NCBI RefSeq assembly: GCF_002892535.1
Contig: NZ_CP024847.1
Coordinates: forward strand, 434,001-498,000
Source: Aquella oligotrophica
GTDB taxonomy: Bacteria; Pseudomonadota; Gammaproteobacteria; Burkholderiales; UBA11063
Direction of reading: 5' to 3'
Length of the DNA: 64,000 nt
The notes under the pieces are model-generated. The model was not told the origin of the DNA and did not search any database. It was given only the letters and a program-made list of their open reading frames with translations. The position numbers were made by a program, and so were the translations under genes. The stretch's first letter is position 1, and each line of letters opens with the position of its first letter. Positions 1 through 64,000 of this stretch are shown in pieces.

Positions 1-1
1 A

Positions 2-1573
2 ATTAGTGGTGAATCTTTAGCAGTAGTTAAAAAGATTACCAAGAAACAGAAAAAGAAAAATCCAACGGCGCCCTTTATTACATCTAGTTTACAGATAGAG
101 GCTTCACGGCAGCTAGGCTTTGCAACTGATCGAACCATGAAAATAGCGCAAGGACTTTATGAGGGAATCCAGTTAGGGAGTGAGACGGTTGGGCTTATCA
201 CCTATATGCGTACTGACTCAATTCAGTTGTCGGAAACGGCGATTGCTGAAATTCGCGAATACATCGGTGCTAATTTTGAAGGTGAATATTTACCTGCCAA
301 ACCAAATGTTTTTACTCGTAAATCTAAAAATGCTCAGGAAGCCCATGAGGCAATCAGACCAACTTCAATTTATCGCACTCCTGAATCGGTAAAAGCATTC
401 CTCAATGCTGATCAGTATAAGCTGTATGAATTAATCTGGCGAAGAACCTTAGCTAGCCAAGTAACTGCGGCAGTACTTGATACTACTGCGATTGATTTAG
501 TTGTTCGGGATACTACATTTCGAGCAAATGGAGTCATGGTTAATTTTGATGGTTTCATGAAGGTTTATCAAGAAATCATTGAAGACGAAGTAAACGAAGA
601 TCAGGAAGCTAGGTTGCCAGAGTTAAGCGAAGGCGAGGAAGTTCCTATTGATAGTCTTGAGATTAGTGCTCATCAGACTGAACCTAAACCACGTTATACA
701 GAAGCTTCATTGATTAAAGCTCTGGAAGAGTTAGGTATCGGGCGGCCCTCAACCTATGTACCAATCATTGCTACTTTGAAAAAGCGTGAGTATGTGGTAA
801 TGGATAAAAAGAGATTTGTGCCTACCGATATTGGTATGGTAGTAAGCCAGTTTCTTACCAATCATTTGCCAAAATATGTTGATTTGCAATTCACTGCTAA
901 TCTGGAAGACACCCTTGATGATATCGCGTTGGGTACTAAAAATCGCTTGCCAGTTCTGGATGTATTCTGGGAAGAGTTAAGCACATTAGTTAAAGAAAAG
1001 CAAAATATTTCCAAGCAAGAGCTTACCAGTGAGGTGTTGGAGGAGGATTGTCCGCAGTGTGGTAAAAAACTGATGAGTAAGATTGGGCGCTATGGTCGTT
1101 TTATCGGCTGTTCTGGTTATCCTGAATGTAATTATATGCGTAAGATTGATAAAGACGGACAAACTGAAGAGATTGTTGCGCCAGAAGAAGTACCAGATCG
1201 CGTATGTCCAAAAGATGGTGGGAAATTGCTAATCAGGAGTGGTAAATTTGGGAAATTTATCTCTTGTGCCAATTATCCAAAGTGCAAGCATATCGAAAAT
1301 ATTAATCAACCAGAGATGGAAAATGCAATTACATGTCCTGAATGTAACACGGGCAAGGTTGTTGCTAAAAAAGGGCGGTTTGGAATATTTTACTCTTGTA
1401 ATAACTATCCAACGTGTAAAACAATATTCAAGTATGAGCCAGTTAAAGAAGTTTGCCCGTCATGTTCCTATCCGGTAATGATGACGCATACAACTAAAAC
1501 TAAGGGTACACAGCATATTTGCCCTAAATGCAAGCATTCAGTAAAAGTTGCAGGTGACAGCGTTGCTAGTTAA
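2..1573 (+). CDS. topA: DNA topoisomerase I, 3' part (5' end outside window)
   Basis: Type IA topoisomerase that relaxes negative supercoils through a 5'-phosphotyrosine intermediate. The frame is open from base 2, so the gene starts before the window. The first visible ATG (137) is internal, because the family motif around PFITSSLQ lies upstream of it. The active-site tyrosine is in GLITYMRTDS (codon at 203-205). The C-terminus carries four cysteine-pair zinc-ribbon modules of the CPxCG...C(x)nYPxC type at about 1050-1540, the last one degenerate. The gene is followed by the tRNA-Tyr promoter. Identity is secure; only the N-terminal part is missing. Confidence 0.96.
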   Translation: MSGESLAVVKKITKKQKKKNPTAPFITSSLQIEASRQLGFATDRTMKIAQGLYEGIQLGSETVGLITYMRTDSIQLSETAIAEIREYIGANFEGEYLPAKPNVFTRKSKNAQEAHEAIRPTSIYRTPESVKAFLNADQYKLYELIWRRTLASQVTAAVLDTTAIDLVVRDTTFRANGVMVNFDGFMKVYQEIIEDEVNEDQEARLPELSEGEEVPIDSLEISAHQTEPKPRYTEASLIKALEELGIGRPSTYVPIIATLKKREYVVMDKKRFVPTDIGMVVSQFLTNHLPKYVDLQFTANLEDTLDDIALGTKNRLPVLDVFWEELSTLVKEKQNISKQELTSEVLEEDCPQCGKKLMSKIGRYGRFIGCSGYPECNYMRKIDKDGQTEEIVAPEEVPDRVCPKDGGKLLIRSGKFGKFISCANYPKCKHIENINQPEMENAITCPECNTGKVVAKKGRFGIFYSCNNYPTCKTIFKYEPVKEVCPSCSYPVMMTHTTKTKGTQHICPKCKHSVKVAGDSVAS

Positions 1574-1639
1574 TTTACTGATTTGTAATGTAATTGAATG
1601 GTGGGTGTAAAAAACTCTGAAAATAAAGTAAATAATAAC

Positions 1640-1668
1640 TTGACGTTGTAGTTGCTTTCAGTTAAAAT
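1640..1668 (+). promoter_or_regulatory. Putative sigma70 promoter of the tRNA-Tyr/tuf block
   Basis: TTGACG at 1640-1645, a 17-bp spacer, then TAAAAT at 1663-1668. It ends 15 bp before the first base of tRNA-Tyr, which is ordinary placement for a stable-RNA promoter. Confidence 0.6.
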
Positions 1669-1683
1669 AACCACCTCGTCAAT

Positions 1684-1769
1684 GGAGAGGTTACCCAAGC
1701 GGTCAACGGGTCCGGACTGTAAATCCGGCGGCAATGCCTTCGCAGGTTCGAATCCTGCCCCCTCCACCA
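1684..1769 (+). tRNA. tRNA-Tyr (GTA)
   Basis: An 86-nt class II tRNA with a long variable arm. The anticodon loop CTGTAAA carries GTA. The T-stem pair GCAGG/CCTGC flanks TTCGAAT, and CCA is encoded at 1767-1769. The acceptor GGAGAGG/CCCCTCC has one A-C mismatch. It is first in a Tyr-Gly-Thr-tuf block, as in many proteobacteria. Confidence 0.95.
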
Positions 1770-1803
1770 CCGACAACTAAGTGCGAAAAATATCAAAAAA
1801 TTC

Positions 1804-1832
1804 TTGCAAAAAAATAAACTATATATTAGAAT
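1804..1832 (+). promoter_or_regulatory. Putative promoter for tRNA-Gly/tRNA-Thr/tuf
   Basis: TTGCAA at 1804-1809, a 17-bp spacer, TAGAAT at 1827-1832, 27 bp before tRNA-Gly. It could add transcription to the tRNA-tuf unit independently of the upstream promoter. Confidence 0.4.
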
Positions 1833-1859
1833 CATGCCAGAATAAAATTTGAGGTTCGT

Positions 1860-1933
1860 GCGGGAGTAGCATAGTGGTAATGCAGAAGCCTTCCAAGCTT
1901 ATGATGAGGGTTCGATTCCCTTCTCCCGCTCCA
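1860..1933 (+). tRNA. tRNA-Gly (TCC)
   Basis: A 74-nt tRNA. The acceptor GCGGGAG pairs with CTCCCGC, followed by TCCA with encoded CCA. The anticodon loop reads CTTCCAA (TCC) and the T-loop region reads GGTTCGATTCC. It resembles the glyT of the E. coli tufB operon. Confidence 0.95.
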
Positions 1934-1960
1934 GTTTCCCAATTAAGTAAAAAATATAAA

Positions 1961-2035
<75 letters not shown>

Positions 2036-2089
2036 TAAGGTTTAGTTTAAAAATCATATTTCTATTTCAATTTTATTTGGAGTTAATAA

Positions 2090-3280
2090 ATGGCTAAAGA
2101 AAAATTTGAACGTACGAAACCGCATGTAAACGTAGGAACGATTGGTCACGTGGATCATGGAAAAACTACATTGACAGCAGCGATTACGACAATTCTGTCA
2201 AAAAAATTCGGTGGTGAAGCTAAAGGTTACGATCAAATCGATAGCACTCCAGAAGAAAAAGCACGTGGTATTACGATTAATACAGCACACGTAGAATATG
2301 AAACAGAAGGTCGTCATTACGCACACGTTGATTGTCCAGGACATGCTGATTACATCAAAAACATGATTACAGGTGCAGCACAGATGGATGGAGCTATTCT
2401 TGTAGTAGCAGCATCAGATGGTCCTATGCCACAAACACGTGAGCATATCCTTCTTGCGCGTCAAGTTGGTGTACCATACATCGTTGTATTCTTGAATAAA
2501 TGCGATATGGTTGATGATGAAGAACTTCTTGAACTAGTAGAAATGGAAGTTCGTGAGTTGTTAAGCCAGTATGAGTTCCCTGGTGATGATACACCAGTAA
2601 TTCGTGGTTCAGCTTTGAAAGCCCTTGAAGGTGATCAAGGTCAATACGGTGAGCCTGCAATTTATAAACTAGCAGAAGCTTTAGATGCTTACATTCCACA
2701 ACCAGAGCGTGCAGTAGATGGTGCATTCTTGATGCCTGTTGAAGATGTGTTCTCAATTTCAGGTCGTGGTACAGTTGTAACTGGTCGTGTAGAGCGTGGT
2801 ATTATCAAAGTAGGTGAAGAGATTGAGATCGTAGGTATCCGTGATCTTCAAAAAACAACAGTAACTGGTGTTGAGATGTTCCGTAAATTATTGGATCAAG
2901 GTCAAGCTGGTGACAACGTTGGTTTACTACTTCGTGGTACAAAACGTGAAGACGTTGAGCGTGGTCAAGTATTAGCTAAGCCAGGTTCAATCAAGCCACA
3001 TACAAAATTTGAAGCTGAAGTATATGTACTAAGCAAAGAAGAGGGTGGACGTCATACACCATTCTTCAGTAACTACCGTCCACAGTTCTACTTCCGTACA
3101 ACGGATGTAACAGGAGCAGTAGCATTACCAGAAGGTACAGAAATGGTTATGCCTGGTGATAACATTCGTATAACTGTAGAATTGATTGCACCGATTGCGA
3201 TGGAAGACGGTTTACGTTTTGCGATTCGTGAAGGTGGTCGTACAGTAGGTGCTGGTGTTGTTTCTAAAATTATTGCTTAA
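2090..3280 (+). CDS. tuf: Translation elongation factor Tu
   Basis: GTPase that delivers aminoacyl-tRNA to the ribosomal A site. It has 396 aa, the normal length. G-domain motifs are visible: GHVDHGKT (P-loop, about 19-26), the switch region around [20 protein letters not shown] and NKCDMVDD. Domains II and III follow, ending in [10 protein letters not shown]. The start is ATG after GGAG. Codon use is narrower than in neighbouring genes, as expected for a highly expressed gene. The position between tRNA-Thr and tRNA-Trp/secE matches the tufB locus of proteobacteria. Confidence 0.99.
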
Positions 3281-3295
3281 TAGTTAGAAAAATAT

Positions 3296-3371
3296 AGGTC
3301 AATAGCTCAATTGGTAGAGTATCGGTCTCCAAAACCGAGGGTTGGGGGTTCGAAGCCCTCTTGACCTGCCA
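3296..3371 (+). tRNA. tRNA-Trp (CCA)
   Basis: A 76-nt tRNA. The acceptor AGGTCAA pairs with TTGACCT, discriminator G, encoded CCA at 3369-3371. The anticodon loop TCTCCAAAA carries CCA. It starts 15 bp after the tuf stop, so it is probably processed from the tuf transcript. Confidence 0.96.
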
Positions 3372-3375
3372 AATA

Positions 3376-3409
3376 AAACAAGCCGGGACTATAACTTCCC
3401 GGCTTGTTT
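3376..3409 (+). terminator. Intrinsic terminator after tRNA-Trp
   Basis: A perfect 13-bp stem (3376-3388 with 3397-3409) around an 8-nt loop, with CCGGG in the core and a T-rich end. It closes the tRNA-tuf-tRNA unit before the secE promoter. Confidence 0.8.
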
Positions 3410-3461
3410 GTTATCTGATTTCAGATGACATATTATGTATCAAATACAAAAGTAATTAGAA

Positions 3462-3490
3462 TTGTTATAATGGCCGAATTAGTATATAAT
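3462..3490 (+). promoter_or_regulatory. Putative secE-nusG promoter
   Basis: TTGTTA at 3462-3467, a 17-bp spacer, and a consensus TATAAT at 3485-3490, 38 bp before the secE ATG. A second TATAAT-like element (3466-3471) overlaps the -35. Confidence 0.6.
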
Positions 3491-3528
3491 TCCTGCCTAT
3501 TGATTTTTATAAGAACGGTATTTACAAT

Positions 3529-3912
3529 ATGAATTCACCGGTAAAAACAGAAGAAATTAAACAGCCGAGTGTGGTATTTAATTATATATCCCTGATATTA
3601 TTGCTTCTAGGCTTAGGTTTATTTTATGGTTTAGAGTTAAATGTTTGGTTGCGTTGGGGGATATTTGTAGTATCTATTCTAGCAGCTGCTGGTACATTTT
3701 TCTTCCTTGCTCCGATGGGTATTAATTTACATGGCTATATTCGTGATTCATGGCGCGAGCTACAAAAAGTTGTATGGCCAGCAAGAAAAGAAACCATGCA
3801 ATTTACGTGGATTGTGTTTCTGTTTGTTCTAATCTTAAGTCTATTCTTATGGGCTGTAGATAGTGGCTTGGCATGGCTTCTGTATGGAGTAATCTTAGGA
3901 AAGGGCAGCTAA
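3529..3912 (+). CDS. secE: Preprotein translocase subunit SecE
   Basis: Inner-membrane clamp subunit of the SecYEG translocon. It has 127 aa, the length of the three-helix proteobacterial form. Two hydrophobic helices occupy about residues 18-70. The conserved cytoplasmic amphipathic motif RDSWRELQKVVWPARKET follows at about 72-89, then the last helix at about 92-122. The stop overlaps the nusG ATG by one base (TAATG), so translation is probably coupled. Confidence 0.95.
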   Translation: MNSPVKTEEIKQPSVVFNYISLILLLLGLGLFYGLELNVWLRWGIFVVSILAAAGTFFFLAPMGINLHGYIRDSWRELQKVVWPARKETMQFTWIVFLFVLILSLFLWAVDSGLAWLLYGVILGKGS

Positions 3913-4547
3913 TGAGTCTCGCATGGTATGTAGTACAAGTTGCTACCAATATGGAAGATAAGGTGCAGGGTTCACTGACACTTAATATTATCAAAAAAAT
4001 TAATGATTACGAATATGCTGGGCAAAAAGATAAAGCTAATCAAGTTCGCGAATCATTTGGGATCACAGCAGAACTAGCTAGCGATGCTGAGATTGATGAT
4101 TTTCTCAAGAAAAATATTATTCTAGTACCAAAAGAAAAGATTGAAGAAGTACGGAATGGTAAAAAGCGTGAAAATGATCGTAAGATCTTTCCTGGCTATG
4201 TTTTAGTTAAGATGGATTATAGTGACGAGATGGGGCTTTTAATCCGTAAAACGCCAAAAGTATCAAGTTTTATTGGGGTTGCCAAAGACTCTCGTCCAGT
4301 ACCTATTTCACAAAAAGAAGTGGATAGTATTCTACAACAAGTTAATGACTCTAAAGAAAAAGCCAAACACAAGGTTGAATTTGAAGTTGGTGAGAAAATC
4401 CGAATTGTTGATGGTCCGTTTGTTGATTTTAATGCAATCATTGAAGATGTTATTTATGATAAATTCAAGTTGCGTGTAAATGTACAGATTTTTGGACGGG
4501 AAACTTCGGTTGATTTGGAGTTTGGGCAGGTTGAAAAGCTTGGATAA
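3912..4547 (+). CDS. nusG: Transcription termination/antitermination factor NusG (with NGN insertion)
   Basis: RNA polymerase-associated elongation factor that links polymerase to Rho or the ribosome. I start it at the ATG overlapping secE, giving 211 aa; a longer in-frame start at 3873 would add residues not found in the family. The N-terminal WYVVQ opens the NGN domain. KIFPGYVLVKM and the KOW segment with VGEKIRIVDGPFVDF and IFGRE are canonical. Between the first helix and LVPKEKIEEV there are about 30 extra charged residues (about 31-68), whereas typical proteobacterial NusG is about 180 aa. rplK does not follow. Confidence 0.95.
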   Translation: MSLAWYVVQVATNMEDKVQGSLTLNIIKKINDYEYAGQKDKANQVRESFGITAELASDAEIDDFLKKNIILVPKEKIEEVRNGKKRENDRKIFPGYVLVKMDYSDEMGLLIRKTPKVSSFIGVAKDSRPVPISQKEVDSILQQVNDSKEKAKHKVEFEVGEKIRIVDGPFVDFNAIIEDVIYDKFKLRVNVQIFGRETSVDLEFGQVEKLG

Positions 4548-4550
4548 TAT

Positions 4551-4583
4551 AAAAATAGGCATCATTTAATGATGCCTATTTTT
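4551..4583. terminator. Bidirectional terminator between nusG and udg
   Basis: A near-uninterrupted 16-bp inverted repeat (4551-4566 with 4568-4583) with A-tract and T-tract flanks on both sides. It serves the convergent genes nusG (+) and udg (-) and overlaps the udg stop. Confidence 0.85.
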
Positions 4584-5457
4584 ATGACTTAAACGTTTTC
4601 ATCGCTAGCTGCAAATCAGCCCATGCGTCCTTTTTTGCTTCCGGCGTACGTAGTAAATATGATGGATGATAAGTTGCGATTACAGGGGTATCTTGGTAGT
4701 AATTAACTTTATTTCTAAGTTTACCAACCGCGAGAGTAGTTTTTAATAGAGTCTGGATGGCAAAGCGCCCAAGAGTTATTATAATATCTGGTTTTACCAT
4801 AGCAATCTGGCTAAGAAGGTAATTGCTACAGGCTGCGATTTCTTCTTCATTTGGATTTCTATTATTTGGCGGACGGCATTTGACCACATTGGCAATATAA
4901 ACATCATTTTCTGGTGATAATTGCATGGCGGTTATCATTTTATCGAGTAATTGCCCAGATGCTCCAACAAATGGTTTTCCTTGAATATCCTCCTGCTCCC
5001 CCGGACCTTCACCAATAAACATCCAGCGTGCATTCCGCTTACCACGATCGATAACAACATTTTTGCGTCCATAGCAAAGTTTACATTTTTGGCAGTTAAT
5101 GATCTGATGCTCAAGCTCTTGCCAATTATCAATTAATATCATTTTTTCTGGAGTGAGTTGAGTCGCCTGCGGGCTACTTTCATTGACTACTGGAGTGTCT
5201 TTCCTGACGATGTTTTTCTTTGATTCGCTCTCTTCTTCTAATACTGGTTTAATTAGCGGCTTCTCTTCTTCGATAATTGCTACTGGATTAATTTCCCTCA
5301 TTTCAGCATCAGGTTTTATTTTCTCTTTATTACTAATCGATCTTAGCTCAGCTTCTGGAAGTTGATTTTTTGTCCGTAGATCAGCAATTACATCAGCTTT
5401 GGGAACCCATAAATTACCAATTAATAGGGATAAAGAGTTTTGTTCAGATTTTTTCAT
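4582..5457 (-). CDS. udg: Uracil-DNA glycosylase, family 4/5-like (Fe-S)
   Basis: Removes uracil from DNA in base-excision repair. It has 291 aa. The catalytic domain is C-terminal: GEGPGEQED with PFVGASGQLLDKM (motif 1), ITLGRFAIQTLL, and ATYHPSYLLR (motif 2 with His). Cysteines suited to a 4Fe-4S cluster are in CQKCKLC and KCRPPN...AAC. The first roughly 110 residues are charged and poorly conserved, a linker-like extension also seen in betaproteobacterial homologues. It is last in a minus-strand operon and its start overlaps rimI by 4 bp. Confidence 0.9.
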   Translation of the reverse strand: MKKSEQNSLSLLIGNLWVPKADVIADLRTKNQLPEAELRSISNKEKIKPDAEMREINPVAIIEEEKPLIKPVLEEESESKKNIVRKDTPVVNESSPQATQLTPEKMILIDNWQELEHQIINCQKCKLCYGRKNVVIDRGKRNARWMFIGEGPGEQEDIQGKPFVGASGQLLDKMITAMQLSPENDVYIANVVKCRPPNNRNPNEEEIAACSNYLLSQIAMVKPDIIITLGRFAIQTLLKTTLAVGKLRNKVNYYQDTPVIATYHPSYLLRTPEAKKDAWADLQLAMKTFKS

Positions 5458-5897
5458 ATGCTTTTTGCCATTACCAGCGCATCAAAAAGTTTGCCATTTA
5501 TTCTGTAGTAGTTTTTTCGTTCTGCTATGATATTAAATCCCAGCTTATGATAAAGGTTTATTGCTGGGATATTATTAGAGCGGACTTCAAGGAAAATCTG
5601 CGTTACTCCTGAGTTTATTAGCGTATCGAATAAATGATTAAATAATTGTGATGCATAACCATTACCTTGCTCTTTAGAGGCAATACAAACTTGTAGAATC
5701 TCTGCTTCTTCAAGAACGCTACTATAGGTTATACCACCGATTAAAATATCCAACTCATCAAAAATACCCAATATATACTGGTTTTCATTATTTATCGCAT
5801 CTAGGTAGTTTTCGATTGACCATGCACTTGGATTGACCGATATATCAATTTCAGCTAGTAGCCCAACTTCTTCTGCTCCAAGTTCGCGAATTATCAT
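5454..5897 (-). CDS. rimI: Ribosomal protein alanine N-acetyltransferase-like GNAT
   Basis: A GNAT acetyltransferase of 147 aa, normal for RimI, which acetylates the N-terminus of ribosomal protein S18. The acetyl-CoA loop is seen in VCIASKEQGNGYASQLF (Q/RxxGxA type) at about 91-107. It is followed by FLEVRSNN..AINLYHKLGF, typical of RimI. The substrate is inferred from family and from the tsaB-rimI-udg order. It overlaps both neighbours at start or stop, so translational coupling is likely. Confidence 0.88.
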   Translation of the reverse strand: MIIRELGAEEVGLLAEIDISVNPSAWSIENYLDAINNENQYILGIFDELDILIGGITYSSVLEEAEILQVCIASKEQGNGYASQLFNHLFDTLINSGVTQIFLEVRSNNIPAINLYHKLGFNIIAERKNYYRINGKLFDALVMAKSI

Positions 5898-6598
5898 TAT
5901 TGGGCTTTGCTCTTTTTTTGCTCGTCAAGATTCAAGGCTACTTTATCGCGGATATACATCAAATCAGCATTTTTACAATCAAAGCGTTGATAGCGTCCAT
6001 GATTACATAGTTCCAGCATTCTTGAAGCATCCGGATATTCCTGATGCAGATATGCAAATTTATTGCTTAAAGTAGTGGTCTTATCAAGATAGGCTGGGAT
6101 ACCATTACCCGTAATCCAGCAATTATCAGAGTTTAGTACAGTATCGCTTTCCAAAATTTGAATAATTTCTTCTGGTGGTATCAGGCACGGATTAATTCGG
6201 TAACTAAAATCCTCTTGATTGATTACGGCAAAATATACTTGATTTAGACGTGCATCTAAAGCTACCGCAAGAAAACGATATTTCTGACTTTCCGGACAAG
6301 TATAAAGCAAAAAAGATGGAATTGCTGCCAGAGGGGTATTATTGCTATAAGCAAGCCCCAATGCACAGCCTAAACCAATTCTAAGCCCGGTAAAAGCTCC
6401 TGGTCCATAGTTATAGGCAATCATATCCAGCTCTGAGACTGAATCTAATTGGACTTTTTTTAAAATATTATCAATTTCTGGTAAGATAAATTCAGAATGG
6501 CGATTACCTGCTTTAATCATGGATTTTTCAGTATTTGTAGCTGATTGTGCCCCTAATACCAGAAACTCGTTAGAGCTGTCTATTGTTAGAATATTCAT
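5897..6598 (-). CDS. tsaB: tRNA threonylcarbamoyladenosine biosynthesis protein TsaB
   Basis: Non-catalytic ASKHA-fold partner of TsaD in t6A37 formation of ANN-decoding tRNAs. It has 233 aa. The N-terminus MNILTIDSSNEFLVLG matches the family opening. The conserved segment YNYGPGAFTGLRIGLGCALGLAY (about 63-85, xGPGSFTGLRIG type) is diagnostic. It shares one base with the upstream acetate-kinase-like gene and one with rimI, which implies tight coupling. Confidence 0.93.
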   Translation of the reverse strand: MNILTIDSSNEFLVLGAQSATNTEKSMIKAGNRHSEFILPEIDNILKKVQLDSVSELDMIAYNYGPGAFTGLRIGLGCALGLAYSNNTPLAAIPSFLLYTCPESQKYRFLAVALDARLNQVYFAVINQEDFSYRINPCLIPPEEIIQILESDTVLNSDNCWITGNGIPAYLDKTTTLSNKFAYLHQEYPDASRMLELCNHGRYQRFDCKNADLMYIRDKVALNLDEQKKSKAQ

Positions 6599-7758
6599 TA
6601 CATTCGATCTAATAATTGATACAGCATGCCATCAAGTGGTGAAGCCTGAATTGCATAGACTTCAACTTTGCTACTTTTTTTACTGATTTTAAATTTATTT
6701 TCTGCATTGTTTTTATTACCCAATTCGACACCAAGCCATTCCAGTTGCTCACATATACTACCTCGGATTTGTGGATCCAAGGCAGCAATTTTACCAGTAA
6801 ATACAATGCCATGAAGACCTTTCATTATTGCTGCTAATTTACCGATTGTAGCAATTAGCTGGTTAAAATAATAATTACCCAAGATTTTTATCGCTGGCTC
6901 ATCAGATTTTATGATTTCTAAGATTGATTTATTTGGAATATCTAGCTGAGATAAATTTAACTTTGCAAATAAATTAGATATTTGCGTAGGCTTTGCCTCA
7001 ATTATTAGCGCAAGTTGTGGATCGATAAGTCCACATGACTTAAAGTTAAGTAATTCATCATGGATGAAGCTTGCGGTAGAATAAACACTTTTATTATTTT
7101 TAACCGCACAAATAATTGTTTCTGTGGCGTCTATATCAATGAATAACCATTTGCCTTTTGCTATTTTCTTTTCGGTAATGTCATTAAGGCGCTGATTTAT
7201 TGCTGCAAATAATAAGCCATTTTTACCATAATTTCTGGCAAATTCCCTAGTATATTCAAGGCTTGGTAGTAGCATTTTATGCGTATTGGAGATGGTAGCG
7301 TGAAATGCTGTTTCAAATGAAGCGTAGTGTTTTGCTTTGGGAAACATGTTTAATAATGTTTTGGTTAATTCAAGGTCAGCTTCTTGATCTCCGGGTGCGA
7401 GAATTGAGTATTCAGCTAGCTTTTCAATTGCCTGTTCGCTTAATAATGTGATTTCATTAAAAGTATCTCCCCCATGGCTTATTTTATTGACAATTATGGA
7501 GTGCTCTTTATTAATGAGTGGAGAATTAGCAACTAGTAATTGAAAATCTATATGACTCTTTAGTAGGTCATTCTCTAAGTCATTACGTATTTCATCATGG
7601 TTTTTTTTATTTTGTGAGTTAATTTCCGTAAAATTAACTGCAGCAAAATTGCTAAAATCGATTTTGCCATTTAGTTGCAGACTATATTTTTTTTGGAAAA
7701 ATTTATAAATCTGATAATTAATAATCCTGCCATTACGGTGGATAAGCAATATCAGCAT
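6598..7758 (-). CDS. Acetate kinase homologue lacking catalytic residues (pseudoenzyme?)
   Basis: The 386-aa protein follows the acetate kinase fold from end to end. Visible anchors are a beta-strand start LILLIHRNG, KISHGGDTF (93-100, compare HRVVHGGE), FETAFHAT (148-155, compare FDTAFHQT), GIVFTGKIA (317-325, compare VFTGGIGE) and EQLEWLGVEL. Many active-site features are changed. The N/S-rich N-terminal phosphate loop is absent, the HGTSH histidine region reads LLFAAIN, the catalytic arginine segment TSMGxTPLEG is not recognisable, and the C-terminal NEE motif is gone. An acetyl-phosphate role is therefore unlikely. It has a GGAG site and its own -10, and overlaps tsaB, another ASKHA protein. 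Function unknown. Confidence 0.72.
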   Translation of the reverse strand: MLILLIHRNGRIINYQIYKFFQKKYSLQLNGKIDFSNFAAVNFTEINSQNKKNHDEIRNDLENDLLKSHIDFQLLVANSPLINKEHSIIVNKISHGGDTFNEITLLSEQAIEKLAEYSILAPGDQEADLELTKTLLNMFPKAKHYASFETAFHATISNTHKMLLPSLEYTREFARNYGKNGLLFAAINQRLNDITEKKIAKGKWLFIDIDATETIICAVKNNKSVYSTASFIHDELLNFKSCGLIDPQLALIIEAKPTQISNLFAKLNLSQLDIPNKSILEIIKSDEPAIKILGNYYFNQLIATIGKLAAIMKGLHGIVFTGKIAALDPQIRGSICEQLEWLGVELGNKNNAENKFKISKKSSKVEVYAIQASPLDGMLYQLLDRM

Positions 7759-7790
7759 TTTATTCTCCGGTATGTTTTTGTGGTGTGTAT

Positions 7791-7818
7791 ATTATAAATC
7801 ATTTTGACTATCAGTAAA
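7791..7818 (-). promoter_or_regulatory. Putative promoter of acetate-kinase-like/tsaB/rimI/udg operon
   Basis: On the minus strand TTTACT (7818-7813), a 16-bp spacer and a consensus TATAAT (7796-7791), 33 bp before the ATG. It lies in the 73-bp gap after hemW, so the four downstream genes need not depend on read-through. Confidence 0.45.
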
Positions 7819-7831
7819 TTATTTGCTGGAA

Positions 7832-9007
7832 TTAATTTTTATTATCCGCTAAAAACATTACCAGTAGATCATTGAGGAAATTCTGCCCAAGCTTGGTTGG
7901 GCGGATTTTATCTGGCAAAATTTCAATTAGTTGCTTCTCTTGAGCTTTTAATAGTGGGGGAAGAGCGTTATTTAATGGTAACCCCGTATGTTCATTAAAT
8001 AAAGTGGTATTAAACCCCTCAATGAGCCTTAATGTATTCATCATAAATTCAAATGGTAAATCTTCACTATTAACCATTAGATCTTCAAGAATATGCTTGC
8101 CTAATGTAACTTTTTCTTGGTATTGTGTGGGATGTTTATCGCGCATCTGGCGAATTATTTTATCATGGAAACTTAGTTTGGAATGTGCCCCTGCACCAAT
8201 TCCCAGATAGTCACCAAATTGCCAATAGTTTAGATTGTGTTGGCATTGGTAACCTTCTTTGGCAAAAGCTGAAGTTTCATAGTGTTTATAGCCATGCTCA
8301 GATAAAATAGAGGTAAGGTTATCCTGCATTAGATAGCAGGTATCATTATCTGGTAATCCCACTGGAGTATATTTTGCAAATTCAGTATTTGGCTCAATTG
8401 TCAGGTTATATGCTGAAATATGCGTTGGATTAAAGCTGATTGCTTGACGAATATCATTTTCTGCATCCGGGATAGTTTGCTTAGGTAGCGCATAGATTAT
8501 ATCTAGGTTGAAATTATCAAAGGTAGTTGCAACTATTTCGATAGCTGATTTAGCTTCATCTGCATCATGGATACGTCCCAGCGCTTTTAATTGATTGTTA
8601 TTAAATGATTGAATCCCAAGCGAGATACGATTTACCCCAGCTTGTTTATATTCATTAATGTATTGTCTTTCAACAGTTCCTGGGTTTACTTCCATCGTAA
8701 TTTCTGCATATGGAGAAAGTCGGATGCGCGTTCTAATCTGACTTAAAAGATTATCGATGGCTTTGCCACTAAAAAGGCTTGGCGTTCCACCGCCAATGAA
8801 TATACTTTGGAATGAGCGCCCCCAGATTAAGGGAAGCGCCTGATCCAAATCAGCTAATAATGCATTTATGTATTGTTCTTCTGGTAAATCACCTTTTAAA
8901 TTATGTGAATTGAAGTCACAATACGGGCATTTCTTTACACACCACGGCATATGGATATATAATGATAATGGTGGTAGCTGTTTTAATGTTAGTGAATTAG
9001 TTGAAAT
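7832..9007 (-). CDS. hemW: Heme chaperone HemW (radical SAM), probable ATT start
   Basis: Radical-SAM protein related to coproporphyrinogen dehydrogenase and acting as a heme chaperone. The SAM cluster motif is CVKKCPYCDF (CxxxCxxC plus the extra Cys of this family). IFIGGGTPSLFSG, EVNPGTVE, NRISLGIQSF and the C-terminal HemW domain (CQHNLNYWQFGDYLGIGAGAHS) follow. The first in-frame ATG (8950) would delete the conserved LPPLSLYIH strand just before MPWCVKKC and has no ribosome site. Upstream codons stay open to 9022 with no ATG, GTG or TTG. An ATT at 9007-9005 has AAGGA (9020-9016) 8 nt before it, giving about 391 aa. The alternative is the 372-aa form from 8950. Confidence 0.9.
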   Translation of the reverse strand: MSTNSLTLKQLPPLSLYIHMPWCVKKCPYCDFNSHNLKGDLPEEQYINALLADLDQALPLIWGRSFQSIFIGGGTPSLFSGKAIDNLLSQIRTRIRLSPYAEITMEVNPGTVERQYINEYKQAGVNRISLGIQSFNNNQLKALGRIHDADEAKSAIEIVATTFDNFNLDIIYALPKQTIPDAENDIRQAISFNPTHISAYNLTIEPNTEFAKYTPVGLPDNDTCYLMQDNLTSILSEHGYKHYETSAFAKEGYQCQHNLNYWQFGDYLGIGAGAHSKLSFHDKIIRQMRDKHPTQYQEKVTLGKHILEDLMVNSEDLPFEFMMNTLRLIEGFNTTLFNEHTGLPLNNALPPLLKAQEKQLIEILPDKIRPTKLGQNFLNDLLVMFLADNKN

Positions 9008-9008
9008 T

Positions 9009-10307
9009 TTATTTATCCTTGATTATCACATGTGGAGATTGATTACCTATTAGTAGCACTTGTTCTACAATACCCATTTTGTTGCGAGCGGCAAATTCAT
9101 CCCAAGTTATCTGTTGTGTTCCCTGTTTGCCAACCAGTACAACTTCATCACCAAGTTTAACCGGATTTTGCTGATTTTCATCGGTAATATCAATTACCAA
9201 CATATTCATTGAGGTTTTGCCAATTACCGGGAATTTCTGCCCACGAATTAATACTACCGCACTTTCCTGAAAAGCGTATTGTGGGAAGCCATTATAATAA
9301 CCGATTCTAAGCGTTGCTGTAGTAGAAGGTTTATCGCTTCGAGTGTACTGCATGGCATCATAATTAATTGGTGAATGCGGTGGAACATTCCGTTCGATAA
9401 TGGCGACGGTGCTTTTGAAAGAAGGCATTACGGGTTGTAATACATGATGTGGATCTTGCCTATCATCCAAATCTTCACCATAAGTTAGTGAGCCCACTCG
9501 AACCATATCCTTGCGTGCCCATGGAAATTTAGCTGCAGCACCAGAGTTTGCCACATGTTGAATAACACTTTTATCTAGATTAAGTTCTTTAACAACCGAT
9601 TCAAAAGTATCTAATTGTGCTCTAGTTGCGGTATAGTCAATTGGGGGGTCTTCATAATCTTTGGCAAAATGGGTCATTATTCCAACTAGCTTGAGGTTAG
9701 GTAGGGTAATCGCTTGTTTTATCTCATTAACATCTCTGAATCCCATTCGTCCCATGCCTGTTTCTACATTGACATGGATAGCTATTATGACTTTTCTACC
9801 CAGTTTTTTCGATAATTCAACGGCAGTATCAGATAGCATTTTGGCTTCTTCAAGCGAACCTGCGATTTCTTCTACGTTCCAGTTTCCTCTTTGGGCTTCG
9901 ATTAATTCGGCTTTCGTCACCGGTGCAATTCGTAGTAAATGTGTTTTTTTATGTGCGGCTTTGATTCGGTTGGAGAGTAAGCGGAATTCATTATTATCGA
10001 CAGCTGCGATATAGTCAACATTGGCTTTTAATGCTTCGGCGATCAGATTATCTATGCCATGTCCGTATGCATTTGACTTCATTACTGCGCAAATTTTTAC
10101 ATTCGGTCCAACCATTTTGCGGATTTCTTGTAGATTATGATAATATGCAGCTGGACTTATTTCAACAAAATTCGTTGCAGGTGTCGTTTTTTGGTTAATT
10201 GTTATGTTTCCACGAGGATCTGCGTTAGCTACAGAATCAAGTGCAAAAGAATTTAATGAACTTAATGTAACAGCTCCAAGTATTGTCAGTAAACGAAGTT
10301 TATGCAT
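9009..10307 (-). CDS. Periplasmic broad-specificity amino-acid racemase (Alr/Bsr-like)
   Basis: A PLP-dependent alanine-racemase-fold enzyme of 432 aa. The N-terminal signal peptide (hydrophobic to about 20, cleavage near SFA-LD) sets it apart from cytoplasmic Alr. The PLP lysine is in ICAVMKSNAYGHG (K77). HVNVETGMGRMGF, GIMTHFAKD and HVANSGAAAKFP follow the barrel, and VGKTSMNMLVIDIT is in the C-terminal beta domain. The layout resembles the Vibrio BsrV class that releases D-amino acids for cell-wall editing. The substrate range is inferred. The SD sequence is GGGAAGAG. It is followed by hemW with a 1-bp gap. Confidence 0.85.
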   Translation of the reverse strand: MHKLRLLTILGAVTLSSLNSFALDSVANADPRGNITINQKTTPATNFVEISPAAYYHNLQEIRKMVGPNVKICAVMKSNAYGHGIDNLIAEALKANVDYIAAVDNNEFRLLSNRIKAAHKKTHLLRIAPVTKAELIEAQRGNWNVEEIAGSLEEAKMLSDTAVELSKKLGRKVIIAIHVNVETGMGRMGFRDVNEIKQAITLPNLKLVGIMTHFAKDYEDPPIDYTATRAQLDTFESVVKELNLDKSVIQHVANSGAAAKFPWARKDMVRVGSLTYGEDLDDRQDPHHVLQPVMPSFKSTVAIIERNVPPHSPINYDAMQYTRSDKPSTTATLRIGYYNGFPQYAFQESAVVLIRGQKFPVIGKTSMNMLVIDITDENQQNPVKLGDEVVLVGKQGTQQITWDEFAARNKMGIVEQVLLIGNQSPHVIIKDK

Positions 10308-10356
10308 AGTCTCTTCCCTCTTAAGTATGCAGTATTAATTTTGATCTTCATTTTAT

Positions 10357-10372
10357 CATATCCGCGAATATG
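10357..10372. promoter_or_regulatory. Palindrome in the bsr-like/arsR divergent region (candidate operator)
   Basis: A 16-bp imperfect palindrome, CATATCCGCGAATATG, with one mismatched pair. It lies between the divergent racemase and arsR-type genes, upstream of the arsR -35 and beside an AT-rich possible -10 of the racemase (minus strand). It could be bound by the adjacent ArsR-family protein; this is inference only. Confidence 0.3.
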
Positions 10373-10390
10373 GGCTAAATGTGCTTTTAT

Positions 10391-10420
10391 TTGACAGAAT
10401 TAACAATTAAAACCTAAAAT
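10391..10420 (+). promoter_or_regulatory. Putative promoter of arsR-like operon
   Basis: Consensus TTGACA at 10391-10396, an 18-bp spacer, TAAAAT at 10415-10420, 29 bp before the ATG. Confidence 0.6.
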
Positions 10421-10449
10421 AATGTAATAAAACAAACTTTGGAGTTGCT

Positions 10450-10749
10450 ATGTTATTAGATGAATTAACCGCACTAAAAGAAAAAGCCGAGATAGCGGTA
10501 AATCTTTTAAAAAAAATGGCGCATAAAGATCGGCTTCTGATTTTATGCCATCTTGTGGGTGGTGAATTAAGTGCTGGAGAGCTTTCACGACTCTCGCTCC
10601 TTAGTCAATCAGCATTTTCACAGCATCTAGCAATTTTACGCAATGATAATCTGGTGAAAACACGTAAAGTATCGCAAACAATTTATTATTCCTTAGCCGA
10701 TGATAATGTGATCAAAGTACTTGAAGTATTAAAGCAGCTTTATTGCTAG
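10450..10749 (+). CDS. ArsR-family regulator, BigR/YgaV/SqrR persulfide-sensor type
   Basis: A winged-helix repressor of 99 aa. The order LLKKMAHKDRLLILCHL, then SAGELSRLSLLSQSAFSQHL, closely follows E. coli YgaV and BigR. It keeps their two sensor cysteines: C33 in helix 2 and C99 as the last residue. In those proteins they form a tetrasulfide bridge on exposure to persulfide, which releases DNA. No classical metal-site CxC is present. It heads an operon with two exported proteins, 22 bp to the next gene. Sensing of reactive sulfur is inferred from the cysteine pair. No sulfide-oxidation genes are adjacent. Confidence 0.8.
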   Translation: MLLDELTALKEKAEIAVNLLKKMAHKDRLLILCHLVGGELSAGELSRLSLLSQSAFSQHLAILRNDNLVKTRKVSQTIYYSLADDNVIKVLEVLKQLYC

Positions 10750-10771
10750 CCTCTTTTTTAAGTTTATAACT

Positions 10772-11251
10772 ATGTCTAAAATTATTTTTTGTGTTCTGGC
10801 TCTGTTTTCTGCTTCCGTGTATGCGGATATATCAACCGATTGTAAGGCTGATGCCAATGGTGTTATTCATTGTAATGCACTTGAAAGTGGTAATAATGTA
10901 ATGGGGCTGTCCTGTACGCCCAAAGGTGATGGCAAGACAAGCTGTAGTGGTAATTATGTTGAAAATGGGCAACATAATCTGAATATGGACTGCAAATCAG
11001 ATGCCAAAGGAGGTACTAATTGTAGTGGTAAATCCTCCGATGGAACTACATTTGCGATGAATTGTGCTACTTCTACTGACCATAAATTAAAGTGTAGCAT
11101 TGGCGATAGTCTTGGTGAAAAAGTAACCATGAATTGTAGCTTGGGGGCAAATGGTGTACCTATTTGTACTGGGCTTGATAATAAAGGTACTAATTATGAT
11201 ATTAGCTGTAGCGGACCCAATGCCAAATCAACAAATTGTCTGATTAAGTAG
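10772..11251 (+). CDS. Exported protein with six cysteine-pair repeats
   Basis: A 159-aa protein with a signal peptide (MSKIIFCVLALFSASVYA, cleavage before DIST). The mature part is six tandem units of about 24 residues, each with one cysteine pair C-x(8-10)-C, usually starting (M/L)(D/N/S)C and ending CSG or CTG. This gives 12 regularly spaced cysteines in about 140 residues. The spacing suggests repeated beta-hairpins held by disulfides, or a thiol or metal store. I do not recognise the family. It is probably cotranscribed with the ArsR-type gene upstream and the exported gene 6 bp downstream. Confidence 0.75.
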   Translation: MSKIIFCVLALFSASVYADISTDCKADANGVIHCNALESGNNVMGLSCTPKGDGKTSCSGNYVENGQHNLNMDCKSDAKGGTNCSGKSSDGTTFAMNCATSTDHKLKCSIGDSLGEKVTMNCSLGANGVPICTGLDNKGTNYDISCSGPNAKSTNCLIK

Positions 11252-11257
11252 TTCAAA

Positions 11258-11980
11258 ATGAGAAGACTAATATTATCTTGCCTGCTATTTAGTATTAATT
11301 ATTCTTATGCAGTAGAAATTAAAGATCTTGGCTATGAAGTAAAAAATTCTAGTAATCAGTTTGGTAGTGTGATGATTAAACATTCTGATAACGATGGTGA
11401 TAGTCTACTTCTGAATAAGCAAAAGATTAATCTAGGTAAGGAGGGTAATTCATTTACCCTAAATATGTTATCGCTGATAAATTACCCTAAAGCCTCAGTC
11501 TATATAATTCTTGGTGGTAGTGGTGGTACAATGGATATGGATAGTAATATTGCGTGTAAATTCCTAACAATAACTGGTAAAAATGCGTATCAGGTAAGTG
11601 CGTTAACCTACTGTCCGGGAAATTATAAAGATGCGGTCCAAATCAAGAATAATCTGATCATCGTAAAATATTCAAATATTGCACCGTATGCAGAAAGTAC
11701 TGATATTGGTAGCCTTAGCTATGATTATACTAAAAACAAAGTTGAAATTATCACTCATCTAAAACGTGACTCATACTATAAAAAGAAGTTTGCTAGTTAT
11801 ACGCCAGTACAAATCTATCAAGAAGCGGCAGCTGATGGCAATATCGATAAGGACACCGGGCTAATTGCAAGCTGTCATATCTGTGGTATGTATGGTTATA
11901 AATACTGCTTTAAATTTAAAGCATTAGCTAATCCACCACATGATAAATACTATACTATACTTCAGAAATCCTGTAATTAG
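11258..11980 (+). CDS. Exported hypothetical protein with CxxC
   Basis: A 240-aa protein with a signal peptide (MRRLILSCLLFSINYSYA, cleavage before VEI). No family recognised. The sequence is mostly beta-like, with a glycine-rich turn (ILGGSGGTMDMDSN), a cysteine pair in the middle (about 100 and 120), and a C-terminal cluster SCHICGMYGYKYC plus a final Cys. It starts 6 bp after the cysteine-repeat gene, so they are almost certainly one operon. The C-terminal CxxC could be a redox or metal site. Role unknown. Confidence 0.7.
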   Translation: MRRLILSCLLFSINYSYAVEIKDLGYEVKNSSNQFGSVMIKHSDNDGDSLLLNKQKINLGKEGNSFTLNMLSLINYPKASVYIILGGSGGTMDMDSNIACKFLTITGKNAYQVSALTYCPGNYKDAVQIKNNLIIVKYSNIAPYAESTDIGSLSYDYTKNKVEIITHLKRDSYYKKKFASYTPVQIYQEAAADGNIDKDTGLIASCHICGMYGYKYCFKFKALANPPHDKYYTILQKSCN

Positions 11981-12027
11981 AGTTGTGATATTAATCCATT
12001 CTAATAATTTTCACATTAGAGATCTGT

Positions 12028-12033
12028 TATAAT
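12028..12033 (+). promoter_or_regulatory. Possible -10 of the luxR-type gene
   Basis: TATAAT, 48 bp before the ATG, without a good -35 at 16-18 bp. The sequence just upstream (TTAGAGATCTG) is only weakly like the TAGACA inverted repeat found at three downstream genes. Confidence 0.3.
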
Positions 12034-12081
12034 TTCGATTCTTGGGCAAACTTTATTCTATAGTCTTCAGGATATGCAATT

Positions 12082-12849
12082 ATGGCAAATTTCAGTCATG
12101 AACCATTTTTAAATGAATACATAACTAATAATTTCATTCAATTACTTGATCTTCCTATGTACTCATGCTTATATGATCAAAGTTTTAAACTTGTGATTTG
12201 TACCAATCAGTCGGCAAAATCATTGGGATACGAGTTTTGGGAAAACGCTGTTGGCATCAGTTATGAAGATGATAGCTGCCATGTGCTTGCCAGAGCAATT
12301 TTTGGTTCAAGTTATAGTGATGAACATAAAGACTCTATCAATAAATATGCTGCAATGATACTTGATTTCCAGAAAGATGTATTTTTGAATAAACGGGCAA
12401 TAAGCTTCTTCGATTTATTACCGTACAATAACCAGTTTAATAGTTACCTTGTCACATATGTTCCAATTGTCAATAAAGCTGGTGAGGTGGTTGCAATTCA
12501 GAGTCACGCGATTGAGTCCAAGTTTTTTGGTTTCCAGGAGCACTTTTATACTCTCTATGATAGCGGAGATACCAAGAATAATTTTCCGGACAAAATAGAA
12601 CTGACTAGACGGGAAGAGGAGGTTATGTTTTTACTAGCCAATGGTTTAAATCAGGAGCAAATAGCGCAAACCTTACAAACTAGCCGAAGTACTATCGCCA
12701 CAATTATCGCTACCAAACTATGTGTGAAATTTAATATTCCAGGCTCTAATACTGGTTATCTAACCAAGCTTGCAATGGAACGTGGTTATTTTCAATACAT
12801 TCCATCGTCCTTGTTTAAACCATTTGTCGTGCCAATGATTAAGGGTTAG
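12082..12849 (+). CDS. LuxR-type transcriptional regulator with PAS-like sensor
   Basis: A 255-aa protein. Residues 18-145 look like a PAS domain (DLPMYSCLYDQSFKLVICTN, GISYED, then an LVTYVPIVN..GEVVAIQ strand pair). Residues 173-222 are a LuxR/GerE helix-turn-helix: ELTRREEEVMFLLANGLNQE, then IAQTLQTSRSTIATIIATKL. No receiver domain and no acyl-homoserine-lactone pocket motif are seen. The gene ends in a strong hairpin at 12887. It lies directly upstream of three genes with a common inverted repeat at an activator-like position, so it is the best candidate for their regulator. The ligand is unknown. Confidence 0.8.
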   Translation: MANFSHEPFLNEYITNNFIQLLDLPMYSCLYDQSFKLVICTNQSAKSLGYEFWENAVGISYEDDSCHVLARAIFGSSYSDEHKDSINKYAAMILDFQKDVFLNKRAISFFDLLPYNNQFNSYLVTYVPIVNKAGEVVAIQSHAIESKFFGFQEHFYTLYDSGDTKNNFPDKIELTRREEEVMFLLANGLNQEQIAQTLQTSRSTIATIIATKLCVKFNIPGSNTGYLTKLAMERGYFQYIPSSLFKPFVVPMIKG

Positions 12850-12886
12850 CCATAATTATTGATTATTGTTTTCATCACTTTTTTAG

Positions 12887-12919
12887 CTAAGGGAGTAGAT
12901 ATTTTATCTACTCCCTTAG
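12887..12919 (+). terminator. Hairpin after luxR-type gene
   Basis: A perfect 14-bp stem (12887-12900 with 12906-12919) with a 5-nt loop, followed by a weak T-run. The core GGAGTAGATA...TATCTACTCC recurs in the larger hairpin at 16706-16760. Confidence 0.7.
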
Positions 12920-13034
12920 TATTTCTACGAATTAGGTCTTGCCATTAAATTCAATTTTATCGTCACAAACTGTTTATTTTCAATGTGCTAAGTGTCTTAT
13001 CTAGGTCTGCGCCTAGTGCTTAAATCCAGACTGT

Positions 13035-13079
13035 TAGACATTTTTGTCTATAGTTATCTTTCTGATTAAAGAATAAAAT
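13035..13079 (+). promoter_or_regulatory. Regulon operator copy 1 plus -10
   Basis: The perfect inverted repeat TAGACA-TTTT-TGTCTA at 13035-13050 is followed by TAAAAT at 13074-13079. Centre-to-centre distance is 34 bp. The hexamer expected as -35 (TAGTTA at 13051-13056) is poor and abuts the repeat. This is the arrangement of a class II activator site near -42. The ATG lies 77 bp after the repeat. Confidence 0.6.
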
Positions 13080-13127
13080 GATGACATGAGATAGATAAAG
13101 TAATCAACTTCTAAAAAGGTCTGAAAA

Positions 13128-15161
13128 ATGAAAACAACTAAATTAAAACAATTAGTATGTGTATTAACCAGTAGCTTAATTTTAGTAGCATGTAATAACA
13201 ATGTTGGTGGTACAGCTAATACAAATGCAGCAACAGTAAAATCAACGGCATCACAAGCTAATACCCAACGAGCAGTAATAAAAGTAGCTCCAGAAGCATC
13301 AGATGCTCCAACTAACTATATTAGTAAAACAATTGTTGATTCTTTTGCTGGTAATTTCTTTGCTTTTCCGGGTAATTTTGGATTTAATCTACTATCCGGC
13401 TGGTTAGGCGGTCTTATTTTTCAAGATGATAGCCAGCAGCAAATATTAGATGGTTTAAAAGATATTCAGGATAAATTAGCAGAAATGGATAAAAAGCTGG
13501 ATAAATCACTTAATCTAGAAAATGATATCCTAAATTTGGTAAAAAATTTCTACAATGCCCAGATGAAAGCAAATTTTGAAGAAGTATTAAAAGAACCAGA
13601 TGCGACTGCGCGGGAAGTGCAAGAGCAATATCATCTATATACTCAGCAAAATATTTTTGGCAATAGTTCTTCAAGTATTAGTGCTAAGGATCTGGATGCT
13701 CTATTTGATTATGCAGCCAGCCAAAAAGCCAGAAAAGATGATGTTGAAGAGGTAATTGGTAAAAATAACTCAAGCATTTTGTTTTCACGGTTTAAAGCAA
13801 AATATATCAATACCAACAGCGGTGGCGCTTCTTTCTTTAATTTATTAAAAAGCCGGAAAGAAATGTATGTTGAAGCATTATTTAGCGGAGTTCCTGAAAA
13901 TAACTTTATGGCTAAGATAGATTATTATAATCAGCAGAATATGCATTATCAGAGCGAATTATCTGGTGCATATCAGAAACTTTATAATATACAGCTAGCT
14001 CAGCTGGCATATATGTACGCGCTTGGAATCAATGTTGATCTAAATTCATTGCCACAACTTGATTCAAAATGGCACGGTAAAGAAGGATTTAAAGAAGCTG
14101 TTAAACTGCTAAACCAATACTATAATGGTGAATATGTACAACTGGGTGAAAATCTGAAGGCAGGATTTGCCCCAATTAGTAATCAGGATCTATATACGAG
14201 GGTTAATAATTTGTTTGCTACAGAACTACTTGATAATAATACATTTAATAGCAATAAACCAGCTGTAGGTCAATGTGCAATTAGTGAGATGGTATTTGAC
14301 AGGCTTGATAATGAACATGGCATTTTGCGTTTAGGTGCTAAATGTATGATTGCACAGAATTCTAACAAAACAGCTAAATTCAGCAACGTACACCAGGATA
14401 TATTATATAAATACGCAGGCACAAAAATTATGGGAACTACCTATGATCACTTACGTTTTGATACTAACTATCCTAAAATGTTGGTATATACTAATCGTGG
14501 GGCATATAGCTTTAATTCTGATGATTTGAGTGTTTTTAGTGCTAAAAATCAGATTTCAACTGCATGGAACTGGCACGATGTAAATAATGTAAATATCATG
14601 GCTGACTCGCTAGTGAGTGATAAGTTACACAACATTGACAGATTTTATTGGGCTGCTGCCAACGTAGCATTGGGTGAAGATGTTAGTGTCTATCCTGAAC
14701 GCTATCTGGATAACCGAGATAAAATCAGTGGTAATGACAGACAAATTTTGCCATGGAAAGATTATGGACTGGATAAAAACGGTTACGGGGTGACAATGAA
14801 CTTCCCTGGTAGTAAAGAAACGCTATATAATCAAGATATTCCACAAAGTTGGTATGCTCAATGGCATTTGATTTCTTATAATGGAAAACAGGCCTTATTA
14901 AAAATCGAATTTATCAACTCTAACTCTTCTGCACAATGGATTGGGATTGGTTGTCTTAATACGGATAATGATCAAAGCTGTCATCGTGAAAATAAAAATA
15001 CTTTAGTCTGGGATGACGGTACCAAATTGACTCTACAAAATGATAAATTCTTTGATTTCGATGATAACCAAATTGAGTATCGCTATAATAATTCTCCTAG
15101 CGAGTGGAGAATTAGCGGTACTTCAAATGAAAACTATGAAGTATTACCTAAAAAAGACTAA
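13128..15161 (+). CDS. Large putative outer-membrane lipoprotein, coiled-coil (regulon member)
   Basis: A 677-aa protein. Lipoprotein signal: MKTTKLKQL, a hydrophobic stretch, lipobox LVAC with Cys22. Asn at +2 does not suggest retention in the inner membrane. A glycine- and aromatic-rich hydrophobic stretch lies at about 85-100 (FGFNLLSGWLGGLIF). It is followed by the amphipathic segment ILDGLKDIQDKLAEMDKKLD and a long helical region to about 330, then a beta-like C-terminal third with two cysteine pairs. A hydrophobic helix followed by a coiled coil also occurs in the lipoprotein at 16963. It recalls pore-forming toxins, but I recognise no family. The promoter carries the shared inverted repeat. 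Confidence 0.7.
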   Translation: MKTTKLKQLVCVLTSSLILVACNNNVGGTANTNAATVKSTASQANTQRAVIKVAPEASDAPTNYISKTIVDSFAGNFFAFPGNFGFNLLSGWLGGLIFQDDSQQQILDGLKDIQDKLAEMDKKLDKSLNLENDILNLVKNFYNAQMKANFEEVLKEPDATAREVQEQYHLYTQQNIFGNSSSSISAKDLDALFDYAASQKARKDDVEEVIGKNNSSILFSRFKAKYINTNSGGASFFNLLKSRKEMYVEALFSGVPENNFMAKIDYYNQQNMHYQSELSGAYQKLYNIQLAQLAYMYALGINVDLNSLPQLDSKWHGKEGFKEAVKLLNQYYNGEYVQLGENLKAGFAPISNQDLYTRVNNLFATELLDNNTFNSNKPAVGQCAISEMVFDRLDNEHGILRLGAKCMIAQNSNKTAKFSNVHQDILYKYAGTKIMGTTYDHLRFDTNYPKMLVYTNRGAYSFNSDDLSVFSAKNQISTAWNWHDVNNVNIMADSLVSDKLHNIDRFYWAAANVALGEDVSVYPERYLDNRDKISGNDRQILPWKDYGLDKNGYGVTMNFPGSKETLYNQDIPQSWYAQWHLISYNGKQALLKIEFINSNSSAQWIGIGCLNTDNDQSCHRENKNTLVWDDGTKLTLQNDKFFDFDDNQIEYRYNNSPSEWRISGTSNENYEVLPKKD

Positions 15162-15182
15162 CATTTCAAAGAAAGTTCGATG

Positions 15183-15217
15183 AATACCCCCAATTGATTA
15201 AGTAGTTGGGGTATTTT
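15183..15217 (+). terminator. Terminator after first lipoprotein gene
   Basis: The stem AATACCCC(C)AA / TTGGGGTATT with one bulged C (15183-15193 with 15206-15215) is followed by a short T-run. It ends 2 bp before the next operator. Confidence 0.65.
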
Positions 15218-15219
15218 AT

Positions 15220-15264
15220 TAGACAAAACTGTCGATTGTTTTGCCCCAAGTTTTATCGGATAAT
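15220..15264 (+). promoter_or_regulatory. Regulon operator copy 2 plus -10
   Basis: The inverted repeat TAGACA-AAAC-TGTCGA at 15220-15235 has one mismatch. GATAAT is at 15259-15264, again 34 bp centre to centre. TTGTTT (15236-15241) occupies the -35 position with 17-bp spacing. The ATG is 77 bp after the repeat, as in copy 1. Confidence 0.6.
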
Positions 15265-15312
15265 CTTATCTATAAAATACTTTAATAAACTGTTAATCAA
15301 TAAGGAACAAAA

Positions 15313-16656
15313 ATGAGAAGAATTATTGCGGCTTCATTTATTTTATTTCATATTACTGCCTTTGCTGGTCGTGGGGCAACATTGGTAATTGATAATGCTA
15401 CTAAAGAATATCTTACCGTAAAATCAGTTAGTTCAAGCTGTGTTATCGGTCAAGAACAAATAAACACCACCATTGGATCAGTTAATGTTGCAAACATTTA
15501 TCTTGAAGCTTCAAATGATATATTAAAAGGCTGCTCATATAGCACCTCAAAAGGAGAAGTTGAACTATATAGCGCGAAAGGCGATTTTATTGCCCGCACC
15601 TCTTATAGTATTTCTAATACTGGGACTAACGCGTGGGTAAGCTCTCAAGGGGCTAATTTTGTAACTAATTCTTATGCACACAATACATATGATCGTGGAT
15701 CAGATAAAGATTTAATTGTAATTAATGTTACCCCTGCGGATAAAAATATACAGGAATATGCAAACTGGATGGGGAATATGAAAGATCAATTACAAAATAA
15801 GTCATTATCAACACTAGTATTACCAGGAACACATGACTCTTTAACTAATGATTTATCAACCAGTCTATGTGAAGCGGATCCTGATTCGGCGTGGTATAAG
15901 AAATTCGGAATGGGATTTGCTAAAGCTCAGTATCTGGATATGTCACAACAGTTAAATCGGGGAATTCGCTATTTTGATATTCGTTTATGTCATCAGAATG
16001 GTAAAAACTATATTTCTCATACACTATTAAGCAAAAAGAGCTTTGAAGCTTCATTAATGCAACTAGATTCATTTTTAAATGAGCACCCAAAGGAAATGGT
16101 TATTCTTGATTTACAGCATATCTATGGTTATGACAAAAATAGCCTGTCCACACTTCTGGATTTTATTCAGGTAAAATTTGATGGCAGAATTATCAGCTAT
16201 GATAAATTTAATCCTAGTAGTAAGTTAGCAGATATTTGGAATAGCAACTTTGGTTCAAATTTAATTGTTATTCTGCCTGATACTGAGCTGGCACAAGAGA
16301 TCATTAAAAATCCAAAATATTCATTTGCGTGGCCACGTAATACGATTAATTCTCCATGGCCAAATACTACAAATACTGGAGAATTAATTAATAAAAATAG
16401 TCAATATCTTGAAAATCGCAGTTTCGATAGTTTCTTTGTCAATCAATTGCAATTAACTCCAGATGGTGATTTCATCACAAAAAACCTGAGCTATAGTCTA
16501 GAGAGAATGGCTTATGAAAGCCTAGATAAAGTTTATCAATGGCAATGGAATAACTTACAAAGCGGAAAATTAAATATTCTGATGCGTGACTGGAGCGATG
16601 GTTATGATGGCACTATTTTGGCAATAGAAGCTAACAAGGTCAATAGAGAACTCTGA
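15313..16656 (+). CDS. Secreted phosphatidylinositol-specific phospholipase C-like protein
   Basis: PI-PLC X-domain enzyme, expected to cleave phosphatidylinositol or GPI head groups. It has 447 aa and a signal peptide (to about AFA-GR, residue 18). Residues 20-140 form a beta-rich N-terminal domain with two cysteines. The catalytic domain starts near 150: LVLPGTHDS (H174, D175), RGIRYFDIRL (R224), ISHTLLS (second catalytic His, H236) and EMVILDLQHI. The substrate is inferred. Bacterial PI-PLCs often act on eukaryotic membranes. It lies between two lipoprotein genes that share its operator type. It ends in an unusually long hairpin. Confidence 0.85.
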   Translation: MRRIIAASFILFHITAFAGRGATLVIDNATKEYLTVKSVSSSCVIGQEQINTTIGSVNVANIYLEASNDILKGCSYSTSKGEVELYSAKGDFIARTSYSISNTGTNAWVSSQGANFVTNSYAHNTYDRGSDKDLIVINVTPADKNIQEYANWMGNMKDQLQNKSLSTLVLPGTHDSLTNDLSTSLCEADPDSAWYKKFGMGFAKAQYLDMSQQLNRGIRYFDIRLCHQNGKNYISHTLLSKKSFEASLMQLDSFLNEHPKEMVILDLQHIYGYDKNSLSTLLDFIQVKFDGRIISYDKFNPSSKLADIWNSNFGSNLIVILPDTELAQEIIKNPKYSFAWPRNTINSPWPNTTNTGELINKNSQYLENRSFDSFFVNQLQLTPDGDFITKNLSYSLERMAYESLDKVYQWQWNNLQSGKLNILMRDWSDGYDGTILAIEANKVNREL

Positions 16657-16705
16657 ATTATTAAGTCTTTATGGCAAGGCATAATAAGGCAAGGAGCTAG
16701 TCAGG

Positions 16706-16760
16706 AAAGATGTATACGAAAGGAGTAGATAATTTATCTACTCCTTTCGTATACATCTTT
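16706..16760 (+). terminator. Very long perfect hairpin after the phospholipase gene
   Basis: Two 27-bp arms (16706-16732 and 16734-16760) are perfectly complementary and separated by one base, so the real loop is the AT-rich tip. The flank after it is only TTT then GGG, a weak T-run. The inner part matches the hairpin at 12887-12919. Confidence 0.65.
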
Positions 16761-16865
16761 GGGTTAAACTATACTATTAAGTTTGTTTGCATTATAAAAT
16801 ATAATTATATTACAGTATAATACATTACAAAAATGCTAATTATAAAATCTACCTATAGCGGCTAT

Positions 16866-16910
16866 TAGACATTTTTGTCTATAGTTATATTTTTTGCCAA
16901 AGAATAAAAT
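16866..16910 (+). promoter_or_regulatory. Regulon operator copy 3 plus -10
   Basis: The perfect repeat TAGACATTTTTGTCTA at 16866-16881 is identical to copy 1. TAAAAT at 16905-16910 is again centred 34 bp away. The downstream AGAATAAAATGATG is also shared with copy 1. The ATG is 81 bp after the repeat. The rest of the 306-bp gap before this gene holds the hairpin at 16706 and AT-rich sequence with nothing else recognisable. Confidence 0.6.
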
Positions 16911-16962
16911 GATGTCATCGAATAGATAAACCAATTAACTATTAATAAAAAGGGAAATTTCA

Positions 16963-19272
16963 ATGAAACCAAATAAATTAAAACAACTATCATGTGTTCT
17001 TGTAAGTAGTCTGATGCTGGCAGGAAGCATAACCCTTACTGGTTGCATTAATAATAGTGGTGATGATGGCGATAATAGTCGGGCAGGAAATAATAGCTAT
17101 TATGTTAAACCGATTAAGCTAAGCGTAGTTAATACCGAGCAAACTACATTTACCAAAATAATTATTACAGATAAACAAAATAAGGAAATTCTAAATCAGA
17201 GTTTTAGTTGCGCTCCAGGTGCGACTTGCCCTCTTGATTTTAATGAGCGTTTACAAGCTCCTATCACGCTTAAATTTTATAATCAGAATAAACTAATCAC
17301 GGCTTATACCATAGTTGATGTCGCGGGTAATTTCGGTAAAATAGAAACCAGTGATGTGATGTTGGGAACATATGTTTATAGACAGCTTAAAGCCAAAGAT
17401 AAGCTACTTGCTGCAAATCTAAGTAGTCGCTTGGATACATTTTTTGATTGCTATTGTAGCCCAGACAAACGCCCGGATAATTTTGAAGAATTAGGGCTTT
17501 ATTATAAAGCAATGGTGGTACAAGGGAAACAAACCGATGATCAATTTTATACCAAGCTGCTTGCTGATTTAAATGCAGGTAAAAGACTTCCGGGTGGTCC
17601 TTTCTCAAAAAGAAAAAAACAACAGGCAGAGCTAAAGTCATTAGCGCTAAATCGCGCCCAAGTCCAGCTTAAATCGGCAAATGGCTCAACCTGTAGCCAA
17701 TATACCTCTGGTATTTTAACTGCGTTTTCAGCCCTTAAATTATTCCCAATCCCAGGCTTTAACGGTCCATTTGATTTTGCTGATCGGGTGGTAAAAGGAG
17801 CCTGTGATAGTTTTCAGGGCGATGTACTTAATGGTTTAGATGAAATCAAAAATAAACTTAACGAAATGGATGCCAAGTTGGATGCCATCGGCTATCAGAT
17901 TCAGGAACTGGCAGATAAAATGGATCATCAAAATTTAAGCAGAAATATTTCTGAAATTAATAACAAGATAGAAGAATGGTCAGCATTACGTGATTCTTAT
18001 TATCAGATCTTAAATGGTGGTCATTATAAAAACTTTAGTGAGTTTTTACAAAAAAATGGTAATGTGGCGGGTGTTATGCAAAAAGACGGATCAGCAAAAA
18101 TATTTCTTACTTCCCAATTGAAGAGTTTTAATAGTTTCTATAATCAAATCAACGAGTCTAATCGACTGGACTCAATTCGACAATCATTAGTGTCTCTTTG
18201 TGGTACCGCAGAAAACATTCACGAAGAGGTATTGAGTCGTAGATTCCAATGTAATCTAATAGCTTCGGATTTGATTGCTAAATTAACCAGTACCGCACAG
18301 GAAGAGAAGATTATTTTGAATGATATTTCCAGTGCGATTATGAAAGATCCAGGGTATCAGGATATTCTTAAAGATAGCTCAATTCTACCGCCAGTTGGTA
18401 CATCATGGGAAAAGGTTGATGCTACTGTATCACAGCAACAGATTGATAAACTTAAAGTTGCGCAATCAACTTTTGCTAGTAATGGCATTCCATTTATTCC
18501 TTATCAGGGCTTATCTGAAGAGCTACAAAAAAATATTGCTACAATTGGTTGTAATTATAAAGATACGGATATTCCAAATATTACCTACTGGAAGGCTGCG
18601 GTAGAGCCATCTAAACCTTGGAATACATATATTTCAGTTATTTGCAAAAATAAAAACGGTCAGAATGAGGAAAAAGAGGTTTATTCTAATTATAACTATT
18701 TGCAGGAAAATGACGATAGTGTAAAGAATGTGCTTGGTGTAGTTGCTTCCAATAAGAGTATTATTAATGCCAAAAATGAATGGGTTCATCATCTTGGAGT
18801 GAAAAATAATGGAACTGATAAGAGAAACTTTAGCATAGGAATAGAATTGTCTGTACCCGATGGAAAACTTCTATCTTTTAATTCTGATACAGATCATAAT
18901 TTTGATGATCAAATTATTAATTCAAGTATATATAATAATCCGCTAAGATGGCTGGATGACAAAGGTATGTTATTTACGGAAGGGGTTATTCCTAATGGTG
19001 GTAACCTTAACTATACAGTTCCGATGTCTTACATTTATAATGGCTCTACTTATATATTTATGCTAAAAATTCAAGGTGAATATTATGATCAACGATACTA
19101 TAGGGTGCGCCTAGGTGTAGTTTGTACTACCTCTGACTGTCAGCAAATTGACCCTGTTTCAGGTGGGACAATGATTGATCATTCGCAAATAAAATTTAAC
19201 TCTGGTTTAAATGTTCGGATTGATGGTGGTGGTAAGGATGTAACTGGTCAACGGTATCTACACATCTGGTAA
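16963..19272 (+). CDS. Large putative lipoprotein, coiled-coil, related to the 13128 product at its N-terminus
   Basis: A 769-aa protein. The signal MKPNKLKQLSCVLVSSLML resembles the product of 13128, with lipobox LTGC and Cys28. Residues 50-130 look like a small beta domain. A hydrophobic stretch at about 250-270 is followed by VLNGLDEIKNKLNEMDAKLD and further heptad-like helices to about 500. The last roughly 270 residues are beta-like with paired cysteines. No family recognised. Gene and signal look duplicated with the 13128 gene while the bodies differ. A membrane-active or adhesin-like role beside a PI-PLC is inference. Confidence 0.7.
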   Translation: MKPNKLKQLSCVLVSSLMLAGSITLTGCINNSGDDGDNSRAGNNSYYVKPIKLSVVNTEQTTFTKIIITDKQNKEILNQSFSCAPGATCPLDFNERLQAPITLKFYNQNKLITAYTIVDVAGNFGKIETSDVMLGTYVYRQLKAKDKLLAANLSSRLDTFFDCYCSPDKRPDNFEELGLYYKAMVVQGKQTDDQFYTKLLADLNAGKRLPGGPFSKRKKQQAELKSLALNRAQVQLKSANGSTCSQYTSGILTAFSALKLFPIPGFNGPFDFADRVVKGACDSFQGDVLNGLDEIKNKLNEMDAKLDAIGYQIQELADKMDHQNLSRNISEINNKIEEWSALRDSYYQILNGGHYKNFSEFLQKNGNVAGVMQKDGSAKIFLTSQLKSFNSFYNQINESNRLDSIRQSLVSLCGTAENIHEEVLSRRFQCNLIASDLIAKLTSTAQEEKIILNDISSAIMKDPGYQDILKDSSILPPVGTSWEKVDATVSQQQIDKLKVAQSTFASNGIPFIPYQGLSEELQKNIATIGCNYKDTDIPNITYWKAAVEPSKPWNTYISVICKNKNGQNEEKEVYSNYNYLQENDDSVKNVLGVVASNKSIINAKNEWVHHLGVKNNGTDKRNFSIGIELSVPDGKLLSFNSDTDHNFDDQIINSSIYNNPLRWLDDKGMLFTEGVIPNGGNLNYTVPMSYIYNGSTYIFMLKIQGEYYDQRYYRVRLGVVCTTSDCQQIDPVSGGTMIDHSQIKFNSGLNVRIDGGGKDVTGQRYLHIW

Positions 19273-19298
19273 TCTTATTATTAAGTACCTAAACAAAT

Positions 19299-19321
19299 AG
19301 GGCAGTACCTACTGCCCTTTA
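19299..19321 (+). terminator. Terminator after second lipoprotein gene
   Basis: The stem AGGGCAGTA / TACTGCCCT around CC (19299-19318), then TT and an AT-rich tail. The next small gene starts 27 bp after it and may depend on read-through. Confidence 0.65.
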
Positions 19322-19344
19322 TCTTAGCTATAGGAAGTTCTATT

Positions 19345-19746
19345 ATGAATAAAAAAGTGATTACTATCTTATTGGCATGTGTCGGTATAGCACACGCCTA
19401 CAATTTTGATGGAACATATACTGGCAATGGAAAAAATATTGAAACAATTAAAATTAACAAGGGCAAAATTAGTATTGTCAGTAAATGCTCTTCAGGTAAA
19501 TGTAAATGGGAAGGCGCTGCTGTCAAATCATTAAGGATTAATAATGGGAATACGTTGGTATTTGAGTTAGCTCCACTTAGCAATGATGGAGTTATTTTTT
19601 ATCCTACTTTAGTGCTAACACCAACACACGATTCGCAGTCGCTCCAAGCAGTAACGATTACTTATAGAAGCTATAGCAAGGACGCGCTAGCTGAAAGTGA
19701 TGACCCGGGATATGGTTCATATTCTGAAATTCTGATTAGAAAATAA
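19345..19746 (+). CDS. Small exported hypothetical protein
   Basis: A 133-aa protein with a signal peptide (MNKKVITILLACVGIAHA, cleavage before YNFDG). The mature part looks all-beta: FDGTYTGNGKN opens it, with alternating strands (ETIKINKGKISIVSKC, SLRINNGNTLVFEL) and one close cysteine pair (KCSSGKC). The size and opening FDGTYTG resemble small lipocalin-like or lysozyme-inhibitor-like beta proteins, but I cannot assign a family. It lacks the TAGACA operator. It sits between two terminators at the end of the lipoprotein/phospholipase region. Confidence 0.6.
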   Translation: MNKKVITILLACVGIAHAYNFDGTYTGNGKNIETIKINKGKISIVSKCSSGKCKWEGAAVKSLRINNGNTLVFELAPLSNDGVIFYPTLVLTPTHDSQSLQAVTITYRSYSKDALAESDDPGYGSYSEILIRK

Positions 19747-19773
19747 ATTAATCACTTCTTGAGTCATTCGGCG

Positions 19774-19806
19774 AACAGGGTAGTATTTACTACCCTGTTT
19801 CTTTTT
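19774..19806 (+). terminator. Terminator before the mra cluster
   Basis: A 12-bp stem AACAGGGTAGTA / TACTACCCTGTT with loop TT (19774-19799), followed by TTCTTTTT. The core differs from the terminator at 19299 by a compensatory C-G to T-A change. Confidence 0.85.
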
Positions 19807-19905
19807 AAGATTCCCTAAATTTGTAGTTGTTTACCTACAATTGTTGGTAAAAATCTATTAGTAACTATAAAACCTTTGAAATATTTCTGCTTTTTTGCCA
19901 ATTAT

Positions 19906-19935
19906 TTGACAGTGCTGAAGTTTTCGTGATAAAGT
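19906..19935 (+). promoter_or_regulatory. Putative mra (dcw) promoter
   Basis: Consensus TTGACA at 19906-19911, an 18-bp spacer, TAAAGT at 19930-19935. The predicted transcript start near 19942 falls just upstream of the GTGGGGTA repeats. Confidence 0.5.
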
Positions 19936-19944
19936 GTAGCATTG

Positions 19945-19991
19945 TGGGGTAATGTGTCTATTTGTGGGGTAAATTTAATGCTCGGTGGGGT
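19945..19991 (+). promoter_or_regulatory. Three TGGGGT repeats, candidate MraZ sites
   Basis: TGGGGT occurs at 19945-19950, 19965-19970 and 19986-19991, the last inside the mraZ coding region. E. coli MraZ binds TGGGN repeats every 10 bp upstream of mraZ. Here the period is 20 and 21 bp, two helical turns. A degenerate TGTCT at 19955 would fill one intermediate position. Confidence 0.5.
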
Positions 19992-20427
19992 AACTCATCT
20001 TAATCTTGATCCGAAAAATCGGCTGGCTATACCAGCTAAATATCGCGATATCCTCCAGAGTCTTTCTGGCGGCAAGATAGTTATTACTCTTGAGTCGGCG
20101 CAATGCCTCTTAATCTATCCTGAAAACGAATGGGGTGTTGTGCGTGATAAAGTGCAGAATTTACCAAATTCGCTGCATCCATTAGTGAAAAGTTATCAGC
20201 GCCTAGTCCTTGGTTACGCTGAGAATCTTGAAATTGACAAGTCGGGACGGGTTCTCCTTCCTGCTATATTGAAGCAGATGGCAAAGTTAGATAAGGAAAT
20301 AGTATTGGTTGGGATGGGCAATAAATTTGAGCTTTGGGATAAAAATAGCTGGCATCAGGAAACAGAAAAAGCATTGCAGTCTTCAGCAGAAGATTTGGCG
20401 CAGCTACTTAACGGGTTTAATTTGTAG
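19978..20427 (+). CDS. mraZ: Transcriptional regulator MraZ
   Basis: A SpoVT/AbrB-fold DNA-binding protein that represses its own division/cell-wall operon. I use the ATG at 19978, giving 149 aa that begin MLGGVTHLNLDPKNRLAIPA like the family. A TTG at 19942 would add 12 unusual residues. The two MraZ repeats are visible: LDPKNRLAIPAKYR (about 9-22) and LEIDKSGRVLLPAILK (about 83-98). It is first in the cluster, 6 bp before rsmH. Confidence 0.94.
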   Translation: MLGGVTHLNLDPKNRLAIPAKYRDILQSLSGGKIVITLESAQCLLIYPENEWGVVRDKVQNLPNSLHPLVKSYQRLVLGYAENLEIDKSGRVLLPAILKQMAKLDKEIVLVGMGNKFELWDKNSWHQETEKALQSSAEDLAQLLNGFNL

Positions 20428-20433
20428 TAGGTT

Positions 20434-21354
20434 ATGCATTATTCAGTCTTGCTTCAAGAGTCGGTTGAGTTATTAAATATTAAGTCTGATGGCATTTATA
20501 TAGACGGCACTTTTGGACGTGGTGGCCATAGCCGAGCAGTTCTTGATAAGTTAGGCGTAAATGGTCGGTTGATTGCATTTGACAAAGATCCGGAAGCAAT
20601 CACACATGCAAGGCAGAATTTTTTTGATAGTCGGTTTAAAATTATTCATGCTAGCTTTGCAAGTATTAGAAAGCAGTTATTTGATCTGGGAATAAACCAA
20701 GTTGACGGAGTCTTGCTTGATTTAGGGGTTTCTTCACCACAATTAGATAATGCAGAGCGAGGATTTAGCTTTCGCCATGATGCTCCGCTCGATATGCGGA
20801 TGGATAATAGTAAAGGAATCACGGCGGCAGAATGGTTATTGATCGCTAGTGAAGAAGAAATGGTGGATGTTTTCTGGCGTTATGGTGAAGAGCGTTTTTC
20901 ACGAAGAGTTGCTAAAGCAATTTTGCGTGAGCGTGAAGTCAGGTCATTGGCAACTACACATCAATTGACAAAGTTGATTGAAGCACAGATTCCATACCGT
21001 GAGCGAGGGAAAAATCCGGCAACCAGAGTATTTCAGGCAATACGAATTCATATAAATAACGAACTAGGTGATCTGGAACAAATACTTTCAGATGTTCCGC
21101 AGATGTTAACTTTGAATGGACGATTTGTAGTTATCAGCTTTCACTCTTTAGAAGATCGTTTAGTTAAAATTGCATTTAACGAGCGTGCCTCAGCTGATAA
21201 ATTGCCAAAATGGGCAATGGTAACTGGTGCAGAAGCAGAGTTTGAGGTAATAGCCAAAAAGGTTCGCGCTTCTATGGTTGAAGTTGATGAAAATAGTCGG
21301 AGTAGAAGTGCCGTATTACGTTGTCTTGAACGACTAAAAGTTACACAAAAATAA
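20434..21354 (+). CDS. rsmH: 16S rRNA m4C1402 methyltransferase RsmH
   Basis: SAM-dependent N4-methylation of C1402 in 16S rRNA. It has 306 aa, normal length. Motifs: MHYSVLLQESVELL at the N-terminus, DGTFGRGGHSRAVL (SAM loop), FDKDPEAI, DGVLLDLGVSSPQLD, ERGFSF..PLDMRMD, FQAIRIHINNEL and FHSLEDR near the C-terminus. It sits between mraZ and ftsL in the conserved order. Confidence 0.97.
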   Translation: MHYSVLLQESVELLNIKSDGIYIDGTFGRGGHSRAVLDKLGVNGRLIAFDKDPEAITHARQNFFDSRFKIIHASFASIRKQLFDLGINQVDGVLLDLGVSSPQLDNAERGFSFRHDAPLDMRMDNSKGITAAEWLLIASEEEMVDVFWRYGEERFSRRVAKAILREREVRSLATTHQLTKLIEAQIPYRERGKNPATRVFQAIRIHINNELGDLEQILSDVPQMLTLNGRFVVISFHSLEDRLVKIAFNERASADKLPKWAMVTGAEAEFEVIAKKVRASMVEVDENSRSRSAVLRCLERLKVTQK

Positions 21355-21363
21355 GAAATTATT

Positions 21364-21633
21364 ATGGATAATGTACTTAAATTATTTAATCTTCTATTGG
21401 TGGCAATACTGATTGGCAGTGCTTTTAAACTGATAAATCAGCGTTTTCAGGCAAGAAGTTATTATATGCAGTTATCTCAATTGCAAAATAAAATGGATGG
21501 GATAAACAAGGAGTACACCCGTTTAGAGATTGAAGAAGGTACTTACTCTTCCGGTTTGGCAGTTCAGGATTATGCTTTGCATAACTTGGGGCTGGTAGAG
21601 GCAGATAAACAACATATTTTGGAATTAAAATAA
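21364..21633 (+). CDS. ftsL: Cell division protein FtsL
   Basis: Small bitopic divisome protein of 89 aa that acts with FtsB and FtsQ to control FtsWI. One transmembrane helix at about 6-23, then a periplasmic coiled-coil stretch (QLQNKMDGINKEYTRLEIEE). Sequence similarity is low, as usual for FtsL. The call rests on size, topology and location between rsmH and ftsI. The stop is one base before the ftsI ATG. Confidence 0.88.
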   Translation: MDNVLKLFNLLLVAILIGSAFKLINQRFQARSYYMQLSQLQNKMDGINKEYTRLEIEEGTYSSGLAVQDYALHNLGLVEADKQHILELK

Positions 21634-21634
21634 A

Positions 21635-23371
21635 ATGATAGCAAATGACGATATCCAAAAGCTGTACTGGCGAATAAAAAATGGTGATGCAGCAGAAATA
21701 AAGCCGGAGTCATCCAACGCTTCATTGACAAAAGGTAGAGATCGCGCTAGTATCATAAACTATATTGCATTAGGGTTAACTTGTGCCGTTTTATTGCGTC
21801 TTGCATATATTAACACGGTTAGTAGTAAATTCCTATCTGATCAGCTAAATACTCGAGTTTTGCGAACAGTGAAATTAACTGCAATGCGTGGAACTATTAC
21901 TGATCGAAATAATCGTCCATTAGCAGTTAGTACCCCAGTTGATTCCATCTGGGCTGATCCATCTGAAATGGAGAACCTGAGTGAGGCTCAGGTAACCCAG
22001 CTTGCCAAAGCAATGAATATTTCAGTTGCTGAATTAAATACTAAATTGAATGATAAAAATAAGACCTTTGTTTATTTGAAACGGGCGATGTCGCCACAGC
22101 AGGCAAGAGATGTTTTAAATTTGAATATCGACGGTATTTATAGTTTGCAAGAGTTTAAGCGATATTATCCAAGTGGTGAGGTAACTGCTCACGTGGTCGG
22201 TTTTAATAATATTGATGATAAAGGTGCTGAGGGCATTGAGTATGCTGATGACAAACTTTTGCAGGGAGAAGCTGGGTCTAAACAGATTATCCGAGATTTG
22301 CGTGGTCATGTAGTAGAAAATGTGGGAGTTATGCAACCAGCCAAAAATGGACAGCAGATTGCACTTTCAATTGATAATCGGATACAATATATTGCATATA
22401 CTGCATTAAAAGCACAGGTTGAAAAATCTGCTGCTAAGGGTGGTTCGGCTGTAGTTCTTGATGCGCGTACTGGAGAGGTTCTGGCAATGATTAATATGCC
22501 AACTTATAATCCAAATAATCGAGGTGGTATTGATCCTGACATGCTAAAAAATCGTGCCGCAGTTAATGTTTATGATCCGGGTTCTATCATGAAACCATTG
22601 GTAATAGCAAAAGCTTTGGATGATAAAATTGTTACGCCTCAAACCGTCTTTGATACTCATCCATATGTGGTTGGACCAAAATTAATCAAAGATGATCATG
22701 CCTATCCACGTATGACTGTTGCAGAAATTATTCAGCATTCAAGTGATATCGGTACATCAAAAATTGCCATGAAATATAAGCCGCAGCCTTTATGGGAATA
22801 CTATCGTAAAATAGGTTTTGGTCAAAAACTTGGAACTGGATTTCCTGGGGAAACCAAAGGTATTTTAAATGACTGGCGTAAATGGTATCCTGTAGATCAG
22901 GCATTAATGTCATATGGTTATGGTATTTCGGTAAGTTTGTTTCAGATGGCTCATGCTTATACTATCTTTACCAATAATGGCTGTTTGCTTCCGGTTAACT
23001 TTAATAAACTACAGTCAGGACATACTCCAACTTGTGAGCAGGTTATTTCACCGGGTACGGCAGCAACCATGCGTTCAATTCTAGCTGCAACTACTGAGGA
23101 AGGAACTGGGAAGAATGCTCGGGTTGCGGATTATACAGTTGCGGGTAAAACAGGTACTGCACAGATTCTTGAACATGGGCGTTATACTGACAAAAAACAT
23201 ATTGGTTCATTTGTTGGGTTTGCACCAGCGCTTAATCCTAGAATAATTGTTGCTGTAATGATAGATCAGCCTACCAAAGGACTTTATTATGGTGCACAGA
23301 CAGCTGCGCCTGTATTTGCCGCAATTACCGAGCCAACGCTAAAAGTGCTTGGGGTTCAGCCGGATAAATAG
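21635..23371 (+). CDS. ftsI: Peptidoglycan transpeptidase FtsI (PBP3)
   Basis: Septal class B penicillin-binding protein of 578 aa with an N-terminal membrane anchor at about 41-58. RGTITDRNNRPLAVS opens the non-catalytic domain. The transpeptidase motifs are SIMK (S317, K320), SSD (369-371) and KTGT (503-506). The second motif has Asp where FtsI proteins usually have Asn (SxN); Asp is found there in class B PBP2 enzymes. The start is 1 bp after the ftsL stop. Confidence 0.96.
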   Translation: MIANDDIQKLYWRIKNGDAAEIKPESSNASLTKGRDRASIINYIALGLTCAVLLRLAYINTVSSKFLSDQLNTRVLRTVKLTAMRGTITDRNNRPLAVSTPVDSIWADPSEMENLSEAQVTQLAKAMNISVAELNTKLNDKNKTFVYLKRAMSPQQARDVLNLNIDGIYSLQEFKRYYPSGEVTAHVVGFNNIDDKGAEGIEYADDKLLQGEAGSKQIIRDLRGHVVENVGVMQPAKNGQQIALSIDNRIQYIAYTALKAQVEKSAAKGGSAVVLDARTGEVLAMINMPTYNPNNRGGIDPDMLKNRAAVNVYDPGSIMKPLVIAKALDDKIVTPQTVFDTHPYVVGPKLIKDDHAYPRMTVAEIIQHSSDIGTSKIAMKYKPQPLWEYYRKIGFGQKLGTGFPGETKGILNDWRKWYPVDQALMSYGYGISVSLFQMAHAYTIFTNNGCLLPVNFNKLQSGHTPTCEQVISPGTAATMRSILAATTEEGTGKNARVADYTVAGKTGTAQILEHGRYTDKKHIGSFVGFAPALNPRIIVAVMIDQPTKGLYYGAQTAAPVFAAITEPTLKVLGVQPDK

Positions 23372-23379
23372 GAGTAGCT

Positions 23380-24873
23380 GTGTTTAGTTTAAAAAATAAT
23401 CTGCTTTCAGATGAGATAATTGCCCAGCACGTTAATGTGCTGGGCATATTGCTTGCCAATCAGGCTAACTTAGTCATTGATAGTCGTAAGATTAATCTTG
23501 GCGATGTCTTTTGTGCATATAGGGGTACGGCAAATGATGGTCGAGAATACATTAATTCTGCGATTGAGAAAGGTGCTGCTGCAATTTTGTATCAACCACC
23601 TTATTCTGGTGTTCCGATAAAATTAGAAAACCATCCAGTTGAGAATTTAATGCAACTAGTTGGTATATTTGCTGCACATAAATATGGTTATCCTTCTAAA
23701 TCCATAAAGAATTTTGCTGTTACTGGAACCAATGGTAAAACCTCAATTACTCACTGGCTAAATCAGGCTTATGCTTTCCTTGGCTATAAAACCGGAATTA
23801 TAGGCACTACCGGAGCAGGAGTATATCCTAACTTGAACGATTATGCCTCAACTACACCCGATCCAGTTACCTTACAACAACTATTATTAAAGTTTAAAAA
23901 TGCAGCTATAGATGTTTTGGCGATGGAGGTGTCATCTCATGCGCTTCATCAAGGGCGGGTTAATGGGGTTAATTTTGATACTGCTATTTTTACCAATCTA
24001 ACTCAGGATCATCTTGACTACCATCAGACGATGGATAATTATTTTGCGGCAAAAGAAGAGCTTTTTTATTGGAGTGGCTTAAAGAATGCTGTAATTAATA
24101 GTGATGATCCATATGGTCAGAAAATAATTGCAAATTTGGTAACCTCTCAAAGCACAGTTAATATAATAAGCTATGGTATTAATAGCGGGGACGTTCGTGC
24201 TCAAGATATAAACTTATCAAATCGTGGTTGTGAGTTTGTATTAACTTACGCTAAAGAGGAAGTGCGAATTTATGCACCAATAATAGGCTTATTTAATATC
24301 TATAATCTTTTAGCGGTAATTGCTTCATTATTGGCGAATAATATTAATTTCTCACAAATAAAGGACTTAATTGCTCAATTGAAACCTGTTACCGGACGAA
24401 TGGATGCCAAGATAATTGATGGTAAGCCATTAGTTGTAGTAGATTACGCGCATACTCCAGATGCTCTTGAGAAAGCCTTATCCACATTAAAAGAAATAAA
24501 AGGCACAGGTCGGTTAATTTGTGTTTTTGGCTGTGGTGGTAATCGGGATCGTAGTAAGCGACCATTAATGGGAGAAGCTGCTGCAAAATATGCCGATAAG
24601 ATAATTCTAACTACTGATAATCCAAGATTTGAAGAGCCTGAAGCAATAATAGCTGATATTTTACCAGCAATGGCAAATAATAAGCACTATTTGGTTGAAG
24701 TCAAGCGTGAGGAGGCTATACATAAGGCAATTAATATGGCTTTGGCAGATGATGTTGTCCTTATTGCAGGTAAGGGGCATGAACCATATCAGGAAGTAAA
24801 AGGTACGAAGTATCCATTTAGTGATCTTGAAATTGTACAACAAATGCTAGCAAATCGGGCTTTTAAAGATTGA
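23380..24873 (+). CDS. murE: UDP-MurNAc-tripeptide synthetase (DAP-adding) MurE
   Basis: Cytoplasmic Mur ligase that adds meso-diaminopimelate to UDP-MurNAc-L-Ala-D-Glu. It has 497 aa. ATP loop TGTNGKTSITHW. STTPDPVT binds the UDP-MurNAc part. The DAP-specific motif DNPR is visible in TTDNPRFEEP. The start is GTG with GGAGTAG 9 bp upstream of the codon. Unusually for this cluster, a 136-bp AT-rich gap separates it from murF. Confidence 0.96.
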   Translation: MFSLKNNLLSDEIIAQHVNVLGILLANQANLVIDSRKINLGDVFCAYRGTANDGREYINSAIEKGAAAILYQPPYSGVPIKLENHPVENLMQLVGIFAAHKYGYPSKSIKNFAVTGTNGKTSITHWLNQAYAFLGYKTGIIGTTGAGVYPNLNDYASTTPDPVTLQQLLLKFKNAAIDVLAMEVSSHALHQGRVNGVNFDTAIFTNLTQDHLDYHQTMDNYFAAKEELFYWSGLKNAVINSDDPYGQKIIANLVTSQSTVNIISYGINSGDVRAQDINLSNRGCEFVLTYAKEEVRIYAPIIGLFNIYNLLAVIASLLANNINFSQIKDLIAQLKPVTGRMDAKIIDGKPLVVVDYAHTPDALEKALSTLKEIKGTGRLICVFGCGGNRDRSKRPLMGEAAAKYADKIILTTDNPRFEEPEAIIADILPAMANNKHYLVEVKREEAIHKAINMALADDVVLIAGKGHEPYQEVKGTKYPFSDLEIVQQMLANRAFKD

Positions 24874-25009
24874 TCGGTACTTAATCTACCCAAATAATAA
24901 TGCGGAAAAAAATAATAATCGATAAATTTTGCAGCAGGAGTGATTAGTGCTTAGGGGTTATTTAAAAATATAATATAAAACTACCATAATCAGGGGAAGA
25001 TTAAAAATC

Positions 25010-26374
25010 ATGCTAAAAATTAGCGCAAAAGAAATTGCACAGATGGCAGAAGGGGAACTGTCAAAGAGTTTTGATTGTGATGCTATTATAAAACAAGTTT
25101 TTATTGATAGCAGGCAAGTTAAAGAGAATAGTCTTTTTGTGGCAATTCGTGGTGATACCAATGATGGACATAGTTACGTCAGTCAGGTGGTGGCAAAATC
25201 TGGTAATTTTGCAATTGTTAATGCTGATTTCCCTTTGGAATTGCCAAATCTGATTCGGGTTCGTGATACTACTCTTGCCCTTGGTAAGCTTGCTGCTAAT
25301 TATCGGAAGAAGTTTACAATACCTATTGCTGCCATTACCGGTAGTAATGGTAAGACCACAGTTAAAGAAATGGTTAAAAGTATTTGTGATCGTGAATTTG
25401 GTAAGGAACAGGTCCTGGCGACAAGTGGTAATTTGAATAATCACCTTGGGTTACCTTTGACTATACTTGGGCTTAAGCAAAGTCATAAAGTAGCAATTTT
25501 TGAAATGGGTATGAATCATAGTGGTGAGCTGGATTATTTAAGTAAAATTGGGCATCCAACAGTTGCTATCATAAATAATGTAATGTTTGCGCATGCCGGA
25601 CACTTTGGTTGTATTGAAGATATTGCTCGGGCTAAAGGCGAAATTTATCATGGACTTAATGATGGCGGTGTTGCCTGTGTTGATATTTCCAGTGAATATA
25701 CAAAACTTTGGTTAGACAATGATATAAAAAAATGTAAAACATTTGTTTATGGTAAAGAAGAGACCGATTGTTATCTAAAGTTAATAGAAGATGGAGTTGG
25801 TTATTATGTTACACCACTTGGTGAGATGGAAGTAAAGCTTAGGGTTTTGGGGCAACATAATTATTACAATGCATTAACTGCAATTGCCTTAGCAGTAAAT
25901 CTCGGGTGTTCGTTAAAATCAATTAAAAGTGGGCTTGAAAGCTATTCTGGTTATAAGGGTAGGCTGGAATTAAAAAATGCATTTAATGGCGCATTGATTA
26001 TAGATGATACCTATAATGCAAATCCAGATTCGGTAAAAGCAGCCCTGAATGCAATTCAAGGTTTGCCCCGCCCATACTGGTTTATTTTTGCTGATTTAAA
26101 AGAGCTTGGGATACATGAGTTTGAATTTCACCAAGAAATTGGTGAATATGCTGCCGCCGCCAATGTTGATATGTTCCTAACCGTAGGTGATCTGGCAGCT
26201 CACGCGGCAAAATTTTTTAGTCGGGATAAAATCCATTTTGCCACTAATCAGGATATAGTAAAATACTGCCTGACTAATCTGCCAAAAAATGCAACGTTGC
26301 TGATCAAAGGTTCAAATTCAATGCATTTGGGAGAAGTAGCAGAAGAACTCAGTTTAGGTAGAAAAATATTGTAA
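25010..26374 (+). CDS. murF: UDP-MurNAc-tripeptide D-alanyl-D-alanine ligase MurF
   Basis: Adds D-Ala-D-Ala to the UDP-MurNAc tripeptide. It has 454 aa. The N-terminal domain has FIDSRQVKENSLFVAI. The ATP loop is ITGSNGKTTVKEM, followed by NLNNHLGLPLT and FEMGMNHSGEL. The C-terminal domain has DDTYNANPDSVKAAL and KGSNSMHLGEV. The SD is AGGGGAAG. The gap before it could hold an extra promoter but I see no clear one. Confidence 0.96.
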   Translation: MLKISAKEIAQMAEGELSKSFDCDAIIKQVFIDSRQVKENSLFVAIRGDTNDGHSYVSQVVAKSGNFAIVNADFPLELPNLIRVRDTTLALGKLAANYRKKFTIPIAAITGSNGKTTVKEMVKSICDREFGKEQVLATSGNLNNHLGLPLTILGLKQSHKVAIFEMGMNHSGELDYLSKIGHPTVAIINNVMFAHAGHFGCIEDIARAKGEIYHGLNDGGVACVDISSEYTKLWLDNDIKKCKTFVYGKEETDCYLKLIEDGVGYYVTPLGEMEVKLRVLGQHNYYNALTAIALAVNLGCSLKSIKSGLESYSGYKGRLELKNAFNGALIIDDTYNANPDSVKAALNAIQGLPRPYWFIFADLKELGIHEFEFHQEIGEYAAAANVDMFLTVGDLAAHAAKFFSRDKIHFATNQDIVKYCLTNLPKNATLLIKGSNSMHLGEVAEELSLGRKIL

Positions 26375-26419
26375 AGGCACTTTGCGTGCTAATACCGTGA
26401 CATTTGCAAAGGATATCGA

Positions 26420-27505
26420 ATGCTTTACCTATTGGCACAATATCTGGAAAAACATATTGGGGCATTCCGGGTTTTTGATTATGTGACTTTTCGTGCTCTT
26501 TTGGCAGGGATATTTTCTCTCAGCATTTCTATGCTATTAGGCAAACCAGTTATTAGTTGGCTCACTAGCTTAAAAATTGGACAAACTGTACGTAGCGATG
26601 GTCCGCAGACTCACCTAGTAAAATCTGGTACTCCGACTATGGGTGGGGTTTTGATTATTCTGTCAATTATTCTTACTACATTATTTGTTGCTGACCTTTC
26701 TAATCAATATATCTGGATACTATTATTTGTCCTGATTACAACTGGAGCTTTGGGTTTTATTGATGATTATCGTAAAATTGTTTACAAAGATCCGAAAGGC
26801 TTACCCCCGCGTGCGAAAATGATCGGGCAGTCATTGATTGCTCTAATTACCGGATTATATCTAGTCTATGTAGTTGAAATGCCAAATACTACGGAAGTTG
26901 TGGTGCCTTTTTTTAAATCAATCCAGTATCCATTTGGAGTAGTTGGTTTTCTTATTTTGACCTACTTTGTTATTGTTGGTAGCTCAAATGCGGTTAATCT
27001 AACCGATGGTCTGGATGGTCTAGTATCCGTTCCAATAATAATTGTTTCTCTGGGGCTTGCAATTTTTGCCTATATTGCCGGGCATAAGATTTTTGCCAAC
27101 TATCTTTATCTTCCTCATATTCCATTAGCGCATGAAGTGGTTGTATTTTGTGCCGCAATTGTTGGTGCTACACTGGGCTTTTTGTGGTTTAATGCTCACC
27201 CAGCACAGGTCTTTATGGGTGATGTTGGTGCACTTGCACTAGGTGCTACACTAGGTACGATTGCGATTATTGTTCGGCAGGAAATAGTTTTTGGTATTAT
27301 GGGTGGATTATTTGTAATTGAAGCTATCTCAGTAATGCTGCAAGTTGGATCTTATAAACTTAGGAAAAAAAGAATTTTTCTTATGGCACCAATTCACCAT
27401 CATTTTGAATTAAAAGGTTGGAAAGAAACTCAGGTTGTAGTGCGTTTTTGGATTATTAGTATAATATTTTTACTTATCAGTCTTTCAACAATCAAGCTAA
27501 GATAA
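26420..27505 (+). CDS. mraY: Phospho-MurNAc-pentapeptide transferase MraY
   Basis: Integral membrane enzyme that makes lipid I from UDP-MurNAc-pentapeptide and undecaprenyl phosphate. It has 361 aa and about ten hydrophobic helices. Signatures: [17 protein letters not shown] (catalytic Asp region), [32 protein letters not shown] and [12 protein letters not shown]. It starts 45 bp after murF. Confidence 0.97.
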
Positions 27506-27526
27506 ATGCCTAATTAATGAGTATGT

Positions 27527-28879
27527 ATGCGAAAAATAGATTTTAGTCAGGAAACATTTGTAATTATTGGCGCTGGGGAAACCGGGCGTTCGATATATCG
27601 TTATCTTAGTCATCGGAAGTCCAATATTATAAATGTATTAGACACTAGAGATACCCCGCCCGAATTTATTGATAATGTAGCCGTGGTTGGTGGCAAGCTT
27701 GATTATAAAAATCTGGAAGCTGCCACAGTTGTGGTAGTAAGTCCGGGAGTCTCGATTTACGAGCCAGCTATTCAGGAAGCACTTGCTAATAATAAACAGG
27801 TTGTAGGCGATATTGAGCTTTTTGCTCAAGAGATCTCAGCTTGGGACTCTAAAGTGATTGGAATCACAGGGAGTAATGGAAAAACTACAGTTACTAGCTT
27901 GACTGGTTTTCTTGCTTCTGAATTGGGAGTTAATACACTTGTAGCGGGCAATATTGGTACTCCGGTACTTGATGCGCTGATCTCAATTGAAGCAAGCAAT
28001 ACTTATCCAGAGCTAATTGTTCTTGAATTATCTAGTTTTCAGTTGGAAACAACTCATAGCTTAATGCTTGATAGTGCTACAGTTTTAAATATTTCCGAAG
28101 ATCATCTTGACCGTTATCGAGATTTACTTGAATATGCTTATGCCAAAGCCAATATTTTTAATAATTGCAAAGTTCAGATATTAAATCTTGACGATCCTTT
28201 GGTTATGTCGATGAGTCGTAGTCATTTACCGCAAACATTCTTTGGTAGTGAAAATGCGGAGTATTCCTTGATTCAAAATACCGAAGGGCTTTTTCTTGCG
28301 GTTAATAATATACCTGTCCTTAATACTGAGAAATTACAGCTGGTTGGACGGCATAATTATCAAAATAGCTTGGCTAGCCTTGCGCTATTAGTTGCTTGTG
28401 GTTATCAGTTAGCTGATCTTCTTGAACCCTTAACTAAATTTGCCGGACTAGAGCATCGCATGCAAAAGATAGCTGAAGCAAAGAATGTTATTTACATTGA
28501 AGATTCAAAGGGTACAAATGTTGGTGCGGTTATTGCTGGAGTTAGTGGTATTGATCGTCCGGTTCATCTGATACTTGGCGGAGACGGTAAAGGGCAGGAT
28601 TTTACCCCTTTACGTACGATGGTGAAAAATAAATGTAAGTCTGTGGCACTAATTGGGCAGGATGCGAATAAAATTGCTGAAGTTCTTGATGGAGTTCCGA
28701 GTGTTGCTAAATATTCAACTCTTGAAGATGCCATTGCTGCCTGCCATAAAAATGCCGTTGCTGGTGATGCAGTGATACTTTCCCCTGCCTGTGCTTCATG
28801 GGATATGTTTACCAATTATAAACACCGGGCACAAGTTTTTAGTGATACTGTAAATGCGCTTATTCAGAAAAACCCTTAA
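27527..28879 (+). CDS. murD: UDP-MurNAc-L-alanine:D-glutamate ligase MurD
   Basis: Adds D-Glu to UDP-MurNAc-L-Ala in the cytoplasm. It has 450 aa. N-terminal Rossmann-like part IIGAGETGRSIYRYL, then VSPGVS. ATP loop ITGSNGKTTVTSL, GNIGTPVLD, LELSSFQLE, NISEDHLDRY, GLEHRMQ and DSKGTN, and SPACASWDMF near the end. The ftsW reading frame starts inside its last 26 bp. Confidence 0.97.
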   Translation: MRKIDFSQETFVIIGAGETGRSIYRYLSHRKSNIINVLDTRDTPPEFIDNVAVVGGKLDYKNLEAATVVVVSPGVSIYEPAIQEALANNKQVVGDIELFAQEISAWDSKVIGITGSNGKTTVTSLTGFLASELGVNTLVAGNIGTPVLDALISIEASNTYPELIVLELSSFQLETTHSLMLDSATVLNISEDHLDRYRDLLEYAYAKANIFNNCKVQILNLDDPLVMSMSRSHLPQTFFGSENAEYSLIQNTEGLFLAVNNIPVLNTEKLQLVGRHNYQNSLASLALLVACGYQLADLLEPLTKFAGLEHRMQKIAEAKNVIYIEDSKGTNVGAVIAGVSGIDRPVHLILGGDGKGQDFTPLRTMVKNKCKSVALIGQDANKIAEVLDGVPSVAKYSTLEDAIAACHKNAVAGDAVILSPACASWDMFTNYKHRAQVFSDTVNALIQKNP

Positions 28880-30044
28880 CCAATTTAGCCCGGCAAAGCC
28901 GCGAAATATAAAAGTTGGAATTGATAATAATATATTGTTTGCGGCAATCCTTCTTTTGACACTAGGTCTATTGATGGTTTATTCGGCTTCAATAGCGTAT
29001 GCTGGAAAAGACTCAGGAAGTGGTAATCAATATTTTTATATGATTCGCCATGTAATGGCAATCAGTCTTGGCTTGGTTATAGGCGTCCTGGCATTTAATC
29101 TTCCAACTTCGTTTTGGCAAAAAAACTCTAACAAGATTATTGTTGGTGTGATTATCCTTCTGATTGCAGTTTTGATCCCGCATGTTGGTCGTCTTGTAAA
29201 TGGTTCTAGGCGTTGGTTGCCATTGGGGTTACTTAATTTGCAGCCATCAGAACTGGCAAAAATAGGTATTGCCATTTATATGGCAAATTATTTTTGTGGC
29301 AAAACCCTTAGTTTCCGAAAGTTTAGAAGTGATGTCCTGCCAGTTACAATAACTTTATTGACAATCTGTGGTTTATTACTTGCTGAACCTGATATGGGTT
29401 CAACCACAGTAGTATTTTTAATTGCACTTACAATCCTTTTTCTTTCTGATCTTGATGTTCGGTTGATTATTGCGATGGTTTTACTTGGTGCGGTTGCATT
29501 TGTTCTGTTGATTGTTTTTGAACCATATCGTATGAAACGGGTGGTTGGATTTTTGAATCCTTGGGAGGATTCATTAGGCAAGGGGTATCAATTAAGCCAT
29601 TCACTTTTGGCGTACGGTCATGGTGGTTGGCTAGGTGTTGGCTTAGGGAATAGTATCGAAAAATTATACTACTTACCCGAGGCTCATACAGATTTTATCA
29701 TGGCTATTATTGGTGAAGAGTTTGGTGTTATCGGTGTTATCGCAGTATTGGTTCTTTTTTGGATAATTTTTTATCGTGGATTTACTATTATTGCTAGTGA
29801 GGCAAAGCGGTTGCCTCAGCGAAAATTTCAAGGCTTATTGGCACAGGGAATCAGTGTCTGGTTTTTTGCGCAAGCTATAGTAAATATAGGTGTAAGTATT
29901 GGGATCTTACCAACTAAAGGGTTAACCTTGCCATTTGTTTCTTTTGGTGGTAGCTCTATTTTAGTTAATTGTATTGCGTTAGCAATATTACTCAAAATTG
30001 ACTATGAAAATAAATTAGTCCGGCAGGGAGTTAAGGTCGAATGA
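28854..30044 (+). CDS. ftsW: Peptidoglycan glycosyltransferase FtsW
   Basis: SEDS-family septal peptidoglycan polymerase that works with FtsI. It has 396 aa and about ten membrane helices. Motifs: LLTLGLLMVYSAS, NGSRRWLPLGLLNLQPSELA (large loop), EPDMGSTTV, LPEAHTDFIMAIIGEEFG (catalytic Asp region) and PTKGLTLPFVSFGGSS. I accept the ATG at 28854, overlapping murD. The stop overlaps the murG ATG by 4 bp. Confidence 0.96.
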   Translation: MRLFRKTLNQFSPAKPRNIKVGIDNNILFAAILLLTLGLLMVYSASIAYAGKDSGSGNQYFYMIRHVMAISLGLVIGVLAFNLPTSFWQKNSNKIIVGVIILLIAVLIPHVGRLVNGSRRWLPLGLLNLQPSELAKIGIAIYMANYFCGKTLSFRKFRSDVLPVTITLLTICGLLLAEPDMGSTTVVFLIALTILFLSDLDVRLIIAMVLLGAVAFVLLIVFEPYRMKRVVGFLNPWEDSLGKGYQLSHSLLAYGHGGWLGVGLGNSIEKLYYLPEAHTDFIMAIIGEEFGVIGVIAVLVLFWIIFYRGFTIIASEAKRLPQRKFQGLLAQGISVWFFAQAIVNIGVSIGILPTKGLTLPFVSFGGSSILVNCIALAILLKIDYENKLVRQGVKVE

Positions 30045-31093
30045 AACCTGTAATCCTTATTTCGGCAGGTGGCACTGGTGGGCATATTTTTCCAGCTTTG
30101 GCAGTAGCAAAGGCACTGCAAGATCAATATACCATTATTTGGGTTGGTGCAATAAGCGGGCTTGAAAATCAGATTGTTCCACAAAATGGTTTTACTCTTG
30201 AAACGGTGACTATTGGTGGTATTCGGAATAAAGGATTCATACGTAAACTTTCACTTCCTTATACCTTAATTAAAGCTTCACTCTGCTGTCTAAGCATAAT
30301 TATTAAGTATAAGCCACGCGCGGTTATTGGTTTTGGTGGCTATGCGACCTTTCCGATTTGTTTGATGGCGAAATTTACAGCCCGCAAAGTTTTAATTCAT
30401 GAGCAAAATTCGGTAGCTGGTCTTACCAATAAGATGCTAGCAAAAATATCTGATCGGGTGTTAACTGCCTTTCCTGAGGTATTAGTTTCTTCTAAGTCTG
30501 AGTTAGTTGGTAATCCGGTACGCAATGAGATAATTGAAGTTGGTAATCAGCGTAATTATGATGCCATAAAAGAAAAACCGAATTTATTAATCATTGGTGG
30601 TAGTCTTGGTGCCAAAGCATTAAATGATAATGTTCCATTGGCTTTAGCTGGGAGTAATTTTGGGAATATTCTTCATCAGGTTGGTCGCGGTGATATTAAG
30701 CCAGTTGAAGAACTATATAAAGCTAATGGAATAAGTGCAAAAGTAGTGAATTTTATTGATAATATAGCTGAAGCATATGCCGATGCCGATTTGATTATTT
30801 GCCGAGCTGGAGCTTCAACTGTTGCGGAAGTTGCTTGTGCTGGAATAGCTGCGATTTTTGTTCCGTATCCATATGCCGTTGATGATCATCAAACTACTAA
30901 TGCAAAATATCTGGCACAAAATCAAGCTGCAATATTATTGCCTCAAGAAAAGCTGACTCCTGAAACATTAAGATCAACTCTTAGTGAGTTACCTCATGAA
31001 AAAATTATTGAAATGAGTAGAGCTGCACATGGTTTAGCTATAAGTAACGCGACTACTCGTATTTGTGATAATATTGTTAGACTACTTAATTAA
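30041..31093 (+). CDS. murG: UDP-GlcNAc:lipid I GlcNAc transferase MurG
   Basis: Peripheral membrane glycosyltransferase (GT28) that makes lipid II. It has 350 aa. SAGGTGGHIFPALAVA (G-loop 1), GFGGYATFP (G-loop 2), HEQNSVAGLTNK, GGSLGAKALND (G-loop 3), RAGASTVAEVACAG and PYPYAVDDHQTTNA. In most proteobacteria murC, ddlB and ftsQAZ follow. Here the cluster ends and a dNTPase gene comes next. Confidence 0.97.
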   Translation: MKPVILISAGGTGGHIFPALAVAKALQDQYTIIWVGAISGLENQIVPQNGFTLETVTIGGIRNKGFIRKLSLPYTLIKASLCCLSIIIKYKPRAVIGFGGYATFPICLMAKFTARKVLIHEQNSVAGLTNKMLAKISDRVLTAFPEVLVSSKSELVGNPVRNEIIEVGNQRNYDAIKEKPNLLIIGGSLGAKALNDNVPLALAGSNFGNILHQVGRGDIKPVEELYKANGISAKVVNFIDNIAEAYADADLIICRAGASTVAEVACAGIAAIFVPYPYAVDDHQTTNAKYLAQNQAAILLPQEKLTPETLRSTLSELPHEKIIEMSRAAHGLAISNATTRICDNIVRLLN

Positions 31094-31134
31094 ATTAGGT
31101 CGATTAATCTGAATCTTAGAGAGAGACAACTGGC

Positions 31135-32259
31135 ATGCACACACTTGCAAATTATGCAGTTTCTGTTACGCGTGGTCGTCAGTATAACGAAGCTCCACCA
31201 AAATATCGTACTGATTTTCAGCGTGATCGTGATCGAATTATCCATTCCAGTGCTTTTCGTCGTCTCGAATATAAAACGCAGGTATTTATTAACCATGAAG
31301 GTGATCTTTTCCGGACTAGATTAACCCATAGTCTTGAAGTGGCACAAGTTGGGCGTTCTGTTGCTAGTGCGCTTAGGCTTAACGTGGATCTAGTCGAGGC
31401 TATTTGCCTTGCACATGATCTGGGGCATACGCCATTTGGTCATTCTGGTCAGGATGTTTTGAATGAATGCATGGTTAAGCATGGTGAGCATTTTGAGCAC
31501 AATCTTCAATCTTTGAGAATAGTTACCGAGCTTGAAGAGCGCTATGCAGAATTTAATGGTTTAAATCTTACTTTTGAAACTTTGGAAGGCATATTAAAAC
31601 ATTGTAGCCTTAGTAAGGCTAAAGAGTTGGGTGAATTGGGGCTGAGGTTTATTAACAAAGAGCAACCAAGCCTTGAGGCACAATTAGCTAATATTGCAGA
31701 TGAGTTAGCTTATAATTTTCATGATCTTGATGATGGCTTGCGGGCTAATCTCTTGACATTAGAACAGCTTGAAGAAGTAACTATTATTCGCGAACAGCTT
31801 AGTCTGATTTGTTCCAAATATCCGCAATTAGCGGGGCGACGCTTACATAAAGAATTAGTGCGCCATCTGATTAATAGTAGTATCTATCAATTAATCGAAA
31901 GTACCATGTCAAATATAGCTAAACATAAGATTGACAATGTTAGTAGTGATGTAAGGTTAGCTCCACCAATAGTTCGATATAGTGATGAGTATCATGCCTT
32001 ACAAAGAGAGTTAAAAATGTTTTTACATAAGAATTTGTATAAACATTATACTGTAATGCAACTTAGGTATAAGGCTGAAAATGTTGTTAGAGCACTTTTT
32101 AGTGCTTTTATCAGTGATCCTAAAATTTTACCGCCACAGTTTCAAAATAGAATAGATAAAGATGGTCTTCCAAGGGTTGTAGCTGATTATATATCAGGGA
32201 TGACTGACAGGTATGCATTTAGGCAATATAATCGCTTATTTACAGTAGAAAATGTGTAA
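31135..32259 (+). CDS. dgt: Deoxyguanosinetriphosphate triphosphohydrolase-like (HD) protein
   Basis: HD-domain dNTP triphosphohydrolase, type 2 size (374 aa), which splits dNTPs to nucleoside and triphosphate. FRRLEYKTQVF, TRLTHSLEVAQVGR (first metal His), CLAHDLGHTPFGHSG (HD pair), and a C-terminal part with ISGMTDRYAF. Exact nucleotide preference cannot be read from sequence. The SD is GAGAGA. The stop codon TAA is also the first three bases of a 106-bp repeat. Confidence 0.9.
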   Translation: MHTLANYAVSVTRGRQYNEAPPKYRTDFQRDRDRIIHSSAFRRLEYKTQVFINHEGDLFRTRLTHSLEVAQVGRSVASALRLNVDLVEAICLAHDLGHTPFGHSGQDVLNECMVKHGEHFEHNLQSLRIVTELEERYAEFNGLNLTFETLEGILKHCSLSKAKELGELGLRFINKEQPSLEAQLANIADELAYNFHDLDDGLRANLLTLEQLEEVTIIREQLSLICSKYPQLAGRRLHKELVRHLINSSIYQLIESTMSNIAKHKIDNVSSDVRLAPPIVRYSDEYHALQRELKMFLHKNLYKHYTVMQLRYKAENVVRALFSAFISDPKILPPQFQNRIDKDGLPRVVADYISGMTDRYAFRQYNRLFTVENV

Positions 32260-32362
32260 CTGCTCGTATAACTCGCAATAGTTGCGTTGCAAGGCTCCTG
32301 TGTACTTTTTATGTAAACCTCGTCGCCCTGCGCCTTGCTCTTGCCACATATTACGGCAGTTA
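32257..32362 (+). repeat. 106-bp structured intergenic repeat, copy A
   Basis: The ends are TAACTGC and GCAGTTA, extending as an imperfect inverted repeat for about 25 bp. An inner stem GCAAGG...CCTTGC encloses a GTAC...GTA tip. It aligns over its full 106 bp with copy B at 43593, with compensatory changes in the inner stem. It begins exactly at the dgt stop codon. No coding potential seen. Confidence 0.7.
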
Positions 32363-32434
32363 CAGGGATTATACAGTATAAGTAGTTAAAAAATGTTTAG
32401 CATTGTTATTGTTAAGAAAAAATAGTGAGTATAA

Positions 32435-34663
32435 ATGGTTACCGTAAAAAATAGTTTTAAAGATGTACAAAGTTGGCTCGAGTTACAACATACCCGCTTT
32501 AAGGCTGATGAAGTTAGTGAATTTGAAAAAGCAATAGAATTAGCCGAAGAGTATTATCAAGGGCAGGTTTTTTACCCTACTACTGCGGATATGCTTATTC
32601 ATGCACTAAAATGTGCAAATACGGTTGCTGAGTTACATCTATATTCAGATGCTGTAACCGCAACGATTCTTTATGCATTACCAAAATTTTGTGAAAGTTG
32701 GAGAAATAAACTTACGAATTTTTCACCCGTCGTAGTTAGTCTGGTTGGTGAGATAGATAGAGTAACTCAGATTCGTAAATCTGGTGATCTTGAATTAGCT
32801 ATTGATGAGCATGAAAAGAAAGAACAGATTGAAGTTATTCGTAAAATGCTACTTGCGATGGCGACTGACATTAGGGTTATTTTAATCATGCTGGTTGGGC
32901 GTGGCGAATTAATGCTGAATCTCAAGACCTGTAAAGATCCGCAACTTCAACAAAAAATTGCTCTTGAAACAATGGAGATATTTGCACCGCTTGCAAATCG
33001 TCTTGGTGTTTGGCAAATTAAATGGCAGTTAGAGGATTTATCTTTTCGTTATATTCATCCAGAACAATATAAAAAGATCTCACAACTCCTAGACGAGAGT
33101 AGAGAAGCCAGACTACAATATATTGAAGATATCAAGGATTATCTAACTCAGCAAATGATTGAAAGTGGTATCCATGATTTTCAGGTGAGTGGGCGAGCTA
33201 AGCATATTTACTCAATCTGGAAAAAAATGCATAAAAAAGACTATGGTTTTGAAAAATTATATGATCTACGTGCATTGCGTGTTATTGTTCCAGAAATTAA
33301 AGATTGCTATACGGTACTTGGTATCGTACATACCAAATATTCTCCGGTTGCGGGGGAATTTGATGATTATATTTCTAATCCCAAACCAAATAATTACCAG
33401 AGTTTGCATACCTGCGTTGTTGGTCCAGAAGATAGGGTTATTGAAATCCAGATTAGGACATATGCGATGCATGATCATGCTGAATATGGTGTAGCAGCGC
33501 ATTGGCGTTATAAAGAAGGTGGCGAGAATAATCCTAAGTTTGAAGAAAAAATAGCTTGGATTCGCCAGCTCCTTGATTGGCGCGATGAATCTGCGATCCA
33601 GAAAGATATTACTGAAGTATTTAAAAATGAGATATTTAGTGATAGCATTTATGCAATGACTCCTAACGGAAGAGTGATAACTTTGCCAGCTGGGTCAACT
33701 CCGATTGATTTTGCATACGCAGTACACAGTTCCATTGGACATCGCTGTCGTGGCGCAAAGATTGATGGACACATTGTTACCCTTGCCACTCCACTAAGTA
33801 ATGGTCAACGCGTAGAAATAATGACGGTTAAGGCTGGGGGGCCTAGTATAAACTGGTTGCATGAAGGTTGGGTTAAAAGTAGTAAAGCAATTAGTCACAT
33901 CCGGCGCTATATTCGGAATCAGAATAATGAAGATTTTTTTGAGGCGGGCAAGGAAATTTTTGAACGCGAATTAGGTAAATTTCCTAGTGCGTCCCGACCA
34001 AAAACAGAAGAAATTGTATCCAAGCTTAATCATACCAATGAAAAAGACTTACAGGTTGCATTGGGTAAAGGCGATATTTTGCCACAAACACTGCATGATG
34101 TAATTGAGAAACTGATTGAGCCGATAAAAGCAGAACGGGTGGAGTTGACATATAGTGACTTAGAGAAACAACTTGAAGAACGTAAGGAAAAATTACCACG
34201 GGCAATTAATAAATCTTCGGGCGGTATATTGGTTGAAGGTGTAAGTGGTATTGTTTCCAGCTTTGCAAAATGCTGTAAGCCGATTCCTGGTGATGAAATT
34301 ATTGGCTTTATTAGTAAAGGTAACGGTGTTGCTGTTCATCGCAGTAATTGTGCCGAAATTCGCAGGCAATCAAAAGTTACTCCTCATAAAATTATTCATG
34401 TCGAATGGGCTGATTCAGCTAAGGATTCTTCTTATAACACTGATGTAGAGATAGTTGCTAACGACCGACATGGCTTATTACGTGATCTTACAGACGTATT
34501 TGCTATTGAGAAAATAAATATTATTGGTTTACGAACAGTTACAAGAAATAACAAGGCTATTGCTACTTTTACCATCCAGGTACCTGGTAAAGAGTTTAAT
34601 TTTACTTGGTTTATGAGTAAGTTGTTTAATGTAAATGGTGTTCTTGAAGTGGTGCGTCGTTAA
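32435..34663 (+). CDS. relA: GTP pyrophosphokinase RelA ((p)ppGpp synthetase)
   Basis: Ribosome-dependent stringent-response synthetase of 742 aa. The N-terminal hydrolase-like domain lacks the HDxxED metal site (ATILYALPKFC at that place), so it is the RelA rather than the SpoT type. The synthetase motif has the RelA acidic form EFDDYISNPKPNNYQSLHT. A TGS domain (YAMTPNGRVITLPAGSTPID), a zinc-finger region (CCKPIPGDEI...HRSNC) and an ACT domain (TDVEIVANDRHGLLRDL) follow. The start is ATG after GTGAG. Confidence 0.94.
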   Translation: MVTVKNSFKDVQSWLELQHTRFKADEVSEFEKAIELAEEYYQGQVFYPTTADMLIHALKCANTVAELHLYSDAVTATILYALPKFCESWRNKLTNFSPVVVSLVGEIDRVTQIRKSGDLELAIDEHEKKEQIEVIRKMLLAMATDIRVILIMLVGRGELMLNLKTCKDPQLQQKIALETMEIFAPLANRLGVWQIKWQLEDLSFRYIHPEQYKKISQLLDESREARLQYIEDIKDYLTQQMIESGIHDFQVSGRAKHIYSIWKKMHKKDYGFEKLYDLRALRVIVPEIKDCYTVLGIVHTKYSPVAGEFDDYISNPKPNNYQSLHTCVVGPEDRVIEIQIRTYAMHDHAEYGVAAHWRYKEGGENNPKFEEKIAWIRQLLDWRDESAIQKDITEVFKNEIFSDSIYAMTPNGRVITLPAGSTPIDFAYAVHSSIGHRCRGAKIDGHIVTLATPLSNGQRVEIMTVKAGGPSINWLHEGWVKSSKAISHIRRYIRNQNNEDFFEAGKEIFERELGKFPSASRPKTEEIVSKLNHTNEKDLQVALGKGDILPQTLHDVIEKLIEPIKAERVELTYSDLEKQLEERKEKLPRAINKSSGGILVEGVSGIVSSFAKCCKPIPGDEIIGFISKGNGVAVHRSNCAEIRRQSKVTPHKIIHVEWADSAKDSSYNTDVEIVANDRHGLLRDLTDVFAIEKINIIGLRTVTRNNKAIATFTIQVPGKEFNFTWFMSKLFNVNGVLEVVRR

Positions 34664-34901
34664 TTTAGCTCTCAGTGTATTAGGGGGGCTTAAACAAATA
34701 TTTGTTCTTCTCTTGCTAAAGCTGTTGTAAGATTTTCTGCTTATTCTGTAAAGTGTGGCACCCGTTGCTACCTAGTTCTTATTTCATGTTCTGGTAGAGC
34801 TTATAGATCAGTAATGTGGTAAATTAAACCAATTGAATAATTATGAAGCTGTTCTTGGAAATTATTTTTTTGAGATGTTTTATTTACTTAATAGTATTAG
34901 A
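34664..34901. other. Gap between relA and tRNA-Ser, no gene seen
   Basis: About 240 bp without a convincing reading frame or strong hairpin. There is a short AACAAATATTTGTT palindrome near 34693. A small RNA cannot be excluded. Confidence 0.4.
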
Positions 34902-34991
34902 TGGCGGAAGCTGTGAGATTCGAACTCACGAAGGGCTCGCACCCTTGCCGGTTTTCAAGACCGGTGCATTCAACCGCTCTGCCAAGCTTCC
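34902..34991 (-). tRNA. tRNA-Ser (TGA)
   Basis: A 90-nt class II tRNA on the minus strand. The acceptor GGAAGCT pairs with AGCTTCC, G discriminator, encoded CCA (34904-34902). The anticodon loop CTTGAAA carries TGA. A long variable arm with GCAAGGGTGCGAGCCC and a T-arm with TTCGAAT are present. Confidence 0.95.
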
Positions 34992-35170
34992 GTGTTGATG
35001 AGGTAGTTATTATATCCGCTAATTCGTATACTTGCAAATATTTTTTTATATTATAACTAATAAAAATATAACTGACTGACCCGTTTTAATCCTTGAGCAT
35101 CCGCAGAAAAATTTATTTATAATCTATGCTATAATTGTCAGTAATTTTTTAAGCCACTAAGGATTAATGC

Positions 35171-36598
35171 ATGCTCAATCAGTCTCAGCCAAAAGGGTTT
35201 TCTATCTTCTTTCTCACCGAAATGTGGGAGCGATATGGGTTTTATGTTTTACAATCTTTACTGGTTTTTTATGCCACCCAAAAGCTTAATCTTGATGACT
35301 CCGCTACATATGCTATGGTTGGGTCTTTTACAGCTTTAGCCTATATAAATAGCATATTTGGTGGGATTATTGCCGACAAATATTTTGGTTATGATAAGGC
35401 TATTTTGGTTGGCGCAGCAACACTATGCATTGGTTATCTATTATTGACTCTAGCAGTTTCAGTGAATATTTTTGTCCTTGGTCTTGCAACCGTTACGATG
35501 GGAACAGGATTATTAAAGCCTAATATTTCAAGCATGTTAAGTCTTCTTTATAAGGAAACCCCTGAAAAGAAAGAAATGGGTTATACTTTATTCTATGTTG
35601 GAATCTATTTTGGGGCAATAGGCGGTAGTTTTCTTGGTGGTTTTATCAAGACCTATCTTGGTTGGCACGCAGTTTTTGCTTCTGCCGCAATTGGTCTTGC
35701 AACTGCGTTTATAACCTTTAAAGTGGGTAAAGCGAAGTTTAACCTGTATGATATTCGTGAAATTCGACATTCGCGAATTGATAATATCAAGGCATTTATT
35801 GCAATATTCGCGTTGATAGCAATTGCATTTGTTGGTATTTATAATGATTCAATTGCTGAATGGCTATTTGTTATAATTGCTATATTAAGTGCAGCTTTTA
35901 TCTTAAGTAATATTAAAATACACACAGGAGTTGAAAGAAAAAAATTAATAGCTTTTGCTATATTGGTGTTATTTTCAATATTGTATTGGGCGGTTTATTT
36001 TCAACAGTTTTTCTCAGTTAGTCTGTGTACCGCGCGGGTAACTCACCTGACACTTCCTGAAAGCTCATTAACAGCGTTTGAATCTCTTGGGGTTATTTTA
36101 TTTGGTCCGCTGGTGAATATGTTCTGGTTATTTCTGCAAAAGCGTGATAATGATTTTTCAATTCCGGCAAAATTTAGTCTAAGTTTTTTATTTAATGGAA
36201 TTAGTTTCTTTATCTTGGTTTTAGGTCTATATTATGCGCAGAACCATGGGGTTAAACTAAATCAACTATTTATCATTATGAGCTACTTGATAATTGCATT
36301 GGGTGAATTATTTATTTCACCAATTGGTTTGGCGATGGTGAGTACTCTCGTTCCTCAGCGTTTAAATGGTGCAATGATGGGTATTTTTCTAATGTCGATT
36401 GGTTTTGGTGGTAAACTTGCGGGCTATCTGGCACAATCTGCCGTATATGATAGTGGTAATGCTACATTATCTACATTACAAGGTGTTTATCGTAGTTCAT
36501 TTGAAACTTATGCGGCTTTTAGCTTTGGGATATTTATTTTATGTATTGTTGCTATAAAGCCGATAAAAAAATTAATTGCAGGGAAAAATTGTGACTAA
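35171..36598 (+). CDS. POT-family proton-coupled oligopeptide transporter
   Basis: Inner-membrane di/tripeptide:H+ symporter of the DtpA type. It has 475 aa and about 12-14 hydrophobic helices. The POT signature ExxERxxxY is TEMWERYGFY (E17, E20, R21, Y25). FGGIIADKYFGYDKAILVGA and the helix-4 segment TMGTGLLKPNISSML (K for proton coupling) are typical. It stands alone after tRNA-Ser, and its end overlaps the xseB start by 8 bp. Confidence 0.92.
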   Translation: MLNQSQPKGFSIFFLTEMWERYGFYVLQSLLVFYATQKLNLDDSATYAMVGSFTALAYINSIFGGIIADKYFGYDKAILVGAATLCIGYLLLTLAVSVNIFVLGLATVTMGTGLLKPNISSMLSLLYKETPEKKEMGYTLFYVGIYFGAIGGSFLGGFIKTYLGWHAVFASAAIGLATAFITFKVGKAKFNLYDIREIRHSRIDNIKAFIAIFALIAIAFVGIYNDSIAEWLFVIIAILSAAFILSNIKIHTGVERKKLIAFAILVLFSILYWAVYFQQFFSVSLCTARVTHLTLPESSLTAFESLGVILFGPLVNMFWLFLQKRDNDFSIPAKFSLSFLFNGISFFILVLGLYYAQNHGVKLNQLFIIMSYLIIALGELFISPIGLAMVSTLVPQRLNGAMMGIFLMSIGFGGKLAGYLAQSAVYDSGNATLSTLQGVYRSSFETYAAFSFGIFILCIVAIKPIKKLIAGKNCD

Positions 36599-36815
36599 AA
36601 AGCAGGATTTAAATTTTGAAATGGCAATAAAACAGCTAGAGCAAACCATCGATGATATTGAAGCTGGTAATATCGATTTGGAGCAGGCATTAAATAAATA
36701 TAAAGAGGGCGTTAATCTAGTTAAATTTTGTCAAGAAAAACTACAGGATATTGAGCAGAAAATAAAGATACTTGATCAGGACTCAAACCAATTAAAAGAT
36801 TTTGCTACTCAGTAA
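36591..36815 (+). CDS. xseB: Exodeoxyribonuclease VII small subunit
   Basis: Small subunit of the ssDNA exonuclease XseAB, 74 aa. NFEMAIKQLEQTIDDIEAGN and LEQALNKYKEGVNLVKFCQE are the helical-hairpin signature. I choose GTG at 36591, with AGGGA 6 bp upstream. A TTG at 36576 would add five residues. It overlaps the peptide-transporter end by 8 bp and is followed by ispA after 8 bp, as in many proteobacteria. Confidence 0.92.
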   Translation: MTKKQDLNFEMAIKQLEQTIDDIEAGNIDLEQALNKYKEGVNLVKFCQEKLQDIEQKIKILDQDSNQLKDFATQ

Positions 36816-36823
36816 AGAGAAAA

Positions 36824-37708
36824 ATGGATAATCAGGATTTTATAAATAATAATCATATTAAATTAATTGAACAAAAATTACATCATATTCTGGCTCAGCC
36901 AGCAAAATGTGGTACTTTGTTGTCAGCTATGCAATACTCAACTTTGGATGGTGGTAAGCGAATTCGCCCTAGATTTACAATAGCCGCTGGGATCCTCAGT
37001 GATGCAAATCTTGATGCAACAATTACAATTGGCTGTGCAATAGAGTTAATACACTGTTTTTCACTGATTCATGATGATTTACCTATTATGGACAATGATG
37101 ATTTGCGTAGAGGAAGACCAACTAATCATAAAGTATTTGGTGATGCAGTTGCACTTTTGTCTGGTGATGCTCTGCATGCCTTATGTTTTGAAGTTTTAAG
37201 TTCTTCCGAGCTGCATGTAGAAGCAAAGTCGCGGCTTAATATTATTAATCTTATTGCGCATGCAATTGGTTCGCAGGGGATGGTCGGTGGTCAAACAATT
37301 GATTGGTTAAGTACGGGCAAAAGGCTAACTCTTGAGCAGTTACAGGAAATGCATCTGTTAAAAACAGGGGCGCTTTTAAGAGCTGCGATTCTTGCAGGTT
37401 TCTTGGCGGGACAAAATACAAGTGAGCTACAGTTAAAAGAGCTTGATATAATTGCAAAAAAAATAGGACTCTTGTTTCAGATAGTTGATGATATTATTGA
37501 TACTACTGAAGATACTGAAACTTTAGGAAAAACGGCAAATAAAGACCAGGTAAATAACAAGGCTACATATGTTAATATTCTAGGCTTGACGCAAACACAA
37601 CATATTGCTAAACAGTTGCATAGTGAAATTAAAGGTTTGATTAAAGCTCATAAACACAGCGAGCAATTGCAATACCTAGCGGATTGTGTTTATTATCGCA
37701 ATTCATAA
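36824..37708 (+). CDS. ispA: Farnesyl/geranyl diphosphate synthase
   Basis: Head-to-tail prenyltransferase that condenses IPP with DMAPP/GPP. It has 294 aa. LDGGKRIRP binds IPP. The first aspartate-rich motif is HDDLPIMDNDDLRRG. GGQTIDW, LLKTGALLRAAI and the second aspartate motif FQIVDDIID..ED follow, then GKTANKDQVNNKATYV. It is in the conserved xseB-ispA-dxs order. Confidence 0.95.
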   Translation: MDNQDFINNNHIKLIEQKLHHILAQPAKCGTLLSAMQYSTLDGGKRIRPRFTIAAGILSDANLDATITIGCAIELIHCFSLIHDDLPIMDNDDLRRGRPTNHKVFGDAVALLSGDALHALCFEVLSSSELHVEAKSRLNIINLIAHAIGSQGMVGGQTIDWLSTGKRLTLEQLQEMHLLKTGALLRAAILAGFLAGQNTSELQLKELDIIAKKIGLLFQIVDDIIDTTEDTETLGKTANKDQVNNKATYVNILGLTQTQHIAKQLHSEIKGLIKAHKHSEQLQYLADCVYYRNS

Positions 37709-37795
37709 TAATCATTGGATTGTTTATTGTCCAAAAAGTGGACTGATTTATATTGCATTACTAAAATAAAATTTTGTCTTAGAATTTATTAAATA

Positions 37796-39649
37796 ATGAC
37801 CTACACAAATATACTAGAAAATATCAATTATCCTCACGATTTAAAAAATCTTAATCGTACCGAATTAAAACAATTGGCAGATGAGTTACGCGAATATATC
37901 TTGCATAATGTGAGTAAAACTGGGGGACACCTTGCTTCCAATCTTGGGAGTGTTGAATTAACGGTTGCGCTTCATTACGTATATGATACGCCAAATGACA
38001 AGCTTGTTTGGGATGTTGGGCATCAATCCTATCCCCATAAAATTTTGACTGGTAGGCGTAATAAAATGGATACCTTGCGTCAGACTAATGGTTTGGCAGG
38101 ATTTCCCAAGCGTGATGAAAGTGAGTATGATACTTTTGGTGTTGGACACTCATCAACTTCAATATCCGCCGCTTTAGGCATGGTAGTAGGTAATCGTCAG
38201 CGTGGTAAGCAGGATAAAGTGGTTGCCATAATTGGTGATGGTTCAATGACTGCTGGTTTGGCGTTTGAAGGCTTAAATAATGCAGGTTGGTTAAATACCG
38301 ATATGCTGGTAATCTTAAACGATAATGAAATGTCCATCTCTGAAAATGTTGGAGCGGTGAGCACATACTTATCAAAGATTCTTGCCGGGCGTTTCTATAA
38401 CAAAGTTAAAGATACCGCTAATAAAGCATTAAGTGTAGTGCCAAGTATGCAGAAACTGGCACATAAGGTTGAAGAACATATGAAAGGCATGATAATGCCA
38501 AGTACCATGTTTGAGGAATTGGGCTTTAATTATATTGGTCCTATTGACGGTCATGATCTGGATCAACTTATTGATACATTGAATGAATTAAAAAATCTCA
38601 CTGGTCCTCAGTTCTTACATATTGTGACAAAAAAAGGGCAGGGATATAAACTAGCCGAGAATGATCCCATAGGTTATCATGGAGTAAGTACTTTCAATCC
38701 TAATGAAGGAATGCAGGCAAAAGCGAGTGCCATGACCTATACGCAAGTTTTTGGTAAGTTTTTATGTGATATTGCCAAAATGGATAATGAATTTCTAGCA
38801 ATCACTCCGGCAATGCGCGAAGGTTCTGGTATGGTTGAATTTGCCAAAGAGTATCCAGAGAAATTCTTTGATGTTGGTATAGCAGAACAGCATGCTATTA
38901 CTTTCGCTGCTGGGGTTGCTACCCAGGGTATAAAACCAATTGTAGCAATATATTCAACTTTCTTGCAGCGTGGATATGATCAGCTAATTCATGATGTTGC
39001 ACTTCAAAACTTATCGGTGTTATTTGCTATTGACCGTGCGGGGATTGTTGGTGCTGATGGTCCAACTCATAATGGTGCTTTTGATATTAGCTTTTTGCGT
39101 TGTATTCCTAATATGATAATTATGACACCAAGTGATGAAAATGAATGTTATCAAATGCTTTACACTGGATTTAGATTAAATGCTCCTGTTGCAGTTCGCT
39201 ATCCACGAGGGTCGGGTATAGGTAAAGAACTTGAGACATTTAATAGCCAATTGATGGATGTTGGTAAAGGTCGGGTATTACGTAGCGGTAAAAAAATTGC
39301 TTTTCTTGCTTTTGGTTCAATGGTCTATCCTGCTCTTGAAGCTGCAAATGAGATTGATGCAACAGTATGTGATATGCGTTTTGTCAAACCATTGGATCGG
39401 AACTTAATTAGTGAAATGGTTGCTGGGCACGACTATATCGTAACTGTAGAAGAAAATGCAATTATGGCGGGTGCTGGTAGTGCTTGTGTTGAGGCAATGT
39501 TAGAAATGGGAATATATAAAAAGCAGGTGATTACAATTGGCATACCAGATCAATTTATTGAGCATGGTGATCCTAAAGCAATGCTGGGAAGTATTGGCTT
39601 GAATAAAAATGGCATTTTGGACAGATTAAAGCAATTGCAAATTCTGTGA
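37796..39649 (+). CDS. dxs: 1-deoxy-D-xylulose-5-phosphate synthase
   Basis: TPP-dependent first enzyme of the MEP isoprenoid pathway, joining pyruvate and glyceraldehyde-3-phosphate. It has 617 aa. [61 protein letters not shown] (TPP/Mg), [15 protein letters not shown] and [18 protein letters not shown] are all family motifs. The 87-bp gap upstream of it holds no feature I recognise. Confidence 0.97.
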
Positions 39650-39743
39650 TTTATCCAATTTCCTGAAAATTATTTTATTTTGATTTTTATGTGGCTGTTA
39701 ACTTTGTATGCCACAAGTAAATCTTTATCCTGATTGAGTAACA

Positions 39744-40400
39744 ATGAAATTAGTTTTATTTGATATGGATCATACCTTGGTTCCTTGCGATACGGGCACG
39801 GTCTGGAATGGCTTTCTGGCTAGACGTGGTTTAATAACTGAAGCCCAACACGAACAACGCCAAAAATTTCTTTTTGATTATCAGGCAGGGATTCTTGATA
39901 TGGAGGCCTCCTACCGCTATGAGCTGGGTATTTTGCAGCTTTTCCCAAAAGAAGAACGTGAAGAATTACTACAGGAGTTTTTCGATCTGGTAATAAAACC
40001 AGCAATTAGCCCAAAAGCAATAGCTCAATATGAAAAACATCGTAAAGCCGGGGATTTTATTATCTTGATTACTGCCACGGTCGAAGATATTGCAAAGCCT
40101 GTAGCAGAATTTTTCGGGGTAGATTATTTAATTGCTACTAGAGGAAAGATAAATGAGGCTGGTGAATATACTGGCGAAGTAGAAATCGAGCCGTGTATGG
40201 GGCGGGGTAAGCTAGTTCATCTAGAAGACTGGCTCCAAAAGACTGGTAATAATCCGGAGCACTATACATTTTATTCAGATTCACATAATGATATGCCGTT
40301 ACTTGAACAGGTTGATGTGCCAATTGCTGTTGATCCTGATGATATTCTGCGTGAAATCGCTCTTGCCAATGACTGGCAAATTATGTCTTTTGTAAATTGA
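39744..40400 (+). CDS. HAD-IB phosphatase (SerB-like)
   Basis: HAD-superfamily hydrolase of 218 aa. Motif I FDMDHTLVPCDTG (DxDxT), motif II in IILITATVED, motif III/IV in YSDSHNDMPLLEQVD. A helical cap of the subclass IB type separates I and II. This matches a widespread betaproteobacterial HAD family annotated as phosphoserine-phosphatase-like. The real substrate is unknown. The glycosyltransferase gene follows after 2 bp, so an operon is likely. Confidence 0.82.
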   Translation: MKLVLFDMDHTLVPCDTGTVWNGFLARRGLITEAQHEQRQKFLFDYQAGILDMEASYRYELGILQLFPKEEREELLQEFFDLVIKPAISPKAIAQYEKHRKAGDFIILITATVEDIAKPVAEFFGVDYLIATRGKINEAGEYTGEVEIEPCMGRGKLVHLEDWLQKTGNNPEHYTFYSDSHNDMPLLEQVDVPIAVDPDDILREIALANDWQIMSFVN

Positions 40401-40402
40401 TT

Positions 40403-42049
40403 ATGCAGCAAGCTAGCAATTATCAGGAGTCTTTGTTAAAACTGATTGTTGTTTGCCTGTTAATCAGTGGTTGTGGTTTATTTTCTCCTGTCTTAAACAG
40501 TAATGATGCTTATTTTTATGCGGTAATCAGTAAAACTATTGCGAATAGTAATAACTGGATCGATTTATACTCCGGTGGACAGGATTGGCTCGATAAGCCT
40601 CACTTCCCATTCTGGATGGCAGCATTATCGTTTAAGATGTTTGGGATTAATTCATTTGCCTATGTATTACCGGGATATTTATTTCATATTCTTGGTGCTT
40701 ATTATACTTATCGGCTAGCAAAACATCTTTATAATCACGAAGTTGGCTTATTGGCTACATTGATTTATGTAACTAGTTTGCATCTTATGCTATCGGCAAT
40801 GGATGTAAGAGCAGAAGCCTATCTTCTTGGTGAAATAATGCCAGCTTGTTACTATTGGCTCATTTATGATAAAGAATCTTCTCTTAAATCATTATTACTG
40901 GCAAGTTTCTTCACCGCACTAGCTTTGATGACTAAAGGTATCTTTGTTGTAATTACTATCTTTAGTGGTTTAGTTGCAGCATGGATCTATAGCGGTCAGT
41001 TTAAAAAGATAATAGCTCCTAAGTGGTTACTTGGCTATGGGCTAAGTCTGGTATTTATCTTACCTGAATTAATCTGTCTTTATCTCCAGTTTGATGCTCA
41101 TCCAGAAAAAGTGATCTTTGGACAAACCCATGTTTCCGGGATATTATGGTATTTCTGGGGTAGTCAGTTTGGTAGATTCTTTAATAGTGGACCAATAGTT
41201 AATAAACATGGTGATATATTCTTCTTTGTTCATACTTATTTATGGGCATTTTTACCGTGGAGCATGGTATTTATCATCGCTACTTATCAGTTAATAAAGA
41301 ACTTTAAAAAAGAAACTAATAAAATACTTAAAGCTAAGCAAGTTTATCTATTAGCCGCATTCTGGCTCACATTCATCATGTTTAGTGCTACCAAATTCCA
41401 GCTTGATCACTATACCAATATCATCATGCCATTTGCCGCGATACTTTGTGCTGATTATTTATATCGCCAAAGTGGTAAAAAGCTTGCACAATTCCAACTA
41501 GTAATTAGTATTTTATTGATAATCCTTACGATTGGTCTGACGCTATACTTATTCAAACTAGACATAGCGAGTATTAGTATCATTCTACCATTAGGGTTAC
41601 TAATCTACATCATCCAAACCAAGAATAAGATCAGCTATCTATCTCAGATAACTATTTATCCGGCATTAGCGATCTCATTTGCTTTTGTGTTTATCATGCT
41701 TGTGAATGGACGAATTTATCAGAAGTATGATATTGGCTACAACGTCGCTCATTTTACGCGTAATCATTCTCTAGCACCAATAACTATAGTCGGGGTAAGT
41801 GGAATAATCAATAATCTGCAATTTCATGCTAACTCGAATGTCCTTTACACCGAGAGTGTTCCTGATTTGGAAAAATTCGATCGCGAGTTTATAATTATCA
41901 AAAAAGATAGTGATATTACACTTCCGTATAATTCTCAGGTCATTGGTGAATATGATGGATTACCGATGGAGAAATTTATTCCATCATTATTTAATCCAAA
42001 AGCGTACAGCCGTAATTTGCAGCAGGTTAAACTAGTGTTTATCCCTTGA
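40403..42049 (+). CDS. ArnT/PMT-like membrane glycosyltransferase
   Basis: Integral membrane GT-C glycosyltransferase (GT83-like), 548 aa from the ATG two bases after the HAD stop. The first periplasmic loop has SNDAYFYAVISKTI and GGQDWLDKPHFPFWMAAL, which carry the acidic residues and the DKP signature of ArnT-type enzymes. About 12 hydrophobic helices follow and a soluble C-terminal tail. Such enzymes move a sugar from a polyprenyl phosphate to lipid A or a glycan. The acceptor is not predictable here. Confidence 0.82.
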   Translation: MQQASNYQESLLKLIVVCLLISGCGLFSPVLNSNDAYFYAVISKTIANSNNWIDLYSGGQDWLDKPHFPFWMAALSFKMFGINSFAYVLPGYLFHILGAYYTYRLAKHLYNHEVGLLATLIYVTSLHLMLSAMDVRAEAYLLGEIMPACYYWLIYDKESSLKSLLLASFFTALALMTKGIFVVITIFSGLVAAWIYSGQFKKIIAPKWLLGYGLSLVFILPELICLYLQFDAHPEKVIFGQTHVSGILWYFWGSQFGRFFNSGPIVNKHGDIFFFVHTYLWAFLPWSMVFIIATYQLIKNFKKETNKILKAKQVYLLAAFWLTFIMFSATKFQLDHYTNIIMPFAAILCADYLYRQSGKKLAQFQLVISILLIILTIGLTLYLFKLDIASISIILPLGLLIYIIQTKNKISYLSQITIYPALAISFAFVFIMLVNGRIYQKYDIGYNVAHFTRNHSLAPITIVGVSGIINNLQFHANSNVLYTESVPDLEKFDREFIIIKKDSDITLPYNSQVIGEYDGLPMEKFIPSLFNPKAYSRNLQQVKLVFIP

Positions 42050-42134
42050 TGTGATAAGATTTTTGTGTTTTGGTTGTTGTGTTAATTATTAATTCAGCCT
42101 TTCATTAGCTGATTTGATGTTTTGGGGAATTTCT

Positions 42135-43595
42135 ATGAATAAGCCAAAGGGGTTTGGTAAAACATTATTTTCTTATGCGTGTGGTGCATTTGGACATGAT
42201 GTGTTTTATGCTGCTTTATCTTCGTATCTGATTATGTTTATTACTTCACAGTTATTTAATCCGGGACACACCGGAATAAGTGAAGCGACTAGTGAACGCA
42301 TGATTGCGATAGTTACTACCATGCTATTTGTACTACGCTTTGTCGAACTTATCATTGATCCGATGATCGGTGGTGTAGTTGATAATACCAGAACTAAACT
42401 CGGTAAATTTAAACCATGGATATTATTTGGTGGGACTATCGGTTCAGTTTGTATTGTTTTACTTTTTACTGATCTTGGCGGGCTTTCAACTTCCAATCCA
42501 ACTTTTTATATAATTATGTTTATTGTGATTTTTGCTGTCTTGGATATCGTTTATTCATTTAAAGATATTGCCTTTTGGGGGATGATCCCGGCATTAGCAA
42601 CTGACAGTAAAGAACGTGAATCAGTTGGCGTATTTGCGCGGATTGCCTCTACTCTTGGGCAGTCGATTGTTACTTTTTCGATTGTCCCAATTGTACTATT
42701 CTTCTCTAAAAACCACTCGCAATCAGGTAATGTGATTGGCGATAAACAGGGTTGGCTAGTCTTTGCGATTTTGGTGGCGGTTGTTTCGCTAGTTGGTGGG
42801 ATTATCACCGTGATCGGGGCTAAAGAGCAGGAATCCGCTCTTCGTCAATCAACCGAAAAAACTAATATCATGACGGTATTTAAGGCAATCGGACATAACG
42901 ATCAGTTACTCTGGGTTGCGGTATCCTATGGCTTATTTGCTCTTGGTTATGTGATCTGCTCTTCATTTTTACTTTACTATTTCACTTATATTTTTGGCGA
43001 TGCTTCAAGTTTTGCGATAATTGGTACGCTTAATCTGGCAATTGGTTTTATTGCAGTTGCATTATTCCCAGTTCTTAGTCGCGTATTTAAAGGGCGCAAA
43101 AATCTTTTTTGCGTTGGCGTGATTACCATGATAATTGGGCTGATTATTTTTGCTTTAGCAGGTAAACAGCTTTCTATAATCTTAACTGGCTATGTGTTAT
43201 TTTTCTTTCCTTATCCGATATTATTTGTGTGTATCCTTCTGATGTTAACTGATAGCGTGGAATATGGGCAGCTAAAAACTGGTACTCGCTCTGAAGGCGT
43301 TACCTTATGTGTTAGACCATTACTCGATAAACTAGCAGGAGCAATTTCCAATGGTGTGGTTGGCTTTACCGCAATCTGGGTGGCAATGACCAATAATGCG
43401 ACCGCTGAAAGTGTCGCAGCTATGCCGGGGAGTATTCTTAAATTTAAGATAGTCATGTTTGGTATCCCAATAATTCTATTTGTACTTTCAATTATAGTCT
43501 TTATCAAAAAAGTGCAACTAACTGAAGCATTCCATGACAAGGTTCTTGGCGAATTATGTACTAAGCTTGGTGTCAGCAAAGAAGAACTATCTTAA
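42135..43595 (+). CDS. GPH-family sugar:cation symporter (MelB/LacS-like)
   Basis: Major-facilitator-type galactoside-pentose-hexuronide symporter, 486 aa from ATG 42135 with GGGGAA upstream. Starting at 42114 would add seven residues. The N-terminus KTLFSYACGAFGHDVFYAAL is typical, followed by VELIIDPMIGGVVDNTRTKLGKFKPWILFG, the GPH motif with its essential Asp. YGQLKTGTRSEGV is in the last third. The GH36 and GH42 genes nearby suggest alpha/beta-galactosides as substrates. The stop codon starts repeat copy B. Confidence 0.88.
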   Translation: MNKPKGFGKTLFSYACGAFGHDVFYAALSSYLIMFITSQLFNPGHTGISEATSERMIAIVTTMLFVLRFVELIIDPMIGGVVDNTRTKLGKFKPWILFGGTIGSVCIVLLFTDLGGLSTSNPTFYIIMFIVIFAVLDIVYSFKDIAFWGMIPALATDSKERESVGVFARIASTLGQSIVTFSIVPIVLFFSKNHSQSGNVIGDKQGWLVFAILVAVVSLVGGIITVIGAKEQESALRQSTEKTNIMTVFKAIGHNDQLLWVAVSYGLFALGYVICSSFLLYYFTYIFGDASSFAIIGTLNLAIGFIAVALFPVLSRVFKGRKNLFCVGVITMIIGLIIFALAGKQLSIILTGYVLFFFPYPILFVCILLMLTDSVEYGQLKTGTRSEGVTLCVRPLLDKLAGAISNGVVGFTAIWVAMTNNATAESVAAMPGSILKFKIVMFGIPIILFVLSIIVFIKKVQLTEAFHDKVLGELCTKLGVSKEELS

Positions 43596-43698
43596 CTGTT
43601 CACTATATTGTAAATGGTTTCGTCACAAGGCGCCTTATTTACTTTTATGTAAACTGTGTCACCTTGTTTTTCGCTTTTACAATACATTGAAGCAGTTA
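43593..43698 (+). repeat. 106-bp structured intergenic repeat, copy B
   Basis: The ends are TAACTGT and GCAGTTA. The outer stem includes TATTGTAAA / TTTACAATA. The inner stem ACAAGG...CCTTGT encloses a TTTAC-TTTTAT-GTAAA tip. Same length as copy A, same central TATGTAAAC. Inner stem bases differ from copy A in paired fashion (A-T for G-C). It begins exactly at the stop codon of the symporter gene. Confidence 0.7.
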
Positions 43699-43746
43699 AT
43701 CTATACTTAATTAATAGATGAATAATTACAAATAAAGTATTCGATA

Positions 43747-45876
43747 ATGAAGAAGTTAATCAAGCTAACTGGGAATAAGACTGAATTAATCTTACTTGTC
43801 ATTCCTAGCAAATTTCCAGAAATTATTTATTGGGGCAAAAAGCTATCTCTTACTAGTACGGAAGAGGCACAATTTATAGAATATAGCGAATTGCCAGTTC
43901 CCCAAGCCTTTCTTGATGATGAACAGTATTTAACTATCTTTCCTTTGCTCGGGAATGGCGCATTTCAGCTAAATGCGTTCTCAGGTAGTCGTGGACAGCA
44001 ATCTTGGGCGCCACAATTTCGGCAGCTAACTTACCGGGAGGCATCATCAGGAAGTCTAGAAATAGACGCTAGAGATGAAATTGCTGGTCTACAACTGACG
44101 ATCAAGCTTGAACTAAACAACTGGGATATTCTCGAACAGGAAATCACCTTAACGAATATTGTTAATGATAGCTACCAGCTAAATGAATTATTTATCTCAC
44201 TAGCATTACCAGCGAAAGTCAATGAAATGATTCAATTTCACGGGCGCTGGATTCATGAATTTCAACAGCAACGAAGTCTGATTAATCAACCCTGCTATTT
44301 GGTAGAGAATCTCAAAGGGCGGACATCAAATGATAATCCACCACTATTAATTTGTGGTAGTAATGGATTTAGTCATCAAGCTGGCGAAGTATACGCGTTT
44401 CATCTTGGTTGGAGTGGCAATCATGCTTATAAATTAAGCATGGTTAGTGATGGTAGAAAACTAGTTCAGTTTGGTGAGAAATTTCTTCCCGGTGAGATGA
44501 CTTTATCCTCTGGTGCAACTTATACCAGCCCTAAACTTTATGCCACTTATTCGGATGGAGGCTTGAATCAGCTTAGTCATAACTTCCATGCTTTTATTCG
44601 TGAAAGTGGCAGATTTGCCAAGCATAAACGTAGCTATCGCCCAATTCATATCAATACTTGGGAAGCAATGTATTTTGAACATAATCAGGAAATGTTGTTT
44701 AAATTGGTGTACAAAGCTGCCAGCCTTGGTATTGAACGCTTTGTTCTTGATGATGGCTGGTTCAATGGACGCAATCATGAACGAGCTGGGCTTGGTGACT
44801 GGTTTGTTGATAAAAATAAATATCCGAATGGGCTAACTCCACTAATTGAACAGGTTAAAAAATCTGGTATGGAGCTTGGCTTATGGTTTGAACCAGAAAT
44901 GGTCAATCCTGACTCAGAGTTGTTTCGCAAGCATCCTGACTGGGTATTACACTTAGCTGGCTACCAGCAGCCCCTTGGACGCTATCAGTATGTCCTAAAT
45001 CTGGCTCATCCAGAAGCTTATAGTTATATCAAGACTTGTATGGTTGATTTACTTAATCAATATGACATTGCTTATATCAAGTGGGACATGAATCGTGATC
45101 TGGTACAGCCGGGTAATTCTCTTGGCTATTCGGGAGTTCATGATCAGGTTTTGGCTACTTATCGGCTGATGGATGAATTAAATCAGCTTTTTCCAAGGCT
45201 TGAAATCGAAAGTTGTGCTTCCGGCGGTGCGCGGGTTGATTTGGGAATACTTCGCTATACCAATCGAGTCTGGACATCGGATTGTAATGATCCAGTTGAG
45301 CGACAAAGTATTCAGGAAGGATTTAGCTATTTTTTTCCACCAGAATTAATGGGTTCACATTTTGGACCCGAGCAGGCACATACGACTAATCGCTTAAATA
45401 CTCTTGAATATCGGATTTTGACTGCCTTTTTTGCTAATCTTGGCTTTGAACAAAACCTACTCGAATTGACTGCTTATGAATGTACACAATTAAAAACATA
45501 TATCGATTTGTATAAAAAATATCGTAGTCTAATTCATCGTGGTGATTTTATCTGGCTTGATACTCTTGACCCCGGGCAAAAAATCTATGGGGTAATCAGT
45601 GCTGATAAAACTCAGGCACTATTTGCGGTTGCCCAAAATGGCTTTCCAGTTAATCAAGTGTCTAGCAAATTAATGATTCCTTATCTGGATGAAAGCAAAA
45701 ATTATCGTGTGAAACTATTAAATTCGCAAGAAAATACTGGTTATTTAATGAAAAAGTCGGTGCCGCTATGTAATGGAGAATTGTTATTAAGTGGTAAGGT
45801 TATTGCTAATCTTGGGATTCAGCTACCGATTATGCATCCACAAAGCATTTTACTGATTGCTTTTACATCTAATTAA
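43747..45876 (+). CDS. Alpha-galactosidase, GH36
   Basis: Cytoplasmic (no signal peptide) alpha-1,6-galactosidase of raffinose/melibiose type, 709 aa. An N-terminal beta-supersandwich of about 300 residues, then the catalytic barrel with RFVLDDGWFNGRN, LGLWFEPEMVNPDS, the nucleophile in IKWDMNRD (D447), ESCASGGARVD and the acid/base in TSDCNDP (D512). Substrates would enter through the GPH symporter encoded just upstream, beyond repeat B. No regulator gene is seen in the cluster. Confidence 0.94.
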   Translation: MKKLIKLTGNKTELILLVIPSKFPEIIYWGKKLSLTSTEEAQFIEYSELPVPQAFLDDEQYLTIFPLLGNGAFQLNAFSGSRGQQSWAPQFRQLTYREASSGSLEIDARDEIAGLQLTIKLELNNWDILEQEITLTNIVNDSYQLNELFISLALPAKVNEMIQFHGRWIHEFQQQRSLINQPCYLVENLKGRTSNDNPPLLICGSNGFSHQAGEVYAFHLGWSGNHAYKLSMVSDGRKLVQFGEKFLPGEMTLSSGATYTSPKLYATYSDGGLNQLSHNFHAFIRESGRFAKHKRSYRPIHINTWEAMYFEHNQEMLFKLVYKAASLGIERFVLDDGWFNGRNHERAGLGDWFVDKNKYPNGLTPLIEQVKKSGMELGLWFEPEMVNPDSELFRKHPDWVLHLAGYQQPLGRYQYVLNLAHPEAYSYIKTCMVDLLNQYDIAYIKWDMNRDLVQPGNSLGYSGVHDQVLATYRLMDELNQLFPRLEIESCASGGARVDLGILRYTNRVWTSDCNDPVERQSIQEGFSYFFPPELMGSHFGPEQAHTTNRLNTLEYRILTAFFANLGFEQNLLELTAYECTQLKTYIDLYKKYRSLIHRGDFIWLDTLDPGQKIYGVISADKTQALFAVAQNGFPVNQVSSKLMIPYLDESKNYRVKLLNSQENTGYLMKKSVPLCNGELLLSGKVIANLGIQLPIMHPQSILLIAFTSN

Positions 45877-45972
45877 TAAATGATTATTTTAAAAACCTTA
45901 TAGCATTTCTAGTCAAAGAAAAATTAGTTGTTTATATAACGAGAAATCATTTTTAGGTGAGAAAGACATAAA

Positions 45973-47451
45973 ATGGAGATTTTTTCGATAATTGAGGCTA
46001 TGAGTCCAATTATTGTTTGCGCAATTGCAATAATTTTTTTCAAGAAAAGTACAATTTTTGCTGCACTTGTAGGATTGTTTTTAGCAATTTTAGAAGCTAC
46101 TTTTAGTAAGAAATTTAATATTAATTCAAACAATTCAATAATATCAATTATTTCATCTAGTTGTATACTAACTTTTAGTGCTGTTATAGTAATAGTACCT
46201 GGCTTATATTTAAATGCTATTTTAAAAGGACAAGGAAAACTAATTGATTTGGTTAACTGGATATCTGAATTTAAGATAGATAAGGAGAAACTTGCCTTAA
46301 TTTTACTACTTGGTATTTTGCCAGCATTAGAATCATTAACTGGATTTGGGGTATCATTATTTTTAGGTATCCCGATATTTTTTAAACTATTTGAAGAAGA
46401 AAAGGCATATAAGCTATCCATGTTAGGAATGATGATCTTACCTTGGGGAACGCTCGGATTGGCAACTGTAGTTGGTGCAGGATTAAGTGGCTATTCGATT
46501 AAAGAGCTTGGAAACGCTACATCAGAGATGAGTTTTTTAATTTTTCCTATTATTTCATTAATCAGTCTGAAAATCATGAATAAACTTAGCCTTTGGTATA
46601 TTGGTATTATTTTTGGTATGTTATTTTCAATACTATTACATGTTTTTAACTATTATGGTTATGTTGAAGTTAGTGCTATTTTGGCCGGGTTATTAACCGC
46701 AATAATAGGGTTTTTAGTTTTAAAAAATAGAAAAATGGAAGGTGATGGTTTAGGAAATTCTAACCTTTTTATGAGACTGAAATTGATTTCTCCATATCTT
46801 TCTATCTTGTTAATTATCCTAATAACAAGAAGTATCAACTCGGTACATATATTTTTAAATAAACTATTTGTAATAAAAAGTGGCTCAGTATCTTTAAGCA
46901 TATTTAATAGTCCAGGAATAGTTCTACTTCTTGTTAGCATGATCTGCTACTTTGTAAATCCTATTAAAATTGAACATAAACCCTTATGGAAACGCGTTCG
47001 TATTGCTTGTTTAAGTTTATTTTGTTTTATTCTTTTGGCGCAAACAATGAATCAAGTAGGGATGGTTACAACACTGGCTAAAGCAATACAAAACATTGGT
47101 GGAGCTTCGTCAGTAATTATATTATCTCCATTATTGGGCGTTATGAGTGGATTTATAACTGGATCCAATTTAGGTGGAAATGCGTTAGTTATGACTGTAC
47201 AACAGCATATAGGGGAAAGCTTACATCATGGATTATTATTTTCGGCATTACAAAATAGTGCTGCTGGGCATGCTGCCTTTACTTCTTTACCTATTATTGT
47301 ATTAATTATAACAATAGCAAAAGATGTCAATATGAATAGTAGTACCTGGGATATCAAAGAAAATCATTTACTGAAATTTGGTTTATCTGTTTTATTAATT
47401 AACTACATAGTCTTGGTTTTATCATTAATTTTTTTATATAGTCTTAAATAA
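45973..47451 (+). CDS. Lactate permease (LctP)-family transporter
   Basis: A 492-aa protein with about 12-14 hydrophobic helices. Family marks: GILPALESLTGFGVSLFLGI near the first third, WGTLGLATVVGAGLSG, and LLGVMSGFITGSNLGGNALV with QNSAAGHAAF near the end, as in L-lactate/glycolate permeases. Base composition is clearly more AT-rich than the flanking glycosidase genes and codon use differs, so it may be a later insertion into the galactoside cluster. Substrate uncertain: lactate or another short hydroxy acid. Confidence 0.78.
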   Translation: MEIFSIIEAMSPIIVCAIAIIFFKKSTIFAALVGLFLAILEATFSKKFNINSNNSIISIISSSCILTFSAVIVIVPGLYLNAILKGQGKLIDLVNWISEFKIDKEKLALILLLGILPALESLTGFGVSLFLGIPIFFKLFEEEKAYKLSMLGMMILPWGTLGLATVVGAGLSGYSIKELGNATSEMSFLIFPIISLISLKIMNKLSLWYIGIIFGMLFSILLHVFNYYGYVEVSAILAGLLTAIIGFLVLKNRKMEGDGLGNSNLFMRLKLISPYLSILLIILITRSINSVHIFLNKLFVIKSGSVSLSIFNSPGIVLLLVSMICYFVNPIKIEHKPLWKRVRIACLSLFCFILLAQTMNQVGMVTTLAKAIQNIGGASSVIILSPLLGVMSGFITGSNLGGNALVMTVQQHIGESLHHGLLFSALQNSAAGHAAFTSLPIIVLIITIAKDVNMNSSTWDIKENHLLKFGLSVLLINYIVLVLSLIFLYSLK

Positions 47452-47503
47452 GATTTAAGGTTAAAAGATTGTAAATAAATTTTTTCTATACATAAGGTGT
47501 AAG

Positions 47504-49438
47504 ATGTATTTAGGTGTAGATTACTATCCCGAGCAATGGGATGCAGAATTTTTGGAACAAGACTTGGCGCGGATGGTGAGTGCTGGGATTAATTGCATTC
47601 GGATTGCCGAATTTGCTTGGCATTTGATGGAGCCAAAGGAAGGGCAATTTAACTTTGATTATTTCGCCCACGTACTCGATCGAGCCGAACACTATGGTTT
47701 AAAAGTGATGCTCGGAACACCAACGGCAACCTTGCCAGCATGGCTTGCCAAAAAATACCCTGAAGTGCTGTCGGTCGATGAGGTTGGCATTAAGCGCCAT
47801 TTCGGTGGACGGCGACAGGCATGTCTTAACTCCCCAGTTTATCGTGAAAAAAGTGCGCTGATTTCGACTAAAATGGCAGAAGCATATGCGAATCATCCGG
47901 CGGTAATTGCGTGGCAAATTGATAATGAGCTTGGGCACGAAACTAGCGACTGGTGCTACTGTAATCATTGTGAGCGTGAATTTCAGAATTATCTGCAAGC
48001 TCAGTTTGAGTCAGTCGAAGAGCTTAATTATCGTTTGGGTACGGTTTTCTGGTCGCAAAGTTATAATGATTTTAATGAGATAGAACTACCGCGCCCAACG
48101 ATTCCCGCCAAAAATCCGGGCTTAATGCTTTATTTTTATCGTTTCCGGGCAGAAACCATTACCCGTTTTACTCGTGAACAGGCTACCATACTACGTAAGA
48201 TAATCCCGCAAAGTCAGCAAATTACGCATAATTATCCGGGGGATTATTATAATAAGGCACAGAACTTTACCGATATTTCCGAGTGTCTAGATGTAGTAGC
48301 TCTTAATAACTATCCGGTTTGGGGTGGACTAGAGCAGCCAGTCGAATATGGTAAGATAGCTATGAAGCTAGATCAGACACGTGGCTTTTTACCGGGCAAG
48401 AATTTTTGGATAACCGAACAACTAATCGGCGCACAGGCGCATACGATTATGGGTTATTTACCGCGTCCGGGGCAGGCAAGATTATGGTCGTGGCAGGCAA
48501 TGCTACATGGCTGCAATAATCTAATTTATTTCCGTTGGCGTACTGCAACTAAAGGTGCAGAGCAGTTTTGCTATGGGGTACTAGATCATGATAATCAGGA
48601 TGGTCCACGTTATCACGAAATGCAGCAGGTTTTTAATGAAGCACGCCGATATGCAAGTGAACTTAATCAACCAATCAAAGCCGAAGTAGCACTAATCTAT
48701 AATCCGGATAATATCTTTGCTTGGAAAATCCAGCCACAGTCAGTTTCAATGGATATTCATCATGAGCATTTCCGCCTCTATCAGGGATTTATCCGGCATA
48801 ATGTGGCGATTGATGTAATTGATATTCGCCAAGCAATCGATACTTATAAAGTGGTATTATTGCCTGCACCGCTGTTACTAACTAAAGAGCAAATCACTAA
48901 GCTAGTCGATTTTATCCAAAACGGTGGAATTGTAATTAGTTCATTCCGTGCCGCAATTAAAGATCAGGATAATTCGGTTTATTTTAATCAAGATAATCCT
49001 TGGCTTAAAGTTGCCGGGCTAAAAGCCTATTATATCGAATCGCTTGGGAATAATAGCCAAGTTACAATTCGTAATCCATCCGGAGTAGAATATCAAGCTG
49101 GTGTATGGCGCGATATGCTTGAAGTTACCACTGGAAGCGATGCTCAAACCATCTATAACTATAGCGATGAATTTTCTAGCTATGCTGCCGTAACCGAAAC
49201 CGTTATTGGGGCGGGTAAATTAATCCATATCGCGACAGGTATTAATGATAAAGAATTTTGGCTTAATCTGGCATCGCAGGTACTTAGTTTACAAAGTATC
49301 CCGGCAAGGCTAACTCCAGATGGAGTTGAGATTATCCGGCGTGGCAATACCGATTTTATCCTTAATCACAATAATCATGCTATCAGGTATAATGATTTAG
49401 AGCTAGAGCCATATGCGGTGCTAATTGAGGGAAAATAG
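47504..49438 (+). CDS. Beta-galactosidase, GH42
   Basis: A 644-aa cytoplasmic enzyme. MYLGVDYYPEQWDAEF opens the family A domain. Acid/base in WQIDNELGHE (E142), nucleophile in FWITEQLIGAQ (E305), and zinc-site-type cysteines in CYCNHCE. Domain B (trimerisation, about 395-590) and a small C-terminal domain complete it. It would hydrolyse beta-galactosides imported by the GPH transporter. The start is ATG after AAGGTGT. Confidence 0.94.
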   Translation: MYLGVDYYPEQWDAEFLEQDLARMVSAGINCIRIAEFAWHLMEPKEGQFNFDYFAHVLDRAEHYGLKVMLGTPTATLPAWLAKKYPEVLSVDEVGIKRHFGGRRQACLNSPVYREKSALISTKMAEAYANHPAVIAWQIDNELGHETSDWCYCNHCEREFQNYLQAQFESVEELNYRLGTVFWSQSYNDFNEIELPRPTIPAKNPGLMLYFYRFRAETITRFTREQATILRKIIPQSQQITHNYPGDYYNKAQNFTDISECLDVVALNNYPVWGGLEQPVEYGKIAMKLDQTRGFLPGKNFWITEQLIGAQAHTIMGYLPRPGQARLWSWQAMLHGCNNLIYFRWRTATKGAEQFCYGVLDHDNQDGPRYHEMQQVFNEARRYASELNQPIKAEVALIYNPDNIFAWKIQPQSVSMDIHHEHFRLYQGFIRHNVAIDVIDIRQAIDTYKVVLLPAPLLLTKEQITKLVDFIQNGGIVISSFRAAIKDQDNSVYFNQDNPWLKVAGLKAYYIESLGNNSQVTIRNPSGVEYQAGVWRDMLEVTTGSDAQTIYNYSDEFSSYAAVTETVIGAGKLIHIATGINDKEFWLNLASQVLSLQSIPARLTPDGVEIIRRGNTDFILNHNNHAIRYNDLELEPYAVLIEGK

Positions 49439-49484
49439 TATATAATTGGTATATCCCCAGCTAAACATTTTGCGAGGAGAAATA

Positions 49485-50522
49485 ATGTTAGCAGAACTAA
49501 AACAGAAATATTTTGAAACTAGACATCAAGCAACGATTGTTCTTGGTGTGCAGTCAGGGATTATTGTTTCATTGTTTGGGCTGATCCATTCAGTTCTTAA
49601 ACTACAAAATCTTAATGTCTTAATGGCATTGATTGGCGCTCTTGTAATTGGACTACTTCAGACTATTGCGCTACGTGGTTCATTGAATCGTAGGTTACGT
49701 TATACTTTTGCTTCCTCCATCATCGTTGGCTTTGCCTTTTTTATGGGGAGTTATCTTGGGCATTCGTACTGGTTAACTACGCTTGGTTTACTAATTCTAA
49801 TCCCCTTGGTAGCTTTTAGTGCTAGTGCTGATCATATGCTATCCAGCATTTTTTTGTTTAGCGCTGATTTATTTATCGTTGGTAGTGGGATGCCGGATAA
49901 ATTGCCCGGGGCGATTTGGTATGGTGTTTTCTTTACTTTAGGAGGCTTACTGACTTGGCTTGCAGCTTATTTATGGTATAGAAAATTCCCAATCAAAGAT
50001 GATGTTGAAACTAAAGCCCGTCCACTTAGTTTGGCGCGGCTATTTCCGGATTATCGAAAACATTTACGTTTTGTGGTATTACTTACCCTTGCCGTTGTGA
50101 TTGGTAATACTATTTCTTATTTGTTTAGTTTGCCGCAAGGGTATTGGGTGCCAATGACAGCAATGCTGTTATTAAAGTCAGATTTGGATGTTTCCAAGAA
50201 AAAAATTAGTCATCGACTTACTGGGACTTTACTTGGTAGCGTTTTGGCATTTATCGTAATTATGCTAATTTCATCAAAAATTGTGCTTTCGTTACTGATG
50301 CTGCCATTGATGTTTTTGATGGTAATTGCATTAGCTCGTCATTATGGTGCTTATACATTTTTTCTGACAATTGCCGTTACGGTGATGATGAATCTTATTG
50401 AACCAGATGGCTACCTGATAACAGAACATCGTATCGTTGATACTGTACTTGGGGTGATTGCGGTTGTTGCGGTAATCTGGTTTTTGAAGCCAAGAATTAA
50501 TAATTCTGAATTATTAAAATAA
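49485..50522 (+). CDS. FUSC-type aromatic-acid exporter-like membrane protein
   Basis: A 345-aa integral membrane protein. The ATG at 49485 has GAGGAG just upstream. A longer frame from 49446 lacks support. Two sets of about five or six hydrophobic helices are separated by a cytoplasmic stretch (residues about 170-200). The second set has LPQGYWVPMTAMLLLKSD and ISHRLTGTLLGSVLAF, typical of the FUSC/YccS/AaeB superfamily. It is shorter than AaeB and has no membrane-fusion partner gene beside it. Export role inferred only from family. Confidence 0.75.
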   Translation: MLAELKQKYFETRHQATIVLGVQSGIIVSLFGLIHSVLKLQNLNVLMALIGALVIGLLQTIALRGSLNRRLRYTFASSIIVGFAFFMGSYLGHSYWLTTLGLLILIPLVAFSASADHMLSSIFLFSADLFIVGSGMPDKLPGAIWYGVFFTLGGLLTWLAAYLWYRKFPIKDDVETKARPLSLARLFPDYRKHLRFVVLLTLAVVIGNTISYLFSLPQGYWVPMTAMLLLKSDLDVSKKKISHRLTGTLLGSVLAFIVIMLISSKIVLSLLMLPLMFLMVIALARHYGAYTFFLTIAVTVMMNLIEPDGYLITEHRIVDTVLGVIAVVAVIWFLKPRINNSELLK

Positions 50523-50630
50523 GCCTAAATTTGTGCCTTATGCTTGAGTCTGTTGCACGTTCCGAGGATGTGATAAAATACTGGCTGTTTTAAGTTTTTA
50601 GATAACGGATTTTAGAATTAAAGGTATCCG

Positions 50631-53216
50631 ATGAGTAATGATCAGTCGCCATTGATTAATTCATTTGCACGAGAAGTTGTAAATATCAACATTGAAGAGG
50701 AAATGAAACAGTCCTATATTGAATACGCGATGAGCGTAATTGTTGGACGTGCGCTTCCTGATGTTCGTGATGGCTTAAAGCCGGTTCATCGCCGAGTATT
50801 ATATGCCATGCATGAGCTTTCCAATGACTGGAATAAACCATACAAAAAATCCGCGCGTATTGTCGGGGATGTGATCGGTAAATACCATCCACATGGTGAT
50901 ACTGCTGTTTATGATACGATAGTCCGGATGGCACAACCATTCTCATTGCGTTACATGCTTGTTGATGGACAGGGTAACTTTGGTTCGGTTGATGGTGATT
51001 CTCCGGCAGCTATGCGTTATACCGAAATCCGGATGTCAAAAATTGCCCATGAGATGCTGGCTGATATTGATAAAGAAACCGTAAATTTTGGTCCAAACTA
51101 CGATGGTTCTGAATCTGAACCCCAGGTAATGCCGACGCGGATTCCAAATCTGTTAATCAATGGAACTACTGGTATTGCGGTGGGTATGGCAACAAATATT
51201 CCGCCACATAATCTTACCGAAATTATCGATGGTGCACTCGCGCTTCTTGATAATCCTGAAATGACTATTGATGAATTGATAGAGATTATTCCGGCACCAG
51301 ATTTTCCAACCGCGGGGATTATTTTTGGGATCAAGGATATTCATCAAGGCTATAAAACTGGACGTGGTCGTGTAATCATGCGTGCCCGTACTCATTTTGA
51401 AGACATTGCCAAAGATCGTCAAGCGATTATTATTGATGAATTGCCATATCAGGTGAATAAAGCCAAGCTGTGTGAACGGATTGGTGAATTGGTTAAAGAA
51501 AAGATCGTTGAAGGTATCAGCGAGATTCGTGATGAATCGGATAAATCCGGGATGCGCGTGGTAATTGAGTTACGCCGTGGTGAAAATGCCAATGTAATGC
51601 TAAATAATCTCTATAAACTTACTCAGATGCAGGATAGTTTTGGGATTAATATGGTAGCACTGGTTAATGGTCAGCCGCGCTTACTTAACCTTAAATCAAT
51701 TCTTGAAGAGTTTATTTATCATCGCCGTGAAGTAGTAACACGGCGGACTTTATTTGAATTAAGAAAAGCCAAAGATCGCGGACATATTCTCGAAGGTTTG
51801 GCAGTTGCCTTAGCAAATGTTGATCCGATGATAGAAATTATTAAAACTTCGCAAACTCCAGTCGAAGCTAAAGGGCGTTTGATGGAACGTAGCTGGGAAT
51901 CTTCGCTGGTTGTCACTATGATGTCGCGAGTTGATTCTGAATACGTGCGTCCGGATGGTGTTGATAAGCGCTTTGGTTTGATTAATGGTGCATATTATCT
52001 ATCTGAAATTCAGGCGCAGGCAATCCTAGAACTACGTTTGCAACGTTTAACCGGGCTTGAGCAAGAAAAAATCACTCAGGAATACCATGAAATCATGGAT
52101 CTGATTGTTGATTTAATTGATATTTTGAATAAACCAGAGCGGGTTAACCAGATTATCGCAACTGAAATGACTAATATCAAGGAACAGTTTGGTGACAAAC
52201 GCCGTTCTGAGATTGAGTTTGATTCAGCTGATATTGATATGGAAGATTTGATTAAGCCACGAGATATGGTTGTAACTTTATCTAAAGAGGGTTATGTTAA
52301 AACTCAGTCATTAGATGAGTATCGTACCCAGAAACGTGGTGGACGTGGTAAAACTGCCGCGGCAACCCGTGAAGATGATTATATCCAGAGCCTATTTATT
52401 GCCCATACACATGACTACGTGCTATGCTTCTCAACGCTTGGGCGGATGTACTGGCTTAAAGTTTATAACCTACCTGAAGGTAGCCGTACTACGCGTGGTA
52501 AACCAATTATTAATCTTCTGCCGTTACAAATGGATGAGAAAATTACCAATATTCTGCCAGTGAAAGACTTTAGTGAAGATAAATTTGTCTTTATGGTAAC
52601 TGAGCAGGGTGTAGTGAAAAAAGTTAATCTGAGTGAATTCTCACGTCCAAGCAGCCGTGGTATTATTGCAATTGGTCTTGATGATGGCGATCATGTTGCC
52701 GGGGTTGAATTAACTGATGGTAAACGAGAAATCATGATCTTCTCGGATGGTGGCAAGGCGGTTCGCTTTAATGAAGAAGAAGTTAGGGCTATGGGGCGTC
52801 AGGCGCGTGGTGTTCGTGGGATCAAGTTAGGTGATGATTGTCGTGTGGTTGCTTTATTAACTACTGATGATGTTAATGACAATGTATTAACGGCAACTGA
52901 AAATGGTTATGGTAAACGAACTACCGTTGCTGAATATCGGCTTGCTTCACGTGGTACACAGGGTGTTAAAGCAATTGGTGAATCTGCACGCAATGGTAAA
53001 CTGGTTGCAGCCAAACTAGTTGCTGATGAAGATGAAATTATGTTGATTACAACTGGTGGTGTCCTGATTCGTACTAAAGTGGATAGCATCCGTGAGACAG
53101 GGCGTTCAGCTCAAGGAGTTAAATTGATTGATCTATCTGATGGTGAAAAATTGGTTGATCTAGAGAAAGTAATTGAAACTGAAGTTATCGATAACGACTT
53201 AGCTGAGACTGAATAA
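50631..53216 (+). CDS. gyrA: DNA gyrase subunit A
   Basis: Type II topoisomerase breakage-reunion subunit of 861 aa. [17 protein letters not shown], then [10 protein letters not shown] (quinolone region; the residue matching E. coli Ser83 is Thr91, Asp87 matches D95). The catalytic tyrosine is in [10 protein letters not shown] (Y130). The C-terminal beta-pinwheel starts with the GyrA box QKRGGRG. Thr at the first quinolone position occurs naturally in some bacteria and is not proof of resistance. A terminator follows directly. Confidence 0.98.
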
Positions 53217-53242
53217 AAAAGAGTGCACTTGCACTCTTTTTT
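53215..53242. terminator. Terminator between gyrA and the pilin-like gene
   Basis: AAAAAAGAGTGCA / TGCACTCTTTTTT forms a 12-13-bp stem with poly-A and poly-T flanks. It works in both directions for the convergent genes. Confidence 0.85.
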
Positions 53243-53723
53243 ATGTGCCATGACAATTGTCTGGTAGATATCTTTGTGCGAGGTCAGAGCTACATTGCCA
53301 GATTATGCCACCATGTGCATATCGTCCAGTAAATCTTATATGGGGTGAAGATAGTGGGTGGTCATCGCCATTTTCAAGATTGGGTACTTCAATGGTGTTA
53401 ACTGTTGCGATGAGTGAGATTTCGCTACTATTTTGCGGTTTCAATGCGGTAACCTGATTTATATAGGTTCCATTTATTTTAAATGGATTTGGCAATCCAA
53501 AAGATTCGTTGTCCAGTTTTGGGTAGTATGGAATGCCAGAGTTTTCATCAGCATATCCTTCAAGACGGTTTTGTATGGCAGTAATAATCAAAAATCCTTC
53601 ATGGATTTTTTTACGGCTTAGGTAGCTTTCGTAGGTTATTTTGAATGTCCAAGCTAATCCGGCAATTACAACAATAGAGATAATGAATACGTTCTTGAAT
53701 ATGGCAGGGGTTTTGGGTTTCAT
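53241..53723 (-). CDS. Type IV pilin-like protein with atypical N-terminus
   Basis: A 160-aa protein. A hydrophobic helix at about 10-26 is followed by TYESYLSRKKIHEGFLI, which resembles the pilin segment AYQDY..R..V.EGL. The end GGIIWQCSSDLAQRYLPDNC matches the C-terminal disulfide region of PilA pilins. The prepilin peptidase motif G-F-T-L-I-E is absent and no Glu5 can be placed, so ordinary cleavage and assembly are doubtful. It is a single gene, convergent with gyrA, with no pil genes near. It may be a diverged pilin or a membrane-anchored pilin-domain protein. Confidence 0.65.
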   Translation of the reverse strand: MKPKTPAIFKNVFIISIVVIAGLAWTFKITYESYLSRKKIHEGFLIITAIQNRLEGYADENSGIPYYPKLDNESFGLPNPFKINGTYINQVTALKPQNSSEISLIATVNTIEVPNLENGDDHPLSSPHIRFTGRYAHGGIIWQCSSDLAQRYLPDNCHGT

Positions 53724-53808
53724 AAATTTAGAAAATGCTAATAAAGGCGAAAATTTAACACAATAGAGTAAGCGCTGTCAATGGGTTTAAAAAAATGTAT
53801 CCAGCCGC

Positions 53809-53838
53809 TTGAGCTTTTTGCTAATACTATGCTATAAT
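53809..53838 (+). promoter_or_regulatory. Putative rplM-rpsI promoter
   Basis: TTGAGC at 53809-53814, an 18-bp spacer, consensus TATAAT at 53833-53838. The expected start near 53845 gives an 89-nt leader. Confidence 0.65.
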
Positions 53839-53857
53839 CCACGCCTACCACTTACCG

Positions 53858-53909
53858 TTACAAATATTTAATGTCGTAGGCACTGAGTTAATTACTCAGA
53901 TATTTGTAA
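53858..53909 (+). promoter_or_regulatory. Structured mRNA leader of rplM (candidate L13 autoregulatory site)
   Basis: A perfect 10-bp outer stem TTACAAATAT / ATATTTGTAA (53858-53867 with 53900-53909) encloses a one-sided 15-nt bulge and an inner stem CTGAGT-TAATT-ACTCAG. In E. coli the rplM-rpsI operon is controlled by L13 acting on its leader. Whether this structure is the analogue is inference. Confidence 0.45.
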
Positions 53910-53933
53910 TTATTAAAAATTAGGAACTCATAT

Positions 53934-54362
53934 ATGAAAACATTTTCGGCAAAAGCTCATGAAGTAAATCACGAGTGGTTTGTTGTAGATGCAGAAGATA
54001 AAGTATTAGGTCGTCTGGCATCTAAAATTGCTCACGTATTACGTGGTAAGCATAAAGCTATTTATACACCGCATGTAGATACTGGTGATTTTGTAGTTGT
54101 TACCAATGCTGACAAACTTGTTGTTACTGGTAAAAAAACATTGCAAAAAATATACTATCGTCACACTGGTTATCCTGGTGGTATTTACTCGCGTACTTTC
54201 AACCAAATGTTGGAAAAAGCACCTGAGAAAATTTTGATTAATGCTGTTAAAGGAATGTTACCAAAAGGTCCTTTAGGTTATGCTATGATCAAAAAATTAA
54301 AGGTATATGCTGGTGAATCTCATCCGCATGCTGCACAACAACCTAAGCAATTAGAAATTTAA
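53934..54362 (+). CDS. rplM: 50S ribosomal protein L13
   Basis: A 142-aa early-assembly protein of the large subunit. [60 protein letters not shown] and the end [23 protein letters not shown] are all canonical. SD AGGAA. rpsI follows after 14 bp. Confidence 0.98.
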
Positions 54363-54376
54363 TAGGATTACATTAA

Positions 54377-54769
54377 ATGGTTGGAAACTATAATTATGGT
54401 ACAGGTCGCCGTAAAAGTTCAGTAGCGCGCGTGTTTATCATCAAAGGTTCAGGTAAAATTGAAGTTAACGGCAAAGAATATGACAAATATTTTGCTCGCC
54501 CTACAAGCTGCATGATCGTGCGTCAGCCGCTTGAGCTTGTTGAACATTTATCTACATTCGATATCAAAGTAAATGTATTGGGTGGTGGTGAATCAGGTCA
54601 GGCTGGTGCAGTTCGCCATGGTATTACTCGTGCCTTGATTGACTTTAATCCGGAATTAAAACCTGCTTTGTCAAAAGCTGGTTTTGTTACTCGTGATGCT
54701 CGTGAAGTTGAACGTAAAAAATGTGGTCTGCGTAAAGCACGTCGCCGCAAACAGTTCTCTAAACGTTAA
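54377..54769 (+). CDS. rpsI: 30S ribosomal protein S9
   Basis: A 130-aa protein whose C-terminal tail reaches the tRNA P site. [43 protein letters not shown] and the basic tail [16 protein letters not shown] are canonical. It is the second gene of the rplM operon and is followed by a strong terminator. Confidence 0.98.
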
Positions 54770-54788
54770 TTCGTTTCAGAATTATGGG

Positions 54789-54817
54789 AAGCCTGCATTT
54801 TTGCAGGCTTTTTTTAT
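54789..54817 (+). terminator. Terminator of rplM-rpsI
   Basis: AAGCCTGCA-TTTT-TGCAGGCTT (54789-54810) followed by TTTTTT, a textbook intrinsic terminator. Confidence 0.92.
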
Positions 54818-54911
54818 TGTAAAATATTTTATGGTTTGTAATTCTACAATATGATTTTTGAATAATTACAGGATATAATCATGGTTGTATCCTTCTATAT
54901 ATGAGGTAAAT

Positions 54912-55645
54912 ATGAGTCATAAAAAAAGCCAGTATCGAAATCGTGAATATAGTTATGATATGGATCAACATAATGATAACTATCCTGAGCCTAGATACAA
55001 GTATTCACGTAGGGGCTATGCACCCAAAAGCAGATTTAAGACCTATTTATTAACTGGTATGGGTATCATTGGTGTCGCAGCAGCGAGTGTTGGTGTTACC
55101 AAGTATTATGATATGAAAAAACAACTGGATTCTGTTGCTGCACCTGCCAATAATCCAGAAACATTACCTCTACAAAATCCAACGACTAGCCAAATGGTAA
55201 AGATAATTTCAGTAACCCCAAATTATAAGGAGGTAAAGAAACCTTATCAAAGCTGTAAAAATGTAACTAGCACGGAGTATGTTCAAAATCAAAAAAATGG
55301 CATGACTGGAGGGGTTGTCGGTGGAGCTACTGGAGCTGTTGCCGGGGGATCATTGGTAATCAAATTAAACAAGGTGGTGTTGGTACGGCTATCGGCGCTG
55401 TAGTTGGTGCTACCGCAGGTGCATTAACGGGAAGGGCGATCCAGCGCTCAAATCAGCCAGAATATGTTGCTGAGCAGAAAACGAGTCAGCAATGTACAAC
55501 TCAATATAAGACTGTCAAGAAAGTCAATAATTATAATGTTGAATATATGTTGGATAATAATATTGCAACTACTGTTACGAAAAAATCTCTTAAGCCAGGA
55601 AGCACGATTTCTCTGAGTTCATTAAATGCATTAGTTGTTCATTAA
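54912..55645 (+). pseudogene. Glycine-zipper 2TM membrane protein, frameshifted at a G5 tract
   Basis: From ATG 54912 (GAGG upstream) the frame encodes a basic N-terminus, one membrane helix (about TYLLTGMGIIGVAAASVGV) and a linker. It then enters a glycine zipper (GMTGGVVGGATGAVAGG) and runs off to a stop at 55403. Just after GGGGG at 55344-55348 the +1-shifted frame continues without a stop to 55645: IIGNQIKQGGVGTAIGAVVG, then a QQCTTQYKTVKKV segment typical of the same family. A sixth G would restore one protein of about 244 aa. It may be a true mutation, a switchable tract or a sequence error. Confidence 0.8.
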
Positions 55646-55752
55646 AATATTTATTGGTAACAATTTGTTATGCAATAATCTTGAAAAACATGTGGTTATA
55701 TCATCTAACGGTGATAAACTCTAACCCTTGTTGTTTAAGATTGGGGATTGAT

Positions 55753-56148
55753 ATGGTTAAATGGTTTTTAACTATACTATTAACATTTACAGCGTTAATT
55801 TCATATGCTGATGGAAGTAATACTAGTCAGCCAACTAAGTATAAAAAATTAATGAATTATAATGTTTCCGGATTATGTAGCCAAAATGGCGGTAAAATGG
55901 TTACTCAATACACAGGTAGTCATAAGCCCTATCAGGTATGTATTTTTGATGATAATCGCCAATGTGAGGTTAAAGCACTAAATAGTGGTGCATGTCCTGT
56001 TGGTGGGATAAAGATAACCGGTTATGATAAACCAGAACAAGTTTATTGTGCGATTAAAGGCGGTGAAGTCAAAGCGGAAAAGCATGCTAAATGCCGCCTG
56101 CCAAGTGGGAAAATATATTCGGCACATAAACTATACTATGCAATGTAG
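55753..56148 (+). CDS. Exported protein with two DUF333-like repeats
   Basis: A 131-aa protein from the ATG at 55753 with GGGGA upstream. An earlier in-frame start at 55654 has no signal or ribosome site. Signal peptide to about SYA-DG. Two copies of the small Cys-rich DUF333 pattern are seen: GLCSQNGGKMV...VCIFDDNRQCEVKALNSGAC, and VYCAIKGGEVK...KCRLPSGKIYSAHKLYYA, the second lacking the last Cys. DUF333 proteins are small secreted or lipoprotein-like proteins of unknown role. It stands alone, 9 bp before hypA. Confidence 0.72.
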   Translation: MVKWFLTILLTFTALISYADGSNTSQPTKYKKLMNYNVSGLCSQNGGKMVTQYTGSHKPYQVCIFDDNRQCEVKALNSGACPVGGIKITGYDKPEQVYCAIKGGEVKAEKHAKCRLPSGKIYSAHKLYYAM

Positions 56149-56157
56149 TTATAAATC

Positions 56158-56499
56158 ATGCATGAATTTTCTTTATGTGAAGGAATTATAAAACAGGTAT
56201 TAAAGCAGAAAACTATTCTGCCAGAAGATATTGTCAGTATCAATATTGCTATTGGGGAATTAGCTGGGGTTGATATTGACTCTTTGCAATTTTGGTTTCC
56301 GGTGGTTGCAGCTAAGTTCCAATTAGCAGATGTTAAATTGAAGATAGATATTATTCCGGCGCGGGTAATCTGTAAATCCTGTAATACTGAATTTCATCTG
56401 CAAAAGTTATTTGATCCTTGCCCCGTTTGTAGTGCCTATGCTAATTATGATTTTTTATCTGGACGGGAATTATTGGTAAAATCAGTTAGCGCAAAATAG
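56158..56499 (+). CDS. hypA: Nickel metallochaperone HypA
   Basis: A 113-aa protein. The Ni-binding N-terminus is MHEFSLC (H2, E3). A zinc site is made by CKSC (72-75) and CPVC (88-91). SINIAIGELAGVDIDSLQFW matches the family. HypA delivers nickel for [NiFe]-hydrogenase and sometimes urease. No hypB, hydrogenase or urease gene is beside it, so its client is not in this window. Confidence 0.92.
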   Translation: MHEFSLCEGIIKQVLKQKTILPEDIVSINIAIGELAGVDIDSLQFWFPVVAAKFQLADVKLKIDIIPARVICKSCNTEFHLQKLFDPCPVCSAYANYDFLSGRELLVKSVSAK

Positions 56500-56556
56500 C
56501 TAGGTCATTTTGGCATATTTAGAGCGTTTAAACGCTTATAGAATAAAGGAATAATA

Positions 56557-57738
56557 ATGAATATTACCCAATTAGTTACTAATATACATCCAGAAGTTAT
56601 AAATTGGCGACGTGAGCTACATAAAAAACCAGAGCTATCGTATAATGAATTTAATACAGCTAATTATGTAGCGGATCTACTTACTCAATTTAGTGCTTAT
56701 GAGATTTCACGCCCAACGCCAAATAGTGTGGTGGCTCGATTGATCGGGAATAAGCCGGGTAATGTATTGGCCTTACGTGCCGATATGGATGCTTTGCCCC
56801 TTACTGAATTAAATGAATGTGATTACAAATCACAGCATAATGGGGTAATGCATGCTTGTGGACATGATGGACATTCGGCAAGCTTACTTGGGGTAGCCAA
56901 AATTCTCAGCCAACATAAAGATGAATTAGCTGGAGAAGTTCGTCTGATTTTCCAGCATGCCGAAGAAACACCGCCAGGTGGTGCAAAAGAGTTAGTTGAT
57001 CTGGGGGTTCTTGAGAATGTAGACATGATCATCGGGATTCATCTTTGGTCAACGATGCCAATTGGGAAAGTTGGCGTAATTGGTGGAGCAATGATGGCAG
57101 CACCAGACGTATTTAATCTGGAAATAAAAGGTAAGGGTGGACATGGTGGGTTTCCTCATCAGGCGATTGATACCATTACTATTGGTGCACAGGTAGTTAC
57201 CAATTTACAGCAGATCGTTGCACGGCAAATTAATCCGCTGGAGCCAGTAGTGATTTCGGTTACCAAGTTTATTAGTGGTACAACGCATAATATTTTGCCA
57301 CATACGGCAGAAATTGCCGGGACGGTTCGTACCTTTGATAATAAAGTTAGGCATACCATTCCTGAACTTATGGAACGGATTATTCGTGGAATAACTAGTG
57401 CACATGGTGCAGATTATGCGTTTAATTATACTTATGGTTATGATCCAGTAGTTAATAATCATGAAGTAGCCAACTTTGTTGAAGAAGTTGTGGTTGATAC
57501 GCTTGGTAGTGGGTGGGTTGATAAAATGGCACCTAATATGGCTGGTGAGGATTTTTCAGCTTATTTGGCTAAAGTACCGGGTTGTTTTATTTTTGTTGGT
57601 GCAGGTAATGAAGAAAAAGGGATTATTCATCCTCATCACCATCCACGCTTTAATATTGATGAAGATGCCTTAGCCGTTAGTATGAAAATCTTTCTTGGGG
57701 CAGTAGCAAAATATTTGGGTGGAAATAAATGCGCCTAA
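56557..57738 (+). CDS. M20D amidohydrolase (hippurate hydrolase/N-acyl-amino-acid hydrolase)
   Basis: Zinc-dependent amidohydrolase of 393 aa. INWRRELHKKPELSYNEFNT opens the family. Metal ligands are in MHACGHDGHSA, FQHAEETPPGGAK and the late HHHPRFNIDE. MAGEDFSAYL is conserved. It probably cleaves N-acyl or N-aroyl amino acids. The DUF3311 gene overlaps its end by 10 bp and a solute symporter follows, suggesting uptake and hydrolysis of one substrate. Confidence 0.9.
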   Translation: MNITQLVTNIHPEVINWRRELHKKPELSYNEFNTANYVADLLTQFSAYEISRPTPNSVVARLIGNKPGNVLALRADMDALPLTELNECDYKSQHNGVMHACGHDGHSASLLGVAKILSQHKDELAGEVRLIFQHAEETPPGGAKELVDLGVLENVDMIIGIHLWSTMPIGKVGVIGGAMMAAPDVFNLEIKGKGGHGGFPHQAIDTITIGAQVVTNLQQIVARQINPLEPVVISVTKFISGTTHNILPHTAEIAGTVRTFDNKVRHTIPELMERIIRGITSAHGADYAFNYTYGYDPVVNNHEVANFVEEVVVDTLGSGWVDKMAPNMAGEDFSAYLAKVPGCFIFVGAGNEEKGIIHPHHHPRFNIDEDALAVSMKIFLGAVAKYLGGNKCA

Positions 57739-57920
57739 CTCATTTAATTGCAGCAATTCCATGTTTTGCATTATTATTTGCCCCTTTTCTTGCCAATCGG
57801 GTAGAGCCGAGAGTTCTTGGTCTGCCATTTCTTTTATTCTGGATTATGTTTTGGATTGTTCTAACTACGGTTTTTATGTATATTGTTTTTTTGCTAGAGA
57901 AAAATAAAACAAATGAATAG
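57729..57920 (+). CDS. Small DUF3311-type membrane protein
   Basis: A 63-aa protein with two hydrophobic helices (about 5-22 and 28-56), separated by LANRVEPRVLGLPFLLFW, which is the DUF3311 pattern. Such proteins are regularly encoded just before SSS-family symporters and are thought to be accessory subunits. It overlaps the amidohydrolase by 10 bp and the symporter by 8 bp, so translation is coupled. Confidence 0.85.
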   Translation: MRLTHLIAAIPCFALLFAPFLANRVEPRVLGLPFLLFWIMFWIVLTTVFMYIVFLLEKNKTNE

Positions 57921-59349
57921 TGCAATTTTTGTTTTAGCTATTATTACTACGCTAGCATTTATTTTAGCAATTGTACAGGTAAAAGGCAAAAGTCATCAGC
58001 TTGAAGAATGGGCGGTTGGCGGACGCAGCTTTGGCGTTATACTTGTTTTTATTCTGATGGGCGGCGAACTATATACGACTTTTACTTTTCTTGGTGGTAG
58101 TAGCCTTGCGTACAATAAAGGTGGTGCTTGCTATTATATTCTTTGCTATTCCCCGATTGCTTACGTTCTTGGCTACTGGCTATTACCCGCAATCTGGAAA
58201 TATGCTAAAGAACATAATCTGATTTCCCAATCTGATTTCTATATCCGGAAATATGATAGTAAGGCATTGGGGATTTTAGTCTCGCTAATTGGTTTTATCG
58301 CGCTGATTCCATACCTAATTTTACAAATCAAAGGGCTTGGTATCATTGTTAGTGAGACTTCTTATGGTGTTATTTCGGCAAATTCTGCAATTTGGCTATG
58401 TTCCGCTCTGATGGTGATTTATGTTGTAATTGCTGGTATGCATGGCTCGGTACGGGTTGCGGTAGTAAAAGATATATTGATTCTTGCCATTGTCTTTTTT
58501 CTAGGTGTTTATTTGCCATATCATTATTATGGTGGAATTGAAAATACGATTAATCTGGTGGAAGCTAAGCATCCGGGATTTACGATGATTAGTAATAAGG
58601 ATTTTAATCCGGTATGGTTTGTTTCAACCGTTTTACTAAGTGCAATCGGCTTATATCTATGGCCACATAGCTTCACTTCACTCTATACCTCACAAAGTGC
58701 GAATGTACTAAAGAAAAATGCTATCTTGATGCCACTTTACCAGTTCCTACTGATGTTTGTTTTCATAATTGGTTTTGTTGCGGCTTTGCAATTACCCGGA
58801 CTAAATAAAGCACAAAGTGATTTGGCGCTTATTCGGCTAGTAATAAATACCTTTAGTCCCTGGTTTGTTGGTGTAATCGGTGCTGCCGGGGTATTGACGG
58901 CACTAGTTCCGGGGTCAATAATTCTTCTATCGATTGCAACCCTTTTTATCAAAAACATCATGATTCCAGTTATTCCGGCATGTGCTCGGAAAGAAATGTT
59001 ACTAGTCAAACTAAGTGTCCCATTTATAATGCTAATAGCACTAGTTGCCAATAGCTATGGTGGTGAAACTATAGTTGGATTATTGATCGTTGGTTATGGG
59101 CTGGTATCTCAATTATTCCCAGCCCTAGTCTTTAGCTTTTGCCAGAATAACCCAGTTAGTAAATTAGGGGCAATTGGTGGTATGTTAATTGGCGTCATGA
59201 TCATGTTTATATCGATACTAACCAAGGTCAATTTTAACGATTATTTACCTACTGTATTAAACGGTTTAAATGTCGGTATCATAGCACTAATTGCGAATCT
59301 AATTGTTACATTGATTATTAGCAGTTGTGAGAGAATATATCTCCGTTAA
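57913..59349 (+). CDS. Sodium:solute symporter (SSS family)
   Basis: A 478-aa protein with about 13 membrane helices. AVGGRSFGVILVFILMGGELYTTFTF at the start and GLGIIVSETSYG, AGMHGSVRVAVVKDI are family features. The substrate is unknown but is probably the amide or acid handled by the amidohydrolase encoded upstream. The end overlaps the convergent VOC gene by 4 bp. Confidence 0.88.
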   Translation: MNSAIFVLAIITTLAFILAIVQVKGKSHQLEEWAVGGRSFGVILVFILMGGELYTTFTFLGGSSLAYNKGGACYYILCYSPIAYVLGYWLLPAIWKYAKEHNLISQSDFYIRKYDSKALGILVSLIGFIALIPYLILQIKGLGIIVSETSYGVISANSAIWLCSALMVIYVVIAGMHGSVRVAVVKDILILAIVFFLGVYLPYHYYGGIENTINLVEAKHPGFTMISNKDFNPVWFVSTVLLSAIGLYLWPHSFTSLYTSQSANVLKKNAILMPLYQFLLMFVFIIGFVAALQLPGLNKAQSDLALIRLVINTFSPWFVGVIGAAGVLTALVPGSIILLSIATLFIKNIMIPVIPACARKEMLLVKLSVPFIMLIALVANSYGGETIVGLLIVGYGLVSQLFPALVFSFCQNNPVSKLGAIGGMLIGVMIMFISILTKVNFNDYLPTVLNGLNVGIIALIANLIVTLIISSCERIYLR

Positions 59350-59717
59350 ACGTGCTGATCCAGAAGGATAGTATTTCCATCTGGATCTACTAGCATAGAA
59401 TGTGCGGCACCCGTAGAATTTTCATCTGCTTCGACAGTAAATTTAACCCCCTGTGCTTTTAGCTGCTTTTGAATCTCACGGATATCGGTAAAATTCTCCA
59501 GCTTTTCAGCATTACAATTCCAGCCTGGATTGAATGTCAGAATGTTTTTCTCAAACATTCCCTGAAATAAACCAATCACATGCTCACCATTCTTTAGCAT
59601 TAGCCAGTTTTGTGCCTGATCTCCAGCAAAGATGCTAAACCCAAGTTTTTCATAAAATTTACGTGAAGCTTCAATATCTTTTACTGCTAAACTTACTGAA
59701 AATGCACCTAAATCCAT
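59346..59717 (-). CDS. VOC/glyoxalase-superfamily protein
   Basis: A 123-aa protein with paired beta-alpha-beta-beta-beta modules: GAFSVSLAVKDIEASRKFYEKLGF at the N-terminus and AHSMLVDPDGNTILLDQ at the C-terminus. The size and end resemble small glyoxalase/bleomycin-resistance or PhnB-like proteins. Metal ligands are not conserved enough to name a reaction. Convergent with the symporter gene. Confidence 0.8.
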   Translation of the reverse strand: MDLGAFSVSLAVKDIEASRKFYEKLGFSIFAGDQAQNWLMLKNGEHVIGLFQGMFEKNILTFNPGWNCNAEKLENFTDIREIQKQLKAQGVKFTVEADENSTGAAHSMLVDPDGNTILLDQHV

Positions 59718-59846
59718 ATCATTTCCTTATAAGATATAATTTTATTTCAGTAAATTATACTTTAATTTCCCATTTAATGTTTGATTATATTTATCTTTAA
59801 TTAATTTCTGATAATGTATGGATATAATAATGTCAGAACTTCATCT

Positions 59847-60734
59847 TTACCATGAGTAACTATACTTTATTGCATACACTTGTTGACTACTACTTAATTC
59901 GCTAATATTAAATCCACCTTTGCTATATGGTTCAGCTGCAATGGTATCTGGGTTATTGCTATTATAGACAAATTGCATATATGGGATAATTGCCTGATGT
60001 GGCGTAATCTTGTAGGCAAAACCCAGTTCGGTGGTAAGTTGATATTGCTGGACGCTACCATTCATGGTTTGATTTGGAGTTGGTCCTTCTGTTAGATTTC
60101 CGGTCAGTGAGACTTGTGATAATCCACCATAGATGTCTATATATGGCGCAAATTTATCACTTAACTTAAAAGTTTGTTTAAAGCCGGGTAAAATTGCATA
60201 ATTTGTTGAGTTAATATAATTTCCTTGCGTGTCTGCATATACCAGACTCATATTTTTACCTGCTTCTAGTCGTAAATATGGTGTAATATCATAATCATCA
60301 GTTATATGAAAGTTATATCCAAGTTTAAACACAGCCTTATAACCTTCAGGATTATTCTCTGATGAAGCTGGAACATCTGGGAAAGCTGGGTTTTGGCTTT
60401 GCATATTATATTTTGTATATAAACGACCTTCATAGTATAAACCATTTGCTAGAGTTTGGCTAAAAAAGGCAAATACCTGTGGACCTGAAGGTGTTTCTTC
60501 TAAAGCAGCTCCGGTTGAACTAATAGTTTTATCTATTGGTGCGGTTCCCAAATCACCGGAATAGGATTCGATTTTTTGCTGTTCAGCCAGTTTTTTTAAT
60601 GCCCGAATTTCTTCTTTAGTTAAGATAATGTCTGACTCTGATGAGTTAATTGTTGTGCTAGGTGGAAGGTTGGTATTGACAGCATAAGTCTTTCCGATAA
60701 AAAATATAGCGATTAAGTATAGTAATTTCTTCAT
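59847..60734 (-). CDS. Outer-membrane beta-barrel protein
   Basis: A 295-aa protein from ATG 60734, which has GGAG upstream and a signal peptide (MKKLLYLIAIFFIGKTYA). A longer in-frame start at 60929 would put 65 residues before the signal. After a helical stretch (LTKEEIRALKKLAEQQKIES) come alternating beta strands: FFSQTLANGLYYEGRLYTKY, YKAVFKLGYNFHI, TPYLRLEAG, APYIDIYGGLS. The chain ends in YAIKYSYSW, an aromatic C-terminus fit for BAM recognition. A porin- or OmpA/OmpW-like barrel, probably about 10-12 strands; no closer assignment. Confidence 0.78.
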   Translation of the reverse strand: MKKLLYLIAIFFIGKTYAVNTNLPPSTTINSSESDIILTKEEIRALKKLAEQQKIESYSGDLGTAPIDKTISSTGAALEETPSGPQVFAFFSQTLANGLYYEGRLYTKYNMQSQNPAFPDVPASSENNPEGYKAVFKLGYNFHITDDYDITPYLRLEAGKNMSLVYADTQGNYINSTNYAILPGFKQTFKLSDKFAPYIDIYGGLSQVSLTGNLTEGPTPNQTMNGSVQQYQLTTELGFAYKITPHQAIIPYMQFVYNSNNPDTIAAEPYSKGGFNISELSSSQQVYAIKYSYSW

Positions 60735-60988
60735 TAAGTACTCCAGTAAATTAAACATGCCGGGATTATAATGAGAGATTGTTTTTTTATCCTTATTCAA
60801 ATTTATAAAATAAATTAATTTGTTAATATTGTTTAAAATCAGAGTGTTATCGATAGTGTGTGTGGTTAAATTTGTTGCGCTGCAAAATATTATTATCTCC
60901 GCTGGCAGATTTAGTTTGAATATCCACATGAATGCTAGGGTTTGCGCTAAAATAATGATTTCAGATCAAGATGCGTGGGAGTAAAAGA

Positions 60989-62335
60989 ATGCTAGTAATG
61001 AAATTTGGGGGGACGTCAGTAACTAATCCTTTAAGTGTTGCAGCAATTGCAAAACAGGTGAGAAGCAATCTAGAGCAAAAGCCAATTATTGTTGTATCAG
61101 CCCTAAGTGGTGTAACCGACTTACTGGTAAAATTGAGTAATGCTAGTAATAAAGGTGAGATACAGGATATCTTGGCAGAAATACGTCTAAAGCATCAGCA
61201 ATGGATTGATAATATTTTTAGTCAAAATTCTCCGTGTAATCAAAATGCTAGTGCACAAATTGATTTTTATCTTGAAGAGCTTGAAGATATTATGCAAGCA
61301 CATGATTTTAGTTCCTCACTTGCACGGCATGATAGCATTGTTGCTTTTGGTGAGAAAATGTCATCTTACTTGATCAGTCGTTATCTTGTAAATAATAAAA
61401 TTCAGGCAGAAAGACTTCTTGCCACTAAATGCATAATTACTAATAATAATTTTGGTGGCGCTGATTTTCTATCAGACGAGACAATTTTACATTCTAAGAA
61501 AAATATCCTGCCCTTAGTTGAAAATGAAATAGTTCCGGTGATTACTGGTTTTATTGGTGCGACGGTTAATGGTGAAACTACTATTCTTGGTCGTGGTGGC
61601 TCGGATTATTCGGCTGCAATAATTGGCTATGCGATTGGTGCTAAAGAAATTCAAATTTGGACTGATGTTGATGGGGTTTTTTCGGCGGATCCAAGAAAAG
61701 TAACAAATGCCCGATTAATAAATCAGCTTTCTTATCAGGAAGCCGCCGAACTTGCAATGTTTGGTGCAAAAGTCCTTCATCCACGAACGATTCAGCCTGC
61801 AGTTAAGGCAGATATTCCGGTACGGGTCTTAAATACGTTTAACCTGGATAATCACGGTACCTTAATTAATCATGATGCAGATAATACCCATCATGTCAAA
61901 GCTGTTACTTGGCGTAAGGATGTTCCGCTAATTAATATCAGTTCTCCGGACATGTTTTTGTCTAAAGGATTCTTACAACGAGTTTTTGCTATATTAAGTG
62001 AAAATAATATTTCAGTAAATATGCTAAGTGCTTCGGAAGTTAGTGTCTCAGTTACGCTTGATAATGTCGGAAATCTTGAAGATGCATTAAAACAATTAAA
62101 TGAATTTGCAGTTGCAGAATATCGTAGTGGATTAGGTAGTATTTCGCTAGTTGGTGAAAAAATTATGGATACTCCTTTATTGATGCAAAACGTCTTTAAC
62201 CTTCTTGAAGATCAAGGTTTAAAAGCCGAAATGCTGTCTTATAGTGCGAGTAATATTAATCTAAGTATGGTCATCGCGAGTGAGAGTATTGAGAAAATTG
62301 TTCCTAAGCTCCATGATCAGTTTATTATAAGCTAG
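60989..62335 (+). CDS. lysC: Aspartate kinase
   Basis: Phosphorylates L-aspartate as the first step to lysine/DAP, threonine and methionine. 448 aa from ATG 60989 with GGGAG upstream. KFGGTSV at the N-terminus, VVSALSGVTDLL, FGEKMSSYLI, GFIGATVNGETTILGRGGSD, WTDVDGVFSADPRKV, then two ACT domains (INISSPDMFLSKGFLQRVF and SLVGEKIMDTPLLMQNVF). The length and late ACT pair fit the E. coli LysC-type monofunctional enzyme, which is fed back by lysine; regulation here is inferred. Confidence 0.93.
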   Translation: MLVMKFGGTSVTNPLSVAAIAKQVRSNLEQKPIIVVSALSGVTDLLVKLSNASNKGEIQDILAEIRLKHQQWIDNIFSQNSPCNQNASAQIDFYLEELEDIMQAHDFSSSLARHDSIVAFGEKMSSYLISRYLVNNKIQAERLLATKCIITNNNFGGADFLSDETILHSKKNILPLVENEIVPVITGFIGATVNGETTILGRGGSDYSAAIIGYAIGAKEIQIWTDVDGVFSADPRKVTNARLINQLSYQEAAELAMFGAKVLHPRTIQPAVKADIPVRVLNTFNLDNHGTLINHDADNTHHVKAVTWRKDVPLINISSPDMFLSKGFLQRVFAILSENNISVNMLSASEVSVSVTLDNVGNLEDALKQLNEFAVAEYRSGLGSISLVGEKIMDTPLLMQNVFNLLEDQGLKAEMLSYSASNINLSMVIASESIEKIVPKLHDQFIIS

Positions 62336-62371
62336 CTAATTACATATTATTTAATTAAAAGGGGAAATTAA

Positions 62372-63292
62372 ATGTCTATCACCAAACCAAGGATAAACAA
62401 GCAATTTAAAGATATTGTTATTAGTAAGCTAGAAAAGGTTAAGTTATCCAAACATCCAAGTGACTATCGTCAAGAAGATGTAAAAAAAGCTGGGAAAAAG
62501 AAAGCACATGATTTAGCTTTTCAAGTGTTGGAAAAAAGCCGTGAAGAGCTGATTGCTGCTCATGAAAAATTATGGGCATGTAAGAAATATGGGGTTTTGA
62601 TAATTTTGCAGGGGATGGATACTTCGGGTAAAGATGGAACTATCCGCCACATCATGAGTGGAGTAAATCCACAAGGGTGTAAGGTACAGGGATTTAAAGT
62701 TCCAACCGCAGAAGAACATTCGCATAATTTTTTATGGCGCTATCAGAAAGCCGTTCCGGCACGCGGTGAGATTGTTATTTTCAATCGTTCGCATTATGAA
62801 GATGTCCTAGCGGTTAAAGTTCATCCTGAATATATGGAGCAATTACCTAGCGAACTCACTCCAGAAGTTAATAAAGATTTCTGGCAATCTCGTTATGAGG
62901 ATATTAATGCATTTGAGAAACATTTGGCGCGGAATGGAATTGTTGTTTTGAAATTCTTCTTGCATATATCCAAAGCTGAACAAAAAAACCGCTTACTTGA
63001 TCGTTTGACTAATGAGGCTAAATATTGGAAGGTTTCACCAGCTGATCTTAAAGAACGCAAATTCTGGGATAACTATGTAGAAGCTTATGAAGATTTATTA
63101 TCTAATACTGGACATTCTTATGCGCCATGGGTGATAGTCCCAGCAAATGATAAGAAAATTGCCCGGGCGATAATTGCTGATATTATTGCCGATTCAATTA
63201 ATGGACTAGATATTGATTTTCCCAAATTAACTAAAGCAGAAATAGATGCTTTGAAGCATGCTAAACTTGATTTGGAAAGTGAGGAGGATTAA
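62372..63292 (+). CDS. ppk2: Polyphosphate kinase 2
   Basis: Uses polyphosphate to phosphorylate nucleotides. 306 aa, one PPK2 domain. Walker A GMDTSGKDGT (81-90), lid region GCKVQGFKVPTAEE, Walker B-like IVIFNRSHYEDVL. The single-domain form with NFLWRYQKAVPARG fits the short nucleotide-phosphorylating classes. NMP versus NDP preference cannot be decided by eye. SD AAGGGGAA. The next gene starts directly at its stop. Confidence 0.92.
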   Translation: MSITKPRINKQFKDIVISKLEKVKLSKHPSDYRQEDVKKAGKKKAHDLAFQVLEKSREELIAAHEKLWACKKYGVLIILQGMDTSGKDGTIRHIMSGVNPQGCKVQGFKVPTAEEHSHNFLWRYQKAVPARGEIVIFNRSHYEDVLAVKVHPEYMEQLPSELTPEVNKDFWQSRYEDINAFEKHLARNGIVVLKFFLHISKAEQKNRLLDRLTNEAKYWKVSPADLKERKFWDNYVEAYEDLLSNTGHSYAPWVIVPANDKKIARAIIADIIADSINGLDIDFPKLTKAEIDALKHAKLDLESEED

Positions 63293-64000
63293 ATGGCTAC
63301 TCACTATGCGAGTTCAATCTCAGCAGGAGATAAGGAAATTTGTCTAGTTGATGAGGGTAATTCATATAACGCAATAACTCCACCAATTGTGCAAAGTTCA
63401 TTATTTTCATTCAAATGCTTTGAAGATTATCGTAATTATCATCTGCATAAGCATCATCAGTACGTTTATACTCGTGGGAATAATCCAACCACTAATGTAC
63501 TAGAAGGTAAACTAGCTCGTCTAGAGCAGGGCGAAGCTTGCCGGGTATTTTCATCCGGAATGGCGGCAATTAGTGCGGCAATAATTGGACATCTGAAAAC
63601 TGGTGATCACATTATATTTTTTAATACTATCTATGCGCCAACAATGATCTATGCCGGATTTCTTGAGCGCTTTGGCATTACGCATAGTTATCTTCGGACA
63701 AATAATCTTGATGAATTAAGTTCTGCGATTAAGACTAATACCAGAATGATTTATGTTGAATCTCCGGGAAGTTTAGATATTCAGGTGGTAGATTTACGTA
63801 AATTAGTTAAGATTGCCCGTGAACATAATCTGCTATCGGTAATAGATAATACTTTTGCGACACCACTTTATCAAAAGCCACTAACTTTAGGTATTGATAT
63901 CGTGGTTCATTCTTGTACCAAGTATATAGGTGGGCATGCCGATGTAATGGCTGGTGCGGTTATTACTTCACGGAAGCTAATGCATGATATTGATATCTAT
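63293..64000 (+). CDS. Cys/Met metabolism PLP-dependent enzyme, 5' part (continues past window)
   Basis: An open frame of 236 codons from ATG 63293, with GAGGAGG in the end of ppk2 as ribosome site. It has the gamma-family signatures: PPIVQSSLFSF, YTRGNNPTTNVLEGKLARLE, FSSGMAAISAAI, VIDNTFATPLYQKPL, and the PLP lysine in SCTKYIGGHAD. Candidates are cystathionine gamma-synthase, cystathionine beta-lyase or methionine gamma-lyase. The early sequence does not settle which. The 3' end is outside the window. Confidence 0.9.
   Translation, partial: MATHYASSISAGDKEICLVDEGNSYNAITPPIVQSSLFSFKCFEDYRNYHLHKHHQYVYTRGNNPTTNVLEGKLARLEQGEACRVFSSGMAAISAAIIGHLKTGDHIIFFNTIYAPTMIYAGFLERFGITHSYLRTNNLDELSSAIKTNTRMIYVESPGSLDIQVVDLRKLVKIAREHNLLSVIDNTFATPLYQKPLTLGIDIVVHSCTKYIGGHADVMAGAVITSRKLMHDIDIY

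Follow-up and report, generated by a model that had tools for sequence, protein, structure and literature searches.

The window analysed here is a stretch of 64,000 nucleotides from Aquella oligotrophica, a tap-water bacterium of a little studied freshwater genus. Between 12,082 and 19,272 it carries a regulator gene followed by genes for two lipoproteins and a secreted PI-PLC-like protein, all on the forward strand.

The regulator (12082..12849) is 255 amino acids long and is classed as PAS-LuxR (VqmA-like) on its GerE match and on VqmA matches by profile and by Foldseek. The C-terminal GerE helix-turn-helix scores 28.2 bits against a Pfam cut-off of 23.5, and all 29 aligned members match GerE at E≤0.1. 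Pfam PAS_4 is matched by 3 of these 29 at E≤0.1, the window protein not being among them. The best PDB profile matches are VqmA chains (E ~1e-13), aligned over profile positions 93-255. VqmA chains also make up the top eight Foldseek matches, found with a low-confidence model (mean pLDDT 52, TM-scores around 0.3). These matches bear out the first-pass annotation, which had called the protein LuxR-type, and make the PAS-LuxR receptors VqmA its closest solved relatives.

Judged by such comparisons, the 12082 protein appears to most resemble VqmA, a PAS-LuxR quorum-sensing receptor. The VqmA proteins of V. cholerae and of vibriophage VP882, which are DPO receptors, align with it over the second half of PAS, the GerE helix-turn-helix and the C-terminal tail. 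Residues F99 and K101 of VqmA, which we take to be DPO contacts, are not kept and align to V124 and Y126, so that a different ligand may be expected. The genome encodes a threonine dehydrogenase (489 bits against a cut-off of 458), an enzyme needed for DPO in V. cholerae according to PMC7387800. An AHL-binding LuxR was rejected as an identification, Autoind_bind (PF03472) being absent from all six Pfam matches at E≤0.1.

The gene lip1 (13128..15161) encodes a lipoprotein of 677 amino acids with lipobox LVAC, and lip2 (16963..19272) one of 769 amino acids with lipobox LTGC and a GDDG motif, both described from translation and family comparison. A low-confidence model of lip1 has a helical region and then a beta-rich part. 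A relation to Vip3/Cry-type helical toxins was not rejected, though the structural match is of the kind that common helical bundles give. In lip2, a hydrophobic segment is followed by a coiled coil. Neither has a Pfam match over cut-off or a confident structural match. An identification of lip2 as alpha-xenorhabdolysin subunit A failed (NCBIfam NF033928, 17.7 bits against 125, residues 292-347 only). The two are treated as separate families, of seven and four members respectively in the fetched loci; hhalign gives 47% probability to their being related, over the hydrophobic and coiled-coil stretch. Within the A. oligotrophica genome, both full-length lip1 paralogues and the single lip2 paralogue sit in regulator clusters, and these searches are free of the bias that comes from fetching loci around regulators.

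Between them lies the PI-PLC-like gene (15313..16656), for a secreted protein of 447 amino acids with a signal peptide, H174 (in GTHD) and H236 (in ISH). The first-pass annotation had named a phospholipase here. The protein does match solved PI-PLCs, 1aod at E 7.5e-6 and 2plc at E 1.7e-5, both of which we take to be Listeria enzymes, and its GTHD and RYxDIR motifs align with theirs, but its score against PI-PLC-X (PF00388), 20.9-21.7 bits, is under the Pfam cut-off of 23.1. Unlike bacterial PI-PLC it has an extra N-terminal part of about 120 residues, which yielded no convincing match (best PDB E 0.045, best Pfam 0.019).

The promoters

Three candidate operator dyads of the form TAGACA-N4-TGTCTA, one with a mismatch, are present before the genes at 13128, 15313 and 16963, on the forward strand like the hexamers that follow them. 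The lip1 dyad, TAGACATTTTTGTCTA (13035..13050), is touched by TAGTTA at the -35 position (13051..13056), followed after a 17-bp spacer by the -10 hexamer TAAAAT (13074..13079). At the PLC-like gene, the dyad with the mismatch, TAGACAAAACTGTCGA (15220..15235), is followed by TTGTTT (15236..15241) and, again after 17 bp, by GATAAT (15259..15264). For lip2 the dyad is TAGACATTTTTGTCTA (16866..16881), with TAGTTA (16882..16887), a 17-bp spacer and TAAAAT (16905..16910).

On re-measurement the geometry given in the first-pass annotation holds. All three promoters have 34 bp from dyad to -10, centre to centre, which is 23 bases between the two elements, and the dyad-to-ATG distances are 77, 77 and 81 bp. 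The -35 hexamers are indeed poor, and each directly abuts its dyad. At 5 of the 9 sites of this kind in the genome, described below, the hexamer in that position starts with TTG.

Over some 90 bp the promoters at 13035 and 16866 align with hardly a difference. They are copies, so the window offers about two independent cases, not three. Rfam found no match at gathering scores in window positions 8000-26000.

The operator across the genome

Taken alone, the repeat is no rarity. With up to two mismatches it matches four times in the window against 2.73 expected. The 2.82-Mb genome has the exact dyad at two places, both in the window, and a one-mismatch form at eight, one of them in the window. 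Dyad counts against a reversed control were 10 against 8 in the forward form, 23 and 28 against 73 and 94, and 13 and 13 against 16 and 29. Loosened to a degenerate pattern, the dyad is present at 37 places in the genome and does not exceed its reversed control pattern.

It is the distance to the -10 that sets these sites apart. Counting as -10-like a hexamer with at least 5 of 6 matches, A2 and T6, such hexamers take up 1.7% of the upstream positions scanned (266 of 16,029). Nine of the 37 degenerate-dyad places have one (at least 5 of 6) at 34 bp, with an ATG 69-88 bp downstream. All nine are within four clusters that hold the regulator or its paralogues at 42-55% identity, and two of the nine were not used in defining the degenerate pattern. 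Of the 42 other strand-rows of the degenerate dyad, just one comes with a -10 that has A2, T6 and at least 4 of 6 matches, and it lacks an ORF.

The half-sites vary by cluster. They are TAGACA with TGTCTA or TGTCGA in the window, TAGTCA with TGACGA at the 248602 and 317358 clusters, and TAGACA or TAGATA with CATCTA or TATCTA in the cluster at 2.44-2.46 Mb. In translations read by eye, each of this genome's nine genes behind a TAG-type site shows an N-terminal signal sequence or a lipobox, in line with the secreted or surface module proposed earlier.

Related genomes

Other genomes of the genus repeat the dyad with this spacing in clusters with paralogues of 12082. In 20 stretches from same-genus genomes, searched up to 300 bp upstream of ORFs, all eight strong sites (score at least 14.9) keep it; a ninth row at that score reads one of the eight in reverse and is not counted. 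A scan agnostic to the operator, covering 440 ORFs, gave 26 dyad/-10 pairs at spacing 23, where the other 23 spacings gave 3-12 (mean 7.8). Leaving out the seven defining sites, 19 pairs remain at spacing 23. In held-out stretches with 171 ORFs, spacing 23 did not stand out in the same scan (5 pairs, where the mean is 3.6).

Apart from the window, 3 of 17 own-genome stretches have sites, as do 8 of the first 20 stretches from relatives and 5 of 16 held-out ones. Four sites have a spacing of 24 instead of 23: two in L179, one in L189 and one in L192. A number of sites were picked out by eye, and the choice of dyads counted as real is the analysts' judgement. No site was found near 25 of the 43 regulators in the tree, among them close paralogues with the same helix such as 16339 and its orthologue, and no dyad was found at L180:4447, one of the seven lip1-family genes.

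Sites of the type TATACA are present in 7 of 11 genomes searched, counting a single TAGACA place in G022. Assigning them to regulator 16339 is not supported; its orthologue is seen only in G019. The regulator subfamily and its cassettes have so far been found only in Aquella's genus.

Recognition helix and operator base

The recognition helix of 12082 reads SRSTIATII. Its variable residue, S203, is the X of an R-X-T motif and aligns to VqmA K185. Among the sites judged real, this residue tracks base 14 of the operator: loci with serine have C (9 loci, 21 sites), and those whose regulator has glycine or glutamate have T (8 loci, 11 sites, with L180 counted twice for its two regulators). L175 has serine and C although it lies inside a clade (100/100) of regulators with glycine and T. 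Given that the regulators are related, the association rests on few independent changes, two of them forced on the tree.

Some sites were left out of this count. The L185 site has base 14 C with N in the local regulator and resembles the L178 sites of the same genome, and L200:426 is a correctly spaced dyad with base 14 C whose helix was not extracted. L198:8128, L102 and L183:4313 were set aside as chance dyads despite correct spacing. The other pairs at spacing 23 lacking a T-N3-CA or similar core were left out too. L204, which overlaps L180, and all TATACA-type sites, which have no regulator assigned, were also omitted.

Interpretation

The dyads, their spacing, the paralogous cassettes, their recurrence in other genomes and the residue-base association are there in the DNA. 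As to binding, activation, ligand control and target function, we infer that 12082 is quite probably a VqmA-type receptor acting as class II activator of three genes for surface and secreted proteins, one of a set of paralogous cassettes. The cytoplasmic receptor would bind the 16-bp dyad, with half-site TAGACA, as a dimer just upstream of the -35 at the three promoters. With ligand bound, it would recruit RNA polymerase and switch on the genes for both surface lipoproteins and for the secreted PI-PLC-like protein. Class II activators, including those of LuxR type, use dyads centred near -42. With the start inferred from the -10, the dyad would lie at about -51 to -36, its centre near -43.5. 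A dyad abutting a poor -35 at near-constant distance from the -10 fits the class II reading already made in the first-pass annotation, and resembles activation of LuxR/CRP type. Across the several such receptor and secretome cassettes, receptor and operator would have diverged together.

It is unlikely, if well short of far-fetched, that another paralogue (a serine-type one, for example) or several of them bind the dyad, the window genes forming a branch of a shared regulon. Close paralogues have nearly the same recognition helix, and the operators in the four own-genome clusters are one or two bases apart in each half, yet these differences do run from cluster to cluster, setting the window apart from 248602 and 317358 and from 2.44-2.46 Mb. 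Four TATACA-N4-TGTCTA sites stand before lipoprotein genes elsewhere with no GerE match within 20 kb, so action in trans seems to exist.

LuxR-type proteins can activate or repress, and a dyad that abuts the -35 position could let 12082 block RNA polymerase. We consider such repression improbable: with poor -35 hexamers it would act on a weak promoter, and the dyad-to-(-10) spacing is kept across genomes as polymerase contact would need.

We give still less credence to an unrelated regulator family binding the dyads next to LuxR-type genes that are neighbours by chance. There are 27 LuxR-type genes in the genome (E≤0.001), so chance adjacency is not negligible, but all nine correctly spaced TAG-type sites are in close-subfamily clusters and operator base 14 follows the helix residue, L175 included. 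That the shared promoter of lip1 and lip2, near-copies over some 90 bp, is a mere duplicated stretch of no regulatory meaning is hardly credible, as dyad and spacing persist in the PLC promoter, in three other own-genome clusters and in other genomes, where the remaining promoter differs.

Beyond activation by 12082, a broader reading is quite possible, if somewhat short of probable. The duplicated receptors of VqmA type, of which several have an operator variant to themselves, may form parallel, partly insulated small-molecule circuits, each commanding its own arsenal of surface lipoproteins and secreted enzymes (PI-PLC-like, CD39-type nucleotidase, GH18-like). A single helix position setting operator base 3/14 might then be a readable protein-DNA specificity code, kept by the genus in mid-divergence.

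Comparison with known systems

The VqmA operators are palindromes, GG-N6-CC at PvqmR and GG-N9-CC at Pqtip, and the choice of promoter between two VqmA proteins is set by residues in and after the helix-turn-helix, according to PMC8284805. The window operators, TAGACA-N4-TGTCTA, have no such GG palindromes, so 12082 is not filed as VqmA itself, though it may well work like it. VqmA targets are an sRNA or a phage gene, whereas the candidate targets of 12082 are secreted proteins, and unlike VqmA it has many paralogues in one genome. The lux box also differs in sequence from the window operator.

Photorhabdus has a similarly large set of PAS-LuxR paralogues. PMC4235431 gives 80 of 100 LuxR solos in three species as PAS4-type, mostly in large regulator gene clusters, with function and signals called unknown. 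Unlike those clusters, several close-subfamily Aquella regulators adjoin lipoprotein genes with an identifiable operator.

We found no report of the 12082 regulon in the literature, bioRxiv and most subscription journals lying outside the search. A text search of PMC6612550 gave no passage on LuxR, lipoprotein, phospholipase, quorum, secretion or transcriptional regulator.

The solved VqmA proteins come from one vibrio and one vibriophage. Here related paralogues show their operators and targets together with a residue that may set specificity, and they provide a test case for how duplicated quorum-type receptors stop cross-talk. Sister copies of the arrangement whose landing sites differ point to a set of switches that run in parallel and are partly separate. 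For the large PAS-LuxR families, of which PMC4235431 describes signals and clustering as unknown in Photorhabdus, this is a case with targets predictable from sequence.

The candidate targets look like surface and secreted tools of a freshwater genus.

Dyads and promoters in the window

Upstream of the three genes that follow a VqmA-like PAS-LuxR regulator gene (12082..12849, +, 255 aa), the first-pass annotation had reported 16-bp dyads of the type TAGACA-N4-TGTCTA. The genes are two lipoprotein genes, lip1 (13128..15161, +) and lip2 (16963..19272, +), and a PLC-like gene (15313..16656, +). The dyads are indeed present, at 13035, 15220 and 16866. Their -10 hexamers (TAAAAT, GATAAT and TAAAAT) all lie 34 bp away centre to centre, which is a spacing of 23 bases, and distances of 77, 77 and 81 bp separate the dyads from the ATGs downstream, as had been claimed.

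The repeat by itself is not rare. With up to two mismatches it is observed 4 times in the window vs 2.73 expected, and with up to one mismatch it has 10 forward matches in the genome (one contig, 2,820,660 bases) vs 8 for a reversed control pattern. A -10 as good as those in the window occurs at 266 of 16,029 upstream positions. The window dyads are unusual because of the fixed spacing to the -10, not because of the repeat alone. The promoters of lip1 and lip2 are near-copies of each other, which leaves about two independent cases in the window.

The simplest account, suggested by the dyad position, is that the regulator would be a ligand-controlled class II activator. That it acts through the window dyads is quite probable.

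Long hairpins at 12889-12920 (after the regulator gene) and 16706-16760 (between the PLC-like gene and lip2) have GGAGTAGATA...TATCTACTCC in common and are probably terminators, but their arms hold operator-like TAGATA/TATCTA.

Paralogous clusters and genome scan

Its own genome encodes six close paralogues of the regulator (40-55% identity), plus more distant ones; a search with the regulator yields 34 places at E <=10, itself included. There are 50 places with a GerE match at E <=1, and 27 at E <=0.001. This count alone is not unique to the genome, since another of the same order also has 27.

Two full-length paralogues of lip1, at 249262 and 317361, each adjoin a close paralogue of the regulator, and the one paralogue of lip2, at 2450880, is in a cluster with two. 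The 6-4-6 layout recurs before these paralogues or their neighbours, with the -10 again exactly 34 bp off; the dyads are TCGTCA-N4-TGACTA, TAGTCA-N4-TGACGA, TAGATA-N4-CATCTA and TAGACA-N4-TATCTA. One sister-cluster target lipoprotein (L089:9954-11516, genome position 2444953) is a CD39-type nucleoside phosphatase (PF01150, E 1.1e-22).

A degenerate pattern was made from these four dyads and the three window sites, and the flanks of all matches were read. It is found at 37 places in 51 strand-rows; the reversed control matches more often. At nine of the 37 there is a -10 at the right spacing plus an ATG 69-88 bp on, and all nine lie inside the four clusters. Two of the nine, 2450154 and 2452804, played no part in building the pattern. 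Of the remaining 42 rows, only 246753 shows a hexamer with A2 and T6 that scores 4/6 or better at the spacing; no ORF is found there.

Ten places match the first-pass pattern with at most one mismatch. Four further ones among these are TATACA-N4-TGTCTA sites before lipoprotein genes (genome positions 666011, 1912212, 2072130 and 2283406; stretches L005, L006, L007 and L009), with the -10 sitting 23 or 24 bases past the dyad. No GerE match at E <=1 is found less than 20 kb from any of the four sites. Two of the ten places appear to be chance matches.

Other genomes of the genus

A profile of six close regulators, run on 150 genomes at E <=1e-20, matches 11: its own and, among the 22 other listed members of the genus, 10. 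It matches none of the 127 genomes outside the genus at that threshold. In 20 stretches round regulator genes, the 300 bp upstream of each ORF were scored with a matrix derived from the nine sites of the own genome. The score reaches 14.9 or more at eight sites. Each of them has its -10 (at least 5/6) at precisely the spacing seen in the window and sits 66-125 bp upstream of a gene for a secreted protein or lipoprotein.

An operator-agnostic scan for dyad/-10 pairs over 440 ORFs from own and related loci gives 26 pairs at spacing 23, while 23 other spacings average 7.8 and reach 12 at most (Poisson 2e-7; 5e-4 after removing the seven defining sites). Sixteen held-out loci, most of them next to less closely related regulators, have no excess at spacing 23 (5 vs 3.6; 171 ORFs).

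A search of 11 genus genomes finds TAKACA-N4-TGTCTA at 17 places (18 strand-rows vs 14 for the reversed control), and the TATACA type is found again in other members. By a looser test, a hexamer of at least 4/6 stands at spacing 23 or 24 in 15 of the 17, but in none of six further one-mismatch places in the own genome (L205-L210).

In the scan of own-genome stretches, the window regulator gene has no TAG-type site in front of it. The regulator gene L192:8693-9457, from a held-out locus, is preceded 90 bp upstream by TAGACA-N4-CATCTA with a correctly spaced -10, which suggests autoregulation.

Recognition helix and operator base

Other paralogues have different dyads in the same layout: TCATCA-N4-TGATGA at locus L174, TCATCA- and TGAGCA-N4-TGCTTA at L180, TAAGCA-N4-TGCTCA at L183, as well as TCAACA-N4-TGTTGA and CTACCA- and CTACTC-N4-TGGTGA. 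Held-out loci have TCACCA- or TCACCT-N4-TGGTGA (L188, L189, L190), CAACCA-N4-TGATGG (L197) and three TAG-type sites (L192).

Residue X of R-X-T/S in the recognition helix aligns to VqmA K185, a numbering consistent with the residues named in PMC8284805. X is serine in 9/9 loci with C at base 14 of the counted operators (21 sites), and glycine or glutamate in 8/8 loci with T (11 sites; L180 counted twice). Which dyads entered this count was our own choice, and the sites at L180:2059, L180:6975, L189 and L192:14130 and two in L179 were picked out by eye once the scans were complete. In a tree of 43 regulators, that of L175 (serine, C) is nested in a 100/100 clade with glycine, T regulators, which forces at least two changes. 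The association is a lead and not proof, since the counts pool related loci.

A nearby site is present for 18 of the 34 main-clade regulators and 0 of 9 in the other clade. For 25 of the 43, close ones included, no site was found nearby, so some act distantly, use sites not recognised here, or are diverging. Private wiring of each cluster may be real, but is less probable than action through the window dyads.

Regulator fold and ligand

Against all PDB chains, the regulator profile matches 6ugl, 6kju, 6ide and 7dwm best (E ~1e-13, profile positions 93-255). The top eight Foldseek hits are the same chains, titled VqmA, at TM-scores of ~0.3 from a low-confidence model (pLDDT 52). Where VqmA has the DPO contacts F99 and K101, the window regulator has V124 and Y126 in the alignment, and a ligand other than DPO would for that reason be more likely. 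According to PMC7387800, DPO synthesis in V. cholerae depends on threonine dehydrogenase. The own genome encodes this enzyme, with a score over the curated cut-off.

Regulators of 454-456 aa (L180:331-1701, L188:4810-6174, L189:9212-10582 and L190:2385-3749) have an extra N-terminal stretch of ~190 residues before the PAS-LuxR part. In the window, 9009-10307 (-) encodes an alanine racemase that is perhaps exported, judging by an apparent signal peptide. Two lipoprotein genes far apart in the genome, 117048-119627 (-) and 588305-590410 (+), each close to a LuxR-type gene, have identical printed N-termini (38 residues), and are perhaps a recent duplication.
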